64,000 nt of DNA from Corynebacterium comes (GTDB lineage Bacteria; Actinomycetota; Actinomycetes; Mycobacteriales; Mycobacteriaceae): assembly GCF_009734405.1 (NCBI RefSeq), contig NZ_CP046453.1:62001-126000 (forward strand), read 5' to 3'. The position numbers and the translations under genes were made by a program. This document shows positions 1-64,000 of this stretch, piece after piece. The notes under the pieces are model-generated. The model was not told the origin of the DNA. It ran no database searches and was given only the letters and a program-made list of their open reading frames with translations. The stretch's first letter is position 1, and the number at the start of each line of letters is the position of its first letter.

Positions 1-249
1 GGCGGCCAGGGAGGAGATGGTCACCATGGTCTGCTCCTGCTGGGACAGGCTGTCGCGGGAGTAGATGTCGCCGAAGGCGAAGGAGACGATGTACTCGGAG
101 AGCAGCGGGTCCAGGTCCTTGTAGGAATCGACGAGCTTGACATGGTCGTAGGTGGTGGACTGGTCGCTGGCCACCAGCTCCATCATGCGGTCCAGGCCCT
201 TCTGGAATCGCTCGGTGGTCTCGGGGTTCTGGTTCTTGTCCTGTGTCAT
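1..249 (-). CDS. Carboxymuconolactone decarboxylase family protein, 3' part cut by window edge
   Basis: The minus-strand frame opens with ATG at 249 and runs off the left edge after 83 codons, so only the N-terminal part is present. The start of the protein is polar (MTQDKNQNPETTERFQ); a helical segment follows, with FAFGDIYSRDSLSQQEQTM near residues 57-75, the entry to the CMD/AhpD-like fold. This family includes gamma-carboxymuconolactone decarboxylases and peroxidase-like AhpD proteins. The CxxC or His residues that would separate these lie outside the window. It diverges from cmtR, with about 90 bp between the starts. Function beyond family membership cannot be decided from this fragment. 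Confidence 0.7.
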   Translation of the reverse strand, partial: MTQDKNQNPETTERFQKGLDRMMELVASDQSTTYDHVKLVDSYKDLDPLLSEYIVSFAFGDIYSRDSLSQQEQTMVTISSLAA

Positions 250-341
250 GCCCCGACCGTAGCAACGGGCAACGGGGAAAAGTTGCTTCATTTCCGAACA
301 CTTCTGAGGGATCATTCAGTGTTCGCTGTACAGTTCAGTAC

Positions 342-704
342 ATGCTGACCATTGCTTCCCGTCTTGACGTGATGAACAGGCTGGGTCGCGCCATGGCCGA
401 CCCGACCCGTTCCGGTATTCTGCTCACGCTGCTGGAGGGGCCGGCCTATCCGGCCGAACTCGCCCGCGAACTGGGGCTGACGCGCTCGAACGTGTCCAAT
501 CATCTGACGTGCCTGCGTGACTGCGGCATCATCCGCGCCGAGCCCGAGGGGCGCCGTACCCGCTACGAGCTTGTCGACGCCCATCTCGCCCGGGCCCTCA
601 ACCTCCTGCTCGACACCACCCTCGCGGTCGACGCCAGCGCTCCCTGCCTGGACCCCCGGTGTTCCGTCGAGGGTTGCGCCGACATGGAAGGGGGGCAGCT
701 GTGA
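342..704 (+). CDS. cmtR: ArsR/SmtB-family metal-sensing repressor, CmtR type
   Basis: This 120-residue winged-helix repressor is expected to release DNA when it binds Cd(II) or Pb(II). It has the ArsR helix-turn-helix (LTRSNVSNHL, residues 46-55). Cys57 and Cys61 sit in the recognition region and Cys102 near the C terminus, the same numbering as the three metal ligands known for mycobacterial CmtR. Cys107 and Cys112 are additional. The start at 342 was chosen over an in-frame ATG at 243 because the protein then aligns with CmtR from residue 1 and the upstream part is not ArsR-like. No good ribosome site precedes it, so the mRNA may be leaderless. Its stop overlaps the GTG start of the ATPase by 4 bp, so the two are one operon, probably autorepressed. 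Confidence 0.88.
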   Translation: MLTIASRLDVMNRLGRAMADPTRSGILLTLLEGPAYPAELARELGLTRSNVSNHLTCLRDCGIIRAEPEGRRTRYELVDAHLARALNLLLDTTLAVDASAPCLDPRCSVEGCADMEGGQL

Positions 705-2614
705 CCGTCTCCGCCTGCGGATGCGAAGCACCGGAACCGGTGGCCGCGGAGGAGGAGTCCACGCCCTGGTGGCGCAACCGCTCCGTCCTCATCCCGGTCG
801 CATCTGGACTCGCCCTGCTCCTGGGGCTGATTCTGGAGTGGTTCGTCCCCACCGTGGAGACCATCCCGCAGGTGTTGTTCTGGGCCTCCCTGCTGCTGGG
901 TGCCTCCCAGTTCGCCCCCGGTGCGCTCCGGGGCCTGTTCACCCGCGGCAGACTGGGCATCGGCCTCTTGATGACCATCAGCGCGATCGGCGCGGTGCTC
1001 CTCGGGTTCATCGAGGAGGCCGCCGCCCTGGCCTTCCTGTACTCCATCGTGGAGGCGTTGGAGGACGCAGCGATGGACAAGGCACGTTCGGGACTGCGTT
1101 CCCTGCTGGCGTTGATCCCCTCGACCGCGACCGTGGTGGCCGCCGACGGTGCCACCCGCGCGGTGCCTGTTGAGGATCTGGTGCCCGGGCAGATCCTCCG
1201 CCTGGCCGCGGGGGAGCGTCTGGCCACCGACGGTGTGGTCCGGTCCGGGCGCAGCAGCCTGGATGTCTCGGCGGTCACCGGTGAATCCATCCCCGTGGAG
1301 GCAGGGCCGGGGGAGAAGGTGCCGGCCGGCGCGATCAACGCCTCCGGGGTGCTTGAGGTGGAGGCCACCGCCTCCGGCACGGACAACTCCCTGACCACCG
1401 TGGTCAGGCTGGTCGAGCAGGCCCAGGCGAAGAAGGGGGAGCTGGCGCGCATCGCGGACCGTCTGGCCCGGCCCCTGGTGCCCGGGGTGCTCGTCCTCGC
1501 GGCCCTGGTCGCCCTCATCGGATCCCTGTCGGGTGATCCGGGCCTGTGGATTGAGCGCGCCCTGGTCGTGCTGGTCGCGGCCTCACCCTGCGCTCTGGCG
1601 ATCTCCGTGCCCATCACCGTGGTATCCGGCATCGGCGCGGCCAGCCGCTTCGGCGTGGTCATCAAGTCCGGTGCCGCCTTTGAACGCCTCGGCGGCATCC
1701 GGCACCTCGCGCTGGACAAGACCGGCACCCTGACCCGCAATCAGCCCACCGTCGCGGAGGTGCTCACCGTCGACGGCGTCGCGCGAGAGGAGCTCCTCGG
1801 CTGGGCCGCGGCGCTGGAGTCCCGCAGCACTCACCCTCTGGCCGCCGCGATCACCGCCGCCGCCCCGGAAGTCCCGGAGGTCCGGAACGTCACCGAGGTC
1901 GCGGGCCAGGGCATCACCGGGCTTATCGATGCCGCGCCGATCGCCGTCGGCAGCCCCCGCTGGCTCGACCCCGGCCCGCTGGCGGTTCCGGCCGCGGAGC
2001 TGGAACTCCGCGGCATGACCGTGGTGGTCGTCCACCGCGATGAACGACCGGTCGGGGCCATCGGGGTGCGCGATGAGTTGCGCCCGGAAACCAGCGAGGT
2101 CATCTCATCGCTGCTCGCGCGAGGGCTGGGTGTCACCATGCTCACCGGGGACAACGCCCGTACCGCCCGCGCCCTGGCCGCGGCGGCCGGCATCACGGAC
2201 GTGCGTGCCGAGTTGCGTCCGGAGGACAAGGCTCGGGCGGTGACCGAGCTTGGAGACGCCGGCCACGGACCCGTCGCCATGATCGGCGACGGCATCAACG
2301 ACGCCCCCGCCCTGGCCTCCGCCGATATCGGCATCGCCATGGGAGCGAAGGGTTCCGACGCCGCCATCGAATCGGCTGACGTCGCCTTCACCGGCGATGA
2401 CCTGCGCCTGATCCCCCGCGCCATCGAGCATGCACGTCGGGGCCGGCGGATCATCAACCAGAACATCGTCCTGTCCCTGGCGATCATCGTCATCCTGCTC
2501 CCGCTCGCGATCACCGGGCTGCTGGGACTGGCCGCCGTCGTGCTGGTCCACGAGGTGGCCGAGGTCTTCGTCATCCTCAACGGACTGCGGGCGGCGCGGA
2601 CGGGGCGTCGATAA
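701..2614 (+). CDS. Heavy-metal P1B-type ATPase (CtpG/CadA-like exporter)
   Basis: A 637-residue membrane ATPase that should export a divalent heavy metal. The GTG start at 701 overlaps the cmtR stop and has a purine-rich GGAAGGGGGGCAG upstream; an upstream ATG at 659 is inside cmtR and less likely. Visible landmarks are a short Cys-containing N terminus (ACGCE), the TGES actuator motif, SPC at residues 295-297 in the ion-binding helix, the phosphorylated Asp339 in DKTGTLT, the P1B HP dipeptide (STHPLAAAI), TGDN, and GDGINDAP around residue 530. The last helix carries His617-Glu618 in VHEVAEVF. There is no N-terminal CxxC metal-binding domain. SPC instead of CPC departs from standard ZntA/CadA proteins. 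The pairing with CmtR resembles the mycobacterial cmtR-ctpG locus. Confidence 0.88.
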   Translation: MTVSACGCEAPEPVAAEEESTPWWRNRSVLIPVASGLALLLGLILEWFVPTVETIPQVLFWASLLLGASQFAPGALRGLFTRGRLGIGLLMTISAIGAVLLGFIEEAAALAFLYSIVEALEDAAMDKARSGLRSLLALIPSTATVVAADGATRAVPVEDLVPGQILRLAAGERLATDGVVRSGRSSLDVSAVTGESIPVEAGPGEKVPAGAINASGVLEVEATASGTDNSLTTVVRLVEQAQAKKGELARIADRLARPLVPGVLVLAALVALIGSLSGDPGLWIERALVVLVAASPCALAISVPITVVSGIGAASRFGVVIKSGAAFERLGGIRHLALDKTGTLTRNQPTVAEVLTVDGVAREELLGWAAALESRSTHPLAAAITAAAPEVPEVRNVTEVAGQGITGLIDAAPIAVGSPRWLDPGPLAVPAAELELRGMTVVVVHRDERPVGAIGVRDELRPETSEVISSLLARGLGVTMLTGDNARTARALAAAAGITDVRAELRPEDKARAVTELGDAGHGPVAMIGDGINDAPALASADIGIAMGAKGSDAAIESADVAFTGDDLRLIPRAIEHARRGRRIINQNIVLSLAIIVILLPLAITGLLGLAAVVLVHEVAEVFVILNGLRAARTGRR

Positions 2615-2626
2615 GCGCCAGGTGGG

Positions 2627-3577
2627 TTACCTCACCACCCGGAAGCTGATGTTGCCGGAGGTGGAGTCCGGGGTGTTGGAGTTGCGTGCCGCGACGCGGT
2701 AGCGGTTGCAGTAGGAGTCGTGGCACAGGTACGACCCGCCGCGCAGTACCCGGCGTCTTCCTGTCTCCGGCCCGTGGGGATCATCGACCGGGCTGTGGGA
2801 GTAGTAGTCCGCGTCGAACCAGTCCTGGCACCATTCCCACACGTTGCCGGCCATCTGCCACAGCCCGTATCCGTTGGGGTGGTAGGTGTGCACCGGTGCG
2901 GTGGTGAGGTAACCGTCCTCGGCGGTGTTCTCGTGGGGGAACTGTCCCTGCCAGATGTTGCAGTTCCATTCCCCACCCGGGGTCAGTTCATCTCCCCAGG
3001 CGAGGCGTTGTCCCTGGAGGCCGCCGCGGGCGGCGTATTCCCATTCGGCTTCGGTGGGTAGCCGGGTGCCGGCCCAGGCGCAGTACGCCTGGGCGTCGTC
3101 GAAGGAGACGTGGACCACGGGGTGGTCCTCCCGGCCGGTGAGGGTGGAGGCCGGTCCGTCGGGGTGGCGCCAGTCGGCGCCCTGGACGGCCAGCCACCAG
3201 GGCACGCCGGCGGCCTGGTTGAGGATGTCGGATCGTTGTCCCTGGAAGGTGGCGTAGAAGACGGCGGAGATTCCGAAGTGTTCGGCGGTGGTGCGGTATC
3301 CGGTGGCGTCGATGAATTCCTGGAAGTGGGTGTTGGTGACGGTGGTGGTCTGCATGCGGAAGGCGGGCAGGTTGACCTGGTGGATGGGGGTTTCCCCGTC
3401 TTTGGGGTTGCCTTCATGGTGGTGGTCGCCCATGGTGAAGGTGCCGGTGGGGATGTCGGCGAATTCGCCGGGGGTTCGTGTGGTGGTGGTGTGGGGTTGG
3501 TCGGTGGGGGCGTCGAGAGGCGTGCCGTGTCGGGGGGAGGTGAGGTCTGCGCTCGACGGGGAACAGCAGCTACCCAT
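2627..3577 (-). CDS. Formylglycine-generating enzyme (sulfatase-activating)
   Basis: This 316-residue protein is a SUMF1/FGE-family oxidase. FGE converts the cysteine of a CxPxR sulfatase motif into formylglycine using copper and oxygen. Family signatures seen are IPTGTFTMGD near residue 42, the central TRLPTEAEWEYAARGG block, NVWEWCQDWF, and VLRGGSYLCHDSYCNRYR. Cys285 and Cys290 in CHDSYC match the two copper-binding active-site cysteines of FGE, which separates a true FGE from other sulfatase-modifying-domain proteins. Its first 8 bp overlap the end of the arylsulfatase gene upstream, whose motif is the cysteine type, so enzyme and client are translated from one message. The Cys-Cys pair at residues 4-5 is unexplained. 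Confidence 0.93.
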   Translation of the reverse strand: MGSCCSPSSADLTSPRHGTPLDAPTDQPHTTTTRTPGEFADIPTGTFTMGDHHHEGNPKDGETPIHQVNLPAFRMQTTTVTNTHFQEFIDATGYRTTAEHFGISAVFYATFQGQRSDILNQAAGVPWWLAVQGADWRHPDGPASTLTGREDHPVVHVSFDDAQAYCAWAGTRLPTEAEWEYAARGGLQGQRLAWGDELTPGGEWNCNIWQGQFPHENTAEDGYLTTAPVHTYHPNGYGLWQMAGNVWEWCQDWFDADYYSHSPVDDPHGPETGRRRVLRGGSYLCHDSYCNRYRVAARNSNTPDSTSGNISFRVVR

Positions 3578-5399
3578 TGGTGGCTGCCTCCGGGGCGGTC
3601 ATCTCGCTGGCCCAGTCGATGGAGAAGGACAGTGCGGCAGCGCGCGGTGCAGCTTCGTTGACGGCCTCGAAGTCGACGACCACGACGCCGTTGTCCTCGG
3701 CGTACCGGTTCCACTTCTCCTCCAGTTCCCTGGCGATGTCCGGATGTTCGGAAATGACATCCTTGGTCTCGCCCGGGTCTTCGGCCAGGTTGTACAGGGC
3801 GTACCCGCCGGTGCCGCCCATGGGCTCAGGCGTGAAGATCAGTTTCCAGTCGCCGGAGCGGTAGGAGCGGTGGCCGAAGTGCTCCCAGCCGAACTCGTCC
3901 TCTCCGATGGTCTCCGAGGTGCCCTCCAGTAGCGGCCGGGCGGAATCGCCCAGGAGATTGCCGGCGGAGGCGAGATCCGCCCCCGCGTACTCGGCGAAGG
4001 TGGGGTAGAGGTCGGTGATGTGGCCGAAGGTGTCGACGACGCGGTTCTCGCCGCCGCTTGTTGACGGTGCCTTGATGATCGCGGGCACCCTCGTTCCGCC
4101 CTCGAACAAGGTGTTCTTGGCATGGAAGAAGGGACCGGAGGAGACCTGGGCATTGGGCAGAGCCAGGGAGGGGAAGGAACCCTCGAGGCCGTAGGACTCG
4201 ACGTCGCCCACCAGCGGGTAGAACTCGTTGTGCCAGCCCTCGGTGCCGGGCCGGACATACAGCTCGTGGCTGTTGGCCGCCGGGCCGTTGTCGCTGGCCA
4301 CGACGATGAGGGTGTTGTCGTATTCGCCGGTCTCCTTGAGGTGGTCGATCATGCGGCCGACCTGCTCATCGGCCTCATGGATCGACGCGGCATAGACGGC
4401 CATCCGGTAGGCGAGGTCCTTGCGCTGCTCCTCGTTGAGCGTGTCCCACTCGGGCGTCTGCTCGGGCCAGCGGGTGGCGTTCTCCCCGTCGATGAGCCCG
4501 AGCTCCACCATGCGCTGGATGCGCTGGTCGCGCAGGTCGTTGTAGTTGTAGTCGTCGAGGTAGACGTCGAGATATTTTTCGATGAGCTCCTTGTTCTCCA
4601 CGTGCAGCGGATCATGGGGAGCGGTGTAGGCCAGGTAGCCGAAGAAGGGCGTGTCCGATTCCACGCTCTTGTCCACCATCTCGAGCATTTCATCGGTGTA
4701 GGAACGGGTGGCGAAAAAATCCTCCGGCAGCTGGTCGACCCGCTCACCGTTGCGCTCGTAGATGACGGTGTCGAACGGTTCCTGCGTCCGCTTGGAGAGG
4801 CGGTGGCCGTCGGAGAAATATGATGCGCCCGCATCGTAGAGCGTGAAGTTCTCGTCGAAACCAGTGTCCTGCGGGGTCTGACCCTCACCTTCCCCGAGGT
4901 GCCACTTGCCCACCTGGTAGGTGTCGTACCCGGTGTCACCCAGCAGCTCGGCGATGCCGGTGAACTCCCCCTCCAGGCTGCCCTTGTAGCCCGGGGTGGT
5001 CTGCGGCACGCCGGGCGGGGTGAGGTTCTCCATGGAACCCAGGCCGACCTGGTGGGGATCCTGCCCGGTCATCAGAGCGGCCCGGGTGGGGGCGCACAGC
5101 GGGTAGGCGTGGAAGTTGGTGAACTGGGTACTTTCCTTGGTCAGCGCATCGATGTTCGGAGTCTCCGCCTCACCGCCGTAGGCGCCGAGATCGGAATAGC
5201 CGAGGTCGTCGAGGAGCACCATCATGATGTTGGGCTGCTCCTGCGCTTCTGCGGCAGAGGAGGCTGATGACGACCGGGAACTCGTGGCGGTCGAGGTGCT
5301 TCCGCACGCGACGAGAGTGGCGCTGAGCAACACGGAGGTGCCCAGAGCCAGGCCAGCCAGTGCCCTTCGGGCGGGAGAGTTCTTAGGCGAGAGTTTCAT
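3570..5399 (-). CDS. Secreted lipoprotein arylsulfatase, cysteine type
   Basis: A 609-residue alkaline-phosphatase-fold sulfatase that hydrolyses sulfate esters outside the membrane. The start at 5399 was chosen because it puts a lipoprotein signal peptide first: positive residues, a hydrophobic stretch and lipobox LVAC with Cys32. A Ser/Thr/Ala-rich linker follows. The metal-binding DDLGYSD motif is at residues 64-70 and the sulfatase signature LCAPTRAALMTG places the modifiable cysteine at 102. VGKWHLGEGEG and the SDNGP metal site are also present. The motif CxPTR fits activation by the FGE encoded immediately downstream, which overlaps by 8 bp. FGE acts in the cytoplasm or during export, so co-expression makes sense. 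The natural sulfate ester cannot be told; a role in sulfur scavenging is inference. Confidence 0.92.
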   Translation of the reverse strand: MKLSPKNSPARRALAGLALGTSVLLSATLVACGSTSTATSSRSSSASSAAEAQEQPNIMMVLLDDLGYSDLGAYGGEAETPNIDALTKESTQFTNFHAYPLCAPTRAALMTGQDPHQVGLGSMENLTPPGVPQTTPGYKGSLEGEFTGIAELLGDTGYDTYQVGKWHLGEGEGQTPQDTGFDENFTLYDAGASYFSDGHRLSKRTQEPFDTVIYERNGERVDQLPEDFFATRSYTDEMLEMVDKSVESDTPFFGYLAYTAPHDPLHVENKELIEKYLDVYLDDYNYNDLRDQRIQRMVELGLIDGENATRWPEQTPEWDTLNEEQRKDLAYRMAVYAASIHEADEQVGRMIDHLKETGEYDNTLIVVASDNGPAANSHELYVRPGTEGWHNEFYPLVGDVESYGLEGSFPSLALPNAQVSSGPFFHAKNTLFEGGTRVPAIIKAPSTSGGENRVVDTFGHITDLYPTFAEYAGADLASAGNLLGDSARPLLEGTSETIGEDEFGWEHFGHRSYRSGDWKLIFTPEPMGGTGGYALYNLAEDPGETKDVISEHPDIARELEEKWNRYAEDNGVVVVDFEAVNEAAPRAAALSFSIDWASEMTAPEAATNG

Positions 5400-5835
5400 G
5401 TGAATTTCATCTTTCAGGTCGCGGAAGGAAAGACCAGCCTTTGGCGGTCCAGCTTGGTTTGTCAGCCCTCGCGGGCTGAGTCGGTGGAACTGGGGCCGGT
5501 TCCAGTTGTGAAGCGAACGACGTAACTCCGGACTAGTGAAAAACTCGTACATTCAGGACATCAGAGTTTTCGCTTCGGGGGAGTGGATTTCCTGTGCCTC
5601 CCGCAGTGGCCGGTCGAGCTGCCGGCCCCTGGCATTGGCCGCCTGGGACTGGAGGGCACCACGCCTGGTGCCGGTTCCGGTTCGAGCGTGCCCCCTCGGA
5701 AAAGGGCGCCTTCTTAAGGGGTCGGATGGCTCATGCACGGAGGGGAACTGCGAAAATGCCTCTTGAGGGCTGGGGTCAGGTAATCCGGAGAGCGTGAGAT
5801 GGGGATGCTGTCACTGCCGATGCAGTGGACACGAT

Positions 5836-5860
5836 GCTACGTAGATCACAAAAAGTGATC
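5836..5860. promoter_or_regulatory. Candidate operator: GCTACGTAG plus GATCAC hairpin
   Basis: GCTACGTAG (5836-5844) runs directly into an inverted repeat GATCAC-AAAAA-GTGATC (5844-5860) with perfect 6-bp arms. The same GCTACGTAG core, also flanked by ATCAC and GTGAT half-sites, recurs at 7240-7263 on the other side of the marR gene. Two related palindromes bracketing a MarR gene suggest a MarR operator. Binding is inference. Confidence 0.4.
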
Positions 5861-6170
5861 AAGAGAGATGTGGGACACAAGGCGCCGATCGGGTCGTCTC
5901 CTGCGCGGCAGCAGGGCGCGCGTCCGGGCCTCATACTGAGGCCGTCATGCCTCGTATCCAGCAGAATTAGTTGTGGGAGATAACTAAGTTTGTTATGTCA
6001 AGCAATTTTTGGCATCGGAAAAAAATACATATTTCACCCCAAAGTGGGGGTGTGAACAACTTGGCAGCTTAACTCGCATCCCTGCGAAGTCCTTCTCGAC
6101 GCGTCAGGCCCCACGGCTCACGGTTCAGACCATGAAGCCGGTGCAGGGCAGCTGGGGACTGTGATTTCAT

Positions 6171-6209
6171 CCCTGCCGGCCCCAGGTGCCGAGTATGGGG
6201 TCGGCAGGG
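6171..6209 (-). terminator. Possible transcription terminator hairpin after marR
   Basis: The arms CCCTGCCGGCCCC (6171-6183) and GGGGTCGGCAGGG (6197-6209) form a 13-bp stem with one G-T pair and a 13-nt loop. It lies about 115 bp downstream of the marR stop on the minus strand. No T-run follows, so it may equally be a simple RNA hairpin. Confidence 0.4.
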
Positions 6210-6322
6210 ACCCGGGGATGGGCGACCCGTGTCTGCATTGGGCGAGCCTGGTCCCCGTCGGAACCGGCTCCTCGGTCGAGGTGGAAAGCCTGGGGGTGTT
6301 GATGGGCGGAGGTTCTCCCGGA

Positions 6323-6877
6323 CTATCGATCCATGATCTTGGTCCGCGCCGCCTGTCCCTTGGGGGACTGCATGAGCTTGTCCAGGAGTGCGATCAGGAC
6401 ATTGCGCTCGATGTCGGTTAGTCCGTCGGACCACTGTCCCTCGAGGACGTGGTGGTCGTCGAAGGCTGCCGAGATGTAGTCGGCCCCCTCGGTGGACAGC
6501 TCGATGACCACTGCCCGGCCGTCATTGCTGGATTTCCGTCTGGTCACCAGGCCCTCCTTCTCCAACTGGCCGGTGAGGTTTGAAACCTGTGAACGCCTCA
6601 TGCCCGTAACTGTCGCCAGTTGATTGGAGGGGATAGCCCCGTACATCCAGAGTGCGAACAGGAACCGGAATATCGCCCACGAATGACCCTTGGGGCGGTG
6701 GACGGCTTCTTCGATGTCGTTTGAAACGAGGCGCGCTGCGCGATCGAGGGAAATGATGAGCTGGTTCGCCTCCACATCAGCGTTCGGCTTCTTCTCCGGC
6801 AGCGTTTCTTTCGCCATCCGCACCATCGCCCAGAAGTCGAGATCGGCGGGGTTCACGGTTGAGCTGTCATCTTTCAA
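6323..6877 (-). CDS. MarR-family transcriptional regulator
   Basis: A 184-residue winged-helix protein. The DNA-binding core reads IPSNQLATVTGMRRSQVSNL and continues with a wing containing RKSSNDGRAVVIELSTEG, the usual DxR wing tip of MarR proteins, flanked by dimerisation helices at both ends. A good ribosome site (GAAAGGGAAAAG) precedes the ATG at 6877. It is transcribed away from the nine-gene catabolic operon that begins at 7397. HpaR, the known repressor of homoprotocatechuate meta-cleavage operons, is also MarR-type and the first operon gene is HpaB-like, so control of that operon is the most likely job. The effector is unknown but is probably the aromatic substrate or a hydroxylated intermediate. 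Confidence 0.87.
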   Translation of the reverse strand: MKDDSSTVNPADLDFWAMVRMAKETLPEKKPNADVEANQLIISLDRAARLVSNDIEEAVHRPKGHSWAIFRFLFALWMYGAIPSNQLATVTGMRRSQVSNLTGQLEKEGLVTRRKSSNDGRAVVIELSTEGADYISAAFDDHHVLEGQWSDGLTDIERNVLIALLDKLMQSPKGQAARTKIMDR

Positions 6878-7396
6878 GGCTTTTCCCTTTCCTGGCAGGG
6901 ACCTGGCCTCGTCCCGACGGTCTGATGTCCATGGTAGTTATCCCCGGGAGGGGGCAGGACAACCCATCCTCTGCCGTGTCGGGGCGTGCGCCTGAAGGCA
7001 ATTCACGCCGTGTTCCAGCACGGTCAGGGAAAGGGTTCTCGCCCCCGAATGGGGGTGGTTTATGCTGCGGCGCCAAAGAATTTTTCGAGCAGGGGCCGCC
7101 CAATAATGATTTCCAAAGTGAACTATATCGCACCAGCAAGGGGCCGTATTTTCATGTTGGCTAATTGTGCAAAGAATTGATTGCCATATAGGCGGGGTCG
7201 AGATGTGGCGTAGGGCGATCGCCCGTTCCTATTGCCTGGATCACTACCGCTACGTAGCGTGATGGACACCACAGGGAAGGTCGACGCAGTCAAGTGACCC
7301 GGTGGGAAACATGACCAGGAAAACCCGAGTGGCCTGCATCAATATGAGAATGTGCAGGCTGGGAGGGTGGTAGTTCATCCCGAAGGAGCCATCAAA
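6878..7396. other. Divergent promoter region between marR and the catabolic operon
   Basis: This 519-bp gap holds no convincing gene. It must contain both the marR promoter and that of the plus-strand operon. Short frames through it have no family resemblance. Near the operon it carries two perfect 12-nt palindromes (listed separately) and a possible promoter: TTGCCT (7232-7237), 17 bp, TAGCGT (7255-7260). The start of hpaB is preceded by CGAAGGAGCC, a strong ribosome site. Confidence 0.5.
7213..7263. promoter_or_regulatory. Paired palindromes, candidate operator of the catabolic operon
   Basis: GGGCGATCGCCC (7213-7224) and CGCTACGTAGCG (7248-7259) are both perfect 12-nt palindromes, 23 bp apart. 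The second is flanked by ATCAC (7240-7244) and GTGAT (7259-7263) and would overlap the -10 region of the possible promoter at 7232-7260, where a repressor would block transcription. The core GCTACGTAG is repeated at 5836. Confidence 0.45.
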
Positions 7397-8944
7397 ATGA
7401 GCAAGGACTTCATCCCTTTCACTGGCCAGGAGTACCTGGACAGCCTCAACGATGACCGTGAAGTGTGGATCTACGGCGAGCGGGTGGAGAATGTCACCGA
7501 GCATCCGGCGTTCCGAAACTCCGCCAGAATGATTGCGCGAATGTACGATGCGCTTCATGATCCGGCGCGAAAGGACATCCTGACCGTCCCCACTGAATGG
7601 GGTGGCTACACCCACCGCTTCTTCCGTGCCGCCGAGAGCGCCGAGGAGCAGCTCGCATCCCGCGACGCCATCGCCGAGTGGCAGAAGATCGCCTGGGGCT
7701 GGATGGGCCGTTCCCCCGACTACAAGGGCTGCTTCCTGGGCACACTGGGAGCAAACGCCGAGTTCTACCGCGGCTATGAGGACAACGCCCGCAACTGGTA
7801 CCGCAAGGCGCAGGAGAAGACCTACTACATCAACCACGCCATCATGAACCCGCCCGTCGACCGCGGTTCGGGCCCGGATGCCGGCAAGGACGTCTTCATC
7901 CGCGTGACCAAGGAGGATGAGAACGGCATCTACGTCACCGGCGCAAAGGTCGTGGCCACGGGTTCCGCCCTGACGCACTACACTTTCGTCGGCCACGTGG
8001 GCCAGGTCGCCATCCAGGACCCGGCGTACTCCCCGGTGTTCATCATGCCCACCAACTCCCCGGGCGTGAAGCTCCTGTGCCGCGTCTCCAACGAGCAGCG
8101 CGCAGCCGTCCTGGGCAGCCCCTTCGATTACCCGCTCTCCTCCCGCCTCGACGAGAACGACGCCATCCTCGTCCTGGACAACGTGTTCGTCCCGTGGGAG
8201 AACGTCTTCATCCACAACGACCTTGAGCAGGCCAACCGCTACAACATCCACTCCGGCTACCTTGAGCGGGCCTCTCTCCACGGCTGCACCCGCTTCGCGG
8301 TGAAGATGGACTTCCTCGTCGGTCTGCTGACCAAGGCACTCGAGGTTACCGGCGCGGACCAGTTCCACGGCGTGAAGTCCCAGCTAGGCGAGGTCATCGC
8401 CTGGCGCAACACCTTCTGGGCGCTTTCTGACGCCATGGCAAAGTCCGCCGTGCCGTGGAAGGACGGGATGATCCAGCCGGATCCCCAGCACGCCGGCGCC
8501 TACCGGGTGATGAACCAGCTGGCCATGCCGAAGATCAAGAACATCATCGAGCAGATCGTCGCCTCCGGTCTGATCTACCTCAACTCCCACGCGGTGGACT
8601 TCCAGACCCCCGAGATCCGTGGCTACCTGGACACCTACCTCCGCGGTTCCGACGGCATCGACTCCGTCGAGCGCGTCAAGGTGATGAAGATGCTCTGGGA
8701 CGCCATAGGCACCGAATTCGGCTCCCGCCACGAGCTCTACGAGATCAACTACATCGGTTCCAACGACGTCACCCGCCAGACCAACCTCTTCGGAGCCATG
8801 GGCAACGGAACCCTGCAGTACTGCAAGGACTTCGCCCAGGCCGCGATGGACGAGTACGACCTCGACGGCTGGACCGTTCCGGATCTGGTCAACAACGACG
8901 ACGTCAGCGTCCTGAAGTCCCGTTCACTCGCGAATCTGGTCTAG
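7397..8944 (+). CDS. HpaB-type FADH2-dependent aromatic hydroxylase
   Basis: A 515-residue protein of the 4-hydroxyphenylacetate 3-monooxygenase large-subunit family, which uses reduced flavin from a partner reductase to hydroxylate phenolic rings in the cytoplasm. The family opening (FTGQEYLDSLNDDREVWIYG) is clear and the acyl-CoA-dehydrogenase-like fold continues to the end (GSRHELYEINYIGSN). The ATG at 7397 follows GAAGGAG; an earlier ATG at 7352 adds an unrelated 15 residues. A flavin reductase is encoded downstream at 14608. As first gene of the operon it probably carries out ring ortho-hydroxylation before extradiol cleavage by the next gene product. Relatives act on 4-hydroxyphenylacetate, phenol, chlorophenols and pyridine derivatives, so the substrate cannot be read from sequence alone. 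Confidence 0.88.
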   Translation: MSKDFIPFTGQEYLDSLNDDREVWIYGERVENVTEHPAFRNSARMIARMYDALHDPARKDILTVPTEWGGYTHRFFRAAESAEEQLASRDAIAEWQKIAWGWMGRSPDYKGCFLGTLGANAEFYRGYEDNARNWYRKAQEKTYYINHAIMNPPVDRGSGPDAGKDVFIRVTKEDENGIYVTGAKVVATGSALTHYTFVGHVGQVAIQDPAYSPVFIMPTNSPGVKLLCRVSNEQRAAVLGSPFDYPLSSRLDENDAILVLDNVFVPWENVFIHNDLEQANRYNIHSGYLERASLHGCTRFAVKMDFLVGLLTKALEVTGADQFHGVKSQLGEVIAWRNTFWALSDAMAKSAVPWKDGMIQPDPQHAGAYRVMNQLAMPKIKNIIEQIVASGLIYLNSHAVDFQTPEIRGYLDTYLRGSDGIDSVERVKVMKMLWDAIGTEFGSRHELYEINYIGSNDVTRQTNLFGAMGNGTLQYCKDFAQAAMDEYDLDGWTVPDLVNNDDVSVLKSRSLANLV

Positions 8945-8959
8945 GAGGAGAGCACAACC

Positions 8960-9895
8960 ATGGCACGAGCAGTGGAATGCGCCCAGGTGTCGTACGCGGC
9001 ACCGGACCTGGAGGAGGCGGAGCGTTTCCTCACCGCCTTCGGATTCGCCCGCATCCCGGAGAGCACCGACGAGGTCCTCTACATGCGCGGCACCAACGAT
9101 CAGCATCACATTCACGTGACGCATCTGGCGGAGAAGCAGCGTTTCCTCGGCGCGACCATCGAGGTGGAGAGCCGCGCTGACCTGGAGGAACTCGCTGCGC
9201 TGGAGGGATCCTCTGAGATCACGGAATCGGAGGAGCCCGGCGGGGGACAGGTCGTGCTCATGCACACTCCCGACGGTATTCCGATCCGGGCCATTCACGG
9301 CCGCGCCAAGGCCGAGCCCCTGGAGGACCGCGAGCCCTTCCGGTTCAACAACCTCAGCGATAAGCAGCGCGTCGGCGACTCGGTCCGCATCAAGCAGGGC
9401 CCGTGCACCGTCAACCGCCTGGGGCACTTCGTCCTCCACGTGAGCAACCACGACGAGACTGTCGCCTGGTTCAAGGAACGCTTCAACTTCCTGGACTCCG
9501 ACTACTTCGTCCCGCCGGGGGAGGAGGGCCCGATCGTGGGTACCTTCCTGCGGCTTGATCGTGGGGACGAGCTCGTCGACCACCACTTCATGCTCGTCCT
9601 CCAGTCCGACTGGGTGGGAGTTCACCACTCCGCCTTCGAGGTCCTGGACCTGGATGCCGTGATGTCCGCGCACGACCACCTCATCGCCGAGGGCTTCACC
9701 TCCGACGTCGGAGTCGGCCGGCATCTGCTCGGAAGCCAGATCTTCGACTACTGGAAGGATCCCTTCGGTTTCCGGATCGAGCACTACACCGACGGTGACG
9801 TGGTCAACGCCGATCATGTCCCCACCAGGTTCAATGGCACCGCCAGTGACACCACCCAATGGGGTAACCGTCCGCCGCTGGAGTTCTTCCAATGA
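8960..9895 (+). CDS. Extradiol (meta-cleavage) dioxygenase, VOC superfamily
   Basis: This 311-residue protein has two vicinal-oxygen-chelate modules, the architecture of type I extradiol dioxygenases. The likely Fe(II) or Mn(II) ligands are His156 in RLGHFVLHVSNH, His222 or His223 in VHHSAFEVLDLD, and Glu274 in FRIEHYTDGD; spacing resembles actinobacterial homoprotocatechuate 2,3-dioxygenase. It would insert O2 next to a catecholic diol or aminophenol-like pair made by the upstream hydroxylase, giving a muconic semialdehyde. The ATG follows GGAGGAGAGCACAACC. Its last codons overlap the next gene by 4 bp (ATGA). Residues 1-120 form the non-catalytic module. Confidence 0.88.
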   Translation: MARAVECAQVSYAAPDLEEAERFLTAFGFARIPESTDEVLYMRGTNDQHHIHVTHLAEKQRFLGATIEVESRADLEELAALEGSSEITESEEPGGGQVVLMHTPDGIPIRAIHGRAKAEPLEDREPFRFNNLSDKQRVGDSVRIKQGPCTVNRLGHFVLHVSNHDETVAWFKERFNFLDSDYFVPPGEEGPIVGTFLRLDRGDELVDHHFMLVLQSDWVGVHHSAFEVLDLDAVMSAHDHLIAEGFTSDVGVGRHLLGSQIFDYWKDPFGFRIEHYTDGDVVNADHVPTRFNGTASDTTQWGNRPPLEFFQ

Positions 9896-10596
9896 CAATC
9901 AGCAACGAAACCCGCGCCCATCTGCAGCAGGCCGGCACACCGAATGTGGCGAACCGACTCCTCAGGAGAGGTTTCCGCAACGTGGTCATGCACGGCATTG
10001 CACCCCTGAAGCAGGACCAGCCCAAGCTCATCGGGGAGGCCTTCACGCTCCGGTTCATCCCGGCACGGGAAGACCTTGACTCGATGAAGAACTACGGGCT
10101 GGAGAGCAACCTGCATCGCCGCGCCATCGAGGAATGCCCCCCGGAGAAGGTGCTGGTCATCGACGCTTTCGATGACACCAGGGCATCTGCGATGGGTGAC
10201 ATGATGGCCCGGCGCCTGGCGCATCGGGGGGCTGCCGGGGTGGTCACCAACGGTGGCTTCCGCGACGCCGGCGGCATCCTCGAGACGGGATTGCCGTGCT
10301 ACCACCGTCAGTCGGCCGTCCCTGCCACCCCGATCCACCTGCACCCGATCGCCATTGACGAGCCCGTCGGGGTGGGCGGAGTGGCGGTGTATCCCGGTGA
10401 CGTCATCTTCGGCGACGACGACGGTGTGGTGGTCATCCCCGCTGATGTCGCCGCAGAGGTTGCCGCCGAGGCCGCCGACGACGCAGCGTACGAAGTCTTC
10501 GCCGCCGAGAAGATAAACCAGGGGAGCACGCTCTTCGAGGTCTTCCCGGCGACCGAGGCCAGCTACCGAGAATTCAACGAGCAAAGGAATCAGTGA
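9892..10596 (+). CDS. RraA-like / HMG-CHA aldolase family protein
   Basis: A 234-residue member of the RraA/methyltransferase-like fold. Enzymes of this family are class II pyruvate aldolases (4-hydroxy-4-methyl-2-oxoglutarate or 4-carboxy-4-hydroxy-2-oxoadipate) with oxaloacetate decarboxylase side activity; others are RNase E inhibitors or unknown. The core GVVTNGGFRDAGGI contains the Arg-Asp pair used for substrate and metal binding, and GDDDGVVVIP is the usual C-terminal block. The acidic residue often found two or three positions after RD is glycine here, so aldolase activity is not certain. Position directly after the ring-cleavage dioxygenase, with a 4-bp overlap, suggests a lower-pathway lyase that yields pyruvate. 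Confidence 0.78.
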   Translation: MTISNETRAHLQQAGTPNVANRLLRRGFRNVVMHGIAPLKQDQPKLIGEAFTLRFIPAREDLDSMKNYGLESNLHRRAIEECPPEKVLVIDAFDDTRASAMGDMMARRLAHRGAAGVVTNGGFRDAGGILETGLPCYHRQSAVPATPIHLHPIAIDEPVGVGGVAVYPGDVIFGDDDGVVVIPADVAAEVAAEAADDAAYEVFAAEKINQGSTLFEVFPATEASYREFNEQRNQ

Positions 10597-10599
10597 ATC

Positions 10600-11028
10600 A
10601 TGGACAACCTCATACTCAGCGCAGAGTCCCTGGAGAAGCTGGTCCACGAAGCGGACATCCGTGACGAGGACTGGCTCGACTTCCCGGAGTACGGCTTCAA
10701 GCAGTACTTCCTGCACAAGAACCCGGAGACCGGCGCCTCCATCGCCCTGCTCAGGTACGAGAAGGGCGGGAACATCCCCGTCAAGCACACCCACGCCTCG
10801 AATCAGTTCATGTACTGCCTGGAGGGCGACTACGAGTACACCGACTCGAACCTCCGGCTGAAGCCAGGCTCCTTCTACATGAACCCGAAGGATCACCCGC
10901 ACGGCCCGACGCTCGCCCACGAGCCCAGCCTCCTCATCGAGATCTACGACGGGCCGCACTACTACGAAAAGCCCGAGTACCACACCGATGAGACCATCGG
11001 TGACTTCATCGCCGACGAGAAGAACTGA
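10600..11028 (+). CDS. Cupin-domain protein
   Basis: A 142-residue single-domain cupin. Motif 1 is KHTHASNQFMYCLEGDYEY (around residues 65-83), giving a His-x-His pair and a glutamate, and motif 2 is PKDHPHGPTL with one or two further His, so a mononuclear metal site is likely. Tyr and acidic residues are abundant near the C terminus (YDGPHYYEKPEYH). Small cupins in aromatic pathways serve as dioxygenases, isomerases or decarboxylases. Here it lies between the aldolase-like and aldehyde dehydrogenase genes, with gaps of 3 and 11 bp, so it is surely co-transcribed. The sequence does not indicate which reaction it performs. Confidence 0.8.
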   Translation: MDNLILSAESLEKLVHEADIRDEDWLDFPEYGFKQYFLHKNPETGASIALLRYEKGGNIPVKHTHASNQFMYCLEGDYEYTDSNLRLKPGSFYMNPKDHPHGPTLAHEPSLLIEIYDGPHYYEKPEYHTDETIGDFIADEKN

Positions 11029-11039
11029 GGAAACAGCAC

Positions 11040-12593
11040 ATGACCACCGCAATCAAGCAGCGTTTCGACACCGCCGAGGTTCTGCAGAAGTTCGGCCTGG
11101 ACCAGATCCACCCCGGCACCTACTCCTCCGCCACCGGCTGGGTCGGCGGAGACGACCGACCGGTCATTGACGCCGAGTGCCCCGCCGACGGCGAGATCGT
11201 CGCCCAGATCTCCGCCTCGGAGGAGTCCGACTGGGAGGCCGTCATCGCCAACGCCGTCGCGGTGCAGAAGAAGTGGCGGGACGTGCCCGCCCCGCGTCGC
11301 GGTGAGTTCATCCGCCGTATCGGTCAGCTCATCGAGGAGAACCACGATGATCTCGCCGCCATCGTCGCCCTGGACACCGGCAAGTCCATCGCGGAGTCGA
11401 AGAGCGAGCTCAAGGAGTCCATCGACATGGCAGGCCTGGCAGCCGGCCAGTCCCGCATGATGTACGGCTACACCCAGCAGTCGCAGCGTCCGGACCACCG
11501 CATGTACGACCAGTACCATCCGCTCGGCGTCGTCGGCATCATCTCCGCCTACAACTTCCCGGCCAACGTGTGGGCCCAGAACGGTTTCCTGGCCGCCATC
11601 GGCGGCAACACCGTCATCTGGAAGCCGAGCCCCAAGGTTCCGCTCACCGCCATCGCCCTCCAGCAGCTGGTCAACCAGGCTGCAGAGGAGTTCGACGCCC
11701 AGGGTGTGTTCTCCCTGTACCTGCCGGCCGAGAACGCGGCCGCCGAGCGGGTCATCACCGACCTCCGCGTCGATCTGGTCTCCTTCACCGGTTCCACCCA
11801 GGTCGGCCAGCTCGTCTCCGAGACGGTCTCCCAGACCCTGGGCCGCCGTTACCAGCTGGAGTGCTCCGGCAACAACGCCTGCATCGTCGATGAAACCGCT
11901 GATCTGGAGCTGGCTGCCCGCGCCCTCACCTTCGGCACCGTCGGCACCACCGGACAGCGTTGCACCTCCACCCGCCGGGTCATCGCCCACGTGAGCATCG
12001 TCGACAAGCTCGTCGAGCTCATGGCGGAGGCCTTCGCGCAGATCCCGATCGGTGACCCGCGCGATCCGGGCACGATGGTCGGCCCGCTCATCGACAGCTC
12101 CGCGGTCGAGGACTTCAAGCTGGTCATCGAGAAGGCGGCGGCCGACGGCGCGCAGATCGCCTACGGCGGCAACGTCATCGACCGCCCCGGCCTGTACGTC
12201 GAGCCGACGATCCTGACCGGCGTCGACCCGAAGTCGTCCACCGCGCAGGAGGAGACCTTCGTCCCGATCGTCTCCGTCCTCACCTACGAGACCCTCGACG
12301 AGGCGATCCGCATCCACAACGACGTCGCCCAGGGCCTGGCATCGGGAATGCACTCGACCAACCTCACCAACATCGAGACCTTCCTGTCCGCCCGCGGCTC
12401 CGACTGCGGCATCGTGCGCATCAACATGGGCACCACCGGCGCCGACATCGGCGCAGCCTTCGGCGGCGAGAAGGAGACCGGCGGCGGCCGCACCGCCGGC
12501 TCGGACTCCTGGAAGGGCTTCATGCGCCGCCAGTCCGTCTGCGTCAACTGGGGCGGCAAGAGCCCCTGGGACAACCAGATCACCTTCAACTGA
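11040..12593 (+). CDS. Aldehyde dehydrogenase, probably semialdehyde-oxidising
   Basis: A 517-residue NAD(P)+-dependent aldehyde dehydrogenase. The cofactor loop is FTGSTQVGQL, the general base is Glu274 in LECSGNN, and the nucleophile is Cys308 in GTTGQRCTSTRR. Full length for the family. The motif surrounding the nucleophile and the IISAYNFPANVW segment resemble the ALDH7-like branch that acts on semialdehydes. In a meta-cleavage operon the expected substrate is the ring-opened semialdehyde, as for 2-hydroxymuconate or 2-aminomuconate semialdehyde dehydrogenases. GAGGAAACAGC upstream is a reasonable ribosome site. Confidence 0.88.
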   Translation: MTTAIKQRFDTAEVLQKFGLDQIHPGTYSSATGWVGGDDRPVIDAECPADGEIVAQISASEESDWEAVIANAVAVQKKWRDVPAPRRGEFIRRIGQLIEENHDDLAAIVALDTGKSIAESKSELKESIDMAGLAAGQSRMMYGYTQQSQRPDHRMYDQYHPLGVVGIISAYNFPANVWAQNGFLAAIGGNTVIWKPSPKVPLTAIALQQLVNQAAEEFDAQGVFSLYLPAENAAAERVITDLRVDLVSFTGSTQVGQLVSETVSQTLGRRYQLECSGNNACIVDETADLELAARALTFGTVGTTGQRCTSTRRVIAHVSIVDKLVELMAEAFAQIPIGDPRDPGTMVGPLIDSSAVEDFKLVIEKAAADGAQIAYGGNVIDRPGLYVEPTILTGVDPKSSTAQEETFVPIVSVLTYETLDEAIRIHNDVAQGLASGMHSTNLTNIETFLSARGSDCGIVRINMGTTGADIGAAFGGEKETGGGRTAGSDSWKGFMRRQSVCVNWGGKSPWDNQITFN

Positions 12594-12634
12594 CCCGCAC
12601 ACCCCCAACTCCACTTCAGAAGACAGGAATCACC

Positions 12635-13054
12635 ATGAGCACCGCCACCACCATGAAGAAGACCCGCATCATCTCCCCCGACGTCCGCGAGCCCGCCGAG
12701 CGCATGTGGTCCAACTGCCTGCGTATCGACGACCAGATCTTCGTCTCCGGCCTGACCGCCCGCGGTTCGGACGGCCAGACCATCGACGGTGACAACGAAT
12801 TCGACCAGGCCAAGGTGGTGTTCACCAAGATCAAGAACCTGGTCGAAGAGGCCGGCGCCCAGATGGACGACGTGGTCAAGATGACCATCTACGTCACGAA
12901 CATGGCAGAGAACCACCAGGTCTGGAAGGCGCGCCAGGAGTTCTTCACCGGCAACTTCCCGGCCTGCACCCTCGTTGAAGTTTCCGCGCTGGCCAAGCCC
13001 GAGATCCTCCTGGAGATCGAGGCCATCGCCATTGCCGGGGCGTCCTCCAAGTAA
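12635..13054 (+). CDS. RidA/YjgF-family protein, possible aminomuconate deaminase
   Basis: This 139-residue protein has the RidA (YjgF/YER057c) fold: an FVSGLTARGSDG strand-turn near residue 36, a central helix, and VEVSALAKPEILLEIEAIAI at the end. Archetypal RidA has an Arg in a PARxxVxV motif that binds imine acids; here the same place reads PACTLVEV, so this is not a canonical RidA. 2-Aminomuconate deaminases of 2-aminophenol and nitrobenzoate pathways are RidA-fold proteins lying next to a semialdehyde dehydrogenase, which is exactly this gene's position. Release of ammonium from a ring-derived enamine acid is therefore the leading inference. Confidence 0.82.
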   Translation: MSTATTMKKTRIISPDVREPAERMWSNCLRIDDQIFVSGLTARGSDGQTIDGDNEFDQAKVVFTKIKNLVEEAGAQMDDVVKMTIYVTNMAENHQVWKARQEFFTGNFPACTLVEVSALAKPEILLEIEAIAIAGASSK

Positions 13055-13091
13055 CAACCCCCCACCCCTCACACAAAGACGAGGACATAAC

Positions 13092-14564
13092 ATGTCTCTT
13101 CGCTATCCGGACGGCAACGCCGTCGCCACCGAATCCATCGACAGCTCGCTCGCGGCGGCCGCAGAGGACCACGCACTGGTGCGTGTCCCCCAGGAAGAGC
13201 GGAAGAGCGGCTGGTTCCTGGCACTGAGCCCGGTTTCCGTGGCCACCGCGCTGGTCATCTTCGCCATCGGCGGCTTCGCCGTCGTCCTCGCCGGCTTCAA
13301 GATCGGTCTGGTCACCGGACTGGTTATCGCGGTCATCGGAGCCGTGCTGGGCAAGACCTTGTCCATGATCGCCTTCCAGTCGGGGGTCTCCAGTACCATC
13401 ACCTCGCGGTTCTTCGGTTTCGGCCAGAAGGGATCCGTCTTCGGGTCGGCGATCTTCGCCTTCATGATCATCGGCTTCCTTGCCATGGAGTCAGCGCTCC
13501 TCTACGAGGGCACTCTGCTCATGTTCGGCTGGTCCGACAACTGGACAACGCGGATCCTGCTCTACGGAGCTCTCACCCTCGCCTGGATCGCACTGGCGAT
13601 CTTCGGTCTCAAGGTCGCACTGCGCTCGTCCCTGATCATGACGGTGATCACCCTGGCCGTCGCGATCTACATGGTCATCTACATCTACGTCATCCAGGGC
13701 AACAACCCGATGGATGTCTTCAACTACCCCGGCGTCGTCGAGGGTGGCTTCTGGGCGAAGTTCACCGCGGCCTTCGGCGTCATGGGCGCCACGGCCGGAA
13801 CCATCTCCCTGGTCACCATGGACTTCGCCCGCTATGCCCGCACCCAGCGGGATGTGACGATCCTCGCGATGGCTGGGCCGCTCGTCCAGAACATCCTCAT
13901 GGTGGTCCTCGGCTCGCTCATCGTCATCGGCGGCATGCCCCAGGTCATCGACTACCTCATGGCCCGCGACGCCGGTCTCACCCCGGAGGCGGCCGCCGCA
14001 GCTGCCGGCGGGTTCGTGATGAGCAACACCGGCGCCTTCTTCGTCATCTTCGCCGGCTGGATCGGCTTCCTCACCATCTACGCCTCGCAGGCGAAGGCAC
14101 AGGCGATCAACGCCTACTCCGGCTCATTGTCTCTGGTGAACATGATCGACGCCCTCACCGGCTGGAGTCCGGGCCGTGCCGTCATGGTGGTCGTCGCCAA
14201 CATCATCGGGCTGATGATGATCGGTGGCGGAATCCTCCACCAGTTCGCCGCCTACCTGGCCTACCTGGGCTGCTGGACCCTGGCGATGAGCGCGATCATG
14301 ATCGCCGACTACTTCTTCGTCCGCCGTCACATCAAGGTCCACGACTTCGACCGGGTGGAGAACTGGAACTGGGCCGGTCTGGTCACGCTCGTCATCGCCA
14401 GCGTCATCGGCATGCTGCTGATGTTCTCCGGCATCTTCTCCCTCGGTTTCATCGTCTCCGGCGCCCTCGCGCTCTTCCTCTACCCGGCACTCCGGAAGGC
14501 TCTTCCGGAAGGCACCGGGACCACCTTCACATCCAAGTCCGAAGCAATGGCCGAGGCGTACTAG
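13092..14564 (+). CDS. NCS1-family permease (nucleobase/hydantoin/pyridine-type substrate)
   Basis: A 490-residue membrane transporter with about twelve hydrophobic helices and the NCS1 (cytosine-purine, hydantoin, allantoin, pyridoxine) pattern, for example AFQSGVSSTITSRFFGFGQK and a late DYFFVRRHIKVHDF. A hydrophilic 45-residue N terminus precedes helix 1. The ATG at 13092 follows ACGAGGAC. NCS1 carriers import nitrogen heterocycles by sodium or proton symport; none is known to prefer simple phenols. Its place in the middle of the operon therefore points to a nitrogen-containing ring as pathway substrate. Confidence 0.85.
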   Translation: MSLRYPDGNAVATESIDSSLAAAAEDHALVRVPQEERKSGWFLALSPVSVATALVIFAIGGFAVVLAGFKIGLVTGLVIAVIGAVLGKTLSMIAFQSGVSSTITSRFFGFGQKGSVFGSAIFAFMIIGFLAMESALLYEGTLLMFGWSDNWTTRILLYGALTLAWIALAIFGLKVALRSSLIMTVITLAVAIYMVIYIYVIQGNNPMDVFNYPGVVEGGFWAKFTAAFGVMGATAGTISLVTMDFARYARTQRDVTILAMAGPLVQNILMVVLGSLIVIGGMPQVIDYLMARDAGLTPEAAAAAAGGFVMSNTGAFFVIFAGWIGFLTIYASQAKAQAINAYSGSLSLVNMIDALTGWSPGRAVMVVVANIIGLMMIGGGILHQFAAYLAYLGCWTLAMSAIMIADYFFVRRHIKVHDFDRVENWNWAGLVTLVIASVIGMLLMFSGIFSLGFIVSGALALFLYPALRKALPEGTGTTFTSKSEAMAEAY

Positions 14565-14607
14565 CGCCCGTCCACCCCACCGCGATCAAGAATCTGAGGT
14601 GCCCGTC

Positions 14608-15177
14608 ATGACCGTCCCAACCATCTGGTCCCGCGAAATCCATGAGCCTATCTCCGAGGCAACCACGCTGACGTCCGAGGAAGCCATCCCGATGCAGCAC
14701 GACCCCCGGCAACTGCGCAACACCCTCGGGAACTTCGCCACCGGAGTCACCGTCATCACCTACGAATCTGAAGGCGCCTACTACGGTGTCACCGTCAACT
14801 CCTTCACCTCCGTGTCGATGGACCCGCCCCTCGTCCTGGTCTCCCTCATGCGGTCCTCGCGTGCCCTGACCTACCTGATGGAGCGTCCCTTCGCCGTCAA
14901 CATCCTGGGTGCGGACCAGCTGCCCACGGCCCTCCAGTTCGCCGGCAAGCCTCAGGACGGTCACCAGATCGAGTGGGTGACCGACGAGACCGCTCCGCGT
15001 CTCAACGGTTCGCTGGCCTATTTCCAGTGCACCCCCTGGGCCGGCCATGACGGCGGCGACCACATCCTGGTCCTTGGCAAGGTGCTCTCCTACGGCCAGC
15101 GTGATGACGAAGATCCCCTCGTGTTCTACCGAGGTCAGTGGAAAGAACTGGCCGAAGTAGCAGCGGACGACAAGTGA
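14608..15177 (+). CDS. Flavin reductase (HpaC-like) for the two-component monooxygenase(s)
   Basis: This 189-residue protein matches the flavin-reductase-like split-barrel domain: LRNTLGNFATGVTVIT, then YGVTVNSFTSVSMDPPLVLV, FAVNILGADQ, and the C-terminal GGDHILVLGKVL. These enzymes reduce FAD or FMN with NAD(P)H and hand it to an oxygenase by diffusion. ATG 14608 with GAGGTG seven bases upstream was preferred to the GTG at 14599. The N-terminal 30 residues before the domain are extra. It should feed the HpaB-like hydroxylase at 7397, and perhaps also the acyl-CoA-dehydrogenase-fold oxygenase immediately downstream. Confidence 0.88.
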   Translation: MTVPTIWSREIHEPISEATTLTSEEAIPMQHDPRQLRNTLGNFATGVTVITYESEGAYYGVTVNSFTSVSMDPPLVLVSLMRSSRALTYLMERPFAVNILGADQLPTALQFAGKPQDGHQIEWVTDETAPRLNGSLAYFQCTPWAGHDGGDHILVLGKVLSYGQRDDEDPLVFYRGQWKELAEVAADDK

Positions 15178-15204
15178 ATCAGTAGAAGACCAAAGGAGTA
15201 AGTC

Positions 15205-16392
15205 ATGACCACCAGCATCCACCCCACGCTTGACGTCAACAATGTCCTGGCCGCCATCGACAACATCTACGATCTTCTGCAGGCCGAAGCGGAGGACAGC
15301 GAGCGGCTCCGCCGCCCGACCCCGGCCGTGCAGCAGGCCCTCAAGGAGAGCGGTGTCTTCCAGCTTCTCCTTCCGGTCGAATACGGCGGCGCTGAAGCCG
15401 GTCCGCTGGAAATCATCGAGGTGATCAGTCGCCTGTCGCGCGCAGACGGCTCCCTCGCCTGGCTCGCACGGGTGCTCACCTCCGAAACCGGGTACGCTGC
15501 GGCGTCGCTGCCGGAGGAGACGGCCCGCGAGCTCTTCGGTGGCGAGGACAAAGCGCTGGTGGCGGGACTTGCCTCCATGGACTTCTCCGGCACGGCCCGA
15601 CGGGTCGACGGCGGATACATCGTCGACGGGGAATGGCAGTACGTACCGGGACTCTCCATGGCCACCCACGTTGATCTCGGCGTCACGGTCGAGGAAACAG
15701 GGGAGCGGATCATCTGCGTCGTGCCGCGTTCTTCGCTACGCGTCACCGACAACTGGAAAATGCTCGGCCTGCTCTCGTCCGGCACTCTCGACTACAGCGC
15801 ATGGGAACTGTTCGTCCCGGACAATTACACCTTCCTGCCTGGGCCGGAGAACCTCAGGCGTGGTGCCGACATCCTTCGTCTGAGCCCCTCCGCGCTCGCT
15901 ACCCTCAATCAGGGAGCCTGGTCTCAGGGCGTTGGCGAGCGGATCCTCGATGAACTCAAGCAGCTGACCCAGGAAAACCGCGGGCACAGTGAGCGTGACG
16001 TCACCAGCGCGGAGTTCTACGCGGAGTTCGCACGTCACTACTCGCATGTGCGGGGAACGGGAGCGCTGCTCCGGGAGATCTGGGGTGAGGTGAACGACAA
16101 CCTGGAGCGCGGAACAAAGCCTGACGTCGAGCTGCAGACGATGATGCGACTCGCCGCGGCGCTGTCCACGCGGACTGTTCTGGAGATCAGCCATCTTGCC
16201 CACCGGTTCGCCGGTGCCAGTGTCATGCGGAATGGCGTACTCCAGCGCTTCTTCCGCGACGGCCACGCCGGAACGCAGCACCGCGGGACCGCGCACCTGG
16301 TGACCCAGCAGTGTGGCGAGATTCTCTCCGGCACCCTGCCGGAGGGTACGTACTGGGGCTTCTACGATCTGGTGGTCCCCGAGCCGGAATAA
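15205..16392 (+). CDS. Acyl-CoA-dehydrogenase-fold flavin monooxygenase (group D type)
   Basis: A 395-residue protein with acyl-CoA dehydrogenase fold: LLPVEYGGAEAGPLEIIEVI and ADGSLAWLARVL near the N terminus, a central beta domain (VDGGYIVDGEWQYVPGL), and a C-terminal RDGHAGTQHRGTAHLV followed by GEILSG. The catalytic Glu and CoA-binding features of true dehydrogenases are not obvious, and proteins of this shape next to a flavin reductase are usually group D monooxygenases such as DszC, HsaA or XiaF relatives. It would use FADH2 from the adjacent reductase. The operon thus has two flavin oxygenases and one reductase. This is the last gene before a strong terminator. Confidence 0.75.
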   Translation: MTTSIHPTLDVNNVLAAIDNIYDLLQAEAEDSERLRRPTPAVQQALKESGVFQLLLPVEYGGAEAGPLEIIEVISRLSRADGSLAWLARVLTSETGYAAASLPEETARELFGGEDKALVAGLASMDFSGTARRVDGGYIVDGEWQYVPGLSMATHVDLGVTVEETGERIICVVPRSSLRVTDNWKMLGLLSSGTLDYSAWELFVPDNYTFLPGPENLRRGADILRLSPSALATLNQGAWSQGVGERILDELKQLTQENRGHSERDVTSAEFYAEFARHYSHVRGTGALLREIWGEVNDNLERGTKPDVELQTMMRLAAALSTRTVLEISHLAHRFAGASVMRNGVLQRFFRDGHAGTQHRGTAHLVTQQCGEILSGTLPEGTYWGFYDLVVPEPE

Positions 16393-16397
16393 CCGGA

Positions 16398-16441
16398 AAC
16401 GACAAAGGTCCGCGACTCGATGGTCGCGGACCTTTGTCGTT
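16398..16441. terminator. Strong bidirectional terminator of the catabolic operon
   Basis: Arms 16398-16416 and 16423-16441 are a perfect 19-bp inverted repeat (AACGACAAAGGTCCGCGAC on the left) around the 6-nt loop TCGATG. It starts 6 bp after the operon's last stop and 33 bp from the stop of the convergent MFS gene, so it probably serves both. Confidence 0.88.
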
Positions 16442-16473
16442 CCGCACCAAACGGCGGCGTCGAGAAGCAACGT

Positions 16474-17700
16474 TCAGGCGCGCCGGCCGTGCACCGCGAA
16501 GTAGAACACGGCCGCGAAGATCACCACGCCGGCGAGGGCGGCGTACATGGTGGCGTAACCGGTGGCGGCGACCAGGGCGCCGAGGAGAACCGGGCCCAGA
16601 CCGAAGCCGACGTCCATGAACAGGAACAGGGTGGAGATGCCGGTGCCGAGCTTCTCCCGGGGAACGGCGTTGACGGCGATGGCCTGGCAGGCGGGCATGA
16701 GCGTGCCGTAGCCGAGTCCCGTCAGTGCGCCGGCGACAACGATGTGCCAGTCGGCGGTGGCCACTGCGAGCAGTCCCATCGCCGGGGCGAAGAAGGCCAG
16801 GCCGAGATAGATGACGATGTTGTCGCCACGCCTGTCCTGGAGTCGGCCGAGGAGGGGGCGCATGAGGAGCACGGGTACGGCGTAGGCCAGGAAGAACAGG
16901 CCCGCGCCGGCGAGGACGTCGCGTTCGACGGCATAGCCGTTGAGGTAGGTGATCACCCCGCCGTAACACAGCCCCACCAGCAGCATGAAGCCGCCGATGG
17001 GGGCGACGGCCGGGTGGGCGATGTCGCGGAAGGAGAACCGGGGCCGCGTGGTCTTCTTCTCCGCGGCCATGGCCCGGCGGCGGGCGGCCGAAGGGCGGAG
17101 GAAGATGCTGAGCACCAGGGCCAGGACTGCGAGGGCCAGGCTGGCGATGAAGAGGATCTCGTAGGTGAAGGCGCCGACCAGGGCGAGGCCCAGGGCAGGT
17201 CCGACGGCGGTCGCCAGCGTGGAGGTGAGGGCGAAGTAGCCGGTGCCTTCGGCGCGGCGTCGAGAAGGAATCGCGGTCTGGGCGATCGCCATGAGCGCGG
17301 TGCTGGCGAAGGCGTACGCGAAGCCGTGGACGGTGCGCACCGCGATGAGCAGCACGAGGGAGTCCACCCACAGGTACAGGACCGAAGTGAGCGTCACAAT
17401 GATGGCGGAGACGAGCAGGACCGGACGTTTGCCCAGCGTGTCAATGACATAGCCGCAGAAGATCCGCCCCACGGTGGCCCCGATGACGAAGGAGCTCGCT
17501 GCGAGACCGCTGGCGGTCTGCGAGGCGGCGAACTCCCGGACGGCGTAGAGCGCGATCGTGGTCACCAGCAGGTAGAAGAGCAGGTACTGGAGGAAATTGA
17601 CCACCCAGGCCAGCACGAAGGTGGGGGTGATCAGACGCTCGCGCGGGGTGGAATCGGGTTCTCGGGGGTGTGTCTCTCGCTCATCGGAGTGGACTGTCAA
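16474..17700 (-). CDS. MFS transporter
   Basis: About 408 residues with twelve hydrophobic helices and the loop 2-3 MFS signature in a relaxed form (GRIFCGYVIDTLGKRPVLL), plus RPLLGRLQDRRGDN in the second half. The first helix contains FVLAWVVNFLQYLLFYLLV. An ATG exists at 17715 but lacks a ribosome site; TTG at 17700 has AGGAGA six bases upstream and is taken as start. The substrate is unknown. It is convergent with the nine-gene operon and shares its terminator, so co-regulation is not implied. Drug efflux or metabolite export are both possible. Confidence 0.82.
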   Translation of the reverse strand: MTVHSDERETHPREPDSTPRERLITPTFVLAWVVNFLQYLLFYLLVTTIALYAVREFAASQTASGLAASSFVIGATVGRIFCGYVIDTLGKRPVLLVSAIIVTLTSVLYLWVDSLVLLIAVRTVHGFAYAFASTALMAIAQTAIPSRRRAEGTGYFALTSTLATAVGPALGLALVGAFTYEILFIASLALAVLALVLSIFLRPSAARRRAMAAEKKTTRPRFSFRDIAHPAVAPIGGFMLLVGLCYGGVITYLNGYAVERDVLAGAGLFFLAYAVPVLLMRPLLGRLQDRRGDNIVIYLGLAFFAPAMGLLAVATADWHIVVAGALTGLGYGTLMPACQAIAVNAVPREKLGTGISTLFLFMDVGFGLGPVLLGALVAATGYATMYAALAGVVIFAAVFYFAVHGRRA

Positions 17701-17832
17701 CTGGGTTCTCCTCATCTGCGCGGCCAGTTTCTATCCTGCAAATGATATGCCCAATAATAGGTGGAGACAATCCGGGAGGTTGAGCCTATGGATTGAGGCT
17801 ATCTGAGGTTCCGGTGGCGGCATGTCTGCGCT

Positions 17833-17848
17833 GGTTCCACGTGAAACA
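17833..17848. promoter_or_regulatory. parS-like ParB binding site
   Basis: GGTTCCACGTGAAACA matches the bacterial parS consensus TGTTNCACGTGAAACA at every position but the first. It lies in the short intergenic region between the MFS gene and the M23 peptidase terminator. Chromosomal parS sites cluster around the replication origin, so this hints that the window is in the origin-proximal part of the chromosome. No other good match was found in the window by eye. Confidence 0.55.
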
Positions 17849-17890
17849 TCCTCTGGCGGAACGGTGGTAGGCGCGTCACGCAATGGGGAA

Positions 17891-17914
17891 GGCCCAGCCC
17901 GGGTGGGCTGGGCC
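17891..17914 (-). terminator. Terminator hairpin after M23 peptidase gene
   Basis: GGCCCAGCCC (17891-17900) and GGGCTGGGCC (17905-17914) pair perfectly across the 4-nt loop GGGT. It lies 17 bp beyond the stop of the minus-strand peptidase gene. Confidence 0.75.
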
Positions 17915-17930
17915 TGCGGGGCCTGAGGGC

Positions 17931-18743
17931 TTAGAAGTAGATGCCGAACTGGGAGAACCAGCCGACCGGGTCGACGGGACCGCTGCCGCTGGGGTGGATC
18001 TCGAAGTGAAGGTGCGAACCGGTGGAGAAGCCTTCGCTGCCCATGCCGGCGATCTGCTGGCCGGCGTAGACGCGCTCGCCGACCGACACGCCGAGGGTCG
18101 ACATGTGGCCGTAGACGGAGATGGAGCCGTCGTCGTGCTGGATGCGGATCCACTGGCCGTAGCCGGAGGCCGGGCCCGAGTTGATGACGGTGCCGTCCAT
18201 GATCGCGAGGATCGGGGTGCCGATCCCGTTGGCGATGTCGATGCCGGCGTGGAGCGTTCCCCAGCGTGGGCCGAAACCTGAGGTGAACGTGCCCTGGGCG
18301 GGGCTGACGACGGAGGCGGACTGTGCGACCAGCTGCACCTCGACTTCGGTGGCGGCGGCCTCGGCCTGGGCTGCTGCGGCGGCCTCGGCTTCTGCGGCGA
18401 CGGCAGCTGCGGCGGCCTCGGCCTCTGCCTGGGCTGCTGCGGCGCGCTCGGCAGTGAATTCGATGGCCTTGTTCAGCTGCTCGTCGAGGTGATCGACCGG
18501 CTTGATCTCGGGGACCGCCAGGATCTGCGGGGCAGCCTCCGCGGCGTCGGCCAGTGAGAGGTTGTCATCGCTGGCCAGCTCGTAGTTGATCTCTACGGCT
18601 TCGGTGGGGGCCTCGGGGGCTGCCTGCAGGGTTGCTGCGGCGGCTCCGCCGATACCTGCGGATGACACCACGCCTGCGGTGAGTGCCATGAGGGCGATGC
18701 GGTTGCGGGTTGATCGGCCGGTGGAGATCCTGCGGTACGACAT
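17931..18743 (-). CDS. Secreted M23-family peptidoglycan endopeptidase
   Basis: About 270 residues: a signal peptide (RIALMALTAGVVSSAGIGGAAAA), a spacer, an alanine- and glutamate-rich coiled coil of about 50 residues (roughly 110-160), then an M23 LytM domain. Zinc-site motifs are HAGIDIANGIGTPI, GYGQWIRIQHDDG, YGHMS and GSHLHFEIHPSG, so the HxxxD and HxH metal ligands are present and the domain is probably active on cell-wall peptides. ATG 18743 is the start closest to the signal peptide; a GTG at 18833 would add 30 polar residues, and neither has a good ribosome site. The M23 domain and coiled coil suggest a cell-division or envelope-remodelling hydrolase. Confidence 0.85.
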   Translation of the reverse strand: MSYRRISTGRSTRNRIALMALTAGVVSSAGIGGAAAATLQAAPEAPTEAVEINYELASDDNLSLADAAEAAPQILAVPEIKPVDHLDEQLNKAIEFTAERAAAAQAEAEAAAAAVAAEAEAAAAAQAEAAATEVEVQLVAQSASVVSPAQGTFTSGFGPRWGTLHAGIDIANGIGTPILAIMDGTVINSGPASGYGQWIRIQHDDGSISVYGHMSTLGVSVGERVYAGQQIAGMGSEGFSTGSHLHFEIHPSGSGPVDPVGWFSQFGIYF

Positions 18744-19149
18744 TGCAGTCGACGGCTGAGTGTTGGTGAGAATGGGAAGACTCCTGTCGTGCTGCCCGCC
18801 AGGCGGACTGGTCCGTGTTACTTTCGTGAGCACATCGTGACCGTTTCGTTATTGATTTGAGTGACGGTACTGATTCGATGTGATGTATGCAAGTCGGACA
18901 TTCAATGGAGGGAGTAGTTGGCCTTACTCCGAGGCCCCCGGGCCCCTCGATCCAGTTCCCTTCCAGCTCAGGCCTGGTATTTCTTTAGGTCCGGGGGAGG
19001 GAAATCGCACGGAACTCACAGGGTTCTTCAGGGGAAACGCATCGACCGGCAGGGCTGTCCGAGGGGCCCGTTTTGTTTAGTCACGTGACCTGACCTGGTC
19101 TGAAGGAATCCGCTGTGACCTGCCCTCCTGCCGCACGGGAGCAGGCACG
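18744..19149. other. Intergenic region, no supported gene
   Basis: Between the start of the M23 gene and the PhoX terminator there are about 400 bp without a supportable gene. The part next to the M23 gene, 18760-18900, must hold its promoter and possibly a long leader. The remainder is unremarkable and I see no repeat or RNA gene in it. Confidence 0.4.
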
Positions 19150-19182
19150 GAAGCGCCGCCCGGGGTTTCCGGGCGGCGCTTC
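19150..19182 (-). terminator. Terminator hairpin after phoX
   Basis: GAAGCGCCGCCCGG (19150-19163) and CCGGGCGGCGCTTC (19169-19182) form a perfect 14-bp stem with a 5-nt loop, 34 bp after the phoX stop. Confidence 0.75.
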
Positions 19183-19216
19183 ACTTCTGGGCGGGTGTCA
19201 GGGCACCACTGTTTTC

Positions 19217-20560
19217 TCAGAGGGCGCCATTGCCCCACGGGCCGGTGATGGCGTAGGTGATGCCGGGGTTCTGCACGTTGAAGAACAGGACCTTGCCGTC
19301 CGGGCTGAAGGTGGCGCCGGCCACCTCGCTGTTGTTGTCGGAGTTCAGCTCGGCCAGGTCGAAGATCTGGCCGTCGAGGGTCACGCCGCGCAGGAGGTTC
19401 TTGCCGGCGCCGTCCTCGCACAGCACGAGGGCGTTGGTGTTCGGGGAAATGCAGAGGTTGTCGGGGCTCTGCAGCACCTCGGGGTCGGTGGACTCGTAGG
19501 TCAGCTCGAGCTGTCCACCCGAGTTCCCGCGCGGGGTGTAGCGCCAGACCTGACCCAGGCCGGCGTCGCCGCCGCTGGTGGAGACGATGTAGATCGAACC
19601 CTCGCCGTACCAGGCACCCTCGAGGCGGGCGAAGAGCGCGCCACCCTGCTCGTGGCCCTGCTTGAACACGGCGAGAGAATCCGTGCTGTCCGGATCGGGG
19701 TCGTTGATGTCGACCCACTCGACCGGCAGGGGCTTGCCGGCGCGCTGGTTGAAGCGGGTGTCGTACTGGGACCGGGCCTTGATGGCCATCATCTGCAGCT
19801 TGCCGCCGGCGGTCAGGTTGTTGCGGTCGTTCGGGATGAAACGGTAGAAGCCGGAGGTGCCGCGGTCCTCGGTCTCGTAGACGATGCCGGTCTGCGGGTC
19901 GATGGCGACAGCCTCGTGGGTGAAGCGGCCCATCTCCTTGATCGGCACGGCGTCGACGGGGGAGGTGGCGTCGGCCGGGACCTCGAAGACGTAACCGTGC
20001 GGGTGCTCGACGTTGAGGCCCGTGAAGGTCTCCTCACAGGTAAGCCAGGTGCCCGCCGGGGTGGGTCCACCGGCACAGTTGCGGATGGTGCCGGTCAGCG
20101 AGGGGTAGGCGGCAACCAGTTCCATCTTGTCCGGGTCGAAGACCAGGTTGGTGGTGCCGCCGGCCGCGTTCGGGTCGTAGGCTTTGTCGCCGAAGGCCGC
20201 ACCCTGGGACTTCTCATGGTTGCGCACCAGGTTGATCATGCCGTTGGCGCCGGCGAAGGCGGCCATGCCGTCGTGCATGTTGGGGGTCGGGGTCCCGTCA
20301 CTCATCGGGGTGCCGGCCTGGCCGAAGGCCACGTAGCTGAAGCCGGCGGGCAGGAGAAGCTCGCCGCCCGGTGCCGGCTGCAGCGGGCCGTAGCCACCGT
20401 TGTTCGGTGCCTGCATGGTGTCCACGCCGCGCCCACGGCCCTGTGCGGCCTGGGCGGTGTTGCCCATCAGGGCGGCGAGGACGCCCGCAGCGCCCAGCAC
20501 GCCGCCGGCCTTCAGGAATCCGCGGCGCCCTACGGCACTCTTCTGCTCTGGTGTCGTCAT
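19217..20560 (-). CDS. phoX: PhoX-family (DUF839) secreted phosphatase, Tat-exported
   Basis: A 447-residue protein. The twin-arginine signal RRGFLKAGGVLGAAGVLAAL is at residues 12-31 with an A-rich cleavage region after it. The mature part matches the PhoX/DUF839 beta-propeller: NLVRNHEKSQG, TWLTCEETFTG, GRFTHEAVAIDPQTGIVYETEDRG, and SPDNLCISPNTNALVLCEDG, which hold the acidic and Glu ligands for the iron-calcium cofactor of PhoX alkaline phosphatases. Tat export fits folding with metals in the cytoplasm. It probably releases phosphate from organic esters outside the cell. It stands alone, with a terminator after it. Confidence 0.85.
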   Translation of the reverse strand: MTTPEQKSAVGRRGFLKAGGVLGAAGVLAALMGNTAQAAQGRGRGVDTMQAPNNGGYGPLQPAPGGELLLPAGFSYVAFGQAGTPMSDGTPTPNMHDGMAAFAGANGMINLVRNHEKSQGAAFGDKAYDPNAAGGTTNLVFDPDKMELVAAYPSLTGTIRNCAGGPTPAGTWLTCEETFTGLNVEHPHGYVFEVPADATSPVDAVPIKEMGRFTHEAVAIDPQTGIVYETEDRGTSGFYRFIPNDRNNLTAGGKLQMMAIKARSQYDTRFNQRAGKPLPVEWVDINDPDPDSTDSLAVFKQGHEQGGALFARLEGAWYGEGSIYIVSTSGGDAGLGQVWRYTPRGNSGGQLELTYESTDPEVLQSPDNLCISPNTNALVLCEDGAGKNLLRGVTLDGQIFDLAELNSDNNSEVAGATFSPDGKVLFFNVQNPGITYAITGPWGNGAL

Positions 20561-20852
20561 GTCTTCGTATCCTCACTGGATTAATCGGGAGTGTCCGGTT
20601 TGTCCGGTAGATTTCAAACGGTCAATCAATAGATTTATGGCGGACCTGTCGTGGGACGTCCAGACGAGTGTCCCAGGGTGTCGCCGAGCCCTTCGGCCCA
20701 GGCTGGATACTGTGCCCAACCTGAGAAGTAGGTGCGGTGAGGACTTTAACAAAGGTTGGTATGACCTGCAGGGTGAGCGAAATGCCTGCGTGCGGAGGGG
20801 ATCACTGACGCACCGCTATCCGGTAGCCGCCGAACTGGCTACGCTGACGGGT

Positions 20853-21158
20853 ATGGAGATCGAGGGACGGGACGTGGATAAACAGGGGAGATGTGCCCAC
20901 TACAACGGTGAACGGGACGTAGTGGCCAACCGCTGCGCGACCTGCTGCCTGTACTGGGCGTGCCACGCCTGCCACCACGAACTCGCAGACCACCCCTTCG
21001 GGCGCATGCGTATCGACGCCCCCTCATCCGTCCTCTGCGGCAACTGCGGCTACGCCATGGGATACCACGAGTATTCCGCGGCACCCAGCTGCCCGAACTG
21101 CGATCATCCCTTCAACCCGGGGTGTGGACTCCACGCGCCGCTCTACTTCCAGATCTGA
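20853..21158 (+). CDS. CHY-type zinc finger protein
   Basis: A 101-residue Cys/His-rich protein. CAHYNGERDVVANRC, CCLYWACHACHHELADH and CGNCGYAMGYHEY plus CPNCDHPFNPGC provide the ligands of a CHY zinc finger, which binds three zinc ions. ATG 20853 was chosen because everything upstream in frame lacks coding character. Bacterial CHY proteins are small single-domain proteins of unknown function. It is followed by a terminator shared with the convergent MFS gene. The roughly 290 bp between phoX and this gene hold divergent promoters and nothing else that I recognise. Confidence 0.82.
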   Translation: MEIEGRDVDKQGRCAHYNGERDVVANRCATCCLYWACHACHHELADHPFGRMRIDAPSSVLCGNCGYAMGYHEYSAAPSCPNCDHPFNPGCGLHAPLYFQI

Positions 21159-21174
21159 GCTCCGCAACGTGAAA

Positions 21175-21206
21175 GAACGCCTGCGGGGAGATTTCCGCAG
21201 GCGTTC
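21175..21206. terminator. Bidirectional terminator
   Basis: GAACGCCTGCGG (21175-21186) and CCGCAGGCGTTC (21195-21206) are a perfect 12-bp inverted repeat with an 8-nt loop. It sits 16 bp after the CHY gene and 21 bp from the stop of the convergent MFS gene. Confidence 0.8.
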
Positions 21207-21227
21207 GGCTGTGCTGACCGGCAACCG

Positions 21228-22577
21228 TTACCGGATCTGGGCGAGGTTGCGCTTGCTTCCCTCTGCGCTCAAGACAACGGCGAGGCAGCAGAACGCCAGG
21301 ACACCGATCCAGATGCCACCGAGCAGTGCTGTCCCTGCCGCAGTGGTCATGACCACTGCGGCGACCATGGGGCTGAAGCCCGCGCCCAGGGTGGAGGCGG
21401 TCTGGAAGGCCACCGAGGAACCGGTGTAGCGGACTTTCGTCGGGAAGAGTTCGGCGATGAAGGCGCCCAGCGGGCCGAACATGAAGCCCTGCAGGCCCTG
21501 GCCCAGGATCACTGCCGCGGCGTAGGCGGGGACGGTGCCCAGGCTGATCAGGTAGAGGATCGGGAAGACCGCGATCATGGCGCCGATCATGCCAAGGACG
21601 AGGATCTTCTTCCGGCCGAAGTGGTCACACAGGCGGGCGCTGATGATGGTGGCGCCCAGCATGACGAACGCCCCGGCGGCCTTGGCGTTGAGGACACCCG
21701 TCTTGTCGGCGCCGTTGGCGACGACCTCATTGACCGCCCACACGGTGACCATGCCGGCCATGGTGAACTGTGCGACGCCGGCGGTGATGCCGATGAGCAG
21801 CTGACGCTTGTTGTTGCGGAAGACATCCATCACCGGCATGCGACGGTCGTCTGCCTTCTGCTCGAGCTCCTGGAAGAGGGGGGACTCCTGGACACGCAGG
21901 CGGATGACCAGGGCGATGAGAACCAGGACGGCGCTGATCAGGAAGGGGATGCGCCAACCCCAGGACAGGAACTGCTCATCCGGCAGGAGAGTGGCGGCAG
22001 ACATGGCCAGGGTGGCCAGGGTGGCGCCTGCCGGGGCGCCCATGTTGGCGAAGCTGGCGGCGAATCCGCGCTTGCCGCTCGGGGCCTGTTCCAGGGCGAT
22101 GAGCATCGCTCCGCCCCATTCCCCGCCCACGGAGATGCCCTGGACAATGCGCAGGGTGATCAGCAGTACGGCGGCCAGTGAACCGATGCTCTCGGCGGTG
22201 GGGATCAGGCCCATGGCGGTGGTGGCGAATCCCATCATCAGCATGGACAGGACCAGCATCTTCTTGCGGCCCAGTCGGTCACCGAAGTGGCCGAAGATCA
22301 TGCCACCGAGGGGTCGGGCGAGGTAGCCGACCGCCAGGGTGCCGAAGGACGCGAAAGCGGCCATCGCGGGGCTCAGCCCCACGAAGAACACCTGATTGAA
22401 CACCAGTGCCGCGGCAGTGGCGTAGAGGAGGAAGTCGTAGTACTCGATGGCGCTCCCCACGAAGCTCGAGGTGAGGATACGCCGCATGTTCGGGGTGTTG
22501 AGTGAGCCCTCGGAGGCGGTCGGCGACGGGGTCCCCGCCGGGGACGTCTGGGTCGGGAGCAGTTCCTGCTGTGTCAT
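21228..22577 (-). CDS. MFS transporter, metabolite:H+ symporter (MHS) type
   Basis: A 449-residue transporter of the MHS branch (ProP, shikimate ShiA, citrate carriers). The family opening SSFVGSAIEYYDFLLYATAA and the conserved RPLGGMIFGHFGDRLGRKK between helices 2 and 3 are both clear, and GISVGGEWGGA in helix 4 is typical. ATG 22577 was taken because the 99 residues upstream are proline/arginine-rich shadow sequence. It lies 20 bp downstream of an MBL-fold hydrolase, in the same direction, so these two form an operon. A LysR gene diverges upstream. A small organic acid or betaine would be a typical substrate. Confidence 0.87.
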   Translation of the reverse strand: MTQQELLPTQTSPAGTPSPTASEGSLNTPNMRRILTSSFVGSAIEYYDFLLYATAAALVFNQVFFVGLSPAMAAFASFGTLAVGYLARPLGGMIFGHFGDRLGRKKMLVLSMLMMGFATTAMGLIPTAESIGSLAAVLLITLRIVQGISVGGEWGGAMLIALEQAPSGKRGFAASFANMGAPAGATLATLAMSAATLLPDEQFLSWGWRIPFLISAVLVLIALVIRLRVQESPLFQELEQKADDRRMPVMDVFRNNKRQLLIGITAGVAQFTMAGMVTVWAVNEVVANGADKTGVLNAKAAGAFVMLGATIISARLCDHFGRKKILVLGMIGAMIAVFPILYLISLGTVPAYAAAVILGQGLQGFMFGPLGAFIAELFPTKVRYTGSSVAFQTASTLGAGFSPMVAAVVMTTAAGTALLGGIWIGVLAFCCLAVVLSAEGSKRNLAQIR

Positions 22578-22597
22578 TTCCGGGTCCTCGTTCCTGG

Positions 22598-23638
22598 CTA
22601 GATTCGGGGGGAGACGGTGGAGGTGGTGGCGGCGAAGCTGAGGTGGTCGAGATCCTGGGGGATCAGAACCGGGCCGTCGTAGTGTCGGCCGGCCTGCGCC
22701 CACACCTCGGGGGCGGCGTTGCCGGGAACGAGGTGGTGGAGGGCCAGCCGGCGTGCTCCTGCGGCTGCGGCGATCTGACCTGCCTGTTCCGGGGTGGTAT
22801 GGGACTTGCGGTGGTGCTCCAGGGTAGCTTCCCGGGTGGCCGCGGAGACGTCTGCGTAGGCAGCCGCGGCCCACTCCATGTCGATCGCCTCGTGGAGTAG
22901 TAGATCGGTGCCCTCCGCCAGCCGCACAAGGTTGGCGCAGGGCGCGGTGTCGCCGGAGATTGTCACGGAGCCTGCTGCGGTATCGAAGCGGAAGGCGAAG
23001 GCCGGGGCAATCGGCGGATGGGCGACCAGTGTGGCGGTGACCGTGACCAGATCGTCCCGGAAGATGACGAACGGTTCCACGCCCTCCGGTGTGGGGTTGT
23101 GGTTGGGGTGGAAGCCGGTTTCGGCGGGGACCTTAATGTCCTTTGCCTTGAACACCGTGTCGGGGGAGGGGCGCAGGGAGTCGAGCATTCGGTCGGTGAT
23201 GTCGGTGGAGTAGGCGCGGAAGAGGTGCTCGACCATCTTTGCGGTGCCTGCGGTGGGGGCGTCCGGGAACTGTGGGCTGACGGTTCCCAGGGCGTTGGGG
23301 TTGACCGGGGGCAGCATCCCTCGGTCACCGGGGCCGATTACCGCCACAGGTTCGGTCTGCCGGCCCGCCATCATCCAGCCGAAGAGGAGGAAGCCGGGGA
23401 GGTCGACGGTGTGGTCGGAGTGCAGGTGGGTTAGGAAGATGCCGCGCAGCTGATTCGGGTTCAGGCCGGCGGCCGCGAACTGGGAGGCGGAGGCGCGGCC
23501 ACAGTCCACGAGGTAGACCGCGTCGCCGACCACCACGGCTGTGGAGATGCCGCAACGGTGACCGGTCTGGTTTCCTGCACCCCAGAAGCGGGGGCCGCCT
23601 GCGGTACCGAGGGTCACCACGTATGGATGAAGGTTCAT
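22598..23638 (-). CDS. MBL-fold metallohydrolase (RNase Z / arylsulfatase-like)
   Basis: This 346-residue protein has a metallo-beta-lactamase fold. Metal-binding motifs are FLTHLHSDHTVDLPG (HxHxDH, residues about 69-83), VTISGDTAPCANL with the bridging Asp, LLLHEAIDM, and LALHHLVPG near the C terminus. The arrangement with an initial TLGTAGGP and long insert resembles the RNase Z/AtsA-like branch. Given that it is encoded with an MHS transporter and opposite a LysR regulator, hydrolysis of an imported ester or lactone is more likely than tRNA processing. No signal peptide is present. Confidence 0.82.
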   Translation of the reverse strand: MNLHPYVVTLGTAGGPRFWGAGNQTGHRCGISTAVVVGDAVYLVDCGRASASQFAAAGLNPNQLRGIFLTHLHSDHTVDLPGFLLFGWMMAGRQTEPVAVIGPGDRGMLPPVNPNALGTVSPQFPDAPTAGTAKMVEHLFRAYSTDITDRMLDSLRPSPDTVFKAKDIKVPAETGFHPNHNPTPEGVEPFVIFRDDLVTVTATLVAHPPIAPAFAFRFDTAAGSVTISGDTAPCANLVRLAEGTDLLLHEAIDMEWAAAAYADVSAATREATLEHHRKSHTTPEQAGQIAAAAGARRLALHHLVPGNAAPEVWAQAGRHYDGPVLIPQDLDHLSFAATTSTVSPRI

Positions 23639-23731
23639 TTTGTCTCCTGGATTACTTGACTGCCATTAGTATGAGCTGTGGCACAACATTTGAAAAGCAA
23701 ATCTAGCTTTGAAACAACATAAGGAAAATTG

Positions 23732-24667
23732 ATGTTTCCGAACGTGACGCTCCGGCAAATGGAGTACTTCGTGGCTGTCGCCGACAACGAGACCGTCGCC
23801 GCAGCGGCAGACCAGTTGTTCCTAACCCCCAGTGCCCTGTCGTTGGCCCTGGGGACGTTGGAGAAGGCGGTTGGTGCCAAACTGCTGGTCAGGCAGCGCG
23901 CCAAAGGTACGTACCTCACTGCCACCGGCAAGGAGCTGGTGGTTCATGCCCGGCAGATTCTGGCCGCCACGGAGAACTTCGAGTCCGCGGTGGAGATGAT
24001 CCGGGGTGAACTGGTCGGCCCCCTGCGGGTGGGCTGCTTCGAAACGCTCTCCCCCTGGGTGATCCCGCCGATCCTCGAGTTCTTCTCCCGCTCCCATCCC
24101 CGTGTGTCGGTGGAAGTGCTGGAGGCTTCCTCGGAGGAGATCCAGGACAGGCTCGAGCGCGGGCAGCTCGACGCCGCGTTCATGTTTCAGCTGCAGGTGC
24201 CGCCCGGCCTGGAGTCGGTGGGAGTGGCGGAATTCCGCCCGCAGGTCATGCTTTCCCCGGCGCATCCGCTGGCCGTCCATGAGAATTTGTCGTTGGAGCA
24301 GCTTGAGGGCGAGGACGCCATCCTGCTGAACCTGACCTCCGCGCTCAACCTGGTCAATTCGATCATGATGAGTGCCGGGTTCACCCCGAATGTGAGGTGG
24401 AAGGTCCGCAACGTGGACACCCTGCGTTCCCTCGTTGCGCACGGATTCGGATACAACATCGTGCTGGGCCGACCAGGCAGGAGTGACACCCATGACGGTC
24501 GACCCCTGACGTTCCGCCACATCTCCAACGAGCTCCCCGAGAACTCACTGCAGCTGGTGCTCCCCCGGGGGGCGTCGAGAAACGCCCGGATCGAGGTGCT
24601 CGAGGAGTTCGCCCTGTCGGAGTTCCCTAAGCTCAGCACAAGGTCCACCGTGCGGAAGGAGGACTGA
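23732..24667 (+). CDS. LysR-family transcriptional regulator
   Basis: A 311-residue LysR protein. The N-terminal helix-turn-helix is TVAAAADQLFLTPSALSLAL at residues 21-40, followed by the linker helix and a substrate-binding domain opening with VGPLRVGCFETLSPWVIPPIL. AAGGAAA precedes the ATG at 23732; a TTG one codon earlier is possible. It is divergent from the MBL hydrolase-MHS transporter pair with a 93-bp gap, the classic layout for LysR control of the neighbouring operon, so it probably activates those genes in response to their substrate. Confidence 0.87.
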   Translation: MFPNVTLRQMEYFVAVADNETVAAAADQLFLTPSALSLALGTLEKAVGAKLLVRQRAKGTYLTATGKELVVHARQILAATENFESAVEMIRGELVGPLRVGCFETLSPWVIPPILEFFSRSHPRVSVEVLEASSEEIQDRLERGQLDAAFMFQLQVPPGLESVGVAEFRPQVMLSPAHPLAVHENLSLEQLEGEDAILLNLTSALNLVNSIMMSAGFTPNVRWKVRNVDTLRSLVAHGFGYNIVLGRPGRSDTHDGRPLTFRHISNELPENSLQLVLPRGASRNARIEVLEEFALSEFPKLSTRSTVRKED

Positions 24668-24729
24668 GAATCCGTGAATCCCTCCGGTGCCACCCACATC
24701 CATCGAACAATGAAGGCCGGTAACCCCAC

Positions 24730-25107
24730 GTGAACGATCACGCCACCAATCCACGCCGAAACTGGGAGAACACCGTCCTGGGCGGGGGAGAGGAACCCGA
24801 CCCCCGCTTCACCCTGGCCAACGAGCGGACCTTCCTGGCCTGGACCCGGACCTCGCTGGCATTCCTCGCCGGCGGCATCGCCCTGGGCGCCTTCCCCCTG
24901 GAACAGATCTCCGACGGGGTGCGGACCCTCACCGCCATCTTCGTGGTCACCGTCGGCGTGCTCATCTCCGGCGGCGCGGCGGTCAGATGGCTGCGGGTGG
25001 AACGCGCCATGCGTCACGGCCGGCCCCTGCCCATCCCCGGGATCGTGCCACTGCTTTCTCTGGCGGCGGTCGGCGCCTGCCTGCTGACGATCGCGATGCT
25101 CTTCTGA
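24730..25107 (+). CDS. DUF202 (YidH-like) membrane protein
   Basis: A 125-residue protein with a polar N terminus and three hydrophobic helices. The DUF202 signature NERTFLAWTRTSLAFLAGGI is at residues 30-49. The start is GTG at 24730 (no alternative ATG precedes the domain). The family is widespread and of unknown function. Its stop shares one base with the ATG of a second DUF202 gene, so the two are co-translated and may form a hetero-oligomer. Confidence 0.82.
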   Translation: MNDHATNPRRNWENTVLGGGEEPDPRFTLANERTFLAWTRTSLAFLAGGIALGAFPLEQISDGVRTLTAIFVVTVGVLISGGAAVRWLRVERAMRHGRPLPIPGIVPLLSLAAVGACLLTIAMLF

Positions 25108-25424
25108 TGCCCCTCACCCACGGGGATCCCGGACTGCAGCCGGAGAGGACCACCCTGGCGTGGACGCGCACCACCGTGTCCTTCGCGGTGTCCAGCGCCA
25201 TCCTGCTGCGCTGGCTCCCGTACTACGGTGTCCTCGTGGTCACCCTCATCCTCCTGCTGGTGGCCATGGCGCTGGGCATCTATCTTTCCCAGACCGCCCG
25301 GCACCGGGCCGCCGTCCGGGGGCTGGTGGCCGGCCGCGTGCAGGCGCAGGTGGGGGCGGTGCTGGCCATGACGGCGGGGATGATGGTCTTCGGCGTCTCC
25401 GGGATCTTCCTCATCCTGACCTAG
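25107..25424 (+). CDS. Second DUF202 membrane protein
   Basis: A 105-residue protein with the same LQPERTTLAWTRTTVSFAVS signature near residue 10, followed by three hydrophobic segments, so it is a shorter paralogue of the preceding gene. The ATG at 25107 overlaps the upstream TGA (TGATG). Pairs of DUF202 genes of unequal length are common in actinobacteria. It ends 10 bp before an MFS gene. Confidence 0.8.
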   Translation: MPLTHGDPGLQPERTTLAWTRTTVSFAVSSAILLRWLPYYGVLVVTLILLLVAMALGIYLSQTARHRAAVRGLVAGRVQAQVGAVLAMTAGMMVFGVSGIFLILT

Positions 25425-25434
25425 GCTTGATCGC

Positions 25435-26619
25435 ATGCCCGAAGCCGCTTCTCGACGCCGCGTCCTCACCGCCCTCATCATCGCCCAGATCATGGCGGGG
25501 CTGGGACACGGCGTCACCTACTCGATGGGTGCGCTGCTCGCCGCCGACCTCGCCGGGACCATGTGGGGCGGCGCCGCGGCGACCGTGACCACGATCGGCG
25601 CCGCGCTGTGGGCCATCCCCCTGGCACGGATCGTGCGGCTCAAGGGACGGCGGGCGTCGTTGAGCACCGGCCTGGCGCTGGGCATGGTCGGCGCCGTGCT
25701 GGCGCTGAGCAGCGCGCAGACCAGGATCTTCCCCCTCCTGCTCCTGGGCTTCTTCTTCCTCGGCGCCGCCGTGGCCATGAACCTGCAGGCCCGCTTCGCC
25801 GCCGCCGACCTCTCCGAGGAGAACCAGGGCCGCAACATCTCGCTGGTGGTGTGGTCGACGACCGTCGGCGCGATCCTCGGCCCCAACCTTTTCGCGCCCA
25901 CGGAAGCCCTCGGTTCCGCCCTCGGCCTGCAGCCCTACTCCGGCGCGTACCTGGTCTGCCTGGCCGCCCAACTCGTGGCCGTCCTGGTCCTGCAGGTGAT
26001 GCTCCGGCCCGAACCCGCCCCGGTGGCCACGAGAAAGTCGACAGGCAGGGTCCGACTGGCCGACCACCCGGTGGTGCTCTCCGCCATCACCTCCATCGCC
26101 ACGGCACACTTCGCCATGATCGCCATCATGTCCATGACCGCCGTCCACATGCACCACCACGGCGCGACAATGACCCTGATCGGACTGACCATCTCCTTCC
26201 ACGTCGGCGGCATGTACGCCCTGGCCCCGGTCTTCGGTGTGCTCAGCGACAAAGTCGGCACACCTGTCACCATCGGACTGGGCATCGCCATGATGCTCAT
26301 CTCCGCGCTCATGCTCCTGCCCTTCTCCCAGGTGGAGGTGGCCGTGGTGATCTCCCTGCTCCTGCTCGGCCTGGGCTGGTCGGCCACGCTGGTGGGTTCC
26401 TCGGCGCAGCTCACCGCCGCGGCACCGCTCGACCTGCGTTCCGCACTGCAGGGACGCAGCGACTTCAGCATGAACATCGCCGGCGCCCTCGGAGGAGTGG
26501 TGGCCGGGCCGGTCGTCTCCGTGTGGGGGATGCCCGCCATGGCCGGAGTGGTCGTAGTCCTGATCGTGGCGCAGCAGCTCTGGGCGGTGCGGACCCGGTC
26601 GAGGTCGCGCCGGGTCTGA
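25435..26619 (+). CDS. MFS transporter
   Basis: A 394-residue transporter with about twelve hydrophobic segments; the loop 2-3 signature is weak (RIVRLKGRRASLSTG), and VFGVLSDKVGTPVTI lies in the second half. HMHHHGATMTLIG, a His cluster, is in the central loop region. It starts 10 bp after the DUF202 pair, so it may belong to the same transcript. Substrate unknown; the histidine cluster might suggest a metal link, but that is speculation. About 80 bp separate its stop from that of the convergent GntR gene. Confidence 0.8.
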   Translation: MPEAASRRRVLTALIIAQIMAGLGHGVTYSMGALLAADLAGTMWGGAAATVTTIGAALWAIPLARIVRLKGRRASLSTGLALGMVGAVLALSSAQTRIFPLLLLGFFFLGAAVAMNLQARFAAADLSEENQGRNISLVVWSTTVGAILGPNLFAPTEALGSALGLQPYSGAYLVCLAAQLVAVLVLQVMLRPEPAPVATRKSTGRVRLADHPVVLSAITSIATAHFAMIAIMSMTAVHMHHHGATMTLIGLTISFHVGGMYALAPVFGVLSDKVGTPVTIGLGIAMMLISALMLLPFSQVEVAVVISLLLLGLGWSATLVGSSAQLTAAAPLDLRSALQGRSDFSMNIAGALGGVVAGPVVSVWGMPAMAGVVVVLIVAQQLWAVRTRSRSRRV

Positions 26620-26702
26620 GATGTCGCACGCCTCCGGGTGGGGGGGGTTGGTGGGCTCACCTAAGCACCCCAGATCCGGAAGAGCCCGGTAAAGGACAAC
26701 CG

Positions 26703-27455
26703 TCAGCCTCGCGATCCGGCGGTAGTGTAAACCTCCACTCGAGCGATGTCCGTCCGTAATACATCTTCGGCGTACTCAATGAAGCGATTGTTGGCCACCT
26801 GAGTTCGGCGCTCCAGACGGAGGATAGGTAGTTCTTCTTCTACCTGGAGTAATTTTTGTTCTTGTTTCGATGTCACCCCGGGCTCAATCGCTTCCCACTT
26901 GCGTACGGGAGGAAGAGACCATCTCCTCCTGAGTAGATCGTAAATTGATCCGGAAAGATCCTGGTGGAGCATTCCAGGTACCAGATTCGCGGGGAAGAAG
27001 GACCGCTCGATAAGTGCCGGGATGTTGTTCACCGAGCGGAGGCGTTCAAGATAGAAAACTGGTTCGCCCGCGTCGATTTCCAGAGCCTGGGTAACTTTTT
27101 CTGGAGCCTGACGTCGGTCGGCAGTCAGGATCAGTGAGGTAACTTCCATATTCCGGTCGCGAAAGCGGGGTATAAAACCCTCCATCCTCGTCATCTCCAC
27201 CTTAGGAACTGTGGCCCGGAGGAAAGTTCCACCGGTCCTTCCTCGACGACGTTCCACCACGCCTTCCATCTGTAGCACTTCCAGGGCCTTGCGCACAGTC
27301 ATTCGGGCCACTCCGAACTCTTCAGCCAGTTCTCGCTCGGTAGGAAATCTATCGCCGGCCTGCATCTTTTCGTGGCTGATACGAGACCGGAGAATCTCGC
27401 CGATCGCTACGTGGGTCGATTGTTTGGGCGATGACGGGGAATGCATGTGCACCAT
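26703..27455 (-). CDS. GntR-family regulator, HutC/UTRA type
   Basis: This 250-residue repressor has an N-terminal winged helix (FPTERELAEEFGVARMTVRK, residues about 37-56) followed by ERRRGRTGGTF and a C-terminal UTRA ligand-binding domain (EPVFYLERLRSVNNIPALIE). ATG 27455 with AAGG eight bases before it is preferred over the ATG at 27446. It lies directly behind the aniline-type gene cluster in the same direction but is separated from it by a terminator hairpin and 241 bp, so it has its own promoter. UTRA domains sense small metabolites; the aromatic amine, its glutamyl conjugate or a ring-cleavage product is the likely effector. Confidence 0.87.
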   Translation of the reverse strand: MVHMHSPSSPKQSTHVAIGEILRSRISHEKMQAGDRFPTERELAEEFGVARMTVRKALEVLQMEGVVERRRGRTGGTFLRATVPKVEMTRMEGFIPRFRDRNMEVTSLILTADRRQAPEKVTQALEIDAGEPVFYLERLRSVNNIPALIERSFFPANLVPGMLHQDLSGSIYDLLRRRWSLPPVRKWEAIEPGVTSKQEQKLLQVEEELPILRLERRTQVANNRFIEYAEDVLRTDIARVEVYTTAGSRG

Positions 27456-27612
27456 GGAACAAACCTTACGTTTTTCAGTTCAACCAGGGTTTTATGGCTT
27501 CTGGTGGACGGTATTCCCGCCATCAGGAGTGTCTTATATGCCGATGCTCATGGTCGCCAGGTGCGTTCGGCCTCTCCTTTTTTAGCAGCAACTTTTTCTG
27601 AAGAAAATAGTA

Positions 27613-27650
27613 CCGGCCTGACCCCCGATGAGGGAGGGGTCACACCGGTG
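27613..27650 (-). terminator. Terminator of the aniline-type operon
   Basis: The arms around ACCGGCCTGACCCCC (27613-27627) and GGGGTCACACCGGT (27637-27650) pair with a small interior mismatch. Read on the minus strand the stem is followed by ACTATTTTCTTC, a T-rich tail, as in an intrinsic terminator. It lies 46 bp after the stop of the PuuD-like gene. Confidence 0.65.
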
Positions 27651-27696
27651 CCGTCCAGCGGAGAATCCGAGGTATCTGAAGGCGAAGTGGATCCCT

Positions 27697-28425
27697 TCAG
27701 ATTTTGACTGCCCGACCGAGCTCTACGCAGTGGAGGAGATTCAGGAAGAGGTGATCTTGTACCTCCCCGCCGTGTTCTCGGATTTCTGGGTGCCACTGGA
27801 CGCCGATAACACTCCGGTGCGGATCCTCCACCGCTTCCACGGTGCCATCAGCAGCTCGGGCAACAATGCGCAGGCCTTCACCCAGGTCATCAACCGCTTG
27901 GTGATGTGCCGACGCAGTCCACACTGAAGATCCGAGAATTCCGGCGAGCCTGGAACCGGGGGTTATTTCCACCTCGTGCGGTGTGAACCTCTCCGCCAAG
28001 GTGATGCTCTCTTTTTTCAGCTGAAAGGAATGCTCGACGGCACTGGTCGGCAGGTGCTGGATCAAGCTCCCCCCGTACAACACGTTGAGAAGCTGCATTC
28101 CGCGGCAGATGCCCATGATCGGCAGATTTCTGTGCAGCGCATGCCGTGCTATCCCGAAGTCCAACCTGTCCTGTTCCAGGTCGACGTTATAGACCCGGGG
28201 ATCAGGTTCCTGTCCGTACCGGTGTGGGCTGATATCCCCACCCCCAGGCAGGAGAAGAGCATCAAGATCCGGCGGGTTGGACAGGTCGCTGGGATTGAGG
28301 AGAATCGGCTCTGCGTCCAGAGAGCGGAGACGATCCGCGATGAGGTCAATCAGCTCGTTGGCAATCGCCACCCTCTTATCAGCGGGTGAGCTGCTAAGCC
28401 GAGACGGTATTCCGATTTTGTGCAT
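27697..28425 (-). CDS. PuuD-like gamma-glutamyl hydrolase (peptidase C26)
   Basis: A 242-residue class I glutamine-amidotransferase-like hydrolase. LLLPGGGDISPHRYG and the nucleophile Cys107 in MGICRGMQLLNVLYGG match gamma-glutamyl-GABA hydrolases, and VIGVQWHPE supplies the catalytic His. The ATG at 28425 has AGGA seven bases upstream; the gene begins inside the last 32 bp of the ferredoxin reductase gene. PuuD cleaves gamma-glutamyl amide bonds. Beside a gamma-glutamyl-amine synthetase this should remove the glutamyl group, either to recycle glutamate or to prevent build-up of a toxic glutamyl-anilide. It is a second such enzyme in addition to the amidotransferase-like gene at 31694. Confidence 0.83.
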   Translation of the reverse strand: MHKIGIPSRLSSSPADKRVAIANELIDLIADRLRSLDAEPILLNPSDLSNPPDLDALLLPGGGDISPHRYGQEPDPRVYNVDLEQDRLDFGIARHALHRNLPIMGICRGMQLLNVLYGGSLIQHLPTSAVEHSFQLKKESITLAERFTPHEVEITPGSRLAGILGSSVWTASAHHQAVDDLGEGLRIVARAADGTVEAVEDPHRSVIGVQWHPEIREHGGEVQDHLFLNLLHCVELGRAVKI

Positions 28426-29674
28426 GGTCATCCTGGATGAGGGTCTTGAGCGCGACGGTGGTGTCACCGGCTCGTTCGGGGTCAATGGTGGCGTTCTTGC
28501 CCAGAGCTCGCTTAACTGCCATGAAGTCATGCGATTGATTAATGGCGTCGACAGCGATCAGACGATTTCGGCGGTAGTACAGCAGGGAGAAGGATTCTGT
28601 GGCCGGGTCTCCTCGGAGGACATATTTGTCATATCCGTGGGACAGTCCGGCAATCTGTAGCTTGAGATCTCCTTGATCTGACCAGAACCAGGGCACCTGA
28701 GGGGCGGGTAATGGATTGCCTACGATAGAGGCTGCGACAATCTTTCCCTGGGCTGCAGCGTTTTGCACCGATTCCAGACACACCAGTTCTCCCGGCAGAA
28801 AAGGGTGCGGTTGCTGGGTGCAATCACCCGCGGCATAAATATCTGGGTGGCTGGTTCTCCCAGCGTGGTCGACGAGGATGCCGCGTTCACACTCGAGGTT
28901 GAGCTGCTGTGCTAGGGCGGTGTTGGGGATAACACCGATTCCCACCACCACCAGATCAGCGGGGATTTCCTGCCCATCGCCCAGAATAACTCCCGTGACC
29001 TTGCCTTCTTCGCCGACTGCAATCTCGGTTACCGCTGCTCTGGTCATGACGGTGGCTCCCCGGTTTTCGTGCGCCTGCCGGTAAAACTCCGAGATGGGGG
29101 GAGCCGCCACCCGGCCAAGGAGTCGATCCCCGGCTTCCAGGACGGTGACTTCTATGCCTCGCATCCGGGCCGCAGCTGCGGCTTCCAGGCCGATGAATCC
29201 ACCGCCGATGACCACCACCTGCCGGGCGTCCGCGAGCCCCAGACTGAGCCGACGAGCACTGTCAATGTCGCGGAGATACACCACGCCATCGGCTTCGGCA
29301 CCCGGGATGGTGAGGTGTCGAGGTGTGGCACCGGTTGCGAGTACGACCTTGACGAAGCTGATTTTATCCCCGTCCTGGGCAACCGCCTCCCCCTGACCGC
29401 GGGCTGTGATGTTCACTTCGGCAATGCGGCTGCCGGTCCGGAGATCGATGCTGTTATCCCGGTAGTAGTCATCCGCCCGCAGCTGCAGGCTGTATTCATC
29501 GGCCTCTCCTGTCAGAAAGGCCTTGGAGAGCGGGGGGCGTTGATAAGGGGAGTACGGTTCCTCCGCTGCGATCATGATGCCGTCGTCGTAGCCCTGGGTC
29601 CGCAGGGCCGCGGCAGTATGCAAAGCAGCCTCACCGCCCCCGATAATCAGGGTGCAGGTCGTGTGTGTGGTCAT
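28394..29674 (-). CDS. Ferredoxin reductase (FAD, rhodocoxin/putidaredoxin reductase type)
   Basis: A 426-residue pyridine-nucleotide-disulfide-oxidoreductase-fold flavoprotein. The FAD motif CTLIIGGGEAALHTAAALR is at the N terminus, the NAD motif VVIGGGFIGLEAAAAARM is central, and HPDIYAAGDC is the second FAD motif. It passes electrons from NADH to the [2Fe-2S] ferredoxin encoded one base upstream (stop TAA, then start ATG). ATG 29674 was chosen because it puts the FAD motif at residue 8. It completes a three-component dioxygenase. Known aniline dioxygenases instead use a single fused reductase. Confidence 0.9.
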   Translation of the reverse strand: MTTHTTCTLIIGGGEAALHTAAALRTQGYDDGIMIAAEEPYSPYQRPPLSKAFLTGEADEYSLQLRADDYYRDNSIDLRTGSRIAEVNITARGQGEAVAQDGDKISFVKVVLATGATPRHLTIPGAEADGVVYLRDIDSARRLSLGLADARQVVVIGGGFIGLEAAAAARMRGIEVTVLEAGDRLLGRVAAPPISEFYRQAHENRGATVMTRAAVTEIAVGEEGKVTGVILGDGQEIPADLVVVGIGVIPNTALAQQLNLECERGILVDHAGRTSHPDIYAAGDCTQQPHPFLPGELVCLESVQNAAAQGKIVAASIVGNPLPAPQVPWFWSDQGDLKLQIAGLSHGYDKYVLRGDPATESFSLLYYRRNRLIAVDAINQSHDFMAVKRALGKNATIDPERAGDTTVALKTLIQDDHAQNRNTVSA

Positions 29675-29675
29675 G

Positions 29676-29996
29676 TTATTGCTCCGGGGCGATAGTGACT
29701 TCGAGCCCGTCGAGCTCATCGGTCATACGGATCTGGCAGGAGAGGCGACTGTTGGCCTGGCGTTCGGAGACCGTGTCATCGAGCATTTCATCCTCGAAAT
29801 CTTCCGCGATTCCTGTCTTCTCCAGGAACTCCGGAGAGACGTACACATGACAGGTGGCACAGGACAGTCCGCCGCCGCATTCGGCGACGATGCCAGGCAC
29901 GCCGTATTTCACGGCGGTTTCCATCACGGATGCGCCTGGCCGGGCTTCCACTGTGTGGCTTTGTCCGTCGGGGGATTGAAGTCGAATGGTGGGCAT
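29676..29996 (-). CDS. [2Fe-2S] ferredoxin, adrenodoxin/putidaredoxin type
   Basis: A 106-residue ferredoxin. Cys40, Cys46, Cys49 and Cys87 (AECGGGLSCATCH ... SRLSCQI) give the vertebrate/adrenodoxin-type cluster spacing. The acidic helix EDFEDEMLDDTVSERQ is the usual docking surface for reductase and oxygenase. It is encoded between the glutamyl-amine synthetase and the ferredoxin reductase and should carry electrons to the Rieske dioxygenase at 33336. Adrenodoxin-type ferredoxins more often serve cytochrome P450; use with a Rieske oxygenase also occurs. Confidence 0.9.
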   Translation of the reverse strand: MPTIRLQSPDGQSHTVEARPGASVMETAVKYGVPGIVAECGGGLSCATCHVYVSPEFLEKTGIAEDFEDEMLDDTVSERQANSRLSCQIRMTDELDGLEVTIAPEQ

Positions 29997-30069
29997 GAGG
30001 GGCCTACTTTCAGCTCAAGGTGTTTGGAGGACCGGGCCTTGCCGGACCCGGTCCTCCACGGGAGAAGAT

Positions 30070-31581
30070 TTAGAACAGCTCGAAGTACTCGCGGTGTTCC
30101 CAGTCGGTGACACCGTTGACATAGGTGGAGGGGTCCGGATTATTGCTCAGCCACTCGTTGTAGCGGTTGACCTCGCTGCGCTTCATCGTGACGATGTAGT
30201 CAATAAAGGCATCGCCGAACTCCTTGCGGAAGAAGGTGTCCTCTTCCAGCAGATCAAGAGAAGTTTCCAGGGTGTCCGGGAGCTGGGGGACGTCTTCCGC
30301 GTAGGGGTCCTCGGCCATGACTCCCGGCTCAATCCGGTTGAGGATTCCATCCAGACCGGCTACCGCCTGCGAAGCAATGTAGAGATACGGGTTCGCCGCT
30401 GAGTCCCCGACCCGGTTCTCCACATGGGAAGCCTGGTCATGGGGCGAGGAGATAACCCGCATCATCGAGGCCCGATTGTCCATCGCCCAGGTCAGTCGGT
30501 CCGGGGCCAGGGAGTAGGGGCGGCGGCGTCGGTAGCCGTTGATGGTGGGGGTGGTGAAGGCGGAAGCAGCGATGCCGTGGGCGAGCGTTCCGCCGACATA
30601 GTGGCGTCCCAGCTCCGAGAGTGCCTCTCCCTCGCCCGGAACCATGAGGTTTTCTCCTGTGACAAGATCCACCACCGAGGTGTGCAGATGCCAGCCGCTG
30701 GCATAGAAACCCTCGATTGCCGGGGTGCACATGAAGGAAGCGATATGCCCATTGCGCTTGGCGATCTGCTTGACAGCCATGCGGAACATCACCGCGGCAT
30801 CCGCTGCGGCAAGCCCTTCCAGGATGTCGAAGGTGGTCTCCACCTGGCTGGGCGCCCACTCGTCATCCATCGAACGAAGCGGCATCCCCATGTCTACGAC
30901 GGCCTTGCGGATTGGCCGGAGGATGTCATCGATTTCATCGAGGTGATCGGTGAGCAGGTAACTGTAGCCTCGAGCCACCGGTGCCACACGAGGAGGGTCA
31001 GCAGGACTTCCCGGTGCCCCCAAAGATCCGGTCTCCAGCATGTCATCGATCAGTTTGGTGAGATACCACTCCATCTCGATTCCAGCGATCAATCCGTAGC
31101 CGGCATCCGCCATTTTCTGCAGCGACTGCTTCAGAATGGAGCGCGGAGCGAACGGAAACAGCTCACCGTTACTCATGTACAGGTCGCTGATGACCACCGC
31201 GGTTTCCGGGGCCCAGGGAAGCACCCGGAAGGTGACCGGGTCCGGGACCATCTTCACATTGGGGCTGCCGCGCAGACCCTCGACGCTGAAACCACCGTCT
31301 GCGCTGAAGGGGTTGAGCACGATGGCGTTGGCCGGGTCAAAGAAGAAGGGGGCCATGGTGATGTCATTGCCGGCTTTGAGTGCGGCAGCATACGCCTCCT
31401 TGGAGAGGGACTTTCCGCGCAGCAGACCATGCTGATCAGGCCAGACGATGCGAATGACTTCGATGCCATCAGCGTCGATCCGGCGCAGGCTGCGCTCCGC
31501 GGCTTCCTGCTGGATCGGGGTGTAGAGGTCGTACTTCTCGATGAACTTGGGGGCGTACACGGGGGTCTGGGTGGTGGTCAT
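30070..31581 (-). CDS. Glutamine-synthetase-like gamma-glutamylanilide synthetase (TdnQ/AtdA1-like)
   Basis: This 503-residue protein belongs to the glutamine synthetase superfamily. IAGIEMEWYL and SQVETTFD are Glu-containing metal motifs, GWHLHTSVVD holds the ammonia/ATP-site His, and NGYRRRRPYSLAPDRLTW is the nucleotide/phosphate loop, followed by ENRVGDSAANPYL. It is longer than GlnA and lacks the adenylylation loop. In aniline degraders the analogous first gene makes gamma-glutamylanilide from aniline, glutamate and ATP. The surrounding dioxygenase and amidotransferase genes reproduce that setting. Another primary amine as substrate is possible, but the catechol dioxygenase next door favours an anilide. 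Confidence 0.85.
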   Translation of the reverse strand: MTTTQTPVYAPKFIEKYDLYTPIQQEAAERSLRRIDADGIEVIRIVWPDQHGLLRGKSLSKEAYAAALKAGNDITMAPFFFDPANAIVLNPFSADGGFSVEGLRGSPNVKMVPDPVTFRVLPWAPETAVVISDLYMSNGELFPFAPRSILKQSLQKMADAGYGLIAGIEMEWYLTKLIDDMLETGSLGAPGSPADPPRVAPVARGYSYLLTDHLDEIDDILRPIRKAVVDMGMPLRSMDDEWAPSQVETTFDILEGLAAADAAVMFRMAVKQIAKRNGHIASFMCTPAIEGFYASGWHLHTSVVDLVTGENLMVPGEGEALSELGRHYVGGTLAHGIAASAFTTPTINGYRRRRPYSLAPDRLTWAMDNRASMMRVISSPHDQASHVENRVGDSAANPYLYIASQAVAGLDGILNRIEPGVMAEDPYAEDVPQLPDTLETSLDLLEEDTFFRKEFGDAFIDYIVTMKRSEVNRYNEWLSNNPDPSTYVNGVTDWEHREYFELF

Positions 31582-31693
31582 GATCTCTCCTTGGATGTGG
31601 GGGCATGGTCCTGGGACCAGAGGGTGTGGGGGAAGTGACCGGGGAAATAGACGTGTGTGTGACGGTTAACATCACAAGACGCGTTCGTCTGGG

Positions 31694-32428
31694 TTACCGG
31701 GCTTCAGTGGTGTGCACTGGTGCTTGCTCATGCGTGTGGTCGATCCAGCCGCCGATGACTTTTTCGGCCCCTTGCTGGAGAAGCGCCCGGTTCTCTTCTA
31801 CTTCAGCTATGAGTTTTTCCACGTCGATACCGTGCTGGCGGATCTTGGTTTCTTCTATGCGGAGCAGGTCGCGGATACCGTCGACCGACATATCGGGGTG
31901 AAATTGGATGGCCACGGCGCTTCCCTGCCGCCAGGCTTGCGGGTACCGCTGTGACACAGCCAGCAGTTGCGCTGCGGGGGGCAAATCAATGCTGTCGGTG
32001 TGGAAGGAGAAATATCGTCCGGCCAGTTCGGGCGTCACCTGTTCTTGACCCGTCACCGCCACGACATCGATGAACCCGCATTCCAAACCGTGATCACCCA
32101 CCCGGGATCTGCCACCGAGTGCCTCAGCGAGGATCTGTGAACCGAGGCAGATCCCGAGCACCGGGATGTCAGCATCCACGGCATCGCGCAGGAATTGGAC
32201 TTCTTCCCGCAGAAATGGGAACTGGTCTTGGTCATAGGCTGCGTAGGGCCCGCCGAAGCAGATCACCTCGGAAACCTCCTGCAGGTCAGGAAGTTTTTCC
32301 CCGGTGAAGGGCTGAACATGGCGCCATGGTTTCTGCCGGTTGTCCAGCAGCTGGCAGACTTGGTCGATATCCGGTCCAGGGTTATGGGTGATCAGCAGGG
32401 TTACTTGTGTTGTTGGTGTCGGTGTCAT
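31694..32428 (-). CDS. Class I glutamine amidotransferase-like protein (TdnT/AtdA2-like)
   Basis: A 244-residue class I amidotransferase domain. The nucleophile elbow is VLGICLGSQILAEALGG with Cys94, and AVAIQFHPDMS provides the His. No synthetase partner domain is attached. In the tdn and atd aniline operons a protein of this type lies between the synthetase and dioxygenase genes and is thought to act on gamma-glutamylanilide. Its ATG overlaps the stop of the small upstream gene (ATGA). A gap of 112 bp separates it from the synthetase gene. Confidence 0.83.
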   Translation of the reverse strand: MTPTPTTQVTLLITHNPGPDIDQVCQLLDNRQKPWRHVQPFTGEKLPDLQEVSEVICFGGPYAAYDQDQFPFLREEVQFLRDAVDADIPVLGICLGSQILAEALGGRSRVGDHGLECGFIDVVAVTGQEQVTPELAGRYFSFHTDSIDLPPAAQLLAVSQRYPQAWRQGSAVAIQFHPDMSVDGIRDLLRIEETKIRQHGIDVEKLIAEVEENRALLQQGAEKVIGGWIDHTHEQAPVHTTEAR

Positions 32429-32703
32429 GGCTGTGGCCTCGGATCAAGACTGGATGACCATGGGTGCCAGTGGTCGTTGCCGGCCAGCGCCTGGAGCAGG
32501 GTAGTGGCGCTGTCGCGATCCAGCGCCAGCCACGATTCATCGGGAGACACCTCATAGGGAGCAAAATCCCAGATTCTGAGCCTGCGAACTTCAGTGATAA
32601 CGGGTCGCATCGCGGCGACTTCGCGTTCTAGATGTCGCACCTGACGTTGGAGAAATTCGTTCTGCTCGCGGAGCTCTTCCAGGGCGGAATCGCGATCGGT
32701 CAT
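32425..32703 (-). CDS. Small coiled-coil protein of the aniline-type operon, unknown
   Basis: A 92-residue protein I do not recognise. Residues 1-40 form a charged heptad-rich coiled coil (EELREQNEFLQRQVRHLERE), then PVITEVRRLRIWDFAPYEVS and a C-terminal half with LALDRDSATTLLQALAG. The start at 32703 follows AAGGAAGGAGG, a very strong ribosome site, and the stop overlaps the amidotransferase start by 4 bp, so it is certainly expressed with the operon. The first half could serve in oligomerisation or in binding the dioxygenase. I am not aware of a counterpart in described aniline operons. Confidence 0.72.
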   Translation of the reverse strand: MTDRDSALEELREQNEFLQRQVRHLEREVAAMRPVITEVRRLRIWDFAPYEVSPDESWLALDRDSATTLLQALAGNDHWHPWSSSLDPRPQP

Positions 32704-32739
32704 GGTTTGCGCCTCCTTCCTTTGTCCGTTCACGACTTC

Positions 32740-33336
32740 TCAGAAGATCAGGGTGAGATTTTCATGGATCTGTTCGGAGTCAATGAGATTGGCCTGCTTG
32801 AGACGGATTTCCCATCCGTGCTCCCCCTCACTGAGCACATGGCCTGTCCACCCGGCGTAGACCTTCGCCACACCTGCTCGAAATTCGTGGACCATGAAGT
32901 TCGAGCGGATGAATCGCAGGGAGTTTTGAGGTTCATCGTGGACTTCGACATTCGAAATGATCCGACGGGTCCGGGACTGGGGGATCTGACTGAAGGCCAA
33001 GCCCGTTCGGAGCCAGTAGACCCGGTCCGTCAGGCGACGACAGTCATCAAAAGCATGGGAGATCTGGGTCCGGGGATCACCCCCGCCCGGGACCACAGGC
33101 ACCCAGTAGAGGCAGTCAGCAGAGAACAACTCAAGCCATTCGTTGAATCGGGCCTCGTCGATCAACCAGGCTTCCCGGTTGAGGAATGCCTCCGCTTCCC
33201 GGTGGGTTTCGACGTCTGCCCCAGCCCAGTCCTGCCGGAGGACCTGGTTGAAGCGGTCCAGGTCAGCGTAGAATTCCTTGTCCACATGGTAGGACCAGGC
33301 AGAGGTATCCTCGTATTGCTTGAGTTTGTTCACCAT
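32740..33336 (-). CDS. Rieske dioxygenase small (beta) subunit
   Basis: A 198-residue protein of the ring-hydroxylating dioxygenase beta family. REAEAFLNREAWLIDEARFN and the downstream WLELFSADCLYWVPV are the family opening, and RRIISNVEV plus FMVHEFRAG are later conserved strands. It has no cofactor and supports the alpha subunit hexamer. Its ATG overlaps the alpha stop by one base (TAATG), so the subunits are translationally coupled. It corresponds to AtdA4/TdnA2 by position. Confidence 0.9.
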   Translation of the reverse strand: MVNKLKQYEDTSAWSYHVDKEFYADLDRFNQVLRQDWAGADVETHREAEAFLNREAWLIDEARFNEWLELFSADCLYWVPVVPGGGDPRTQISHAFDDCRRLTDRVYWLRTGLAFSQIPQSRTRRIISNVEVHDEPQNSLRFIRSNFMVHEFRAGVAKVYAGWTGHVLSEGEHGWEIRLKQANLIDSEQIHENLTLIF

Positions 33337-34655
33337 TACTTCTCCTCATTCATCAGTCGCAGCCACTCGCTGTAGTAGCTGCGCATATGAAGCTCATCGG
33401 TCACCGCGGACTTGATCACGCCGTTCTCGTTGAGTTCCTGCCAGTTCTCGACATCCAAGCCCCGGTTCATCAGGACCCATTCGGCCTCCGGGACGGCAAG
33501 TCCGCGTTGGACCTCCTCAAAATTGGCCTGATCGTCGGGCTCTCCAAAGGCCGGGAAATCCTCCTGGGTTCGCATTCGCATCGTGTTGATTTCTTCCGGG
33601 ACTCCGCCGATGGTGGTGGCGTTCCAGGTCAACTGGGTCCGGTCCACGGCCAACGGTTCGATGACCTGGATCTGATTTCCGATGAGGAGGAGATTAGGGA
33701 AAATACTGAGATTGATCTGCGCACCAGCGCAGAGGTCAAGCAGCTGGTCAGCATCCTCGGGGTATTTTTCCCGGATCATCTCCTCAAACCATTCCCGACC
33801 GGGTTGTGGGCGCTGGTTTTCCCAGATGGAACCCGGGCCGTCGAAGTTCGGCCGCTGATCCAGGACGCTGTGCCCGTTACCGAGGGAGTACATGGACATC
33901 GGTCCGTCATCGGGGGTTTTGCCGAAGTAGGACATGTCCTTGCTGTCTCCCAGCCGTGAGGCCATCTCCAACAGGGAGCGGTGGGAGAAGGAGGGGTGGT
34001 ACCCGTCGCCGGCATTGTCGTAGGCGAGTTTCCAATTGCCCCGGTATCCCATACGGTGAGCACCGCTTTTAACGATCACCTCACCCTCCGGAGCCCGATC
34101 GATCCAGTAGTCCAGCCAGGGCCTGGCATGACCGAGGTGGTCCTCGAGGGTCGGCGCATCCTCATTGAGCGTGCCGAAGATGAATCCCCGGTAGGTTTCC
34201 ACCCGCTTGACCTTGCCTAGTCCGAGTTCGGACTTGTCAAAATCCGCGTAACCCTGTGGCCAGGGAGCGCCCACCAGCTCGCCGGTGTTCCGGAAGGTCC
34301 AGCCGTGGTAAGGGCACTGGAAACTCTTGGCCACCCCGGACTCTTCCCGGCACAATGTTGCGGCGCGGTGCGAGCACCGGTTGAAAACAGCGTGAAATGC
34401 ACCCTTTCGATCCTTGGTGAGGATAATCGGACGCAACCCCATACGGACCGAAAGGAAGGAGTTCGGCTCCGGAAGCTGAGATTCATGGGCAAGGTATACC
34501 CAGGTCTGGCCGAAGATCTTGATCATTTCTTCCTGAAAGACCCGGTCCTCGGTGTACAGCTCCCGGTGGACCCGGTCCCGGCGAATGTAGTCATCCCACT
34601 GCTTGGGAGACTGTTTTTCCGGCGCCAATTCGGAAAGCTCATGGGGCTTCACCAT
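33336..34655 (-). CDS. Rieske dioxygenase large (alpha) subunit, aniline-dioxygenase-like
   Basis: A 439-residue oxygenase. Rieske ligands are Cys94, His96, Cys114 and His117 (CSHR ... CPYHGW). The mononuclear iron site lies in AYDNAGDGYHPSFSH with the bridging Asp217 and His220 and His225. ATG 34655 was preferred to the TTG at 34691; AAGGA stands ten bases before it. It would dihydroxylate the ring of a glutamylated aromatic amine, which then collapses to catechol with release of the amine. Dioxygenases for biphenyl or benzoate have the same fold, so the aniline assignment depends on the neighbouring synthetase and amidotransferase. Confidence 0.88.
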   Translation of the reverse strand: MVKPHELSELAPEKQSPKQWDDYIRRDRVHRELYTEDRVFQEEMIKIFGQTWVYLAHESQLPEPNSFLSVRMGLRPIILTKDRKGAFHAVFNRCSHRAATLCREESGVAKSFQCPYHGWTFRNTGELVGAPWPQGYADFDKSELGLGKVKRVETYRGFIFGTLNEDAPTLEDHLGHARPWLDYWIDRAPEGEVIVKSGAHRMGYRGNWKLAYDNAGDGYHPSFSHRSLLEMASRLGDSKDMSYFGKTPDDGPMSMYSLGNGHSVLDQRPNFDGPGSIWENQRPQPGREWFEEMIREKYPEDADQLLDLCAGAQINLSIFPNLLLIGNQIQVIEPLAVDRTQLTWNATTIGGVPEEINTMRMRTQEDFPAFGEPDDQANFEEVQRGLAVPEAEWVLMNRGLDVENWQELNENGVIKSAVTDELHMRSYYSEWLRLMNEEK

Positions 34656-36000
<1,345 letters not shown>

Positions 36001-36177
36001 CCTTTAACAGCACGAAACCCGCGACAGGCCGGCGTTGTCTGTAGTGTGCTCCGTCCGCTGAGGAGCATCCTCCCTTGCCCACGGCGCCCACGAGTACGAC
36101 CGGCCGAGCCGGATCCTTGTGGGCATGGCACGTGGGAGGGGCTCGATCCGACTCCACGCTGGAGTTCCTCAGCTGTA
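36001..36177. other. Non-coding stretch after catA
   Basis: Between the catA stop and its terminator lie about 180 GC-rich bases. Frames on the minus strand (for example a GAVGKGGCSSADGAHYRQ stretch) look faintly protein-like but match no family I know and lack a start and ribosome site. It could be a leader, an RNA, or a decayed gene. Confidence 0.3.
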
Positions 36178-36211
36178 CTCAACCCCAGCCCGTATATGGG
36201 CTGGGGTTGAG
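36178..36211 (+). terminator. Intrinsic terminator downstream of catA
   Basis: CTCAACCCCAGCCC (36178-36191) and GGGCTGGGGTTGAG (36198-36211) form a perfect 14-bp stem around GTATAT, followed by GTTCTT. It lies 177 bp after the catA stop. Confidence 0.8.
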
Positions 36212-36479
36212 GTTCTTGCCGAAGTTAAGCGGCTCTTCATGATTGAGAGTGCACAGCTAACCACAGGGGGGCCTTCACACCTATGAATACTCAGCCTGAC
36301 AGGTCGCAAGAGGAGAGTTGCAGGGGAAGATCACGCACTCTCTATCGTGAAGAGTTACTAAAGGGGCTTGAAACTGCAAAAACCCCCCGACCAACAACCA
36401 CGGGGGAGTCTCCTGATGAATACTTCACCGACAAAGACCTTCTAGCCATGGAGCACCCCGTGGCACGCCGCGAGATCAC

Positions 36480-37040
36480 CTAGGGCGTGTCTCCTAAAGC
36501 TCTGAGCCAGGTGAGCACAGCACAGAGCACGACGGCTCCACGATAAACCACGGCGAGTTTGTCATAGCGGGTGGCCAGGCCCCGCCACTGCTTGGCCAGG
36601 GCAAACGCCCGCTCGACAACATTGCGGCCCTTGTAGGCATGAGGGTCAAAGGCGGGCGGGCGCCCACCTTTGCTGCCTCTACGTTTACGGGCCGCGATAC
36701 TGTCACGCTTTTCAGGAATGACCGCCACGATCCCCCGCTTACGCAGGTCACGCCGAATCACCGTCGTCGCGTAGCCACGGTCAGCCAGGACCGCATCCGG
36801 ACGCGACCGCGCCCGCCCGGGACCCATGCGCGGGACGTGGATGTCGTCGAGCACAGCCTGAAGCATCGCACCGTCGTTGCGCTGCCCGCCGGTGACCACC
36901 ACAGACAGGGGACGGCCGTGTCCGTCGACGCCGGCGTGAATCTTGCTCGACAGCCCACCGCGCGACCGGCCAATTCCATGACCTGCTGGTTCAGTCAACG
37001 CCAGCGGCAGATTCTTGTGATTCGATCGAGCCCCCTGTGT
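36480..37040 (-). CDS. IS5-family transposase, second frame (C-terminal catalytic part)
   Basis: This frame is open from 37133, with real homology starting near 37040, and holds GIGRSRGGLSSKIHAGVDG, the second catalytic Asp in VLADRGYAT, and the Glu in VVERAFALAKQWRGLATRYD. Together with the first frame the DDE triad is complete. It ends with RALGDTP and a TAG at 36480-36482 that lies just outside the inverted repeat, so the flanking target CTA provides the stop codon. It is presumably made as a frameshift fusion with the first frame. Confidence 0.85.
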   Translation of the reverse strand, partial: TQGARSNHKNLPLALTEPAGHGIGRSRGGLSSKIHAGVDGHGRPLSVVVTGGQRNDGAMLQAVLDDIHVPRMGPGRARSRPDAVLADRGYATTVIRRDLRKRGIVAVIPEKRDSIAARKRRGSKGGRPPAFDPHAYKGRNVVERAFALAKQWRGLATRYDKLAVVYRGAVVLCAVLTWLRALGDTP

Positions 37041-37456
37041 CCTGCTCGGGCCGGGTCGTGTTCGTCGCGTGCTGGTGGGCACGGGTGATCGAGGCGTCGA
37101 CGGAGACGTTCCAGTCGATCTTTCCTTCCGCATCGGCCACCGTCAGCAGGTAGGTCAGGACGGCATCCCACGTGCCGTCGGCGCAGTAGCGGCGGTGCCG
37201 TTTCCAGACGGTCTGCCAGGGGCCGTATTCATCGCGGGGCAGGTCCCGCCACGGGATTCCGGTGCGGTAGCGGTAGATGATGCCCTCAACGACCAGCCGA
37301 CTGTTGTGAAAGGGACGACCCCGCTGCCCATCACTGCTGGGCAGAAGGCGCTCAACCGTCTCCCACTGGTGGTCGGTCAGGACGCGAAACCGACTTTTGG
37401 TGTCACTCACCGATCCAGTATCGCCCCACCGACCAACCTATTTAGGAGACACGCCC
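36483..37456 (-). mobile_element. IS5-family insertion sequence (IS427-like), about 974 bp
   Basis: Terminal inverted repeats of 16 bp, GGGCGTGTCTCCTAAA at 36483-36498 and its complement at 37441-37456, bound two overlapping transposase frames on the minus strand. The flanks read CTA on the left and TAG on the right, consistent with insertion at a CTAG or TA target, as in the IS427 group. It sits within the lsr2-like gene. The ends and both frames look intact, so the copy may still be active. Confidence 0.9.
36991..37410 (-). CDS. IS5-family transposase, first frame (N-terminal part)
   Basis: A 139-residue frame carrying the IS5-type N-terminal region: TDHQWETVERLLP, then RGRPFHNSRLVVEGIIYRYR, GIPWRDLP and the first catalytic Asp in VSVDASITRAHQHA. 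Beyond about residue 125 the frame leaves the family pattern, which continues in the other frame, so a programmed ribosomal frameshift is needed to make the complete enzyme. The shift zone is near 37020-37045, where the family resemblance passes from GSIESQ to the ARSNHKNLP line in the other frame. Confidence 0.87.
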   Translation of the reverse strand: MSDTKSRFRVLTDHQWETVERLLPSSDGQRGRPFHNSRLVVEGIIYRYRTGIPWRDLPRDEYGPWQTVWKRHRRYCADGTWDAVLTYLLTVADAEGKIDWNVSVDASITRAHQHATNTTRPEQDTGGSIESQESAAGVD

Positions 37457-37861
37457 TAGTACTTTGACGACATCGACGGCACGCCTCTGACCGATGACCA
37501 GGTGAACACCGTCCGATTCAGCGTCGACGGCTCCAACTACGTCATTGACCTCTCCGAGGACAACGCCACCCGATTCCTCGAACTGCTCGCGCCCTACGTC
37601 GAGGTGGCCCAGCCCGCCCCGGTGGCACACAAATCCCGCACCCGCGCTACGGGTGGGGCGAAGCGATCGAACTCCCGCCGGATCCATCAGTGTGCGCAGG
37701 CGCAGAACCTCACGGTGTCTGATCGGGGCACTATCCCCAAGCACATCGTCGAGGCCTACAACCAGGCGCACGGCTCGTAGTGGTTTAAGCGTCGTTCCTG
37801 CGTTGTCAGGGTGCTGGTGTCCTGACCTTGAGAACCTCGCCTCTGACCTGGGGATGAGAAA

Positions 37862-37889
37862 AACCGCCGCACCCGACGGTGTGGCGGTT
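37862..37889 (-). terminator. Intrinsic terminator of the cold-shock gene
   Basis: AACCGCCGCACC (37862-37873) and GGTGTGGCGGTT (37878-37889) form a 12-bp stem with one G-T pair and loop CGAC. On the minus strand it is followed by TTTTTCTC. It is 23 bp after the csp stop. Confidence 0.85.
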
Positions 37890-37912
37890 CATCAGTGAAG
37901 AGCGGCAGTGGT

Positions 37913-38116
37913 TTAGAGCGGGCGAACCTGCTGGGCCTGCGGGCCCTTGGCGCCCTCGCCGACCTCGAACTCAACCTGCTGGCCCTCTTCAAGGTTGCGG
38001 AAACCGCCGCCCTGAATCTCGGAGTAGTGGACGAAAAGATCAGCGGATCCATCAGACGGGGCGATGAAACCGAAGCCCTTTTCGCCGTTGAACCATTTCA
38101 CAGTTCCCTGTGCCAT
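37913..38116 (-). CDS. cspA: Cold-shock protein, CspA family
   Basis: A 67-residue single cold-shock domain protein. The RNA-binding motifs RNP1 (KGFGFIAP) and RNP2 (DLFVHYSEI) are both present, with the usual [10 protein letters not shown] opening and a QAQQVRPL end. It binds single-stranded RNA or DNA and acts as an RNA chaperone. ATG 38116 has AAAGGTAATAG upstream. A long leader typical of cold-shock mRNAs may lie in 38117-38428. It is the only obviously core-type gene between the broken lsr2 and the resolvase remnant. Confidence 0.93.
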
Positions 38117-38428
38117 ATCTATTACCTTTTCTTTGATGAGGTGATGCTACGTTCGCCGGCATGATTCGCTGACGGACGGGTCGGTGGAACTCCTCGTCGA
38201 CCATCAACCTGCGGCAGTGACTGCATGATTGAGGAATACCAGGCGCTCGCGTGTGGGTCTCGTGCGAGTGCCTCGACACTGCGCACAGAAACCGCGACCA
38301 ATAACGAGTGTGCCATGGATCACGGCCCGGCGTAGCGGCATTGTCGGAAATCACCTGGCTGTGGCTCGCAGCGTCGGGGAGCGGCTTTCCCGCAGCTCCA
38401 CATGGCCGTGGCTACCCGGGACGGCCGG
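38117..38428. other. Leader/promoter region of the cold-shock gene
   Basis: Roughly 310 bp with no supported gene. The part next to cspA is expected to hold its promoter and a structured 5' leader. The rest touches the end of the truncated resolvase. I see no clear repeat or RNA gene. Confidence 0.4.
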
Positions 38429-38797
38429 TTATGCGGTCGTGGTGGAGGTGTGCTTCCGTGTCGGCAGGGCCCCGGCTTCTCCGCTCAGCGCCCGGTAGAG
38501 GGTCGTGCGGCTCACGCCCAGGACTTCACCGATCTGGGCGACGGTCATGTCCTTTTGTTCGTAGAGCTTCTGGGCGGTGCGCAGCTTGTCTCCGCTCAGG
38601 AGTGGTGGCCTGCCTCGGACCCGGCCGCGGGCACGCGTGGCCTCAAGGCCGGCGTTAGTGCGTTCGCGGATGAGGTCACGTTCGAACTCTGCCAGTGAGG
38701 CGAAGATATGGAACACCAACCGCCCGCCGGAGGAGGAGGTGTCGATGTTTTCCTGCAAGCTGCGAAACTCCACCCCCCGGTCCTGGAGCGTGGCGAG
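38429..38797 (-). pseudogene. Truncated serine resolvase/invertase (C-terminal part)
   Basis: The frame reads LATLQDRG, then VEFRSLQENIDTSSSGGRL, FHIFASLAEFERDLIRERT, RGRVRGRPPLLS and a C-terminal helix-turn-helix (TVAQIGEVLGVSRTTLYRAL), the typical second half of a Hin/Tn3-type serine recombinase. The N-terminal catalytic part with the active serine is missing: homology stops at about 38797, where the sequence switches to an IS1380-like transposase fragment. A GTG at 38773 could start a 114-residue DNA-binding remnant, but it cannot recombine DNA. Confidence 0.83.
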
Positions 38798-39075
38798 TCT
38801 GAGAGCACCTGGTCGATCAGCCCGGTGGCAACCAGCGGATCCAGGAGATTCAAGTCGTTCGCGTCATCCCCGCCCAAAGCCAGTGCGAATGCGAGGGTGG
38901 TCATGGTGTTGCCGGTGGTGTGAACCAGGTTCGGGTTCTGCCCGTCCCTAAGCTCCACGTCGACCGCAGTGGCCACACCGACCGAGTTGGCGGTGGTGGC
39001 TACGAGCATGAGCCCGGCGTTCGACCACAGCTGGGAAGGTGCGGGGGTACCGACCTGGAAAATGGTGGTCGTCAC
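38798..39075 (-). pseudogene. IS1380-like transposase fragment (N-terminal)
   Basis: From ATG 39075 the minus strand reads a transposase-like N terminus: SNAGLMLVATTANSVGVATA, then ALALGGDDANDLNLLDPL, comparable to the GGDxxAD region of IS1380-type transposases, and stops resembling the family after LIDQVLSD at about 38800. It is fused out of context to the resolvase piece, so the frame that continues to 38596 is not a real protein. It marks an old recombination junction. Confidence 0.6.
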
Positions 39076-39162
39076 CCTGAAGGTGATTCTTTCGACCTAG
39101 TCAAGGATCGCTTTCTCTGTTTCTTCGGCTGGTGTCCGTCTACTTTCCGTGAAAAACCCGGG

Positions 39163-39678
39163 CTAGTTGTCAGGATCAAGGTGCTGCTCGTCCAGGTGGA
39201 GGGTGATTCCCACGAGGGAGGAGAGGTAGCTCTGGTGACGCAGGCCCATCACCAGGCTCTGTGCCTGACTGGTCAGGCCTGATTCGAGTCGGATGTGGGG
39301 GGAGGACTGCGCGAAGTGGCGCACGGTGTTGGCGAAGTGGGTTTCGGCGTAGGGCTTGCCGGACATCTCGAAGGCCTGGCGTATCCCTTCGGCGTAGGTC
39401 TGGAGACCGGCCGGGTTGACCATCCAGGCATCAACATCGTCGGAGTGCTGGTGAATCCAGTCGAGGATCTCGCCATCATGGTTGGACACCAGAGAGATGA
39501 TCTTCACCCCTAGCTTTTCTCCCCAACTTCTGTTCTTGGCGTCGAGTTCGTCCCAGGTGATGGACCCGTACTTGGTGGGGTCGCGTTTGCCCAGCTGGGA
39601 CATGTTCGGGCCGTCGATGATGCCGATGGTCCATTCCCGGTCGGTGAGGCGGAGGTCTGTTGCTGTCCAGGTGCGCAT
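39163..39678 (-). CDS. Type II dehydroquinase-like protein (AroQ fold), second paralogue
   Basis: A 171-residue protein of the type II 3-dehydroquinate dehydratase family. It keeps the GIIDGPNMSQLGKRDPTKYG loop, so the equivalents of the catalytic Arg (Arg32) and Tyr (Tyr37) are present, SNHDGEILDWIHQ, MVNPAGLQTYAEGIRQA, and the catalytic-His strand YAETHFANTVRHFA. The C-terminal half is divergent. True AroQ is a dodecamer that dehydrates 3-dehydroquinate. Here it is the last of five catabolic genes, 2 bp behind a paralogue, so a related dehydration or hydration in a catabolic route is likelier than shikimate biosynthesis. Confidence 0.8.
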   Translation of the reverse strand: MRTWTATDLRLTDREWTIGIIDGPNMSQLGKRDPTKYGSITWDELDAKNRSWGEKLGVKIISLVSNHDGEILDWIHQHSDDVDAWMVNPAGLQTYAEGIRQAFEMSGKPYAETHFANTVRHFAQSSPHIRLESGLTSQAQSLVMGLRHQSYLSSLVGITLHLDEQHLDPDN

Positions 39679-39680
39679 TT

Positions 39681-40196
39681 TCAGGCCTCTTTCTTCTCCG
39701 CTGCGGCTCGCTCGTCGAGCAGGTCGACCAGACCGATGAGTGCTGCGGTGTAGGAGTGCTGTCCGAAGCCGGAGACGACGCCGGTGGCTGAGGCGGTGAT
39801 CTTCGATTCGAGGCGGATGTGTGGGGAGACCCGGGCGAAGTGCTTGACGGTGTTGAAGAAGTGCACCTCGACGTAAGGCTTAACGGTTTCCTCCAGGGCG
39901 TGGCGCAGGCCCTCGCTGTAGGAGGTGAGACTGCCGGGGTTGACGACGATGCCGTCAACGTCGCGGGCATGGGTGTGGAGCCACTCGAGGAGTTTGCCTT
40001 CGTAGTTGGAGGCGTAGTGGATGATCCTGATGCCCAGGAGGTCGGCGACCTTGTTGACCAGCTGATCGAGTTCCTCCCAGTCGTGCAGGGTGTGGTCACG
40101 GTGGCCCCGCTCGTGGCCGATGTTGGCGATGTTGGGACCGTCAAGGACAGCGATCGTCCATTCGTAATTCTCAGCGGTTGTACCTAGACGGGTCAT
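39681..40196 (-). CDS. Type II dehydroquinase-like protein (AroQ fold), first paralogue, altered active site
   Basis: A 171-residue AroQ-fold protein, paralogous to the next gene. It has the AVLDGPNIANIG strand, SNYEGKLLEWLHTH, VNPGSLTSYSEGLRHAL, and VEVHFFNTVKHFARVSPHIR, so the catalytic His strand is kept. The flexible loop that normally carries the catalytic Arg and Tyr reads GHERGHRDHTLHD, with no Tyr. It therefore should not be a standard dehydroquinase. ATG 40196 with GGAG nine bases upstream was preferred over ATG 40211. Two adjacent unequal paralogues suggest a hetero-oligomer or two successive steps on related substrates. Confidence 0.8.
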   Translation of the reverse strand: MTRLGTTAENYEWTIAVLDGPNIANIGHERGHRDHTLHDWEELDQLVNKVADLLGIRIIHYASNYEGKLLEWLHTHARDVDGIVVNPGSLTSYSEGLRHALEETVKPYVEVHFFNTVKHFARVSPHIRLESKITASATGVVSGFGQHSYTAALIGLVDLLDERAAAEKKEA

Positions 40197-40238
40197 ATTC
40201 TTTCTCTCCATTTTCTCGGGGTGAGGGCTGGCTTCTGA

Positions 40239-41243
40239 TTACAGGATTGCCAGGACATTAGCGGGGCTGCCGACTCCACCAGTGAGATTCAGCGGTTCAG
40301 CGGTGATGAAAACATCATGACGCCTCAGCTCCCTACAAGCGTCAGCTAACTCATCTAGATCCCATAGTTCACCGATGGTCAGGCCGAGAAGCGGAATGAG
40401 GATGCGATGCAACATGCCGGTGTGGGAGCTGGCCTCAAGCAAGCCTGATTTCTCGGCTTCGGTCTCAATGTCTGTCTCGCCGACCGGCCACGCCTCCAGT
40501 GCGATGTTGTCCGCGGCGACCACCGAAAAGTGGTGGTCCCAGAGCCAGGCCGCCATCTCTTCGGTGGCGGCGAGGCCACCACTGCGGACCTGCTCCTCCG
40601 CTTCTTTCCCCCGGCTGCGGACGTGCGTCAACCAACCGGTGCGGAGCAGGAGGATATCCCCGTCGTGAAAGACGGCATTCTGCCATTCGGCAGCCCGCTC
40701 CAGGTCCTGGACTGAGAGAGCCTCGCCGGCGTCATGGTCAATGGGCTTGCCGTGGTGTTCGCGGTAGGCGGCGACGTCGAGAAGCACGCCCCGTCCAACG
40801 ATCCCGGTCTGCGCCACGTGCTGAATGCCGAGTGTCGGTGTCTCTGCGGTGATCTCACTGCCTGGACGTCCGCCGTAGAAGCCCCGATCCGGGTGCCCAA
40901 AATGTCGGAGTCCGTCCACCTGGGTCGACGCCTGGAGATAGAGGTTATCCAAGGAGTCGTCGCGGTGAAACTCATTGAGTCCGAAGATCTTGTGTTCAGG
41001 GTTCGCACGATGAGCGATCAGTGGGGGGTCGAAGGCGTTGAGCGCGAGGTTGAGCGAGAAACGGCGGCCCTCCCGGATGCTTGAGGCGGCCTGCCGGACG
41101 CGTTCCTCGGTGAGGAGATTGAGGGTTCCGAGCTCATCGTCATCACCAAAAACCCCCCAGGCCGTGCCGGACACCGGCCCGGGCCGCTGCTTCAACTCGG
41201 CATAAGTAGGCAGTTTCCCCGGGCGGGTGGTGGTTGGCGGCAC
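40239..41243 (-). CDS. Cyclase-family protein (kynurenine formamidase-like metal hydrolase)
   Basis: A 334-residue protein of the cyclase family (PF04199), whose members are metal-dependent amide/lactone hydrolases such as bacterial kynurenine formamidase and isatin hydrolase. The family metal motif appears as QASTQVDGLRHFGHPDRG, in which the usual HxGTHxDxxxH has Gln-Ala-Ser-Thr in place of the first His part but keeps the Asp and later His. ILLLRTGWL and VVAADNIALEAWP are conserved later. The larger size, about 330 residues, fits the branch found in aromatic and lactone catabolism. It starts 2 bp after the VOC gene. It may open a ring lactone or amide. Confidence 0.78.
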   Translation of the reverse strand: MPPTTTRPGKLPTYAELKQRPGPVSGTAWGVFGDDDELGTLNLLTEERVRQAASSIREGRRFSLNLALNAFDPPLIAHRANPEHKIFGLNEFHRDDSLDNLYLQASTQVDGLRHFGHPDRGFYGGRPGSEITAETPTLGIQHVAQTGIVGRGVLLDVAAYREHHGKPIDHDAGEALSVQDLERAAEWQNAVFHDGDILLLRTGWLTHVRSRGKEAEEQVRSGGLAATEEMAAWLWDHHFSVVAADNIALEAWPVGETDIETEAEKSGLLEASSHTGMLHRILIPLLGLTIGELWDLDELADACRELRRHDVFITAEPLNLTGGVGSPANVLAIL

Positions 41244-41245
41244 GA

Positions 41246-41707
41246 CTACTCCTGAGACTCCGAGGCGTCGCCGACGAGCTGGTGGATCTCAATGTAGTTG
41301 CCGGCCGGGTCGGTCAGGAAGATCTGATGCCAACCCTCGACCGACCAGACACCCCAGTCATCAAATGGGATGTTGGCCTCGGTGAGCTGCTGTTTGATGG
41401 CCTCAATATCGTCGGTACGAAACGCGAAGTGACCGGCAATGAGCGGGTTGACGGAGTGACCTTCCTGGGCAGCCAGGTAGGGCTGGCGCTGGGTGGCGTG
41501 AATCTGGAGCTCATCGCCGTCACCGGCGTCGAAGAACTTGGCGGAGTTGTCCCAGGCCTCGTTGCCGTCGTCGGTTCCCGCAGCAGAGGTAGCGATCATC
41601 TGGGGGGAGGGCAAGAGATCAAGACCGAGGGCGTTTTTGTAGAAGTCGACGAGGGTGGGCATGTGGTCGCTGGTGACATTGACGTGATGGAGGCGCAGGT
41701 AGGCCAT
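41246..41707 (-). CDS. VOC-family (glyoxalase/dioxygenase fold) protein
   Basis: A 153-residue single-chain VOC protein: LRLHHVNVTSDHMPTLVDFY at the start, a central AGHFAFRTDDIEAIKQQL, and FLTDPAGNYIEIHQLV at the end. His7 or His8, the central His and Glu near the C terminus could make a metal site after dimerisation. It might be a lyase, epimerase or extradiol-type enzyme; the family does not settle it. It lies between the cycloisomerase-like and cyclase genes in a five-gene operon, with gaps of 44 and 2 bp. Confidence 0.8.
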   Translation of the reverse strand: MAYLRLHHVNVTSDHMPTLVDFYKNALGLDLLPSPQMIATSAAGTDDGNEAWDNSAKFFDAGDGDELQIHATQRQPYLAAQEGHSVNPLIAGHFAFRTDDIEAIKQQLTEANIPFDDWGVWSVEGWHQIFLTDPAGNYIEIHQLVGDASESQE

Positions 41708-41751
41708 GGTATTTCCTTCGGTGGTGGTTGGTAGGGGAAGGGGGGAGCGAG

Positions 41752-42909
41752 TTAGGTCAGGAGGGCCAGGGGACTCATCTGGTTGTCGACGCGGTAATGC
41801 TGAAGCTTGTCGAGGTCGATGTCGACTCCCAGGCCGGGGCCCGTGGGAACCTTCATCTCGCCGTTTCGGATGACCAGGTCCTCGGTGAGCAGGCTGTCCT
41901 CCAGATCCAGCCAGTTGGACAGCTCCGCGGGGTGCCTGGAGGTGGCGTCGAACGCCGCACCGAGGACCAGGGAACAGACTGTCCCAAGGTGTGCGTCGAT
42001 CTGATTGCCCAGGAAGGTCTCGATACCTAGCCCCTCGGCGAGGCCGATGAGCCGGACGGAGTCGGTAAATCCGCTGCGGGCGGTCTTGATGCTTAGCGCG
42101 TTGGCTGCGCCACTGAGAATCTCCCGGGTCACGGTTGCCTGGGTCGGTGCACTCTCATCCGCCACGAACAGGAACGGTGAGCGTTCCACCAGCCACTTAC
42201 GGGAGGTGATCTCATCTGCCGGGTTGAGTTCCTCCACCCGGGATAACCCCACGTCCGCCAGTTTGCGCAGGGCTGCGGCAGATTCCACCGCATTCCAGCC
42301 CCGGTTTCCGTCCAGGTAGAGCTCGGCGTCCTCCCCGAGGGCCTCACGGACTGCTCGGCAGACGGCGACATCATCATCAATCGGGTGCCTACCGACTTTG
42401 ATCTTGAAGCTGTTGATGCCGTAGGTTTCCCGGAGTTCAACCGCCTCATCCCCCACCCGCTGCGGATCATCGAATCCGAGCATATGGCTGACTTTGAGGC
42501 TGTCGGTGTATCCACCGAGCAGCTGGTGCACGGAGATATCGAGTCGTTTTCCGATGACATCCCATAGGGCCATGTCGATCCCGGACTTCGCCGTCGGGTT
42601 GCCGATGGTCCTGTTCATCAAGGAACGGATACCCTCCCGATCAAAGATCGAGCGTCCGATGATCTGGGGTGCGAACACCTTCTCGACCACAGCGATGATG
42701 GATTCCTGGGTTTCACCGTAGGTGTAGGGGCGGGGAGGGGCTTCCGCCCATCCGATGATTCCGTTGTCGGTTTCGATCTGGATCAAGACATTGTCCGCGA
42801 CGCTGATGGAACCACTGGCGAAGCGCAGGGGCTTGCCATAGGGAATGGCATAGGGGATTGCCCGTATGGCGACGATTGTTTCACGGGGACGCAAGGTCGA
42901 CTTGTTCAT
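41752..42909 (-). CDS. Muconate-cycloisomerase-like enolase superfamily enzyme
   Basis: A 385-residue member of the mandelate racemase/muconate lactonizing enzyme family. It has the MLE-subgroup catalytic pattern: Lys169 and Lys171 (FKIKVG), Asp200 and Asn202 (YLDGN), Glu226/227 (VEELNP), Asp251 (VADES) and Lys275 (SIKTARSG), each only about two residues displaced from Pseudomonas muconate cycloisomerase. ATG 42909 follows AAAGGAGGGAGATC. Cycloisomerisation of cis,cis-muconate made by catA is the simplest proposal, but dipeptide epimerases and succinylbenzoate synthases share the motif, and the accompanying genes are not those of a catBCA operon. Substrate is open. Confidence 0.82.
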   Translation of the reverse strand: MNKSTLRPRETIVAIRAIPYAIPYGKPLRFASGSISVADNVLIQIETDNGIIGWAEAPPRPYTYGETQESIIAVVEKVFAPQIIGRSIFDREGIRSLMNRTIGNPTAKSGIDMALWDVIGKRLDISVHQLLGGYTDSLKVSHMLGFDDPQRVGDEAVELRETYGINSFKIKVGRHPIDDDVAVCRAVREALGEDAELYLDGNRGWNAVESAAALRKLADVGLSRVEELNPADEITSRKWLVERSPFLFVADESAPTQATVTREILSGAANALSIKTARSGFTDSVRLIGLAEGLGIETFLGNQIDAHLGTVCSLVLGAAFDATSRHPAELSNWLDLEDSLLTEDLVIRNGEMKVPTGPGLGVDIDLDKLQHYRVDNQMSPLALLT

Positions 42910-43103
42910 GATCTCCCTCCTTTGCCGGGTAGATGAAGCTTCAAACGAGTGGGGGTGCCAGGCCGACAATTATCTGCCAATTATTCAGATTGCTCAGAGA
43001 TCGGATTCCTGGAAGAGAGGCGACGTGACTGTCACCACGTTCTCACCCTTGGGTGACGAACCAGTGGTTTTCTTTCCACTAGTGACACAATAAGCATCCC
43101 AAC

Positions 43104-44045
43104 TCATTCCGGTCCAATACTCTTAAGGAAGGGATTGTTCTCAAATTCAGAAAGATCCGGGGTGGGCAGCACCTGTTGCGAGATTTCTAGTACATGTCGC
43201 AGAGATTGAGAGGGGTCATTGCGGCGCCACGCAAGGGTTGCAAACATGTGGCTAGGGTTAATGTTGGCCAGTTTCTTGTATGCGACATCATGTGGCCTGG
43301 TCTCCGCTACTGAACTCAAGGTGATGGTGATGCCGATTCCGGCGGCCACCAGGGCCAGGACCGTGGCGGAATCCGGCGCATATTGGATGACCTGGGGTCG
43401 GAAGCCAGCAGAAATACACAGCGACGCCATCGTCGCCTGCAAGACTGATCCCTGGTCTTCCGTGAGGCTGACGAATTTCTCTTGGGCCAGCTCCGAGAGA
43501 TTGATTTCATCCCTATCGGCCAGCGGGTGGTCGTCGGGAAGGGCGCAGAGCAGTTCCTCCACCTGGATGACCCTGGCTTCGAGATCGGGATGGGTAGGGA
43601 GACGTGAAAAGGCGAGATCGAGACTCCCTTGCCTCAGTTGTTCGACGGCGGTATACACATAAGTCTGGGACTGGATCTGCAGGTCAATGTCGGGGTAAGC
43701 GTCCTTGACCGCCCGGCTAAGAATAGGCAGGGCTTGCTGACTGGACACGCCGGCGAAGCCGAGTCGGACGGTGCCCAGTTCTCCTGTTCGGATTGCTTTG
43801 GCGACCCGTTGGGCTTCTTCATGATGGTGCATGACTTCCCGGGCGGCCGGGAGGAAGCGCTGACCGGCACTGGTCAATTCCACTGCCCGTGTGGTGCGGT
43901 TAAAGAGTTCCAGGCCGAGGCTGCGTTCAATCTGTCGGATTCGGTTGCTCAAAGGCGGCTGAGAGATCAACAGCCTTTCGGCGGCACGACCGAAGTGCAA
44001 CTCCTCTGCCACGGTGATGAATGCTTCATAGTCCCGAATTTCCAC
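43104..44045 (-). CDS. LysR-family regulator (CatR/BenM-like)
   Basis: A 313-residue LysR regulator. Helix-turn-helix HFGRAAERLLISQPPLSNRI is at residues 17-36, in a family opening (MEIRDYEAFITVAEELHFG) common to CatR, CatM and BenM. The effector domain starts LGTVRLGFAGVSSQQALPIL. It is followed, same strand, by the five-gene cycloisomerase operon 194 bp later and diverges from the SDR at 44209. The divergent gap holds a 31-bp inverted repeat that recurs upstream of the zinc alcohol dehydrogenase and KdgT genes, so all of these probably form its regulon. Confidence 0.88.
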   Translation of the reverse strand: MEIRDYEAFITVAEELHFGRAAERLLISQPPLSNRIRQIERSLGLELFNRTTRAVELTSAGQRFLPAAREVMHHHEEAQRVAKAIRTGELGTVRLGFAGVSSQQALPILSRAVKDAYPDIDLQIQSQTYVYTAVEQLRQGSLDLAFSRLPTHPDLEARVIQVEELLCALPDDHPLADRDEINLSELAQEKFVSLTEDQGSVLQATMASLCISAGFRPQVIQYAPDSATVLALVAAGIGITITLSSVAETRPHDVAYKKLANINPSHMFATLAWRRNDPSQSLRHVLEISQQVLPTPDLSEFENNPFLKSIGPE

Positions 44046-44068
44046 CGCAAGACTCCTTATATTTCAAT

Positions 44069-44099
44069 CCAATATGAATGTGCCCTTATTTTATATTGG
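44069..44099. promoter_or_regulatory. Candidate LysR operator, LysR/SDR divergent promoter
   Basis: CCAATATGAATG (44069-44080), 7 bp, then ATTTTATATTGG (44088-44099): an imperfect inverted repeat with outer half-sites CCAATAT and ATATTGG. The repeat at 46361-46391 has the same outer half-sites and the identical 12-7-12 spacing. It sits 24 bp upstream of the LysR start, a usual place for an autoregulatory site. Confidence 0.6.
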
Positions 44100-44208
44100 A
44101 CCCTGGGGTTAAACGGTGATTTTCTAAGTTGTGAAGAAGGATCCTCAGCGATATCGCTGCAGGTTTCCCGACATTCACACTGCCGAAAGAGTCGAAGGAG
44201 AAACTGCG

Positions 44209-44919
44209 ATGAAGCAGAAATTACTGGTCACGGGCGGCGCATCTGGGATCGGAAAGGCCATCGCGGAGTTAGGTATGTCCCGTGGATGGGAGGTAGCCGT
44301 CATTGACCGGCAGCCGACGTCCGTGGGCGCCTCCTACATCGCGGACCTATCGGACACCGATTCCACACAACAGGCACTGGAGGAAATTCTCAGTAAGGGG
44401 CCGGTGACCCGGCTGGTCAACAACGTGGGGGCTGTCTTTCCTGCGGCAGCCGAGGAAACAACGCTGGCGGACCTGCAGCGTTCCTTTGATCTCAATCTTC
44501 GCAGCGCCCTCCAGTGTTCACAGGCGGTACTGCCCGGAATGAAGGAACAGCAGTTCGGTCGCATCGTCAATATGACCTCCCGTGCAGCGTTAGGCAAGGA
44601 ACTTCGCACGTCCTACGCCGTGGCGAAGGCCGGTCTGATCGGTTTGACCCGGGTCTGGGCTCTCGAGACGGCACGGGACGGCATCACGGTCAACGCGATC
44701 GGCCCGGGGCCGATCGCAACGGAACTGTTTCTCAAAGCAAACCCTGCGGATTCACCAAAAACTAAGGCGATTATCGACGGTGTACCGGTTGGCCGCCTGG
44801 GCACGCCGGAGGATGTCGCATCCTCCGTTGCTTTCTTCCTGGATGACGCCGCTGGCTTCGTTACCGGTCAGGTGCTCTACGTCTGTGGCGGCCTCACCGT
44901 GGGCAACGCACCGGTGTAA
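44209..44919 (+). CDS. Short-chain dehydrogenase/reductase
   Basis: A 236-residue classical SDR. Cofactor motif TGGASGIGKAIA is at residues 8-19, VNNVGAVFPAA is the NNAG-type motif, and the catalytic Ser (VNMTSRAAL), Tyr and Lys (SYAVAKAGL) are in order; a GPGPIATELF loop follows. ATG 44209 follows GAAGGAG; the longer frame from 44131 adds leader sequence across the promoter. It oxidises or reduces an alcohol/carbonyl with NAD(P). It diverges from the LysR gene across a candidate operator, so it probably acts in the same pathway, for example on a polyol acid or dihydrodiol-like intermediate. Confidence 0.88.
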   Translation: MKQKLLVTGGASGIGKAIAELGMSRGWEVAVIDRQPTSVGASYIADLSDTDSTQQALEEILSKGPVTRLVNNVGAVFPAAAEETTLADLQRSFDLNLRSALQCSQAVLPGMKEQQFGRIVNMTSRAALGKELRTSYAVAKAGLIGLTRVWALETARDGITVNAIGPGPIATELFLKANPADSPKTKAIIDGVPVGRLGTPEDVASSVAFFLDDAAGFVTGQVLYVCGGLTVGNAPV

Positions 44920-45213
44920 TTTTCCCATCCAGGGGAAGAGGCGTTTGCCGAACTGGCGTTCCATTTCATCTGCCTGGGCCTTGACCCGGAGGGCCCCTGC
45001 GGAATGGAACGCTGTTCGGTGATATCGAGGTGCACGCCCGATCCAGCCAGATCGGTGAGATGCAGGGGACCGGGGTGATGCGGACAAACCTCGAGGCCAT
45101 CGGGTTGCCGATGCCCTCAAGGTAGGCAATGCCCTCCGCGATCATGCGCATGGCTCCCAGTGGGAGCCCCCGAGGCAGATATCTAGGGGGACTGATGGGA
45201 GTGCGGAGTTGAG
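44920..45213 (-). pseudogene. Possible decayed coding remnant
   Basis: Between the SDR and the zinc alcohol dehydrogenase, about 290 bp on the minus strand show protein-like stretches in three different frames: GAMRMIAEGIAYLEGIGNPM, then HPGPLHLTDLAGSGVHLDIT, then VKAQADEMERQFGKRLFPWM. The order and alternating frames suggest one gene broken by frameshifts. I cannot name the family. It could be chance, as high-GC DNA often leaves several frames open. Confidence 0.35.
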
Positions 45214-46260
45214 CTAACTCTCCTGCGGAAGCAGGATCACCTTGCAGGAGTCCTCGGAGAGGAGCTCAATGGCACGTTCGAACTCCGACAACGGTAGCCG
45301 GTGAGTGATAAAGGTAGATAACTTCAGCTTGTCCTCGGCAATCAGTACGGACAGCAGATCCCAGGTGGACCAGAGTCGGCGGCCAAAGCAGCCCTTGAAG
45401 GTAATGTTGCGCCGGTTGAGGTACTCAGCGGCGTCGAACTCGCCGAGGCTGCGGCCAAATCCGACGGAGACGAAAGTGCCGCCCGTTCGGAGGGAGTTCA
45501 GGATAGTGGGAAAGCTGCTGGGGTGGCCGGAGGCCTCAAACCCCACATCGAAGCCGTGGCGATCCTGACTCATCTCCCGCAGCTGCTCGGGGATGCTCTC
45601 GTTCGGCTCCATCCCGATGGCGCCGAGCGATTCGGCGAATTCCCGACGGTACGGGTTCGGTTCGACGACTACGACCTTGGCGGCGCCGGCAATGCGGGCC
45701 AGTTCGGCAATGAACAGACCCACCGGGCCGCCCCCGGTGATCAGGACGCGCTTTGACAGTAGCGGCTGTTCAGAGGCCTGGATTGCGTGCATGGCCACGC
45801 CTGCCGGTTCCAGTAGGGCTGCCTCCTCGAGATTGAAGTCGTGGGGAAGTTTGAAGGCCGCCTGCACGGGAACCACCACGTACTCCGCGAATAGGCCATC
45901 CGTGTGGTAGCCGAGCAGCTGCATGTTCTCGCACAGATGTGGGTTGTCGTTCTGGCACTGGAAGCAGGCGTAACAAGCGACGTGCGAATCAAATGCGACC
46001 CGGTCGCCAGGGGTAAATCCTGTGATTCCCCCGCCGATCTCAACGATGGTGCCGGAGCCTTCGTGGCCCATGATCTTGGGCAGCTCAGGGCGGAAAGCCG
46101 CCGCCGCGTCATTGTACTGATACATCGACCGATCAGAACCACAGACAGAGGCCGCCGCAATCTGGACCTTGATATGACCGGCCGGTACCTCGATGGGCTC
46201 GGGAGCATTGATCTGATACTCGGCTCCCGGCTGAGGGCCGGGCTTGATGATGGCGCGCAT
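45214..46260 (-). CDS. Zinc-dependent medium-chain alcohol dehydrogenase
   Basis: A 348-residue MDR-family dehydrogenase. Catalytic zinc ligands are Cys in ASVCGSDRSM and His in IMGHEGSGTIVE; the structural zinc loop is CYACFQCQNDNPHLC with four Cys. The nucleotide-binding GGGPVGLFIAELARIAGA and a following Glu (VVVEPN) point to NAD. Relatives oxidise sorbitol, threonine or sugar acids. It is divergent from a KdgT-type permease with a perfect 12-bp-arm inverted repeat between them. It could oxidise the compound imported by that permease. Confidence 0.88.
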   Translation of the reverse strand: MRAIIKPGPQPGAEYQINAPEPIEVPAGHIKVQIAAASVCGSDRSMYQYNDAAAAFRPELPKIMGHEGSGTIVEIGGGITGFTPGDRVAFDSHVACYACFQCQNDNPHLCENMQLLGYHTDGLFAEYVVVPVQAAFKLPHDFNLEEAALLEPAGVAMHAIQASEQPLLSKRVLITGGGPVGLFIAELARIAGAAKVVVVEPNPYRREFAESLGAIGMEPNESIPEQLREMSQDRHGFDVGFEASGHPSSFPTILNSLRTGGTFVSVGFGRSLGEFDAAEYLNRRNITFKGCFGRRLWSTWDLLSVLIAEDKLKLSTFITHRLPLSEFERAIELLSEDSCKVILLPQES

Positions 46261-46707
46261 GAGATTCTCCTTGTGATGCGTTGTGTGGCGGCGGGTAGCT
46301 GTTCACCGTCATCCCTCAATATGTGACTAGCTTCATGGTAGGAACTCCGCTATGAGAAAACCAATATCAATTCGAAGATAATTGATATTGGCAGCGAATT
46401 AACGGCCGGTCGCCGCTGAGGGGAATAATCTCCGGATCTGCCTAAGGGGATGTTCTTGCAGGGTGAGTGCCCCTGGGCCGCCGGTCATCGTGGATGACTT
46501 ATCGGGACGAAAATCGTCATCAGCTGGAGTTATATCGGTCAAAAATAAGTCTCGGCCGAAATAATATTTCTCCGACTGGATCGATATGACTAGCGTAATT
46601 CACAACCTGAAATGTGAAGCAGGACACTGCATCCACATCTGAGACCAGTATCTGCAAGTCCCCCGTAAGTCACTGACCACACCCGTATCTAAGACAGGAG
46701 TCACCCC
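46261..46707. other. Divergent promoter region between ADH and KdgT genes
   Basis: A 447-bp region with no supported gene. Next to the ADH gene it holds the perfect inverted repeat at 46361-46391 in an AT-rich block. The KdgT side has a further AT-rich block around 46530-46620 likely to contain its promoter, and ends in GACAGGAGTCACCCC, a good ribosome site. GATGAC (46493) and GTCATC (46516) could form a short hairpin. Confidence 0.45.
46361..46391. promoter_or_regulatory. Candidate LysR operator, ADH/KdgT divergent promoter
   Basis: CCAATATCAATT (46361-46372), 7 bp, AATTGATATTGG (46380-46391) is a perfect inverted repeat. Outer half-sites and spacing are the same as at 44069-44099 in front of the LysR gene. 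The AT-rich palindrome is typical of LysR-type operators. Confidence 0.65.
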
Positions 46708-47835
46708 ATGGATGCAGTATTCCGAGCTATTGGAAAGATCCCGGGCGCGCTCATGGTCGTCCCGCTGTTCCTCGGCGCGATCATGAACACTTTCTTCCCC
46801 GACGTCCTCGACATCGGCGCCTTCACCACTGCGCTATTCCGCGACGGTGCCCCCGTCCTTATTGGCCTGTTTTTCGTGGCCGTTGGCTCACAGATCAGCT
46901 TCCGTACCGCGCTCCCTTCGCTGGAGAAGGGCCTGACCCTGGTCCTAGCCAAGTATGGTGCAGCAGTGGCTGTCGGTGTCTCCATCGCCTTCCTCTCTCC
47001 TAGTGGAACTCTTTGGGGTTTGCTTCCGCTCGCGGTCATCGCCGCGATGTCCAACTCCAACGGTTCGCTCTACGTCGCGTTGACCTCTCAGTTCGGTTCC
47101 AAGACCGATAAGGGTGCTATCTCGGTACTCTCCATCAACGACGGCCCCTTCCTGACCATGCTGGCAATGGGGGCTGCGGGTCTGGCGCAGCTGCCGATGA
47201 TGGCGCTGTTCGCCGCTATCTTCCCCATGATCCTAGGCTTCATCCTCGGTAACTCTTCGGAGCAGGCCCGCGCCTTCCTTGCCCCAGGCGAAAAGCTGAT
47301 CATCCCGTTCGCGGCCTTCGCCCTAGGCGCCGGCATTGACTTCCGGGTTCTCGTGGGATCCGGCGCCATTGGCATTCTTCTGGGTCTCCTCACCGTCATC
47401 GTCTCCGGTGGCCTTGCCATCGCTGCGGTCTACCTGTGGCACCGTCTCCGCCGCCACCCGAAGCCGACCCGCAACGTCCTGTCCGGTGCAGCAGAATCCG
47501 CCGTCGCAGGTAACGCCATCGCCACCCCAGCCGCTATCGTCGCTGTGGACCCTTCCCTCGCATCCATCCAGGCCGAGGCGACTGCACAGGTGGCAGCCGC
47601 AGTCGTTGTCACGGCCTTCATCAGCCCCTTCCTAGTCTCCTGGATCTCTAAGCGCCAGATCGGGAAGGGCATCACGAAGGAAGCTGAGAACCTTTACTTC
47701 GAGGATCCGGCTCGCTTCGAAGAGGTATGGGAGGTTGATCAGAGTCTTCGTGCTTCGGCGATCACCGAAGCTCCGGTAGAGCCGGAGTCCGATCTCTCCC
47801 GACGGGTCCAGGCGAAAAAGGGATCCGTGAGCTGA
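46708..47835 (+). CDS. kdgT: 2-Keto-3-deoxygluconate permease family transporter
   Basis: A 375-residue KdgT-family proton symporter with about ten hydrophobic segments. Family landmarks are IPGALMVVPLFLGAIMNTFF at residues 11-30, AAMSNSNGSLYVAL and the GDPxD-like INDGPFLTML in the centre, and NAIATPAAIVAVDP late. The C-terminal 45 residues are hydrophilic and acidic, an extension beyond the usual KdgT end. The family imports 2-keto-3-deoxygluconate and probably related keto acids. No KDG kinase or aldolase is nearby, so the actual substrate may be another hydroxy/keto acid processed by the neighbouring dehydrogenases. Confidence 0.87.
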   Translation: MDAVFRAIGKIPGALMVVPLFLGAIMNTFFPDVLDIGAFTTALFRDGAPVLIGLFFVAVGSQISFRTALPSLEKGLTLVLAKYGAAVAVGVSIAFLSPSGTLWGLLPLAVIAAMSNSNGSLYVALTSQFGSKTDKGAISVLSINDGPFLTMLAMGAAGLAQLPMMALFAAIFPMILGFILGNSSEQARAFLAPGEKLIIPFAAFALGAGIDFRVLVGSGAIGILLGLLTVIVSGGLAIAAVYLWHRLRRHPKPTRNVLSGAAESAVAGNAIATPAAIVAVDPSLASIQAEATAQVAAAVVVTAFISPFLVSWISKRQIGKGITKEAENLYFEDPARFEEVWEVDQSLRASAITEAPVEPESDLSRRVQAKKGSVS

Positions 47836-47944
47836 TCACGGGGATAGAGATATCGCCCCTTAAGCATGATCCATTGTGACGAAACGACAGGTGCCACTGC
47901 TGTTAGGAGAGTCCTTTTGGTAGCGCAGTCGGGCCCCCGGTAGT

Positions 47945-47988
47945 AGGTGAGGGGCGATCCGGTAACAGCACCGGATCGTCCCTCACCT
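47945..47988 (+). terminator. Terminator after kdgT
   Basis: AGGTGAGGGGCGATCCGGT (47945-47963) and its complement at 47970-47988 form a 19-bp stem with a single G-T pair and loop AACAGC. It lies 109 bp after the kdgT stop. Confidence 0.75.
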
Positions 47989-48311
47989 GTTCGTAGAGCC
48001 GTTAGAACCGGATCCACCGATGTGTCTTCGGTGAGTAGCTGATCCTAGCGTCAGGCACGTCCAGAGTTGTCAAGAAGGGTGGTCCCAAGCTCACTTTTTC
48101 TTCCGGTCGTTCCACGAATTGTTGTCATCTCGACAGCCGGTACATCGGCGGTGTGGTCAGCCGGGGACGGCGGCCGGTGGGAGTGGGCGGGTTGCGTCCT
48201 TTAGCGTGGTGTATCTGTAACTGCCGGTGAGGACACCATAGAAGACGTGGGCGACCACCCAAGTCACCTTTCGAATCAACTCCTACATCTCCTCGAAAGG
48301 CAAGACCCCCG
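47989..48311. other. Intergenic region leading into an IS256 remnant
   Basis: About 320 bp between the kdgT terminator and the transposase fragment. No gene is supported. It may include the left end of the decayed insertion sequence, but I cannot identify a terminal inverted repeat. Confidence 0.35.
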
Positions 48312-48500
48312 GTGGCCGCTGGCCCTTATTCTATCGACCCCACGATCTATCTTGACGATCTGTTGTCTCAAGCCTCTCCGGACCTGATCAGACAGATGCT
48401 TGCACGCTTCACCACCCAGATCCTGTCGACCCGGGACGACCAGGTCTGCGGCGCCGACTACGTCCCCACAGCCCAGTCCCGCACCAACGTCCGTAACGGG
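48312..48500 (+). pseudogene. IS256-family (mutator) transposase fragment
   Basis: Starting with GTG at 48312 the plus strand reads MAAGPYSIDPTIYLDDLLSQ, then a RQMLARFTTQILS stretch, QVCGADY and SRTNVRNG, which is the recognisable N-terminal region of IS256-family transposases. After NG the family resemblance (normally a YRxRxxDTR continuation) is lost at about 48500. The catalytic core is absent, so this is a dead remnant. It lies 48 bp from the end of the SMP-30-like gene. Confidence 0.8.
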
Positions 48501-48547
48501 GCCGGGACCGTGCCCCAACCCCCCTTGCTCATCGTGCATACCTGCGG

Positions 48548-49687
48548 CTACTGGCGGGACAGCTCCAGGATCTGTGTGCCTGCGACTGCTCCGACGAAGA
48601 CCTTGTCTCCGACGGGGAGGGCGGTGGTGGGGTTACCGAACCCGGCGACCGAACCCTCCGCGAACACAGCGGTAGTGAAACTCTCCGGGTCCAGTTCGAG
48701 GACGTCATAGCGGTCCTCGGGCTGCAGGCCTTCGAATTCGTATCCGAAGAAGGTCTCGAAGCTGTCGATCATCTGGCCTGTCACCAGGACCGAACCTGAG
48801 TCGGTGAAGCGCAGGTTGTCAGGCATGATGTCCACGGGGGTCTCGCGAAGAACGGCGCCGGAGGAAGGGTCAATCTCCACGAGCTTCCTGCCGCCCCAGG
48901 ACGCGACATAGAGGCTCTCACCGTCTTCGGAGACGGCAATGCCGTTGGGGGTGGACATCGTGGATTCTGGCAGCTGTGTCCAACCGGACTCGGGCGTCCA
49001 GTGCAGAACGTGCCCGGTGTCCTCGCCCGCGAAAGCCCGTTTGAATTCGTTCTCCATGTCAGCCGGGTTGAGGAAATGTGTGACAAAGAATCCGTCACTG
49101 TTCGGGTCCGCGGCGACGCCGTTGCCGAAGCTTCCCTCCGGGAGTTCGACGCACCCGATCCAGGTGAGCCCCGGCTGGCCATCGTCGTTGCGGACGTCGA
49201 ATACCTCGATGCTTTCGTGGCTACCGTGGTTGACCACGTAGAGACGTTCGGTTCCGTCGTCAACGGATTCCACTGTGATGCCGTGCGGTGAGGTCTCGTC
49301 ATCGCTCAGCGGCCCTGAGCACTCAGGGAACAGCTCATTGTTCAGGGCATTGTCGACGGACCCGCTGGGCCAGGCCGGCGAAATCTCGGTCGTGTCCGGA
49401 TCCATGTAGTAGAGGGAACCTGAGGAGCCGCTCTCGCCCGGGTTCTCTGCCATGGCGCTGACAATGACGGCACCTGAAGACGTCTGCACGAGATCCTCCG
49501 GCTTGTACGGGGCGTCGATAAGCTTCTCGGACCAGCCGGCGGCGGTGTCGGCTGCGGACGCAGGCGAGGCTGACGTCTCAAGGGTCTGTGCGGCGGCGTT
49601 TTCGGAGGGTGGGGTGCACGAGGCCACAGCGAAAAGCAGTGAGCCTGCCACAAGGGAGATCGCAATCTTCGGGGAGTTTCTCAGCAT
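48548..49687 (-). CDS. SMP-30/gluconolactonase-like lipoprotein
   Basis: A 379-residue exported protein. The start at 49687 gives a lipoprotein signal (ISLVAGSLLFAVASC, Cys at about residue 24) followed by an Ala/Ser/Thr linker. The mature part is a six-bladed propeller-type protein: LYVVNHGSHESIEVFDV, NGVAADPNSDGFFVTHF, TPNGIAVSEDGESLYVASWG and the closing IMPDNLRFTDSGSVL. The PNGIAxSxDG strand with Asn and Asp is the calcium-site motif of SMP-30/gluconolactonase and strictosidine-synthase-like enzymes. It may hydrolyse a lactone at the cell surface before import by the MFS carrier encoded 59 bp upstream on the same strand. Confidence 0.78.
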   Translation of the reverse strand: MLRNSPKIAISLVAGSLLFAVASCTPPSENAAAQTLETSASPASAADTAAGWSEKLIDAPYKPEDLVQTSSGAVIVSAMAENPGESGSSGSLYYMDPDTTEISPAWPSGSVDNALNNELFPECSGPLSDDETSPHGITVESVDDGTERLYVVNHGSHESIEVFDVRNDDGQPGLTWIGCVELPEGSFGNGVAADPNSDGFFVTHFLNPADMENEFKRAFAGEDTGHVLHWTPESGWTQLPESTMSTPNGIAVSEDGESLYVASWGGRKLVEIDPSSGAVLRETPVDIMPDNLRFTDSGSVLVTGQMIDSFETFFGYEFEGLQPEDRYDVLELDPESFTTAVFAEGSVAGFGNPTTALPVGDKVFVGAVAGTQILELSRQ

Positions 49688-49746
49688 GGGAATTAGGAGC
49701 CTTTCATGAGCCGACCCGGGCAACAGGGCGGGAAGGAGGTGGGGGA

Positions 49747-51075
49747 TCAGAGCTCTTCCGAGACGACAGTGACGGGGCGACGGTCGCCGTTTCGGCGGGC
49801 GAGCACTCGTGGTGACGTCTCTCGCAGGAACATGGCCGCGAGGGTCGCGATAAGACCGCCACCGGCTGCAACGAACAGGGAGGCGGACAGCCCGTGGGAA
49901 TCGGCGAGGGCGCCGGCGAGGATCGGGGCGAGGAAGCCACCGAGGATCTCGCCGAACCCGACCGGGATACCGACGGCGAGGCCTGCCATCATCGGGGACA
50001 CAGCCTCCACGGGGATGACGCTCAGGGCCATACCGAGAACACCCATCGCTGCGGCGGACACGAACATCGCCAGGGCGAGAAGTGCCATGTTGTCGACGTA
50101 GATGACGGCAAGCGGGGCGATCACCGTAAAGGGGGCGAAAATCACCGCCACTGGTTTGCGGCCGAGATGATCGGAGACCATGGGAATGACAAAGCCCCAG
50201 AGTGCGGTGCCCAGGCCGAAGGCTGACATGATCACCGACATCGCGGTCGGCGTGTAGCCGCGTTCGTTGGTCATCATCAAGGGCCCGAAGACCTGCAGGA
50301 CGATGGCGAAGACCATGATCCCGCCGAACATCAGCACAGACATCAGGACGTTGCGGTTCCGGAGGACCTCACCGATCTCACCCTTGGAACGGCCTTCCTG
50401 GAGTTCCTTCTCCTGGTCCTCCGCACCGAGGCCCCGCGGCTCCGGCTCCCGCATGATCCGCCACACGAAGAATGCGATGACCAGGCCCGGAAGCATCGTG
50501 AAATAGAACGCGGAGCGCCAGTCGAAAGCCTCGGCGAGGGCGACAATGGCGATCGGGGCCAGAATGGAACCGAACAGGCCCTGGGCGGTGTTCATGGCGA
50601 AGCCCAGGTTGAGGCCGCGGCGATGCGGCGAGGACTCAATGGCCAGCACCGACTGGGTGACCGGAATGGCCGGACCTTCGAACATTCCCATGATCAGACG
50701 CAGAATAAGAAGCTGGATGAAGCCGCCGGCCAGGCCCTGCATCATCGACGCCACAGAGAACGCGATGATGAGGAAGACCAGGAACATCCGCTTCGACGGG
50801 ACCTTGTCCGAGAGCCTTCCGCCGATGACAGAAGCGATGGCCCAGGTCAGTGCTGCGGCAGCGGACAGCATGCCGACCTGGGTGTTGTTGATCCCCAGAT
50901 CCTGCTGGATGTACGGCATCAGGAAGTTGATCGCGAGTCGGTCGAAGCAGATGAGTCCGACGGCGAAGAAGAACAGCAGGACCAGCTTGTTCTCGTAGCT
51001 CCACATGCTGTTCTTGGCGGGAGACTCGAGCTCGATAACGCCAGGAGCGGGTGGAGCGGTGGTGGTACGTGACAT
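49747..51075 (-). CDS. MFS transporter, anion:cation symporter type
   Basis: A 442-residue importer of the ACS/hexuronate-phthalate type: FFFAVGLICFDRLAINFLMP in helix 1, GGRLSDKVPSKRMFL after helix 2, and GMFEGPAIPVTQSVLAI in helix 4-5, with VSDHLGRKPVAVI in the second half. About twelve helices. ATG 51075 follows GAGGAATTGCC. The family imports organic anions such as hexuronates, phthalate or hydroxybenzoates. It is the first gene of a two-gene operon with the SMP-30-like lipoprotein and probably belongs functionally to the catabolic island that precedes it. Confidence 0.85.
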   Translation of the reverse strand: MSRTTTAPPAPGVIELESPAKNSMWSYENKLVLLFFFAVGLICFDRLAINFLMPYIQQDLGINNTQVGMLSAAAALTWAIASVIGGRLSDKVPSKRMFLVFLIIAFSVASMMQGLAGGFIQLLILRLIMGMFEGPAIPVTQSVLAIESSPHRRGLNLGFAMNTAQGLFGSILAPIAIVALAEAFDWRSAFYFTMLPGLVIAFFVWRIMREPEPRGLGAEDQEKELQEGRSKGEIGEVLRNRNVLMSVLMFGGIMVFAIVLQVFGPLMMTNERGYTPTAMSVIMSAFGLGTALWGFVIPMVSDHLGRKPVAVIFAPFTVIAPLAVIYVDNMALLALAMFVSAAAMGVLGMALSVIPVEAVSPMMAGLAVGIPVGFGEILGGFLAPILAGALADSHGLSASLFVAAGGGLIATLAAMFLRETSPRVLARRNGDRRPVTVVSEEL

Positions 51076-51212
51076 GGCAATTCCTCAGTGAGTTACGGAT
51101 GTGCAGCCGCAAGAGGACCGGAACGCGTGAGCTGTTCCTGGGCGTCGTGTTTCTGCGCTGGGGACGGGGAGAGATGATGCAGGTGAGAAACAAAGGGGTG
51201 GGAAAGACCGGC

Positions 51213-51449
51213 CTACCTGTGGTGCGGAGTCAGCAGGCCGGTTCGGTGTTGATCTCGGCCGACCACGCGCGCCGGGTCGACCATGTCGGTGGCGTCATGG
51301 GCCGCGGCCTTATCGGAATCAGCGACTATGACCGTGGCGCTTTCCGCTGTTAAGCGAAGGGTGCCCGAACAGCCCATCCCGGAGCCGCCGCTGATGATGC
51401 GTGCGACGTCGTCTTGAGGCGCATGGTGGGTGTCCTTTCGAGGAAACAT
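51213..51449 (-). pseudogene. Short-chain dehydrogenase remnant (N-terminal fragment)
   Basis: The minus strand reads DDVARIISGGSGMGCSGTLR, then TAESATVIVADSDKAAAH, an SDR dinucleotide-binding segment with a degraded TGxxxGxG motif (SGGSGMGCSG). It ends after about 78 codons, without the NNAG or YxxxK motifs. It lies directly upstream of the MFS-SMP-30 operon on the same strand, so an SDR was probably once part of that transcript. The flanks 51076-51212 and 51450-51679 show nothing else. Confidence 0.6.
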
Positions 51450-51679
51450 CCAAAGTGTCGACTGTGTTAGCTCTACATTGTGATCTGGACTGGTTTATAC
51501 CCTAAATCGTGACCTGTATTACGTCAAGATGTCGACAGAAAGTGCTCCCCGGTTGAGGCTGAACCCGCAACGTGTGAACGGTTGCACCCACTGCGTCCGC
51601 CGGTACCCCCCATGGGGCCGGTGGTCCTGCGGTCCGGAACGCCCGCGCCTTCAGGCGTGGCGGGCGTACCCTAGTTGCC

Positions 51680-52192
51680 ATGGATATCAAGGACGCATAC
51701 CTGAACCTCATTGACCGCGCGACCGCCAACCTCGAGCGCGTGCCGCTGCTCTCCCCGGCGCAGCTGAACACCCAGCCGGGCGGCCACCCCAACACCGCCG
51801 CGTGGAACCTGTGGCACGCCGGCCGTGTCCTGGACGTGCTGGGCGCCTCCGCACTCGCGGGACAGCCCCAGGTGTGGGAGGAGCAGGACTACCGCTCCAG
51901 CTTCAACATCGGCGCGGCCGGTGAGCAGACCGGTTTCGGCCACACCGACGAAGAGGCCCTCGCCGTCATCGTCGAGGACCGGGACCTGCTGGTCGACTAC
52001 ATCAGTGCGTCGCTGGCGGCCCTGCGCGAGTACGTCTCCACCCTCAAGGCGGAGGATTTCGGCAAGGTCATCGGCGAGTTCAACGGTGCGCCGGAAACCA
52101 TCCAGGGCCGCCTGAGCCTCATCCTCATCGACGCTCTCCAGCACGTGGGCATGGTCCAGTACATCGGCGGTGCCCCGGAGCTGGGCAGGTAG
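51680..52192 (+). CDS. DinB-family protein
   Basis: A 170-residue four-helix-bundle protein of the DinB/YfiT-like superfamily. The metal-site histidines are expected in AAWNLWHAGRVLDVL (residues about 40-54) and ALQHVGMVQYIGG near the C terminus, where the pattern fits two of the usual three His. DinB-fold proteins include mycothiol-dependent enzymes such as maleylpyruvate isomerase in this phylum and many proteins of unknown role. It stands alone on the plus strand and its stop is only 2 bp from the stop of the convergent ABC transporter gene. Confidence 0.78.
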   Translation: MDIKDAYLNLIDRATANLERVPLLSPAQLNTQPGGHPNTAAWNLWHAGRVLDVLGASALAGQPQVWEEQDYRSSFNIGAAGEQTGFGHTDEEALAVIVEDRDLLVDYISASLAALREYVSTLKAEDFGKVIGEFNGAPETIQGRLSLILIDALQHVGMVQYIGGAPELGR

Positions 52193-52194
52193 TT

Positions 52195-53226
52195 TCAGGC
52201 GGGGTAGGCCAGGGGTCGGCGGATGCGCATCGACACCTGGTCCCCGACCTCGGGCCGCACGCCCCGCACGATCGCCCGGAACACCGTCCCCATCGCGTCG
52301 AGGGTGACGGACCAGTCGCCGGAGTCGTAGAGCACCGACCTGACCTCGGCGGGAAGCGCCCCCGGAGTGCCGGCGGGCAGGACCTCCACGGCGGCGGGCA
52401 GGACCGCGAGGGTCAGCTCCGGGGTGGGGGAGCCGAGAAATTCGACCTCGTCCGGGGCCCAGGTGAGGGTGCCGGAGGTGACGGCGTCGGTGAACGAGGC
52501 GTCGAGAAGCGCCGCGTCCGCGATGAACGCGGCGACCCGGGCGGTGGCGGGGCGGTGCACGAGGTCCTGCGGCGTGGCGATCTGCTGGATGCGGCCCCTG
52601 TCGAGCACGACCACACGGTCCGCGATCGACAACGCCTCCGAGCGGTCGTGGGTGACGTGGACGGTGGTCAGCCCTTCGCGGCGCGTGAGCGTGACCAGCT
52701 CGCGGCGGAGGTTGTCGCGCAGGGGTTCGTCGAGGGCGGAGAGGGCTTCGTCGAGAAGCAGGGCGGTGGGGTCGGCGATGATGGCGCGCGCCAGCGCCAC
52801 GCGCTGCCGCTGGCCACCGGAGAGCGAGTCGGGCCTGCGCTGCGCGAACCCGTCGAGGCCGACCAACTCGAGTGCGCGGTCGACGCGCTCACCGCGCCCA
52901 CGCTTATCGACGCCGCGCATCTTCAGCGGGTACGCCACATTCGCCGCCACCGTCATGTGCGGCCACACGGCGTGCTGCTGGAACACCATGCCGATGCGGC
53001 GCTTCTCCGGGGGAACACGGGTGACGTCCTCGCCCCCGAGGGCGACGTGGCCCGTGCTCGGCGGGACGAAGCCCGCGATGGTGCGCAGCAGGGTGGTCTT
53101 GCCGGAGCCGGAGGGGCCGATGAGCGCCACGAACTCCTCGGGCCGGACGCTCAGGTTCACGTCCGCGAGGCCGGTGGTGCCGTCCGGGAAGGTGACGCTG
53201 AGGTCATGGATGTCGATGGCCGACAC
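52195..53226 (-). CDS. ABC transporter ATP-binding protein, iron(III)/polyamine type
   Basis: A 343-residue ATPase. Walker A is GPSGSGKTTL (near residue 40), the signature is LSGGQRQRVALARAI, Walker B LLLDEALSALD, and the H-loop VHVTHD. A C-terminal TOBE-like domain (residues about 240-343) is present. The start is GTG at 53226, which has AGGAG six bases upstream and lies 2 bp after the permease stop; much longer frames upstream are shadows of the permease gene. It powers the importer formed with the next two genes. Confidence 0.9.
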   Translation of the reverse strand: MSAIDIHDLSVTFPDGTTGLADVNLSVRPEEFVALIGPSGSGKTTLLRTIAGFVPPSTGHVALGGEDVTRVPPEKRRIGMVFQQHAVWPHMTVAANVAYPLKMRGVDKRGRGERVDRALELVGLDGFAQRRPDSLSGGQRQRVALARAIIADPTALLLDEALSALDEPLRDNLRRELVTLTRREGLTTVHVTHDRSEALSIADRVVVLDRGRIQQIATPQDLVHRPATARVAAFIADAALLDASFTDAVTSGTLTWAPDEVEFLGSPTPELTLAVLPAAVEVLPAGTPGALPAEVRSVLYDSGDWSVTLDAMGTVFRAIVRGVRPEVGDQVSMRIRRPLAYPA

Positions 53227-53228
53227 GG

Positions 53229-54827
53229 TCAACTCCTGACTTTCGGGGAACGCACGGTCAGCGCCAGGGCGAGGATACCGACGAGCGCGAACATCAGCGA
53301 CAACGCCGACGCCTGGTTGTAGTTTCCGGCCTGCTGCAGGTTGAACACCTGCACGCCGAGGGTGGTGGTGCCGGGCGCGATGAGCAGGATGGACACCGTC
53401 AGTTCCCGGACGGCGGTGACCGCCACGAGCATCGCGCCGGAGAACGCCGCCGGGATCGCCATGGCGCCGGTGGTGCCCAGCAGGGCGCGCAGCCGGCCCG
53501 CGCCACTGATGCGGGCGGCCTCCTCGACCGCCAGCGGCGTGCCCTGCAGGGGTGCCCGGACCGCCTGGAGCACCATGGCGGTGAACGCGCAGACATAGGC
53601 GCCGAGGAGCACCCACATGGTGTTGTAGATGCCGGTGTAGCGACCGAGGATGAGCCAGCCGACACCGATGATCAGGCCCGGCAGAGCCGTCGGCAGCAGC
53701 ACGGTGAGCGTGAGGGCGGTGTTGCCGACGAACCGGGTGCGGGTGACCAGCAGGCCGATGAACCAGCCCAGAACTCCGGCGATCACCGCCGTCGCCAACG
53801 CCAGGGTGACGGAGTTGCTGAAGCCCTCGGCGACGCGCGGGTTGGCCAGGGACCGGCGGAAGTTCTCCAGCGTGATGGTGTCCATGGTGAAGGGGATGCC
53901 GGGGGCGGGCAGCAGGGCCCGGTAGGCCAGGCCCATGATGGGGCCGAGTGTGACCGCCAGGCCCACCACCCAGGCGACGGCGGTGACCGGCCAGCGGGCA
54001 CCGCCGAGATCGAAACGCAGCGACTGGCCGGTGTCCTGCAGCTTGGAGGACGCACGATGGGCCACGAGGTGGTCGGCGAGGACGGCGCCGATGCCCAGCA
54101 CGAGCAGCACGACGCCGATCGTGGAGACGACCTGCAGGGGGTTGCCCACGGTTCCGGACTCCATGAAGCGGTAGATCATGGTGGCCAGGGTCTCGAAGCG
54201 GGCGGGGGAGCCCAGCAGGGCCGGGATGCCGAAGTCCGCCAGGTTGGCCACGGCGGTGAGAGTGAAGGCCGAGAGCAGGGCCGGGCGGAGGAGCGGCAGG
54301 GTGACTGTCCGCAGCACCGTCGTAGTGTCCGCGCCGCTCACGCGTGCAGCCTGCTCCAGATCCGAGGGGATGGACCGCAGGCCCGCGGAGACGATGACGT
54401 AGACGATCGGATAGGAGTGCAGGATGAGCAGGAATGTCACGCCGTCGGCGCCGTAGATGTTCCACACCTCGGTGCCGAAGAAGCGGTTGAGGCCCTGGTT
54501 CGGGCCGAAGAGCTGCAGCCAGGCGATCGCACCGATGAACGGCGGGATGAGCAGCGGCGAGAGCAGGAACAGCCGGAGAGCGGTCGTGCCGGCGGCGTTC
54601 GTGCGGTCGAGCACGAGCGCAATCAGGGTGCCGAAGATCACCGCACCGAGGGCGGAGAGCAGCGTGGTGTAGGTCGAATTCCACACCGCGGCGCCCAGGC
54701 CCTGGTTGAGCAGGGTGGGGATCTGGTTCCCGCCCGCGGCGAGGGTGACGACGAGCGCCAGGGGTGTGACGAACAGTCCGAGGACGATCAGCCACACCCC
54801 GGCGCGCATCAGGGACAGAGCATGCAT
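53229..54827 (-). CDS. ABC transporter permease, two-domain FbpB type
   Basis: A 532-residue permease with about twelve helices and two fused BPD-type permease domains. Each half has an EAA loop: EQAARVSGADTTTVLRTVTL and EEAARISGAGRLRALLGTTG. Fused double permeases are characteristic of the FbpB/SfuB ferric iron family and also of some thiamine and phosphonate importers. It is encoded between its binding protein (5 bp) and ATPase (2 bp). Iron is the most frequent substrate but not proven here. Confidence 0.9.
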   Translation of the reverse strand: MHALSLMRAGVWLIVLGLFVTPLALVVTLAAGGNQIPTLLNQGLGAAVWNSTYTTLLSALGAVIFGTLIALVLDRTNAAGTTALRLFLLSPLLIPPFIGAIAWLQLFGPNQGLNRFFGTEVWNIYGADGVTFLLILHSYPIVYVIVSAGLRSIPSDLEQAARVSGADTTTVLRTVTLPLLRPALLSAFTLTAVANLADFGIPALLGSPARFETLATMIYRFMESGTVGNPLQVVSTIGVVLLVLGIGAVLADHLVAHRASSKLQDTGQSLRFDLGGARWPVTAVAWVVGLAVTLGPIMGLAYRALLPAPGIPFTMDTITLENFRRSLANPRVAEGFSNSVTLALATAVIAGVLGWFIGLLVTRTRFVGNTALTLTVLLPTALPGLIIGVGWLILGRYTGIYNTMWVLLGAYVCAFTAMVLQAVRAPLQGTPLAVEEAARISGAGRLRALLGTTGAMAIPAAFSGAMLVAVTAVRELTVSILLIAPGTTTLGVQVFNLQQAGNYNQASALSLMFALVGILALALTVRSPKVRS

Positions 54828-54832
54828 GAGGG

Positions 54833-55897
54833 TTACTGCATGGCGTTCTGGAACAGCTCGACGGCCGCGTCCTTGTCGTCCGTGACGACCTTGAGGTCCG
54901 GGGTCATCAGAGCGATGTCGGCGAGCTCCGGGGTGTTCTCCGGGGTGCCCACATCCTCACGCACCGGCAGGTAGGCCTGCTCGACGGCGAGCTTCTGACC
55001 CTCCTCGGAGAGCAGGAAGTTGATGTAGCGCTCGGCGGCCTCCTTGTTGGCCGAGGCCTCGAAGACGCCGGCCGGCTCCGTGATGTACGGTGCGCCCTCG
55101 GTCGGGTAGACGGCCGCGATCGGGGAACCGGCGTCGGCCAGGTCACGCACGAGGTAATCCACGACGACACCCACCGGGTGGCCGCCGCCGGCGATCTCCT
55201 GGGAGGTCGGGCCGTTGGACTGGGCGATCATCGGCTGGTTCTCGCCGAGGGCGTTGATCCACTCCTCGCCCAGCTGATCATTGTTCTTCCACACCGAGGC
55301 GTTGAAGGCGGCGGCACCGGAGACGGCCGGGTCCGGCATGACCAGCTGGCCCGCGTACTTCGGGTCGACCAGGTCGGCCCAGGACTGCGGGGCGTCGGCT
55401 TCGTCGACGATGTCCGTGTTGTAGGCGATGACGGTCGGGATGATGCGGGTGCCCACGTAGAAGCCCTCGGCGTCAACGGCCTCCTCGATGAGGTCGGAGG
55501 TGTCCACGTCCTGCAGCTCGGCGAGGTCACCGGCCGCCTTATAGGTCTCGAAGGTGGCGGAATCGGCGGCCCAGAGGATGTCGGCCTCGATCTCGCCGGA
55601 CTGCTTCTCACCGGCGATACGGGCATTCAGGTCACCGGTACCGGCGCGGTACACCTCGACCTCGATGTCCGGGTTGGCCTCCATGAAAGCGGCGTTGATC
55701 TCGTCGACCTTCTCCTCCGGCTCGGAGGTGTACACCGTGATCGTGGTGATCTCCGAGGTTGCGGTGGTCTCGGTGGTGGCCGCTGCGTCGGTGTCCTCGG
55801 AGGGCTCGGCGCAGGAGACGAGGAGCGCTGCGGAGGCGCCGACTGCGGTGGCCGCGAAGAGGGAGCGGCGGAAGTTGGGACGGGGGAAGGAGACCAT
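54833..55897 (-). CDS. ABC transporter substrate-binding lipoprotein, iron(III) type
   Basis: A 354-residue lipoprotein (lipobox LLVSC, Cys at about residue 29) followed by an acidic Thr-rich linker. The mature region starts ITTITVYTSEPEEKVDEINA, then AGEKQSGEIEADILWAADSA, YNTDIVDEADAPQSWADL and PTEGAPYITEPAGVF, matching the FutA/AfuA/FbpA class II binding proteins for ferric iron, though thiamine and 2-aminoethylphosphonate binders look similar. First gene of a three-gene operon. No convincing DtxR box is visible in the upstream 148 bp, so iron control is not shown. Confidence 0.87.
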   Translation of the reverse strand: MVSFPRPNFRRSLFAATAVGASAALLVSCAEPSEDTDAAATTETTATSEITTITVYTSEPEEKVDEINAAFMEANPDIEVEVYRAGTGDLNARIAGEKQSGEIEADILWAADSATFETYKAAGDLAELQDVDTSDLIEEAVDAEGFYVGTRIIPTVIAYNTDIVDEADAPQSWADLVDPKYAGQLVMPDPAVSGAAAFNASVWKNNDQLGEEWINALGENQPMIAQSNGPTSQEIAGGGHPVGVVVDYLVRDLADAGSPIAAVYPTEGAPYITEPAGVFEASANKEAAERYINFLLSEEGQKLAVEQAYLPVREDVGTPENTPELADIALMTPDLKVVTDDKDAAVELFQNAMQ

Positions 55898-56045
55898 GTC
55901 GGGGTACCTTTTCCATTGGTGGGACTATTGATGCGCCTTGTGGCAAATACTGATAATCCCATGAACTTGTCGTGTGTGCAGGTTGAACGAGCAATCGCTC
56001 AGGTCGGGGGAGGGCGGTGATGCCCCATCCCGCCGGACACGACGC

Positions 56046-56834
56046 TCACCTCCGCATTCTGCCCGGGACCGGTGCCAGGAGCACGATGACGGCGGCAATG
56101 CCGGCGGCCCAGACCAGCGCCGAAGACTCGAACTGTCCTTCCGTGCGACCCACCGCAATCCAGGCCAGCCCCCAGGAGGTGGCCAGGACAGGGGCCAGCC
56201 GGCCGCCGTCCAGCACGGCGGCCACCACCGCCACGACAGTCGCCACGACGATGCCGGCCACCCCGACGGGGATCTCCCGCATGGCCTCGACGTCTGACGC
56301 CGCCAGCCAGGCCCAGGTGTTGGCGAAGGTGGCCACCAGCACCCATCCGAAGTACAGGCCGAAGGTGGCGTCGGTGAGCACCCGCTCGACCATGCCGCCC
56401 GTGCGTGGGGCACCCAGGAGGAACATGATCCGGATGAGCACCGCCAACAGGGCGAGGATCACCGCCACGGAGGCGATGAGCGACCCGAGCTGCACCGTCC
56501 AGATCCAGGCCGCGTTGAGCAGCACGGAGAGCAGGGCCCAGGGGCGCAGCGAGCGTTCGCGTTCGGATCGACGTGCCGTGCCCGACAGCTGCCAGAAGGC
56601 GTAGCCGGCCAGGCCGAGGTAGATCACGCTCCAGATGCTGAAGGCCGTGCCTGCGGGGGCGAGCGGGGTGGCGTCGGCGGACAATGAGCCGCCGGCCGCT
56701 TCGTTGATGGGGGTGCCGCCCAGGGCCCCGCTGCCGAAGAAGGCCGCGGCTATGGCGAAGGCGACGCCGACGAGGGTGATCACGGGCAGCAACCAGGTGC
56801 TGCCACGGGCAGGGGCAGTGGTGGGATGGGACAT
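56046..56834 (-). CDS. TspO/MBR-family tryptophan-rich sensory protein
   Basis: A 262-residue integral membrane protein with six or more hydrophobic helices, longer than the usual 160-residue five-helix TspO. Conserved TspO-like features are PAGTAFSIWSVIYLGLAGYA at residues 61-80, LNAAWIWTVQLG, and YFGWVLVATFANTWAWLA. TspO binds porphyrins and affects photosynthesis, carotenoid and stress genes in other bacteria. Here it lies upstream of photolyase, lipocalin and carotenoid genes, which supports a role in the same light or oxidative-stress response. The long form is a distinct branch. Confidence 0.8.
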   Translation of the reverse strand: MSHPTTAPARGSTWLLPVITLVGVAFAIAAAFFGSGALGGTPINEAAGGSLSADATPLAPAGTAFSIWSVIYLGLAGYAFWQLSGTARRSERERSLRPWALLSVLLNAAWIWTVQLGSLIASVAVILALLAVLIRIMFLLGAPRTGGMVERVLTDATFGLYFGWVLVATFANTWAWLAASDVEAMREIPVGVAGIVVATVVAVVAAVLDGGRLAPVLATSWGLAWIAVGRTEGQFESSALVWAAGIAAVIVLLAPVPGRMRR

Positions 56835-56944
56835 GGTGGAGACCTCCTGCCCACCATCCTAGGGAAACTCGTGTGTTGTGGGTCACTGAACGGCCCTCAC
56901 GCCCCTCGGTGCGCCGCGGCGGTCGGGAGCGCTAGGTTGGTGGG

Positions 56945-58435
56945 GTGAACGAGAAAGCACCTGCCCTCTTCTGGTTCCGGGATGACCTGAGGATCCGCCA
57001 CAACGAGGCCCTCGCCGCAGCCGCGGCCCGCGGGCCGGTCATCGCCGTTCATGTCGCCGAGGACCCGGACACGACGGGAGTGCGGCCCCTGGGCGGCGCG
57101 GCCCGATGGTGGCTGCACCAGAGCCTGTCCCGCCTGATCGGGAGCCTGGCCGAACACGGCATCCCGTTGATGGTCCTCCGCGGTGACCCCCGGCGACTCA
57201 TCCCGGAGCTGGCGCGTCGGACCGGCGCAACGTATGTGTCCTGGAGCCGGCGCTACCACCGCCCGCAACGCGACCTGGACGCCGAGGTCAAGGAGCTGCT
57301 GCGGGCTGCGGGAGTGGAGGCCCACAGCTTTCCGGGCCACCTGCTGGCGGAACCCTGGACTATCGCCACCGGTCAGGGCAACCCGTACAAGGTGTACACG
57401 CCGTTCTCCCGGACGCTTCGCGGTGTGGTCCAGGGCGACATCGGGTCAGGGCAGGTGCACCTGGAGAAGATTCCGGGGAACCTCCACGGGCCCGGTGCGG
57501 CACCCGAGTCGAGCTTGGCGGAGCTCGAGTCCCTGGCGCTGCTGCCCTCACACCCTTCGCGCCGGGAACCGGACTGGACCCGCGGCCTCGACGAGGCGTG
57601 GGAGCCCGGGGAGGAAGGCGCGTGGCGACGCCTGGAGGCGTTCCTGGATTCGCTGACGCACGGCGTGGGAAAGCAGGGTTACGCCGAGGGGCGTGATTTC
57701 CCGGCCATGGCCGTGACCAGCCGGCTTTCGCCCCACCTGCGGTTCGGGGAGATCAGTCCGCAGGCGGTGTGGTCGGCGGCGGCCGCGTTGCAGGACGACG
57801 CACCCGACGTCACGGTCTTCCACAACGAACTGATCTGGCGCGATTTCGCCTGGCACCGGCTCTACCACCGCCCCGACCTGGCGACCGTCAACGTGCGGGC
57901 GAATTTCGACGCCTTCCCCTGGTCCTGGGACGCCGGTGAACTGGCGGCGAGCACCGCAGGAGGGCGCGACGGGCGGCGCAGTATCCGGGCTGCGGAGCCG
58001 AGGGACTTCCACACCGACCTCAGCGCCTGGCGCTGCGGCACGACCGGGATTCCGCTTGTCGACGCCGGCATGCGCGAGCTCTGGGCGACCGGGCACATGC
58101 ACAACCGGGTGCGGATGGTGGTCGGTTCGCTGCTGACCAAGAACCTGGGCATCCACTGGCGCCACGGTGAGGAATGGTTCTGGGACACCCTCGTCGACGC
58201 CGATCCCGCCAGCAACGCCTTCAACTGGCAGTGGGTCGCCGGGTGCGGCGACGACGCGGCCCCCTATTTCCGCATCTTCAACCCCGTGACCCAGGCCAAA
58301 CGCTTCGACCCGGACAACACCTACATTTCCACCTGGGTCCCGGAACACGGCGGCAGCGGGTACCCGGCCTCCATCGTGGACCTGCGCGAATCCCGGGCCA
58401 CGGCCCTGGCCGCCTATGAGGGGATCCGGCAGTGA
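56945..58435 (+). CDS. phr: Deoxyribodipyrimidine photolyase
   Basis: A 496-residue DNA photolyase of the cryptochrome/photolyase family that repairs UV-induced cyclobutane pyrimidine dimers using blue light. The N-terminal antenna domain reads LFWFRDDLRIRHNEALAAAA. FAD and substrate motifs are RLSPHLRFGEISPQAVW, ELIWRDFAWHRLYHRP, WRCGTTGIPLVDAGMREL, and NAFNWQWVAGCGDDAAPYFR. Full length for class I. The start is GTG at 56945. The gene diverges from the TspO-like gene and precedes an SDR-DUF2867 gene by 82 bp. Confidence 0.93.
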   Translation: MNEKAPALFWFRDDLRIRHNEALAAAAARGPVIAVHVAEDPDTTGVRPLGGAARWWLHQSLSRLIGSLAEHGIPLMVLRGDPRRLIPELARRTGATYVSWSRRYHRPQRDLDAEVKELLRAAGVEAHSFPGHLLAEPWTIATGQGNPYKVYTPFSRTLRGVVQGDIGSGQVHLEKIPGNLHGPGAAPESSLAELESLALLPSHPSRREPDWTRGLDEAWEPGEEGAWRRLEAFLDSLTHGVGKQGYAEGRDFPAMAVTSRLSPHLRFGEISPQAVWSAAAALQDDAPDVTVFHNELIWRDFAWHRLYHRPDLATVNVRANFDAFPWSWDAGELAASTAGGRDGRRSIRAAEPRDFHTDLSAWRCGTTGIPLVDAGMRELWATGHMHNRVRMVVGSLLTKNLGIHWRHGEEWFWDTLVDADPASNAFNWQWVAGCGDDAAPYFRIFNPVTQAKRFDPDNTYISTWVPEHGGSGYPASIVDLRESRATALAAYEGIRQ

Positions 58436-58517
58436 CGCACACGGTCGGCGGTCACGGTTTGACCATGAAAATCCGGTAGACCGGGCGTGACGGCGGGAGC
58501 GTATCTACGCTGGGCCC

Positions 58518-60062
58518 ATGGCTACCTCACTCCCCGCGACCCTCGACTACACCGCCCGCCACGGCACGCGAACCGTGCTGGTCACAGGGGCCTCCGGCTA
58601 TGTCGGCGGGCGGCTGGTCACAGAACTGCTGGCTGCAGGCTTCCAGGTGCGGGCCTCTTCCCGACGGGCGGAGAGTCTGCGCCGGTTCGACTGGAGTGAT
58701 GACGCGGAACTGGTGGAGGCGGACCTCACCGATGCCCACAGCGTCGCCCGGATCATGGCGGGCGTCGACGTCGTGTTCTACCTGGTCCATTCCATGGGCG
58801 GCAGGGACGAGGACTTCGAGGAGACGGAGAGGCAGACCGCCACCATCGTCGCGGCCGCCGCCGAGGAGGCCGGGGTCAGGCAGATCGTCTACCTCTCCGG
58901 TCTGCATCCCCGGGGGCGGCAGCTGGATGACCTGTCCAAGCACATGCGCTCCCGGGAACGTGTGGCGAAGATCCTGCTTGAGGGCAAGACCCCCACGCTC
59001 GTGTACCGGGCCGCCACCCTCATCGGTTCCGGTTCCGCCTCCTTCGAGATGATCAGGCACCTCACCGAGCGGCTGCCGGTGATGGTGGCGCCGCGGTGGA
59101 TCAAGAACCGGATCGAACCCCTGGCGATCCGGGACGCGCTCTACTACCTTGTCCGGGCGGCGGACCTCGAGGAACCGGTGAACCGGGAGTTCGACATCGG
59201 CTGCGGGCAGGACTACGAGTTCGCGGACCTGATCCGGATCTACGGCCGGCACAAAGGGCTGCGCCGGCGAGTCTTCGCCGTCCCGCTGCCGCTGCCCATG
59301 GACACCCTCTCCGGCGGCTGGATCGGGCTGGTCACGCCCGTTCCGGCCGGGTTGGCCGTCCCCCTGGCGCAGTCCATGGCGGAGGACGCCGTCACGGAGG
59401 AGCATGACATCGCCGAGATCATCCCCGACCCGCCGGGCGGGCTGATCGACTACCCGACGGCGGTCACCCTGGCGGTGAAGGCGGAACGCGGCCGGGGGGT
59501 GCCCACCTCCTGGGACAGGAGCTGGACCAGTGTCGGCGACGCCGCCGACAGCCTGCCCACCGATCCGGAGTGGACCGGTGAGTCCGTCTACGAGGACGTC
59601 CGCTCCGGGGAGTCGGACCTCCCCGCCGAGAAGGTCTGGGAGGTCGTCGAGGGAATCGGTGGCCCGAACGGCTGGTACTCCGCCCCCTCGCTGTGGCGGG
59701 TGCGCGGCATCGTCGACCGCCTCATCGGCGGGCCGGGTCTCGGTGGCAGGCGTGACCCGCTCCGGTTGGCAGTGGGGGACAAGGTGGACTGGTGGCGGGT
59801 GGTCGAGCTGGATCGGCCACGCCGTCTGGTGCTGGCGGCCGAGATGAAGATCGACGGCCGTGCCTGGCTGGTCATGGAGGTCAAGGACAGGGGCGAAGGA
59901 TCCACCTACGTCCAGCGTGCCCTCTACGCTCCGACGGGCCTGCTGGGGCGGCTCTACTGGTGGTCCCTGCTGCCTTTCCACGCCCTCATCTTCCCGGTCA
60001 TGCTGCGCACCATCCTCAGGACGGCGGAGCGGGATAACGCTGCGGGCGGTTCGACGAACTGA
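58518..60062 (+). CDS. NAD(P)-binding SDR fused to DUF2867
   Basis: A 514-residue two-domain protein. Residues 1-300 form an atypical SDR/NmrA-like domain with VLVTGASGYVGGRLVTELL, the strand VDVVFYLVHSMGG, and ISYLSG-like QIVYLSGLHP. Residues about 330-500 are a DUF2867 SRPBCC-like domain (KVWEVVEGIGGPNGWYSAPS, VDWWRVVELDRPRRLVL, YAPTGLLGRLYWWSLLPFH). This fusion often sits beside photolyase and lipocalin genes in bacteria. A role in membrane lipid or quinone metabolism under light stress has been suggested by such context only. Confidence 0.85.
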   Translation: MATSLPATLDYTARHGTRTVLVTGASGYVGGRLVTELLAAGFQVRASSRRAESLRRFDWSDDAELVEADLTDAHSVARIMAGVDVVFYLVHSMGGRDEDFEETERQTATIVAAAAEEAGVRQIVYLSGLHPRGRQLDDLSKHMRSRERVAKILLEGKTPTLVYRAATLIGSGSASFEMIRHLTERLPVMVAPRWIKNRIEPLAIRDALYYLVRAADLEEPVNREFDIGCGQDYEFADLIRIYGRHKGLRRRVFAVPLPLPMDTLSGGWIGLVTPVPAGLAVPLAQSMAEDAVTEEHDIAEIIPDPPGGLIDYPTAVTLAVKAERGRGVPTSWDRSWTSVGDAADSLPTDPEWTGESVYEDVRSGESDLPAEKVWEVVEGIGGPNGWYSAPSLWRVRGIVDRLIGGPGLGGRRDPLRLAVGDKVDWWRVVELDRPRRLVLAAEMKIDGRAWLVMEVKDRGEGSTYVQRALYAPTGLLGRLYWWSLLPFHALIFPVMLRTILRTAERDNAAGGSTN

Positions 60063-60129
60063 GGTGAACGGCCCCCCTCCGGGGCGTGGAAAAGCGGGCC
60101 GTTCCGTTCCCACGTGAGGAACGGGAACG

Positions 60130-60163
60130 CCCGGCCGCGTCCGCGGAGGCGGACACGGCCGGG
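60130..60163. terminator. Terminator between SDR-DUF2867 and lipocalin genes
   Basis: CCCGGCCGCGTCCGC (60130-60144) and GCGGACACGGCCGGG (60149-60163) form a 15-bp stem with one mismatch and a 4-nt loop. It lies between two convergent genes (stops at 60062 and 60189). Confidence 0.65.
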
Positions 60164-60188
60164 TGCGCCCACTCTCCGGCGGGGCGGA

Positions 60189-60851
60189 TCAGAGCAGGCA
60201 GAGCGGGGTGATGTCCTTGCGTCCCTCGGCCATGGGGACGGTCAGGAAGGAGCAGTCCCACCAGCCGCGCTCGGCGACGGTGGTCTTGACCAGGCTCCAC
60301 TGCTGCGGGCTGAGGTCCTGGGTGCGGCTGAGCACGAAACCGGAGCGACGCTGGGGGTCTCCGACGATGGCGAGGGAGTAGTCCGAGGCCAGGTAGGTCA
60401 CCCGGTAGTTCACCGGGCCCTGCTCGTCCTGGAAGGGGACGCCGGGGAAGTTCACGCGGAGGGAGGCATTGGTGTCGGTGTCCCGGATGGTCGCGGTTCC
60501 GTTGATCACGGAATTGGAGCTGATCTGCGAGCCGCAGGAGTTGATCACCGAGAGGGCGGTCTTCTCTTCGTTCAGTTTGTACTGCGCCGTCGTGTCATTG
60601 GTGCACTGCAGGGTGTAGGGCTGGGGAACGGCCGCGACCTGGTACCAGGTGCCCTGGTATTTTTCCGGGTCGACGTAGTTCACCTGCGACAGCTCGGGGC
60701 CGGAACTCGAACCGGCCGGCAGCAGGTCGGCGTATCCGCTGGAGGTGCGGCCACCATTGGTCAGGTCCTGTGCGCCGGCAGCGTGGATCGAAGCGGGCAG
60801 GATCATGGCGGCGAGCAGGAGGGCGGCGCTGGCTTTCAGGGACTTGCGCAT
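60189..60851 (-). CDS. Exported lipocalin (Blc-like)
   Basis: A 220-residue secreted lipocalin. Signal peptide: MRKSLKASAALLLAAMILPA with an AGA-type cleavage site around residue 27, no lipobox Cys. The lipocalin GxW motif is KYQGTWYQVAAVPQPY (about residues 64-79), and NYRVTYLASDYSLAIVG plus GFVLSRTQDLS are later conserved strands. Blc-type lipocalins bind fatty acids, lysophospholipids or other hydrophobic ligands and rise under envelope stress. Position beside carotenoid genes may indicate carriage of a lipophilic pigment or oxidised lipid. An inverted repeat in its promoter matches one upstream of the carotenoid operon. Confidence 0.88.
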   Translation of the reverse strand: MRKSLKASAALLLAAMILPASIHAAGAQDLTNGGRTSSGYADLLPAGSSSGPELSQVNYVDPEKYQGTWYQVAAVPQPYTLQCTNDTTAQYKLNEEKTALSVINSCGSQISSNSVINGTATIRDTDTNASLRVNFPGVPFQDEQGPVNYRVTYLASDYSLAIVGDPQRRSGFVLSRTQDLSPQQWSLVKTTVAERGWWDCSFLTVPMAEGRKDITPLCLL

Positions 60852-60945
60852 GTCAAGAGGCCTTTCTGGGGCGTGGTCGGTGGCTGGGGAGGGGCGGTCA
60901 GGCGGCCGTGGTGGACAGGGTCGGTCTGCGCACAGTTTTATTTAC

Positions 60946-60958
60946 CTAGCCAAGCTAG
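60946..60958. promoter_or_regulatory. Inverted repeat CTAGC-N3-GCTAG, lipocalin promoter
   Basis: CTAGCCAAGCTAG is a perfect 5-3-5 inverted repeat about 95 bp upstream of the lipocalin start. With flanks, ACCTAGCCAAGCTAG agrees at 12 of 15 positions with AGTTAGCCTAGCTAG before the carotenoid operon (61167-61181). Likely a shared regulator site. Confidence 0.55.
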
Positions 60959-61168
60959 ATTGTTTTCACTGTAGCGCCCGCGCCCGCCTCCGTCTGCCTC
61001 TCCGGCAAAATCACCCCCGTGGCAGGAGTGCCTGGCGGCGTGGGCGCCGGCGTGAAACCACTTCAGGAAAAGGTGGGGGCGTCGACCCGGCGCCTGCGCC
61101 GCGGTCCTGCCCGGGGCGTGCCGTCACCCCCGGATATGTGACACCCGGGACAGGTGCCGGAAAATTAG

Positions 61169-61181
61169 TTAGCCTAGCTAG
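61169..61181. promoter_or_regulatory. Inverted repeat TTAGC-N3-GCTAG, carotenoid operon promoter
   Basis: TTAGCCTAGCTAG has the same 5-3-5 geometry with a single mismatch between arms. It lies about 185 bp upstream of the glycosyltransferase start. In Corynebacterium glutamicum carotenoid genes are controlled by the MarR-type repressor CrtR; whether this is its site here is not known. Confidence 0.5.
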
Positions 61182-61363
61182 TCAAGCCTATGCTCTTCAA
61201 AGCCACTCTTCCCCATGGAAGGTGACAACAGATGAGGAAATCGCCGCCCACGTCCTGTCCGCCACCCGGCGGGGATTGACCACGGTGTCCCGGAAGAAAG
61301 TGCCACGCCCATTTCAGTCAGTAGGATCTTCTGCCATGTCGACGCATTCCTGCGGGGTCACCG

Positions 61364-62158
61364 ATGAGTGATGCACGCGTATCATTCGACCGCCCTGCGC
61401 TCAGCGTGATCATCCCCTGTCTGAACGACGCACGGCTGCTGGAGCGCTGCCTGCTCAGTCTCCGGGCGCAGTCGATCGCGCCCGCGGAGGTCATCGTGGT
61501 CGACAACGGGTCCACCGACGATTCCGCTGCGGTCGCACGCCGCCACGGCGCCCGCGTCGTCGATGAGCCCCGCCGCGGCATCACCTGGGCGACCATGGCC
61601 GGCTTCGACGCCGCCGAAGGCGACATCCTCATGCGTATCGACGCCGACGTCGAGCTCGCCCCCGACTACCTGGAGCGCGTGCGCGGCATCTGGCGCGCAG
61701 CCGAAGCCTCACCTGGTCGACGGGTGGTCGGAGTGACCGGCTCCGCCCGTTTCGACATCCCGGGCGTGGCGGGCGCCATCGCCAGCTCCCTCTACCTGGG
61801 CGCCTACTTCGCCAGCGTAGGTTCCACGCTGGGGCATTATCCGTTGTTCGGCACCAACTACTCCATCCGTGCCGACTGGTGGGCCAGCATCCGCGACGAG
61901 GTCGACCTGAGCGACACCTATGTGCACGAGGACATGCAGCTGTCCTTTGCGGTCCGCGCAGACGAGACCATCTGGTTCCAACGGGATCTGGTGGTGGGCA
62001 TGGATGACCGCGCCCTGCACGGCCTGCGGCAGTTGGCCGTGCGCTTCCACAGAGGTTTCTATACCATCGTCCGCAACTGGAGAATTCACCCACCGCACCG
62101 TCGGTTGGCACAACGGGGTCGGCTCGGATCCCGCCTGCAGGAGGTGCTGTCACCGTGA
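61364..62158 (+). CDS. Family 2 glycosyltransferase, possibly carotenoid glycosyltransferase
   Basis: A 264-residue GT-A glycosyltransferase. LSVIIPCLNDARLLERCLLS opens the domain, VIVVDNGSTDDSAAVA is the nucleotide-sugar region, ILMRIDADVELAPDYL carries the metal-binding DAD (DxD) motif, and VHEDMQLSFAV is the ED-type catalytic motif. No membrane anchor is obvious. It is the first gene of the carotenoid operon and overlaps crtE by 4 bp (GTGA). C50 carotenoids of corynebacteria are glucosylated by a CrtX enzyme, so pigment glycosylation is the best guess. Confidence 0.82.
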   Translation: MSDARVSFDRPALSVIIPCLNDARLLERCLLSLRAQSIAPAEVIVVDNGSTDDSAAVARRHGARVVDEPRRGITWATMAGFDAAEGDILMRIDADVELAPDYLERVRGIWRAAEASPGRRVVGVTGSARFDIPGVAGAIASSLYLGAYFASVGSTLGHYPLFGTNYSIRADWWASIRDEVDLSDTYVHEDMQLSFAVRADETIWFQRDLVVGMDDRALHGLRQLAVRFHRGFYTIVRNWRIHPPHRRLAQRGRLGSRLQEVLSP

Positions 62159-63123
62159 CCGAGGACCTGGAGACACGGGTCGACGCTTCGCTGGAGCTGC
62201 TGGAGGATTTCCTGGCGCGCGGACGGCGGCACCACGTGTCGAACGATGTCCCGTTGCTGGCGATGGCCTACGACGGGGTGGCCACCTTCTCGCTGGGAGG
62301 CAAACATCTGCGCTCCCGGCTGGTGCACATCTCCGCCGGAGACGTCACCGGCGAGGAGCTGTACGCGGCCACCGTTTTCGGTGCCTGTGTGGACCTGCTG
62401 CACGGGGCCTTCCTCATCCACGACGACATCATCGACCGCGATGACATGCGCCGAGGACGGAAGACGATCCACGCCGCGGTCCGGGAGACCTACGGGGACG
62501 CCCACCTGGGGACCTCGCTGGCCATCGTCGCCGGGGACCTGGGGATCAACGGTGCCCTGCAGCTGCTGCTGACCTCGGATCTGGCGGATGACCTGGTCCG
62601 CCGCGGTATGCGGCTGCTCTCGGCCGCGGCGCACGAGACCATCACCGGTGAGATCCTCGACATCGCGCATCTGGCTGAGCCGGATCCGGACCTGGAGCAG
62701 GTCCGGTTGAGCAATCACCTCAAGACCAGCGAGTACAGCTTCGGCACCCCGCTCAAGCTCGGCGCGCTGGCCGCCGGGCGGGATCCGGAGACGATGAGGC
62801 CGATCGCGCATGCGCTGGGCAACGCCTACCAGGCGGCCGATGACATCGCCGGCGCAGTGGGTGACAGTGCGGTCACCGGGAAGCAGACCGCAGGGGATGT
62901 GGTGAACAGGCGCGCGACGCTGGTGACGATGAGAATGCCCGCCGACGGGCCGACTGATCCGCAGACCCTGGCGGAGATCATCCGTACCGTCATCGCGGAG
63001 GGTGACGCGTACCTGGCCGACGCCCGCAGACTCATCGACGAGATCGACCTGGCTCCGGGCATCCGGGAGAATCTGCACCACATCACGAAACGAATCGAAG
63101 GGATGCTGCGTGCCCATGCCTGA
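62155..63123 (+). CDS. crtE: Geranylgeranyl diphosphate synthase (polyprenyl synthetase)
   Basis: A 322-residue trans-prenyltransferase. GGKHLRSRLV is the diphosphate-binding Lys/Arg region, and the first Asp-rich motif is HDDIIDRDDMRRG (around residues 82-94). The second reads QAADDIAGAVGDSAVTGKQT, in which the DDxxD is reduced to DD with a later Asp, as in other actinobacterial enzymes of this branch. It makes geranylgeranyl diphosphate for phytoene synthase, encoded next. The GTG start overlaps the glycosyltransferase stop, and its stop overlaps crtB by 8 bp. Confidence 0.9.
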   Translation: MTEDLETRVDASLELLEDFLARGRRHHVSNDVPLLAMAYDGVATFSLGGKHLRSRLVHISAGDVTGEELYAATVFGACVDLLHGAFLIHDDIIDRDDMRRGRKTIHAAVRETYGDAHLGTSLAIVAGDLGINGALQLLLTSDLADDLVRRGMRLLSAAAHETITGEILDIAHLAEPDPDLEQVRLSNHLKTSEYSFGTPLKLGALAAGRDPETMRPIAHALGNAYQAADDIAGAVGDSAVTGKQTAGDVVNRRATLVTMRMPADGPTDPQTLAEIIRTVIAEGDAYLADARRLIDEIDLAPGIRENLHHITKRIEGMLRAHA

Positions 63124-64000
63124 GCAGACGCCCCCGGACCGTGGGCAGCTGGAGGATTTCCTGGACCGCTACGACCGCGCGGCGGTCAAGGCCGCCCATG
63201 AGGTGATCCTCTCCTATTCGACGAGTTTCTCCCTGGCCACCCGTCTGCTGGAGAAGCAGGTGCGCACGGACATCCGCAACCTCTACGCCATGGTGCGCAT
63301 TGCGGATGAGATCGTCGACGGCACCGCGCGTGCCGCAGGTCTGAGCCACGGGGAGATCGCCGCCGCGCTGGACGACTACGAGCGCGCGGTCCTCGCCGCC
63401 CCCGGGCGACGTTTCCACGTGGACCCGGTCCTGCACGCCTACGCCGTCAGTGCCCGGCGATGCGGTTTCAACCCGGAGCACGTGACGGCATTCTTCTCCT
63501 CCATGCGTCGGGATCTGAACCAGACGACCTATGACGAGCAGAGCTTCGAGGACTACGTCTACGGCTCGGCCGAGGTCATCGGTCTGCTCTGCCTGTCGGC
63601 CTTCCTGGTCGATCACCCGGTCACGGACGCCCAGCGCAGCCGGATGGAGGACGGGGCGCGTTCCCTCGGCGCCGCCTTCCAGAAGATCAACTTCCTGCGG
63701 GACCTGGCGGAGGACTCCGACACCCTGGGGCGCGCCTATTTCCCGGGCCTTGCCGGACACGAACTGACCGAGGAACACAAGGCAGACCTGATCGCCGACA
63801 TCCGCGCGGATCTCGCCCACGCCCGGACTGTCATACCGCTGCTGCCTCTGTCCGCCCGTACCGGAGTGTTGGCGGCGGCGGAACTGTTCACCACGCTGAC
63901 CGACCGACTGGAGGAACTGCCCGCAGCGGAACTGACCAGCCGCCGCGTCAGCGTGCCGCGTCGGACGAAGCTGGCGATACTGGCACGGGCGGTCGCCACC
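63116..64000 (+). CDS. crtB: Phytoene synthase, 3' end beyond window
   Basis: The frame is open from ATG 63116 to the window end, 295 codons, so only the last few residues may be missing. SYSTSFSLATRLLEKQVR is the squalene/phytoene synthase opening. The two Asp-rich motifs are VRIADEIVDG (around residue 62) and FLRDLAEDSDTLGRAYFP (around residue 187), both complete. It condenses two geranylgeranyl diphosphates to phytoene. A GTG at 63110 is an alternative start. It follows crtE with an 8-bp overlap, and crtI and the C50 cyclase genes would be expected to the right. Confidence 0.92.
   Translation, partial: MPEQTPPDRGQLEDFLDRYDRAAVKAAHEVILSYSTSFSLATRLLEKQVRTDIRNLYAMVRIADEIVDGTARAAGLSHGEIAAALDDYERAVLAAPGRRFHVDPVLHAYAVSARRCGFNPEHVTAFFSSMRRDLNQTTYDEQSFEDYVYGSAEVIGLLCLSAFLVDHPVTDAQRSRMEDGARSLGAAFQKINFLRDLAEDSDTLGRAYFPGLAGHELTEEHKADLIADIRADLAHARTVIPLLPLSARTGVLAAAELFTTLTDRLEELPAAELTSRRVSVPRRTKLAILARAVAT

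Follow-up and report, generated by a model that had tools for sequence, protein, structure and literature searches.

A nine-gene Corynebacterium comes operon predicted to encode a meta-cleavage pathway for a probably nitrogen-containing aromatic ring

Introduction

Four described catabolic systems come close to the operon analyzed here. The homoprotocatechuate (hpa) pathway has in common with it an HpaB hydroxylase with flavin reductase, a type I extradiol dioxygenase, an aldehyde dehydrogenase (ALDH) and a MarR regulator. However, the operon lacks any HpaF-, HpaG-, HpaH- or HpaI-type gene, an ALDH7-like enzyme replaces HpaE, and cupin, Rid, RraA-like and NCS1-like genes are additional. In 2,4-dinitrotoluene degradation, DntD acts together with an FAH-family hydrolase. 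The resemblance to this lower pathway (DntD/DntG) is that three VOC relatives among the 120 listed bear the name 2,4,5-trihydroxytoluene oxygenase and that an FAH neighbor is present in 20 of the 27 closest loci (best 80 of at least 586); we know of no cupin, Rid or ALDH7 in that pathway. In the 2-aminophenol (amn) pathway, a Rid-fold protein likewise adjoins a semialdehyde dehydrogenase, but the dioxygenase is of the LigB type, the Rid protein of the operon is missing an arginine and the ALDH belongs to another family.

The fourth system is the characterized kpi locus for 4-hydroxypyridine degradation in Arthrobacter sp. IN13, where a flavin monooxygenase, a ring-opening dioxygenase, an FAH-family protein and a permease of the cytosine/purine/uracil/thiamine/allantoin family are described (PMC7356986). 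There the ring is opened by KpiC, which has an amidohydrolase fold, the entry enzyme belongs to Pfam01494 and KpiB is an alpha/beta hydrolase, whereas VOC, HpaB, RraA, cupin, ALDH7 and Rid are not among the genes that the account gives (PMC7356986). The pyridine-ring-opening dioxygenases discussed in its text are NicX, the LigB-type PydA and the amidohydrolase-type KpiC (PMC7356986).

Results

Organization of the operon. The window is a 64,000-nucleotide stretch of C. comes (GCF_009734405.1, NZ_CP046453.1, positions 62,001-126,000, forward strand), and all coordinates are given within it. Nine open reading frames follow one another on the plus strand from 7397 to 16392, and the distance from one to the next ranges from -4 to about 127 bases (Table 1). 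No plus-strand terminator-like site was found in this interval; the sole one listed, at 7039, is upstream. The divergent regulator scored 36.1 bits against NCBIfam HpaR (cut-off 121.2) and has a counterpart of 74% identity in Corynebacterium lemuris. The single-strand, nine-gene catabolic operon proposed in an earlier sequence-only reading is thus real, the same order being present in 7 of 27 related loci (best 80 of at least 586). Recent transfer was considered and rejected on base composition, as the GC content of the operon genes (0.606-0.673) did not contrast with that of the 18-64 kb region (0.636).

Table 1. Features of the operon and its regulator, with the models or alignments that identify them.
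Feature	Coordinates	Strand	Evidence
MarR-family regulator, presumed repressor	6323..6877	-	PF01047 40.8 bits; divergent from operon
HpaB-type flavin-dependent ring hydroxylase, oxygenase component	7397..8944	+	PF11794/PF03241
VOC (type I) extradiol ring-cleavage dioxygenase	8960..9895	+	PF00903
RraA-like class II aldolase/decarboxylase-type protein	9892..10596	+	PF03737; PRK08245 subfamily 261.8 bits > 208
Single-domain cupin	10600..11028	+	PF12973/PF07883
ALDH7-like semialdehyde dehydrogenase	11040..12593	+	NF050084 587.8 bits, cut-off 730 not reached
Rid-fold (RidA/RutC-like) protein without Arg105 equivalent	12635..13054	+	PF01042; alignments to PDB Rids
Remote NCS1-type permease	13092..14564	+	PRK11017 46.8 bits, TIGR00800 38.5 bits, both under cut-off
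Flavin reductase, FerA/HsaB/HpaC-like	14692..15177	+	PF01613 120.3 bits; NF052639 132.7 bits, cut-off 260 not reached
Acyl-CoA-dehydrogenase-fold flavin monooxygenase, HsaA/Rv3094c-like	15205..16392	+	PF08028/PF02771

Oxygenases and lower-pathway enzymes. The gene families assigned in the sequence-only reading were upheld by Pfam and NCBIfam, with corrections for the HpaB-type hydroxylase, the ALDH, the permease, the Rid protein and the second oxygenase. In the HpaB-type protein, R105, Y109 and H147 were invariant (17/17) and aligned with 6qyh and 6eb0; they form the Arg/Tyr/His triad of the superfamily, which we take to be the phenol-binding triad. The second flavin oxygenase is indeed a flavin monooxygenase, here refined to the acyl-CoA-dehydrogenase fold; it scored 117.5 bits against NF045629 (cut-off 450), its best solved relative is Rv3094c, and it is present in 7 of the 27 related loci (best 80 of at least 586). 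The flavin reductase, analyzed from base 14689, is presumed to be the partner of both oxygenases. Residues H156, H208, H223, H255, Y264 and E274 of the VOC protein were invariant in comparisons of 19 and of 27 sequences. It thus has the two-His-one-Glu iron ligands and the acid-base His and Tyr of a type I extradiol enzyme, the roles being assumed from spacing to BphC numbering, and the extradiol cleavage claimed earlier is borne out.

The RraA-like protein has D103, R124 and D125 invariant in 25/25 sequences, aligned with 3noj. It carries the D-x20-R-D pattern that we take to be the motif of the HMG/CHA aldolase LigK, but scored 60.8 bits against the model of that enzyme (TIGR02798, cut-off 304.5). 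In the cupin, H63, H65, Q69 and H101 were invariant (27/27) and may form a KdgF-like metal site. Its best solved relative is KdgF, a weak match (E=5e-4), and the protein is possibly a metal-dependent tautomerase or hydro-lyase.

The ALDH is an ALDH7-like semialdehyde dehydrogenase, not one of the hydroxymuconate-semialdehyde type (TIGR03216, 201.2 bits, cut-off 693.25). It also fell short of the model for L-piperidine-6-carboxylate dehydrogenase (NF050084; Table 1), a cut-off exceeded by a protein in 17 out of 61 genomes from the same order, the window genome not among them. Residues E126, R307 and C308, kept in 20/20 sequences, place it in the ALDH7 group; in the pocket, Q180 takes the place of Trp. 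In ALDH7 the Glu and Arg are described as pairing with aminoadipate, the Arg adjoining the catalytic Cys (PMC11362210), and equivalence to that numbering was established by spacing. However, E126 and R307 were also found in 12/12 ordinary L-piperidine-6-carboxylate dehydrogenases compared, and are therefore family-wide.

The possibility was considered that the Rid-fold protein deaminates an aminomuconate, as the sequence-only reading had proposed. RidA is reported to require Arg105/107 (PMC4433059), and the pocket of the 2-aminomuconate deaminase of Pseudomonas AP-3 (AmnE) is reported to contain Arg117 (PMC6742747), a position equated here with Arg105/107. In 24/24 Rids (the window protein, those of 20 of the 27 related loci and those of L091-L093, three further actinobacterial genomes), this position is Cys, Ala or Ser. 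An ordinary 2-aminomuconate deaminase was therefore set aside, and the proposed deamination is not supported. The best solved match by phmmer was 2ig8, P. aeruginosa PA3499, for which no paper naming any two of five locus tags was found in the open-licence literature.

The permease had no Pfam match at E<=0.001 and was far from the TIGR00800 cut-off of 353.1 bits; the NCS1 assignment stands as NCS1-like, the relation being only remote. A permease gene was found in 9 of the 27 related loci (best 80 of at least 586); the C. lemuris copy is 92% identical to that of the window, and the remaining eight are 62-70% identical. Four loci without it were scanned (L013, L023, L026 and L031); the ABC transporter parts were of the branched-chain-amino-acid type in three and of the sugar type in one.

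Distribution of the gene set. The loci compared were the best 80 of at least 586 confirmed, 27 with the closest VOC relatives and 53 with lower VOC identity as a control. Gene presence was called by bit-score thresholds of our choosing, with near-threshold matches taken as scored. Some contigs end early, and absences on the short contigs of L018, L019 and L030 mean little. The sequence-only reading had suggested looking for the neighborhood elsewhere, and all nine genes were found in the same order in C. lemuris, Streptomyces and Rhodococcus, the 7/27 loci given above. The core of VOC, RraA-like, cupin, ALDH7 and Rid genes also occurs in Pseudomonas, Paraburkholderia, Zoogloeaceae, Pandoraea and Variovorax. 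Among these 27 of the best 80 loci, RraA was present in 24, cupin in 23, Rid and FAH in 20 each and ALDH7 in 19. At these thresholds, none of the 53 control loci had RraA, cupin, ALDH7, Rid, flavin reductase, second oxygenase or NCS1; HpaB was found in one and FAH in 31, and four showed weak second-oxygenase matches (25-26%) under threshold. Because the grouping recurs in 7/27 related loci and is nearly absent from the controls, it is not due to chance.

At one locus (L014), HpaB, reductase and VOC genes were present and the remaining genes absent over 20 kb. In L091-L093, a cupin of 51-53% identity adjoins Rid and FAH genes; all three also encode relatives of an amidohydrolase and of an Ldh_2 dehydrogenase, and two of them relatives of an FAD monooxygenase and an SDR. 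These genomes have a different pathway with a common lower trio and are therefore uninformative on the substrate.

Interchangeable enzymes. Which entry oxygenase is present depends on the lineage. HpaB was found in 15 of the 27 related loci (best 80 of at least 586), a PhzS-like flavoprotein in 7 and CoxL1, a molybdenum enzyme of the XDH family, in 4, and exactly one of the three was present in 26/27. CoxL1 replaces HpaB in four alphaproteobacterial loci (L026-L028 and L031). XDH-family hydroxylases often act on N-heteroaromatics, adjacent to the nitrogen. Among solved structures, CoxL1 is closest to 4-hydroxybenzoyl-CoA reductase, a carbocycle enzyme (391.5 bits); 6-hydroxypseudooxynicotine dehydrogenase follows at 278.9 bits and quinoline oxidoreductase at 275.4 bits. 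In the same 27 loci, a second molybdenum enzyme, CoxL2, occurred in 6 and ALDH7 in 19, never together. Evidence for the CoxL exchanges comes from a single alphaproteobacterial clade together with L019 and L030, and two changes on the VOC tree suffice for the entry-enzyme label. Furthermore, a second Rid accompanied the PhzS-like enzyme in 7/7 loci.

The operon was said to lack the isomerase/decarboxylase/hydratase set of the homoprotocatechuate route. This holds for the operon itself; however, the FAH superfamily, which includes some such enzymes, is represented in 20 of the 27 related loci (best 80 of at least 586) and by two genes elsewhere in the C. comes genome, none being in the window. 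An FAH call required more than 85 bits against at least one of three queries, and the counts mix subfamilies since these queries are only about 40% alike. A gentisate-like operon elsewhere in the genome may supply the FAH function.

Discussion

The earlier interpretation is upheld in part. The operon probably specifies the inducible, aerobic meta-cleavage of an aromatic ring that bears nitrogen. The likeliest substrate is an N-heteroaromatic with a hydroxyl group, for instance a hydroxypyridine or its carboxylate. The NCS1-like permease would take up the substrate, and HpaB, using reduced flavin from the reductase, would hydroxylate it beside an existing ring hydroxyl; certain actinobacteria may use their acyl-CoA-dehydrogenase-fold oxygenase to introduce another hydroxyl. 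The VOC dioxygenase would convert the diol to a six-atom, nitrogen-carrying semialdehyde acid, the ALDH7-like enzyme would oxidize the aldehyde, and the cupin and Rid-fold proteins would tautomerize or hydrolyze the enol or enamine. Central metabolites would then arise through the RraA-like aldolase/decarboxylase and an acylpyruvate-type FAH hydrolase, whose gene lies outside the operon and which is perhaps borrowed from the gentisate-like operon. The MarR protein probably represses the operon.

The claim of a probably nitrogen-containing ring is supported by the permease, the Rid proteins and the XDH-family enzyme in place of HpaB; the reading draws on co-inheritance of the core, the single entry oxygenase at 26/27 loci, CoxL1, the mutual exclusion of CoxL2 and ALDH7, the aminoadipate-pairing residues of ALDH7, the invariant catalytic residues of the extradiol and HpaB enzymes and the parallel of the kpi permease. 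Against it, none of the nine genes reached the cut-off of an equivalog model whose known substrate is nitrogenous, the Rid arginine is absent, NCS1 is in only 9/27 loci of the best 80 and the four scanned loci without it show ABC transporter parts of other types, the nearest solved relative of CoxL1 is a carbocycle enzyme, the entry-enzyme label needs just two changes on the VOC tree, E126/R307 are family-wide and 3/120 listed VOC relatives are named for a nitrogen-free substrate. A kpi-type pyridine pathway was rejected, as an amidohydrolase-type ring opener is absent from the nine proteins. No description of the gene set was found in the open-licence literature searched, in agreement with the earlier view that it has no described match, and the pathway is most likely an undescribed extradiol route.

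A nitrogen-free ring is a rather unlikely alternative, in which a phenol or hydroxyquinol-type compound would be cleaved in DntD-like fashion with an FAH-family hydrolase, the permease and Rid being incidental helpers. HpaB enzymes of established function use phenols. The 3/120 VOC relatives are annotated as 2,4,5-trihydroxytoluene oxygenase, FAH lies near 31/53 distant and 20/27 close VOC genes (best 80 of at least 586), and the arginine-less Rid, the non-nucleobase ABC transporters at the scanned loci and the carbocyclic relative of CoxL1 all agree with such a substrate. Counting against it are the four loci with an XDH-family enzyme in HpaB's place, the frequency of the NCS1-like permease (9/27) and Rid (20/27), and the second Rid beside the PhzS-like enzyme.

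Cleavage of an aminophenol or aminocatechol appears improbable. It would give a 2-aminomuconate-semialdehyde-like acid, to be oxidized by ALDH7, deaminated by Rid and finished by FAH and RraA; the conserved Glu/Arg pair and the presence of Rid and FAH beside a semialdehyde dehydrogenase, a combination known from 2-aminophenol pathways, suit it. No LigB-type dioxygenase domain (Pfam) was found among the nine proteins, the TIGR03216 score is low and it is hard to see what an XDH-family entry enzyme would do with a ring of this kind; moreover, the Rid proteins lack the arginine reported for 2-aminomuconate deaminase (PMC6742747). A variant 4-hydroxyphenylacetate pathway, to which the HpaB, extradiol, ALDH, flavin reductase and distantly HpaR-like MarR genes might belong, is very improbable and was set aside, as every equivalog score was under its cut-off (HpaB-2, 4-hydroxyphenylacetate 3-monooxygenase, TIGR02310, 680.6/885.2; HpaD, homoprotocatechuate 2,3-dioxygenase, TIGR02295, 82.1/321.4; HpaE, 260.5/638.35; HpaC, 43.7/205.95) and the loop after the T-x-Y motif of E. 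coli HpaB is not common to the window protein.

Returning to the nitrogen-bearing ring, a more specific proposal is tentative: the VOC dioxygenase could open a dihydroxypyridine-type ring in a rare pathway found across two phyla, with three unrelated entry oxygenases feeding one core. If so, VOC would be a further fold among pyridine-ring-opening dioxygenases. If the swapped entry enzymes give the same product, the hydroxylated carbon should be reachable both by flavin monooxygenases, beside a hydroxyl, and by a molybdenum hydroxylase, often beside the ring nitrogen; a 2- or 3-hydroxypyridine-type compound is therefore a concrete candidate substrate. Three kinds of protein with poor assignments would likewise acquire roles open to testing: the arginine-less Rid, the His-His-Gln-His cupin and the PRK08245-type RraA protein. 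If the preferred reading is right, the operon represents a new breakdown route for a nitrogenous aromatic, common to actinobacteria and proteobacteria, and its modular logic would be that of one core with exchangeable entry and aldehyde-oxidizing enzymes.

Organization of the operon and its protein families

The operon is filled by nine same-strand open reading frames separated by short gaps. Only one gap exceeds 50 bases (about 127, directly before the flavin reductase), and no terminator-like sites were found on the operon strand between its first and last gene. A MarR-family gene is divergent from the operon, and the region between it and HpaB holds a block kept in both Corynebacterium genomes, this one (2.887 Mb, two contigs) and C. 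lemuris (locus L005). The block includes GCTAATTGTGCAAAG and is a candidate operator or promoter. A search of this intergenic region for perfect inverted repeats of 7-10 bases with gaps of 0-11 gave none.

Operon, flanking and other features of the window
Feature	Window position	Strand	Remarks
Sulfatase-family protein	3570-5552	-	PF00884; lipoprotein-like signal by eye; upstream of operon
MarR-family gene	6323-6877		divergent from operon
MarR-HpaB intergenic region	6878-7396		corresponds to L005 3441-3895
Nine-gene operon	7397-16392	+
M23 peptidase	17931-18833	-	
PhoX-type alkaline phosphatase	19217-20560	-	PF05787
2-keto-3-deoxygluconate permease KdgT	46708-47835	+	PF03812

The sequence-only reading was borne out by Pfam and NCBIfam for the HpaB-type, VOC, RraA-like, cupin, ALDH, Rid-fold and flavin reductase proteins, and its second flavin oxygenase proved to be an acyl-CoA-dehydrogenase-fold monooxygenase. 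Its assignment of the permease to NCS1 was upheld in part: NCS1-type NCBIfam matches were obtained but were weak, and no Pfam match was found at E≤0.001. Among the scores listed (for the ALDH, 25 of 44 families), an equivalog cut-off was reached by none of the nine proteins. The RraA-like protein passed the PRK08245 subfamily model (261.8 vs. a cut-off of 208). The nearest solved relatives of HpaB were 4oo2, labelled chlorophenol-4-monooxygenase (643.3 bits), and a 4-hydroxyphenylacetate 3-monooxygenase (614.2 bits); those of the ALDH were 10fm, an unspecified aldehyde dehydrogenase, followed by antiquitin and other ALDH7 proteins.

Distribution of the operon

The operon is rare in the genus and phylum samples searched. 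A VOC match at E≤1e-30 occurred in 3 of 201 genomes of the genus, this one counted and one of the three just 34% identical; at E≤1e-60, this genome was the only one of 396 in the phylum sample. The nearest named relative is that of C. lemuris, whose VOC is 92% identical.

A genome scan was made with an alignment of 19 VOC relatives, and the best 80 of at least 586 confirmed loci were retained. Loci L005-L031 (VOC at least 45%) formed a test set of 27, and the remaining 53 served as the control. Entry enzymes in the test set were HpaB (15), a PhzS-like flavoprotein (7) and CoxL1 (4). Partner genes were RraA (24), cupin (23), ALDH7 (19), CoxL2 (6), Rid (20), a second Rid (8) and an FAH-family hydrolase beside the core (20); flavin reductase (13), the second oxygenase (7), NCS1 (9) and MarR (1) were also found. 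The control loci had FAH in 31 and HpaB in one (L074), with none of the other partners at the thresholds used. The same nine-gene neighbourhood, which had been proposed as a search target, was present complete in seven of the 27 loci (L005 and L007-L012). Arthrobacter L006 is without the second oxygenase, and a LysR gene replaces MarR upstream in L006, L007 and L012. In Paraburkholderia sp. LEh10 (L014), HpaB, flavin reductase and VOC were found, and the other core genes were absent across 20 kb.

No FAH match was found in the window or in the 16 kb of C. lemuris sequence covered. Two FAH genes are present elsewhere in the genome. The one near 814,800 on contig 1 is grouped with a gentisate-1,2-dioxygenase-like gene (below cut-off) and maleylpyruvate-isomerase-family genes, and its product is 49% identical to the FAH of the Streptomyces L007 cluster. 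As a guess, the pathway might borrow its FAH from this gentisate-like group. A cupin-Rid-FAH trio occurs as well in a different actinobacterial cluster (L091-L093; cupin 51-53% identical). There it is accompanied in every case by a relative of the same amidohydrolase and of the same Ldh_2 dehydrogenase, and in two cases also by an SDR and an FAD monooxygenase. The three genes may form a lower-pathway module that can be reused.

Exchange of enzymes among loci

Exactly one of the three unrelated entry oxygenases was found in 26 of the 27 loci; the other, L030, had none on a contig of only 7.7 kb. The PhzS-like entry enzyme, a member of Pfam FAD_binding_3, has as best solved relatives 2rgj and 3c96, labelled flavin-containing monooxygenase. 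Both CoxL proteins are molybdenum subunits of the XDH family, and in L027 their FAD and 2Fe-2S partners are present. The best solved relative of CoxL1 was 4-hydroxybenzoyl-CoA reductase, with two N-heterocycle hydroxylases ranking behind; its top NCBIfam match, XdhA, was under the cut-off (626.5 vs. 780). CoxL2 was nearest to glyceraldehyde dehydrogenase alpha (608.9 vs. 790). No locus had both ALDH7 and CoxL2, and L014 and L018 had neither. These swaps suggest that HpaB, PhzS-like and CoxL1 are equivalent in job, and likewise ALDH7 and CoxL2. On a VOC tree of the window and 26 loci (L030 excluded), the entry-enzyme label required two changes, indicating few evolutionary events rather than 26 independent ones.

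Conservation of catalytic residues

The operon is conserved, as are the catalytic residues of its dioxygenase and hydroxylase. All 17 HpaB sequences compared, those of the window, of 15 loci and of L074, share R105, Y109 and H147. A later HpaB loop is unlike that of E. coli HpaB, which makes a different substrate likely. The iron ligands and acid-base residues of the VOC were invariant (n=27), as was the His-His-Gln-His set of the cupin (n=27; window, 23 loci and L091-L093), and RraA D103-x20-R124-D125 was kept (n=25). In the Rid protein, Cys occupies the site of the Rid-deaminase Arg, which was missing from all 24 Rids examined.

Human ALDH7A1 pairs a Glu and an Arg with aminoadipate (PMC11362210); both residues were kept in 20 of 20 ALDH sequences and in all 12 L-piperidine-6-carboxylate dehydrogenases compared (12 of 17 above cut-off). 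Gln180 of the operon ALDH stands at the position of a Trp in the latter enzymes. A substrate consistent with these features would be a six-atom semialdehyde acid whose chain is polar or carries nitrogen; a nitrogen-free acid is a possible alternative. An N-oxalyl aldehyde is not favoured, since two plant ALDH7 enzymes are reported to oxidise N-carboxyacyl aminoaldehydes only weakly (PMC11362210).

Substrate and proposed pathway

XDH-family hydroxylases often act on N-heteroaromatics beside the nitrogen (furoyl-CoA and aldehydes are among the exceptions), and this points to a nitrogenous ring. The NCS1-like permease and the Rid proteins also point weakly to nitrogen. A permease of this broad type is likewise tied to hydroxypyridine uptake in kpi, the 4-hydroxypyridine locus of Arthrobacter sp. 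IN13 (PMC7356986). The main rival is a nitrogen-free hydroxyquinol-type substrate. In the open-licence literature searched, no description of the gene set or ring type was found, nor any paper with at least four of six family names.

The pathway is most likely the meta-cleavage of a hydroxylated N-heteroaromatic. The ring would be hydroxylated by the entry enzyme and then cleaved by the VOC; the semialdehyde would next be oxidised, in the order presumed after ring opening, and tautomerisation, C-N cleavage and C-C cleavage would finish the route, with putative roles for the cupin, Rid and RraA proteins.
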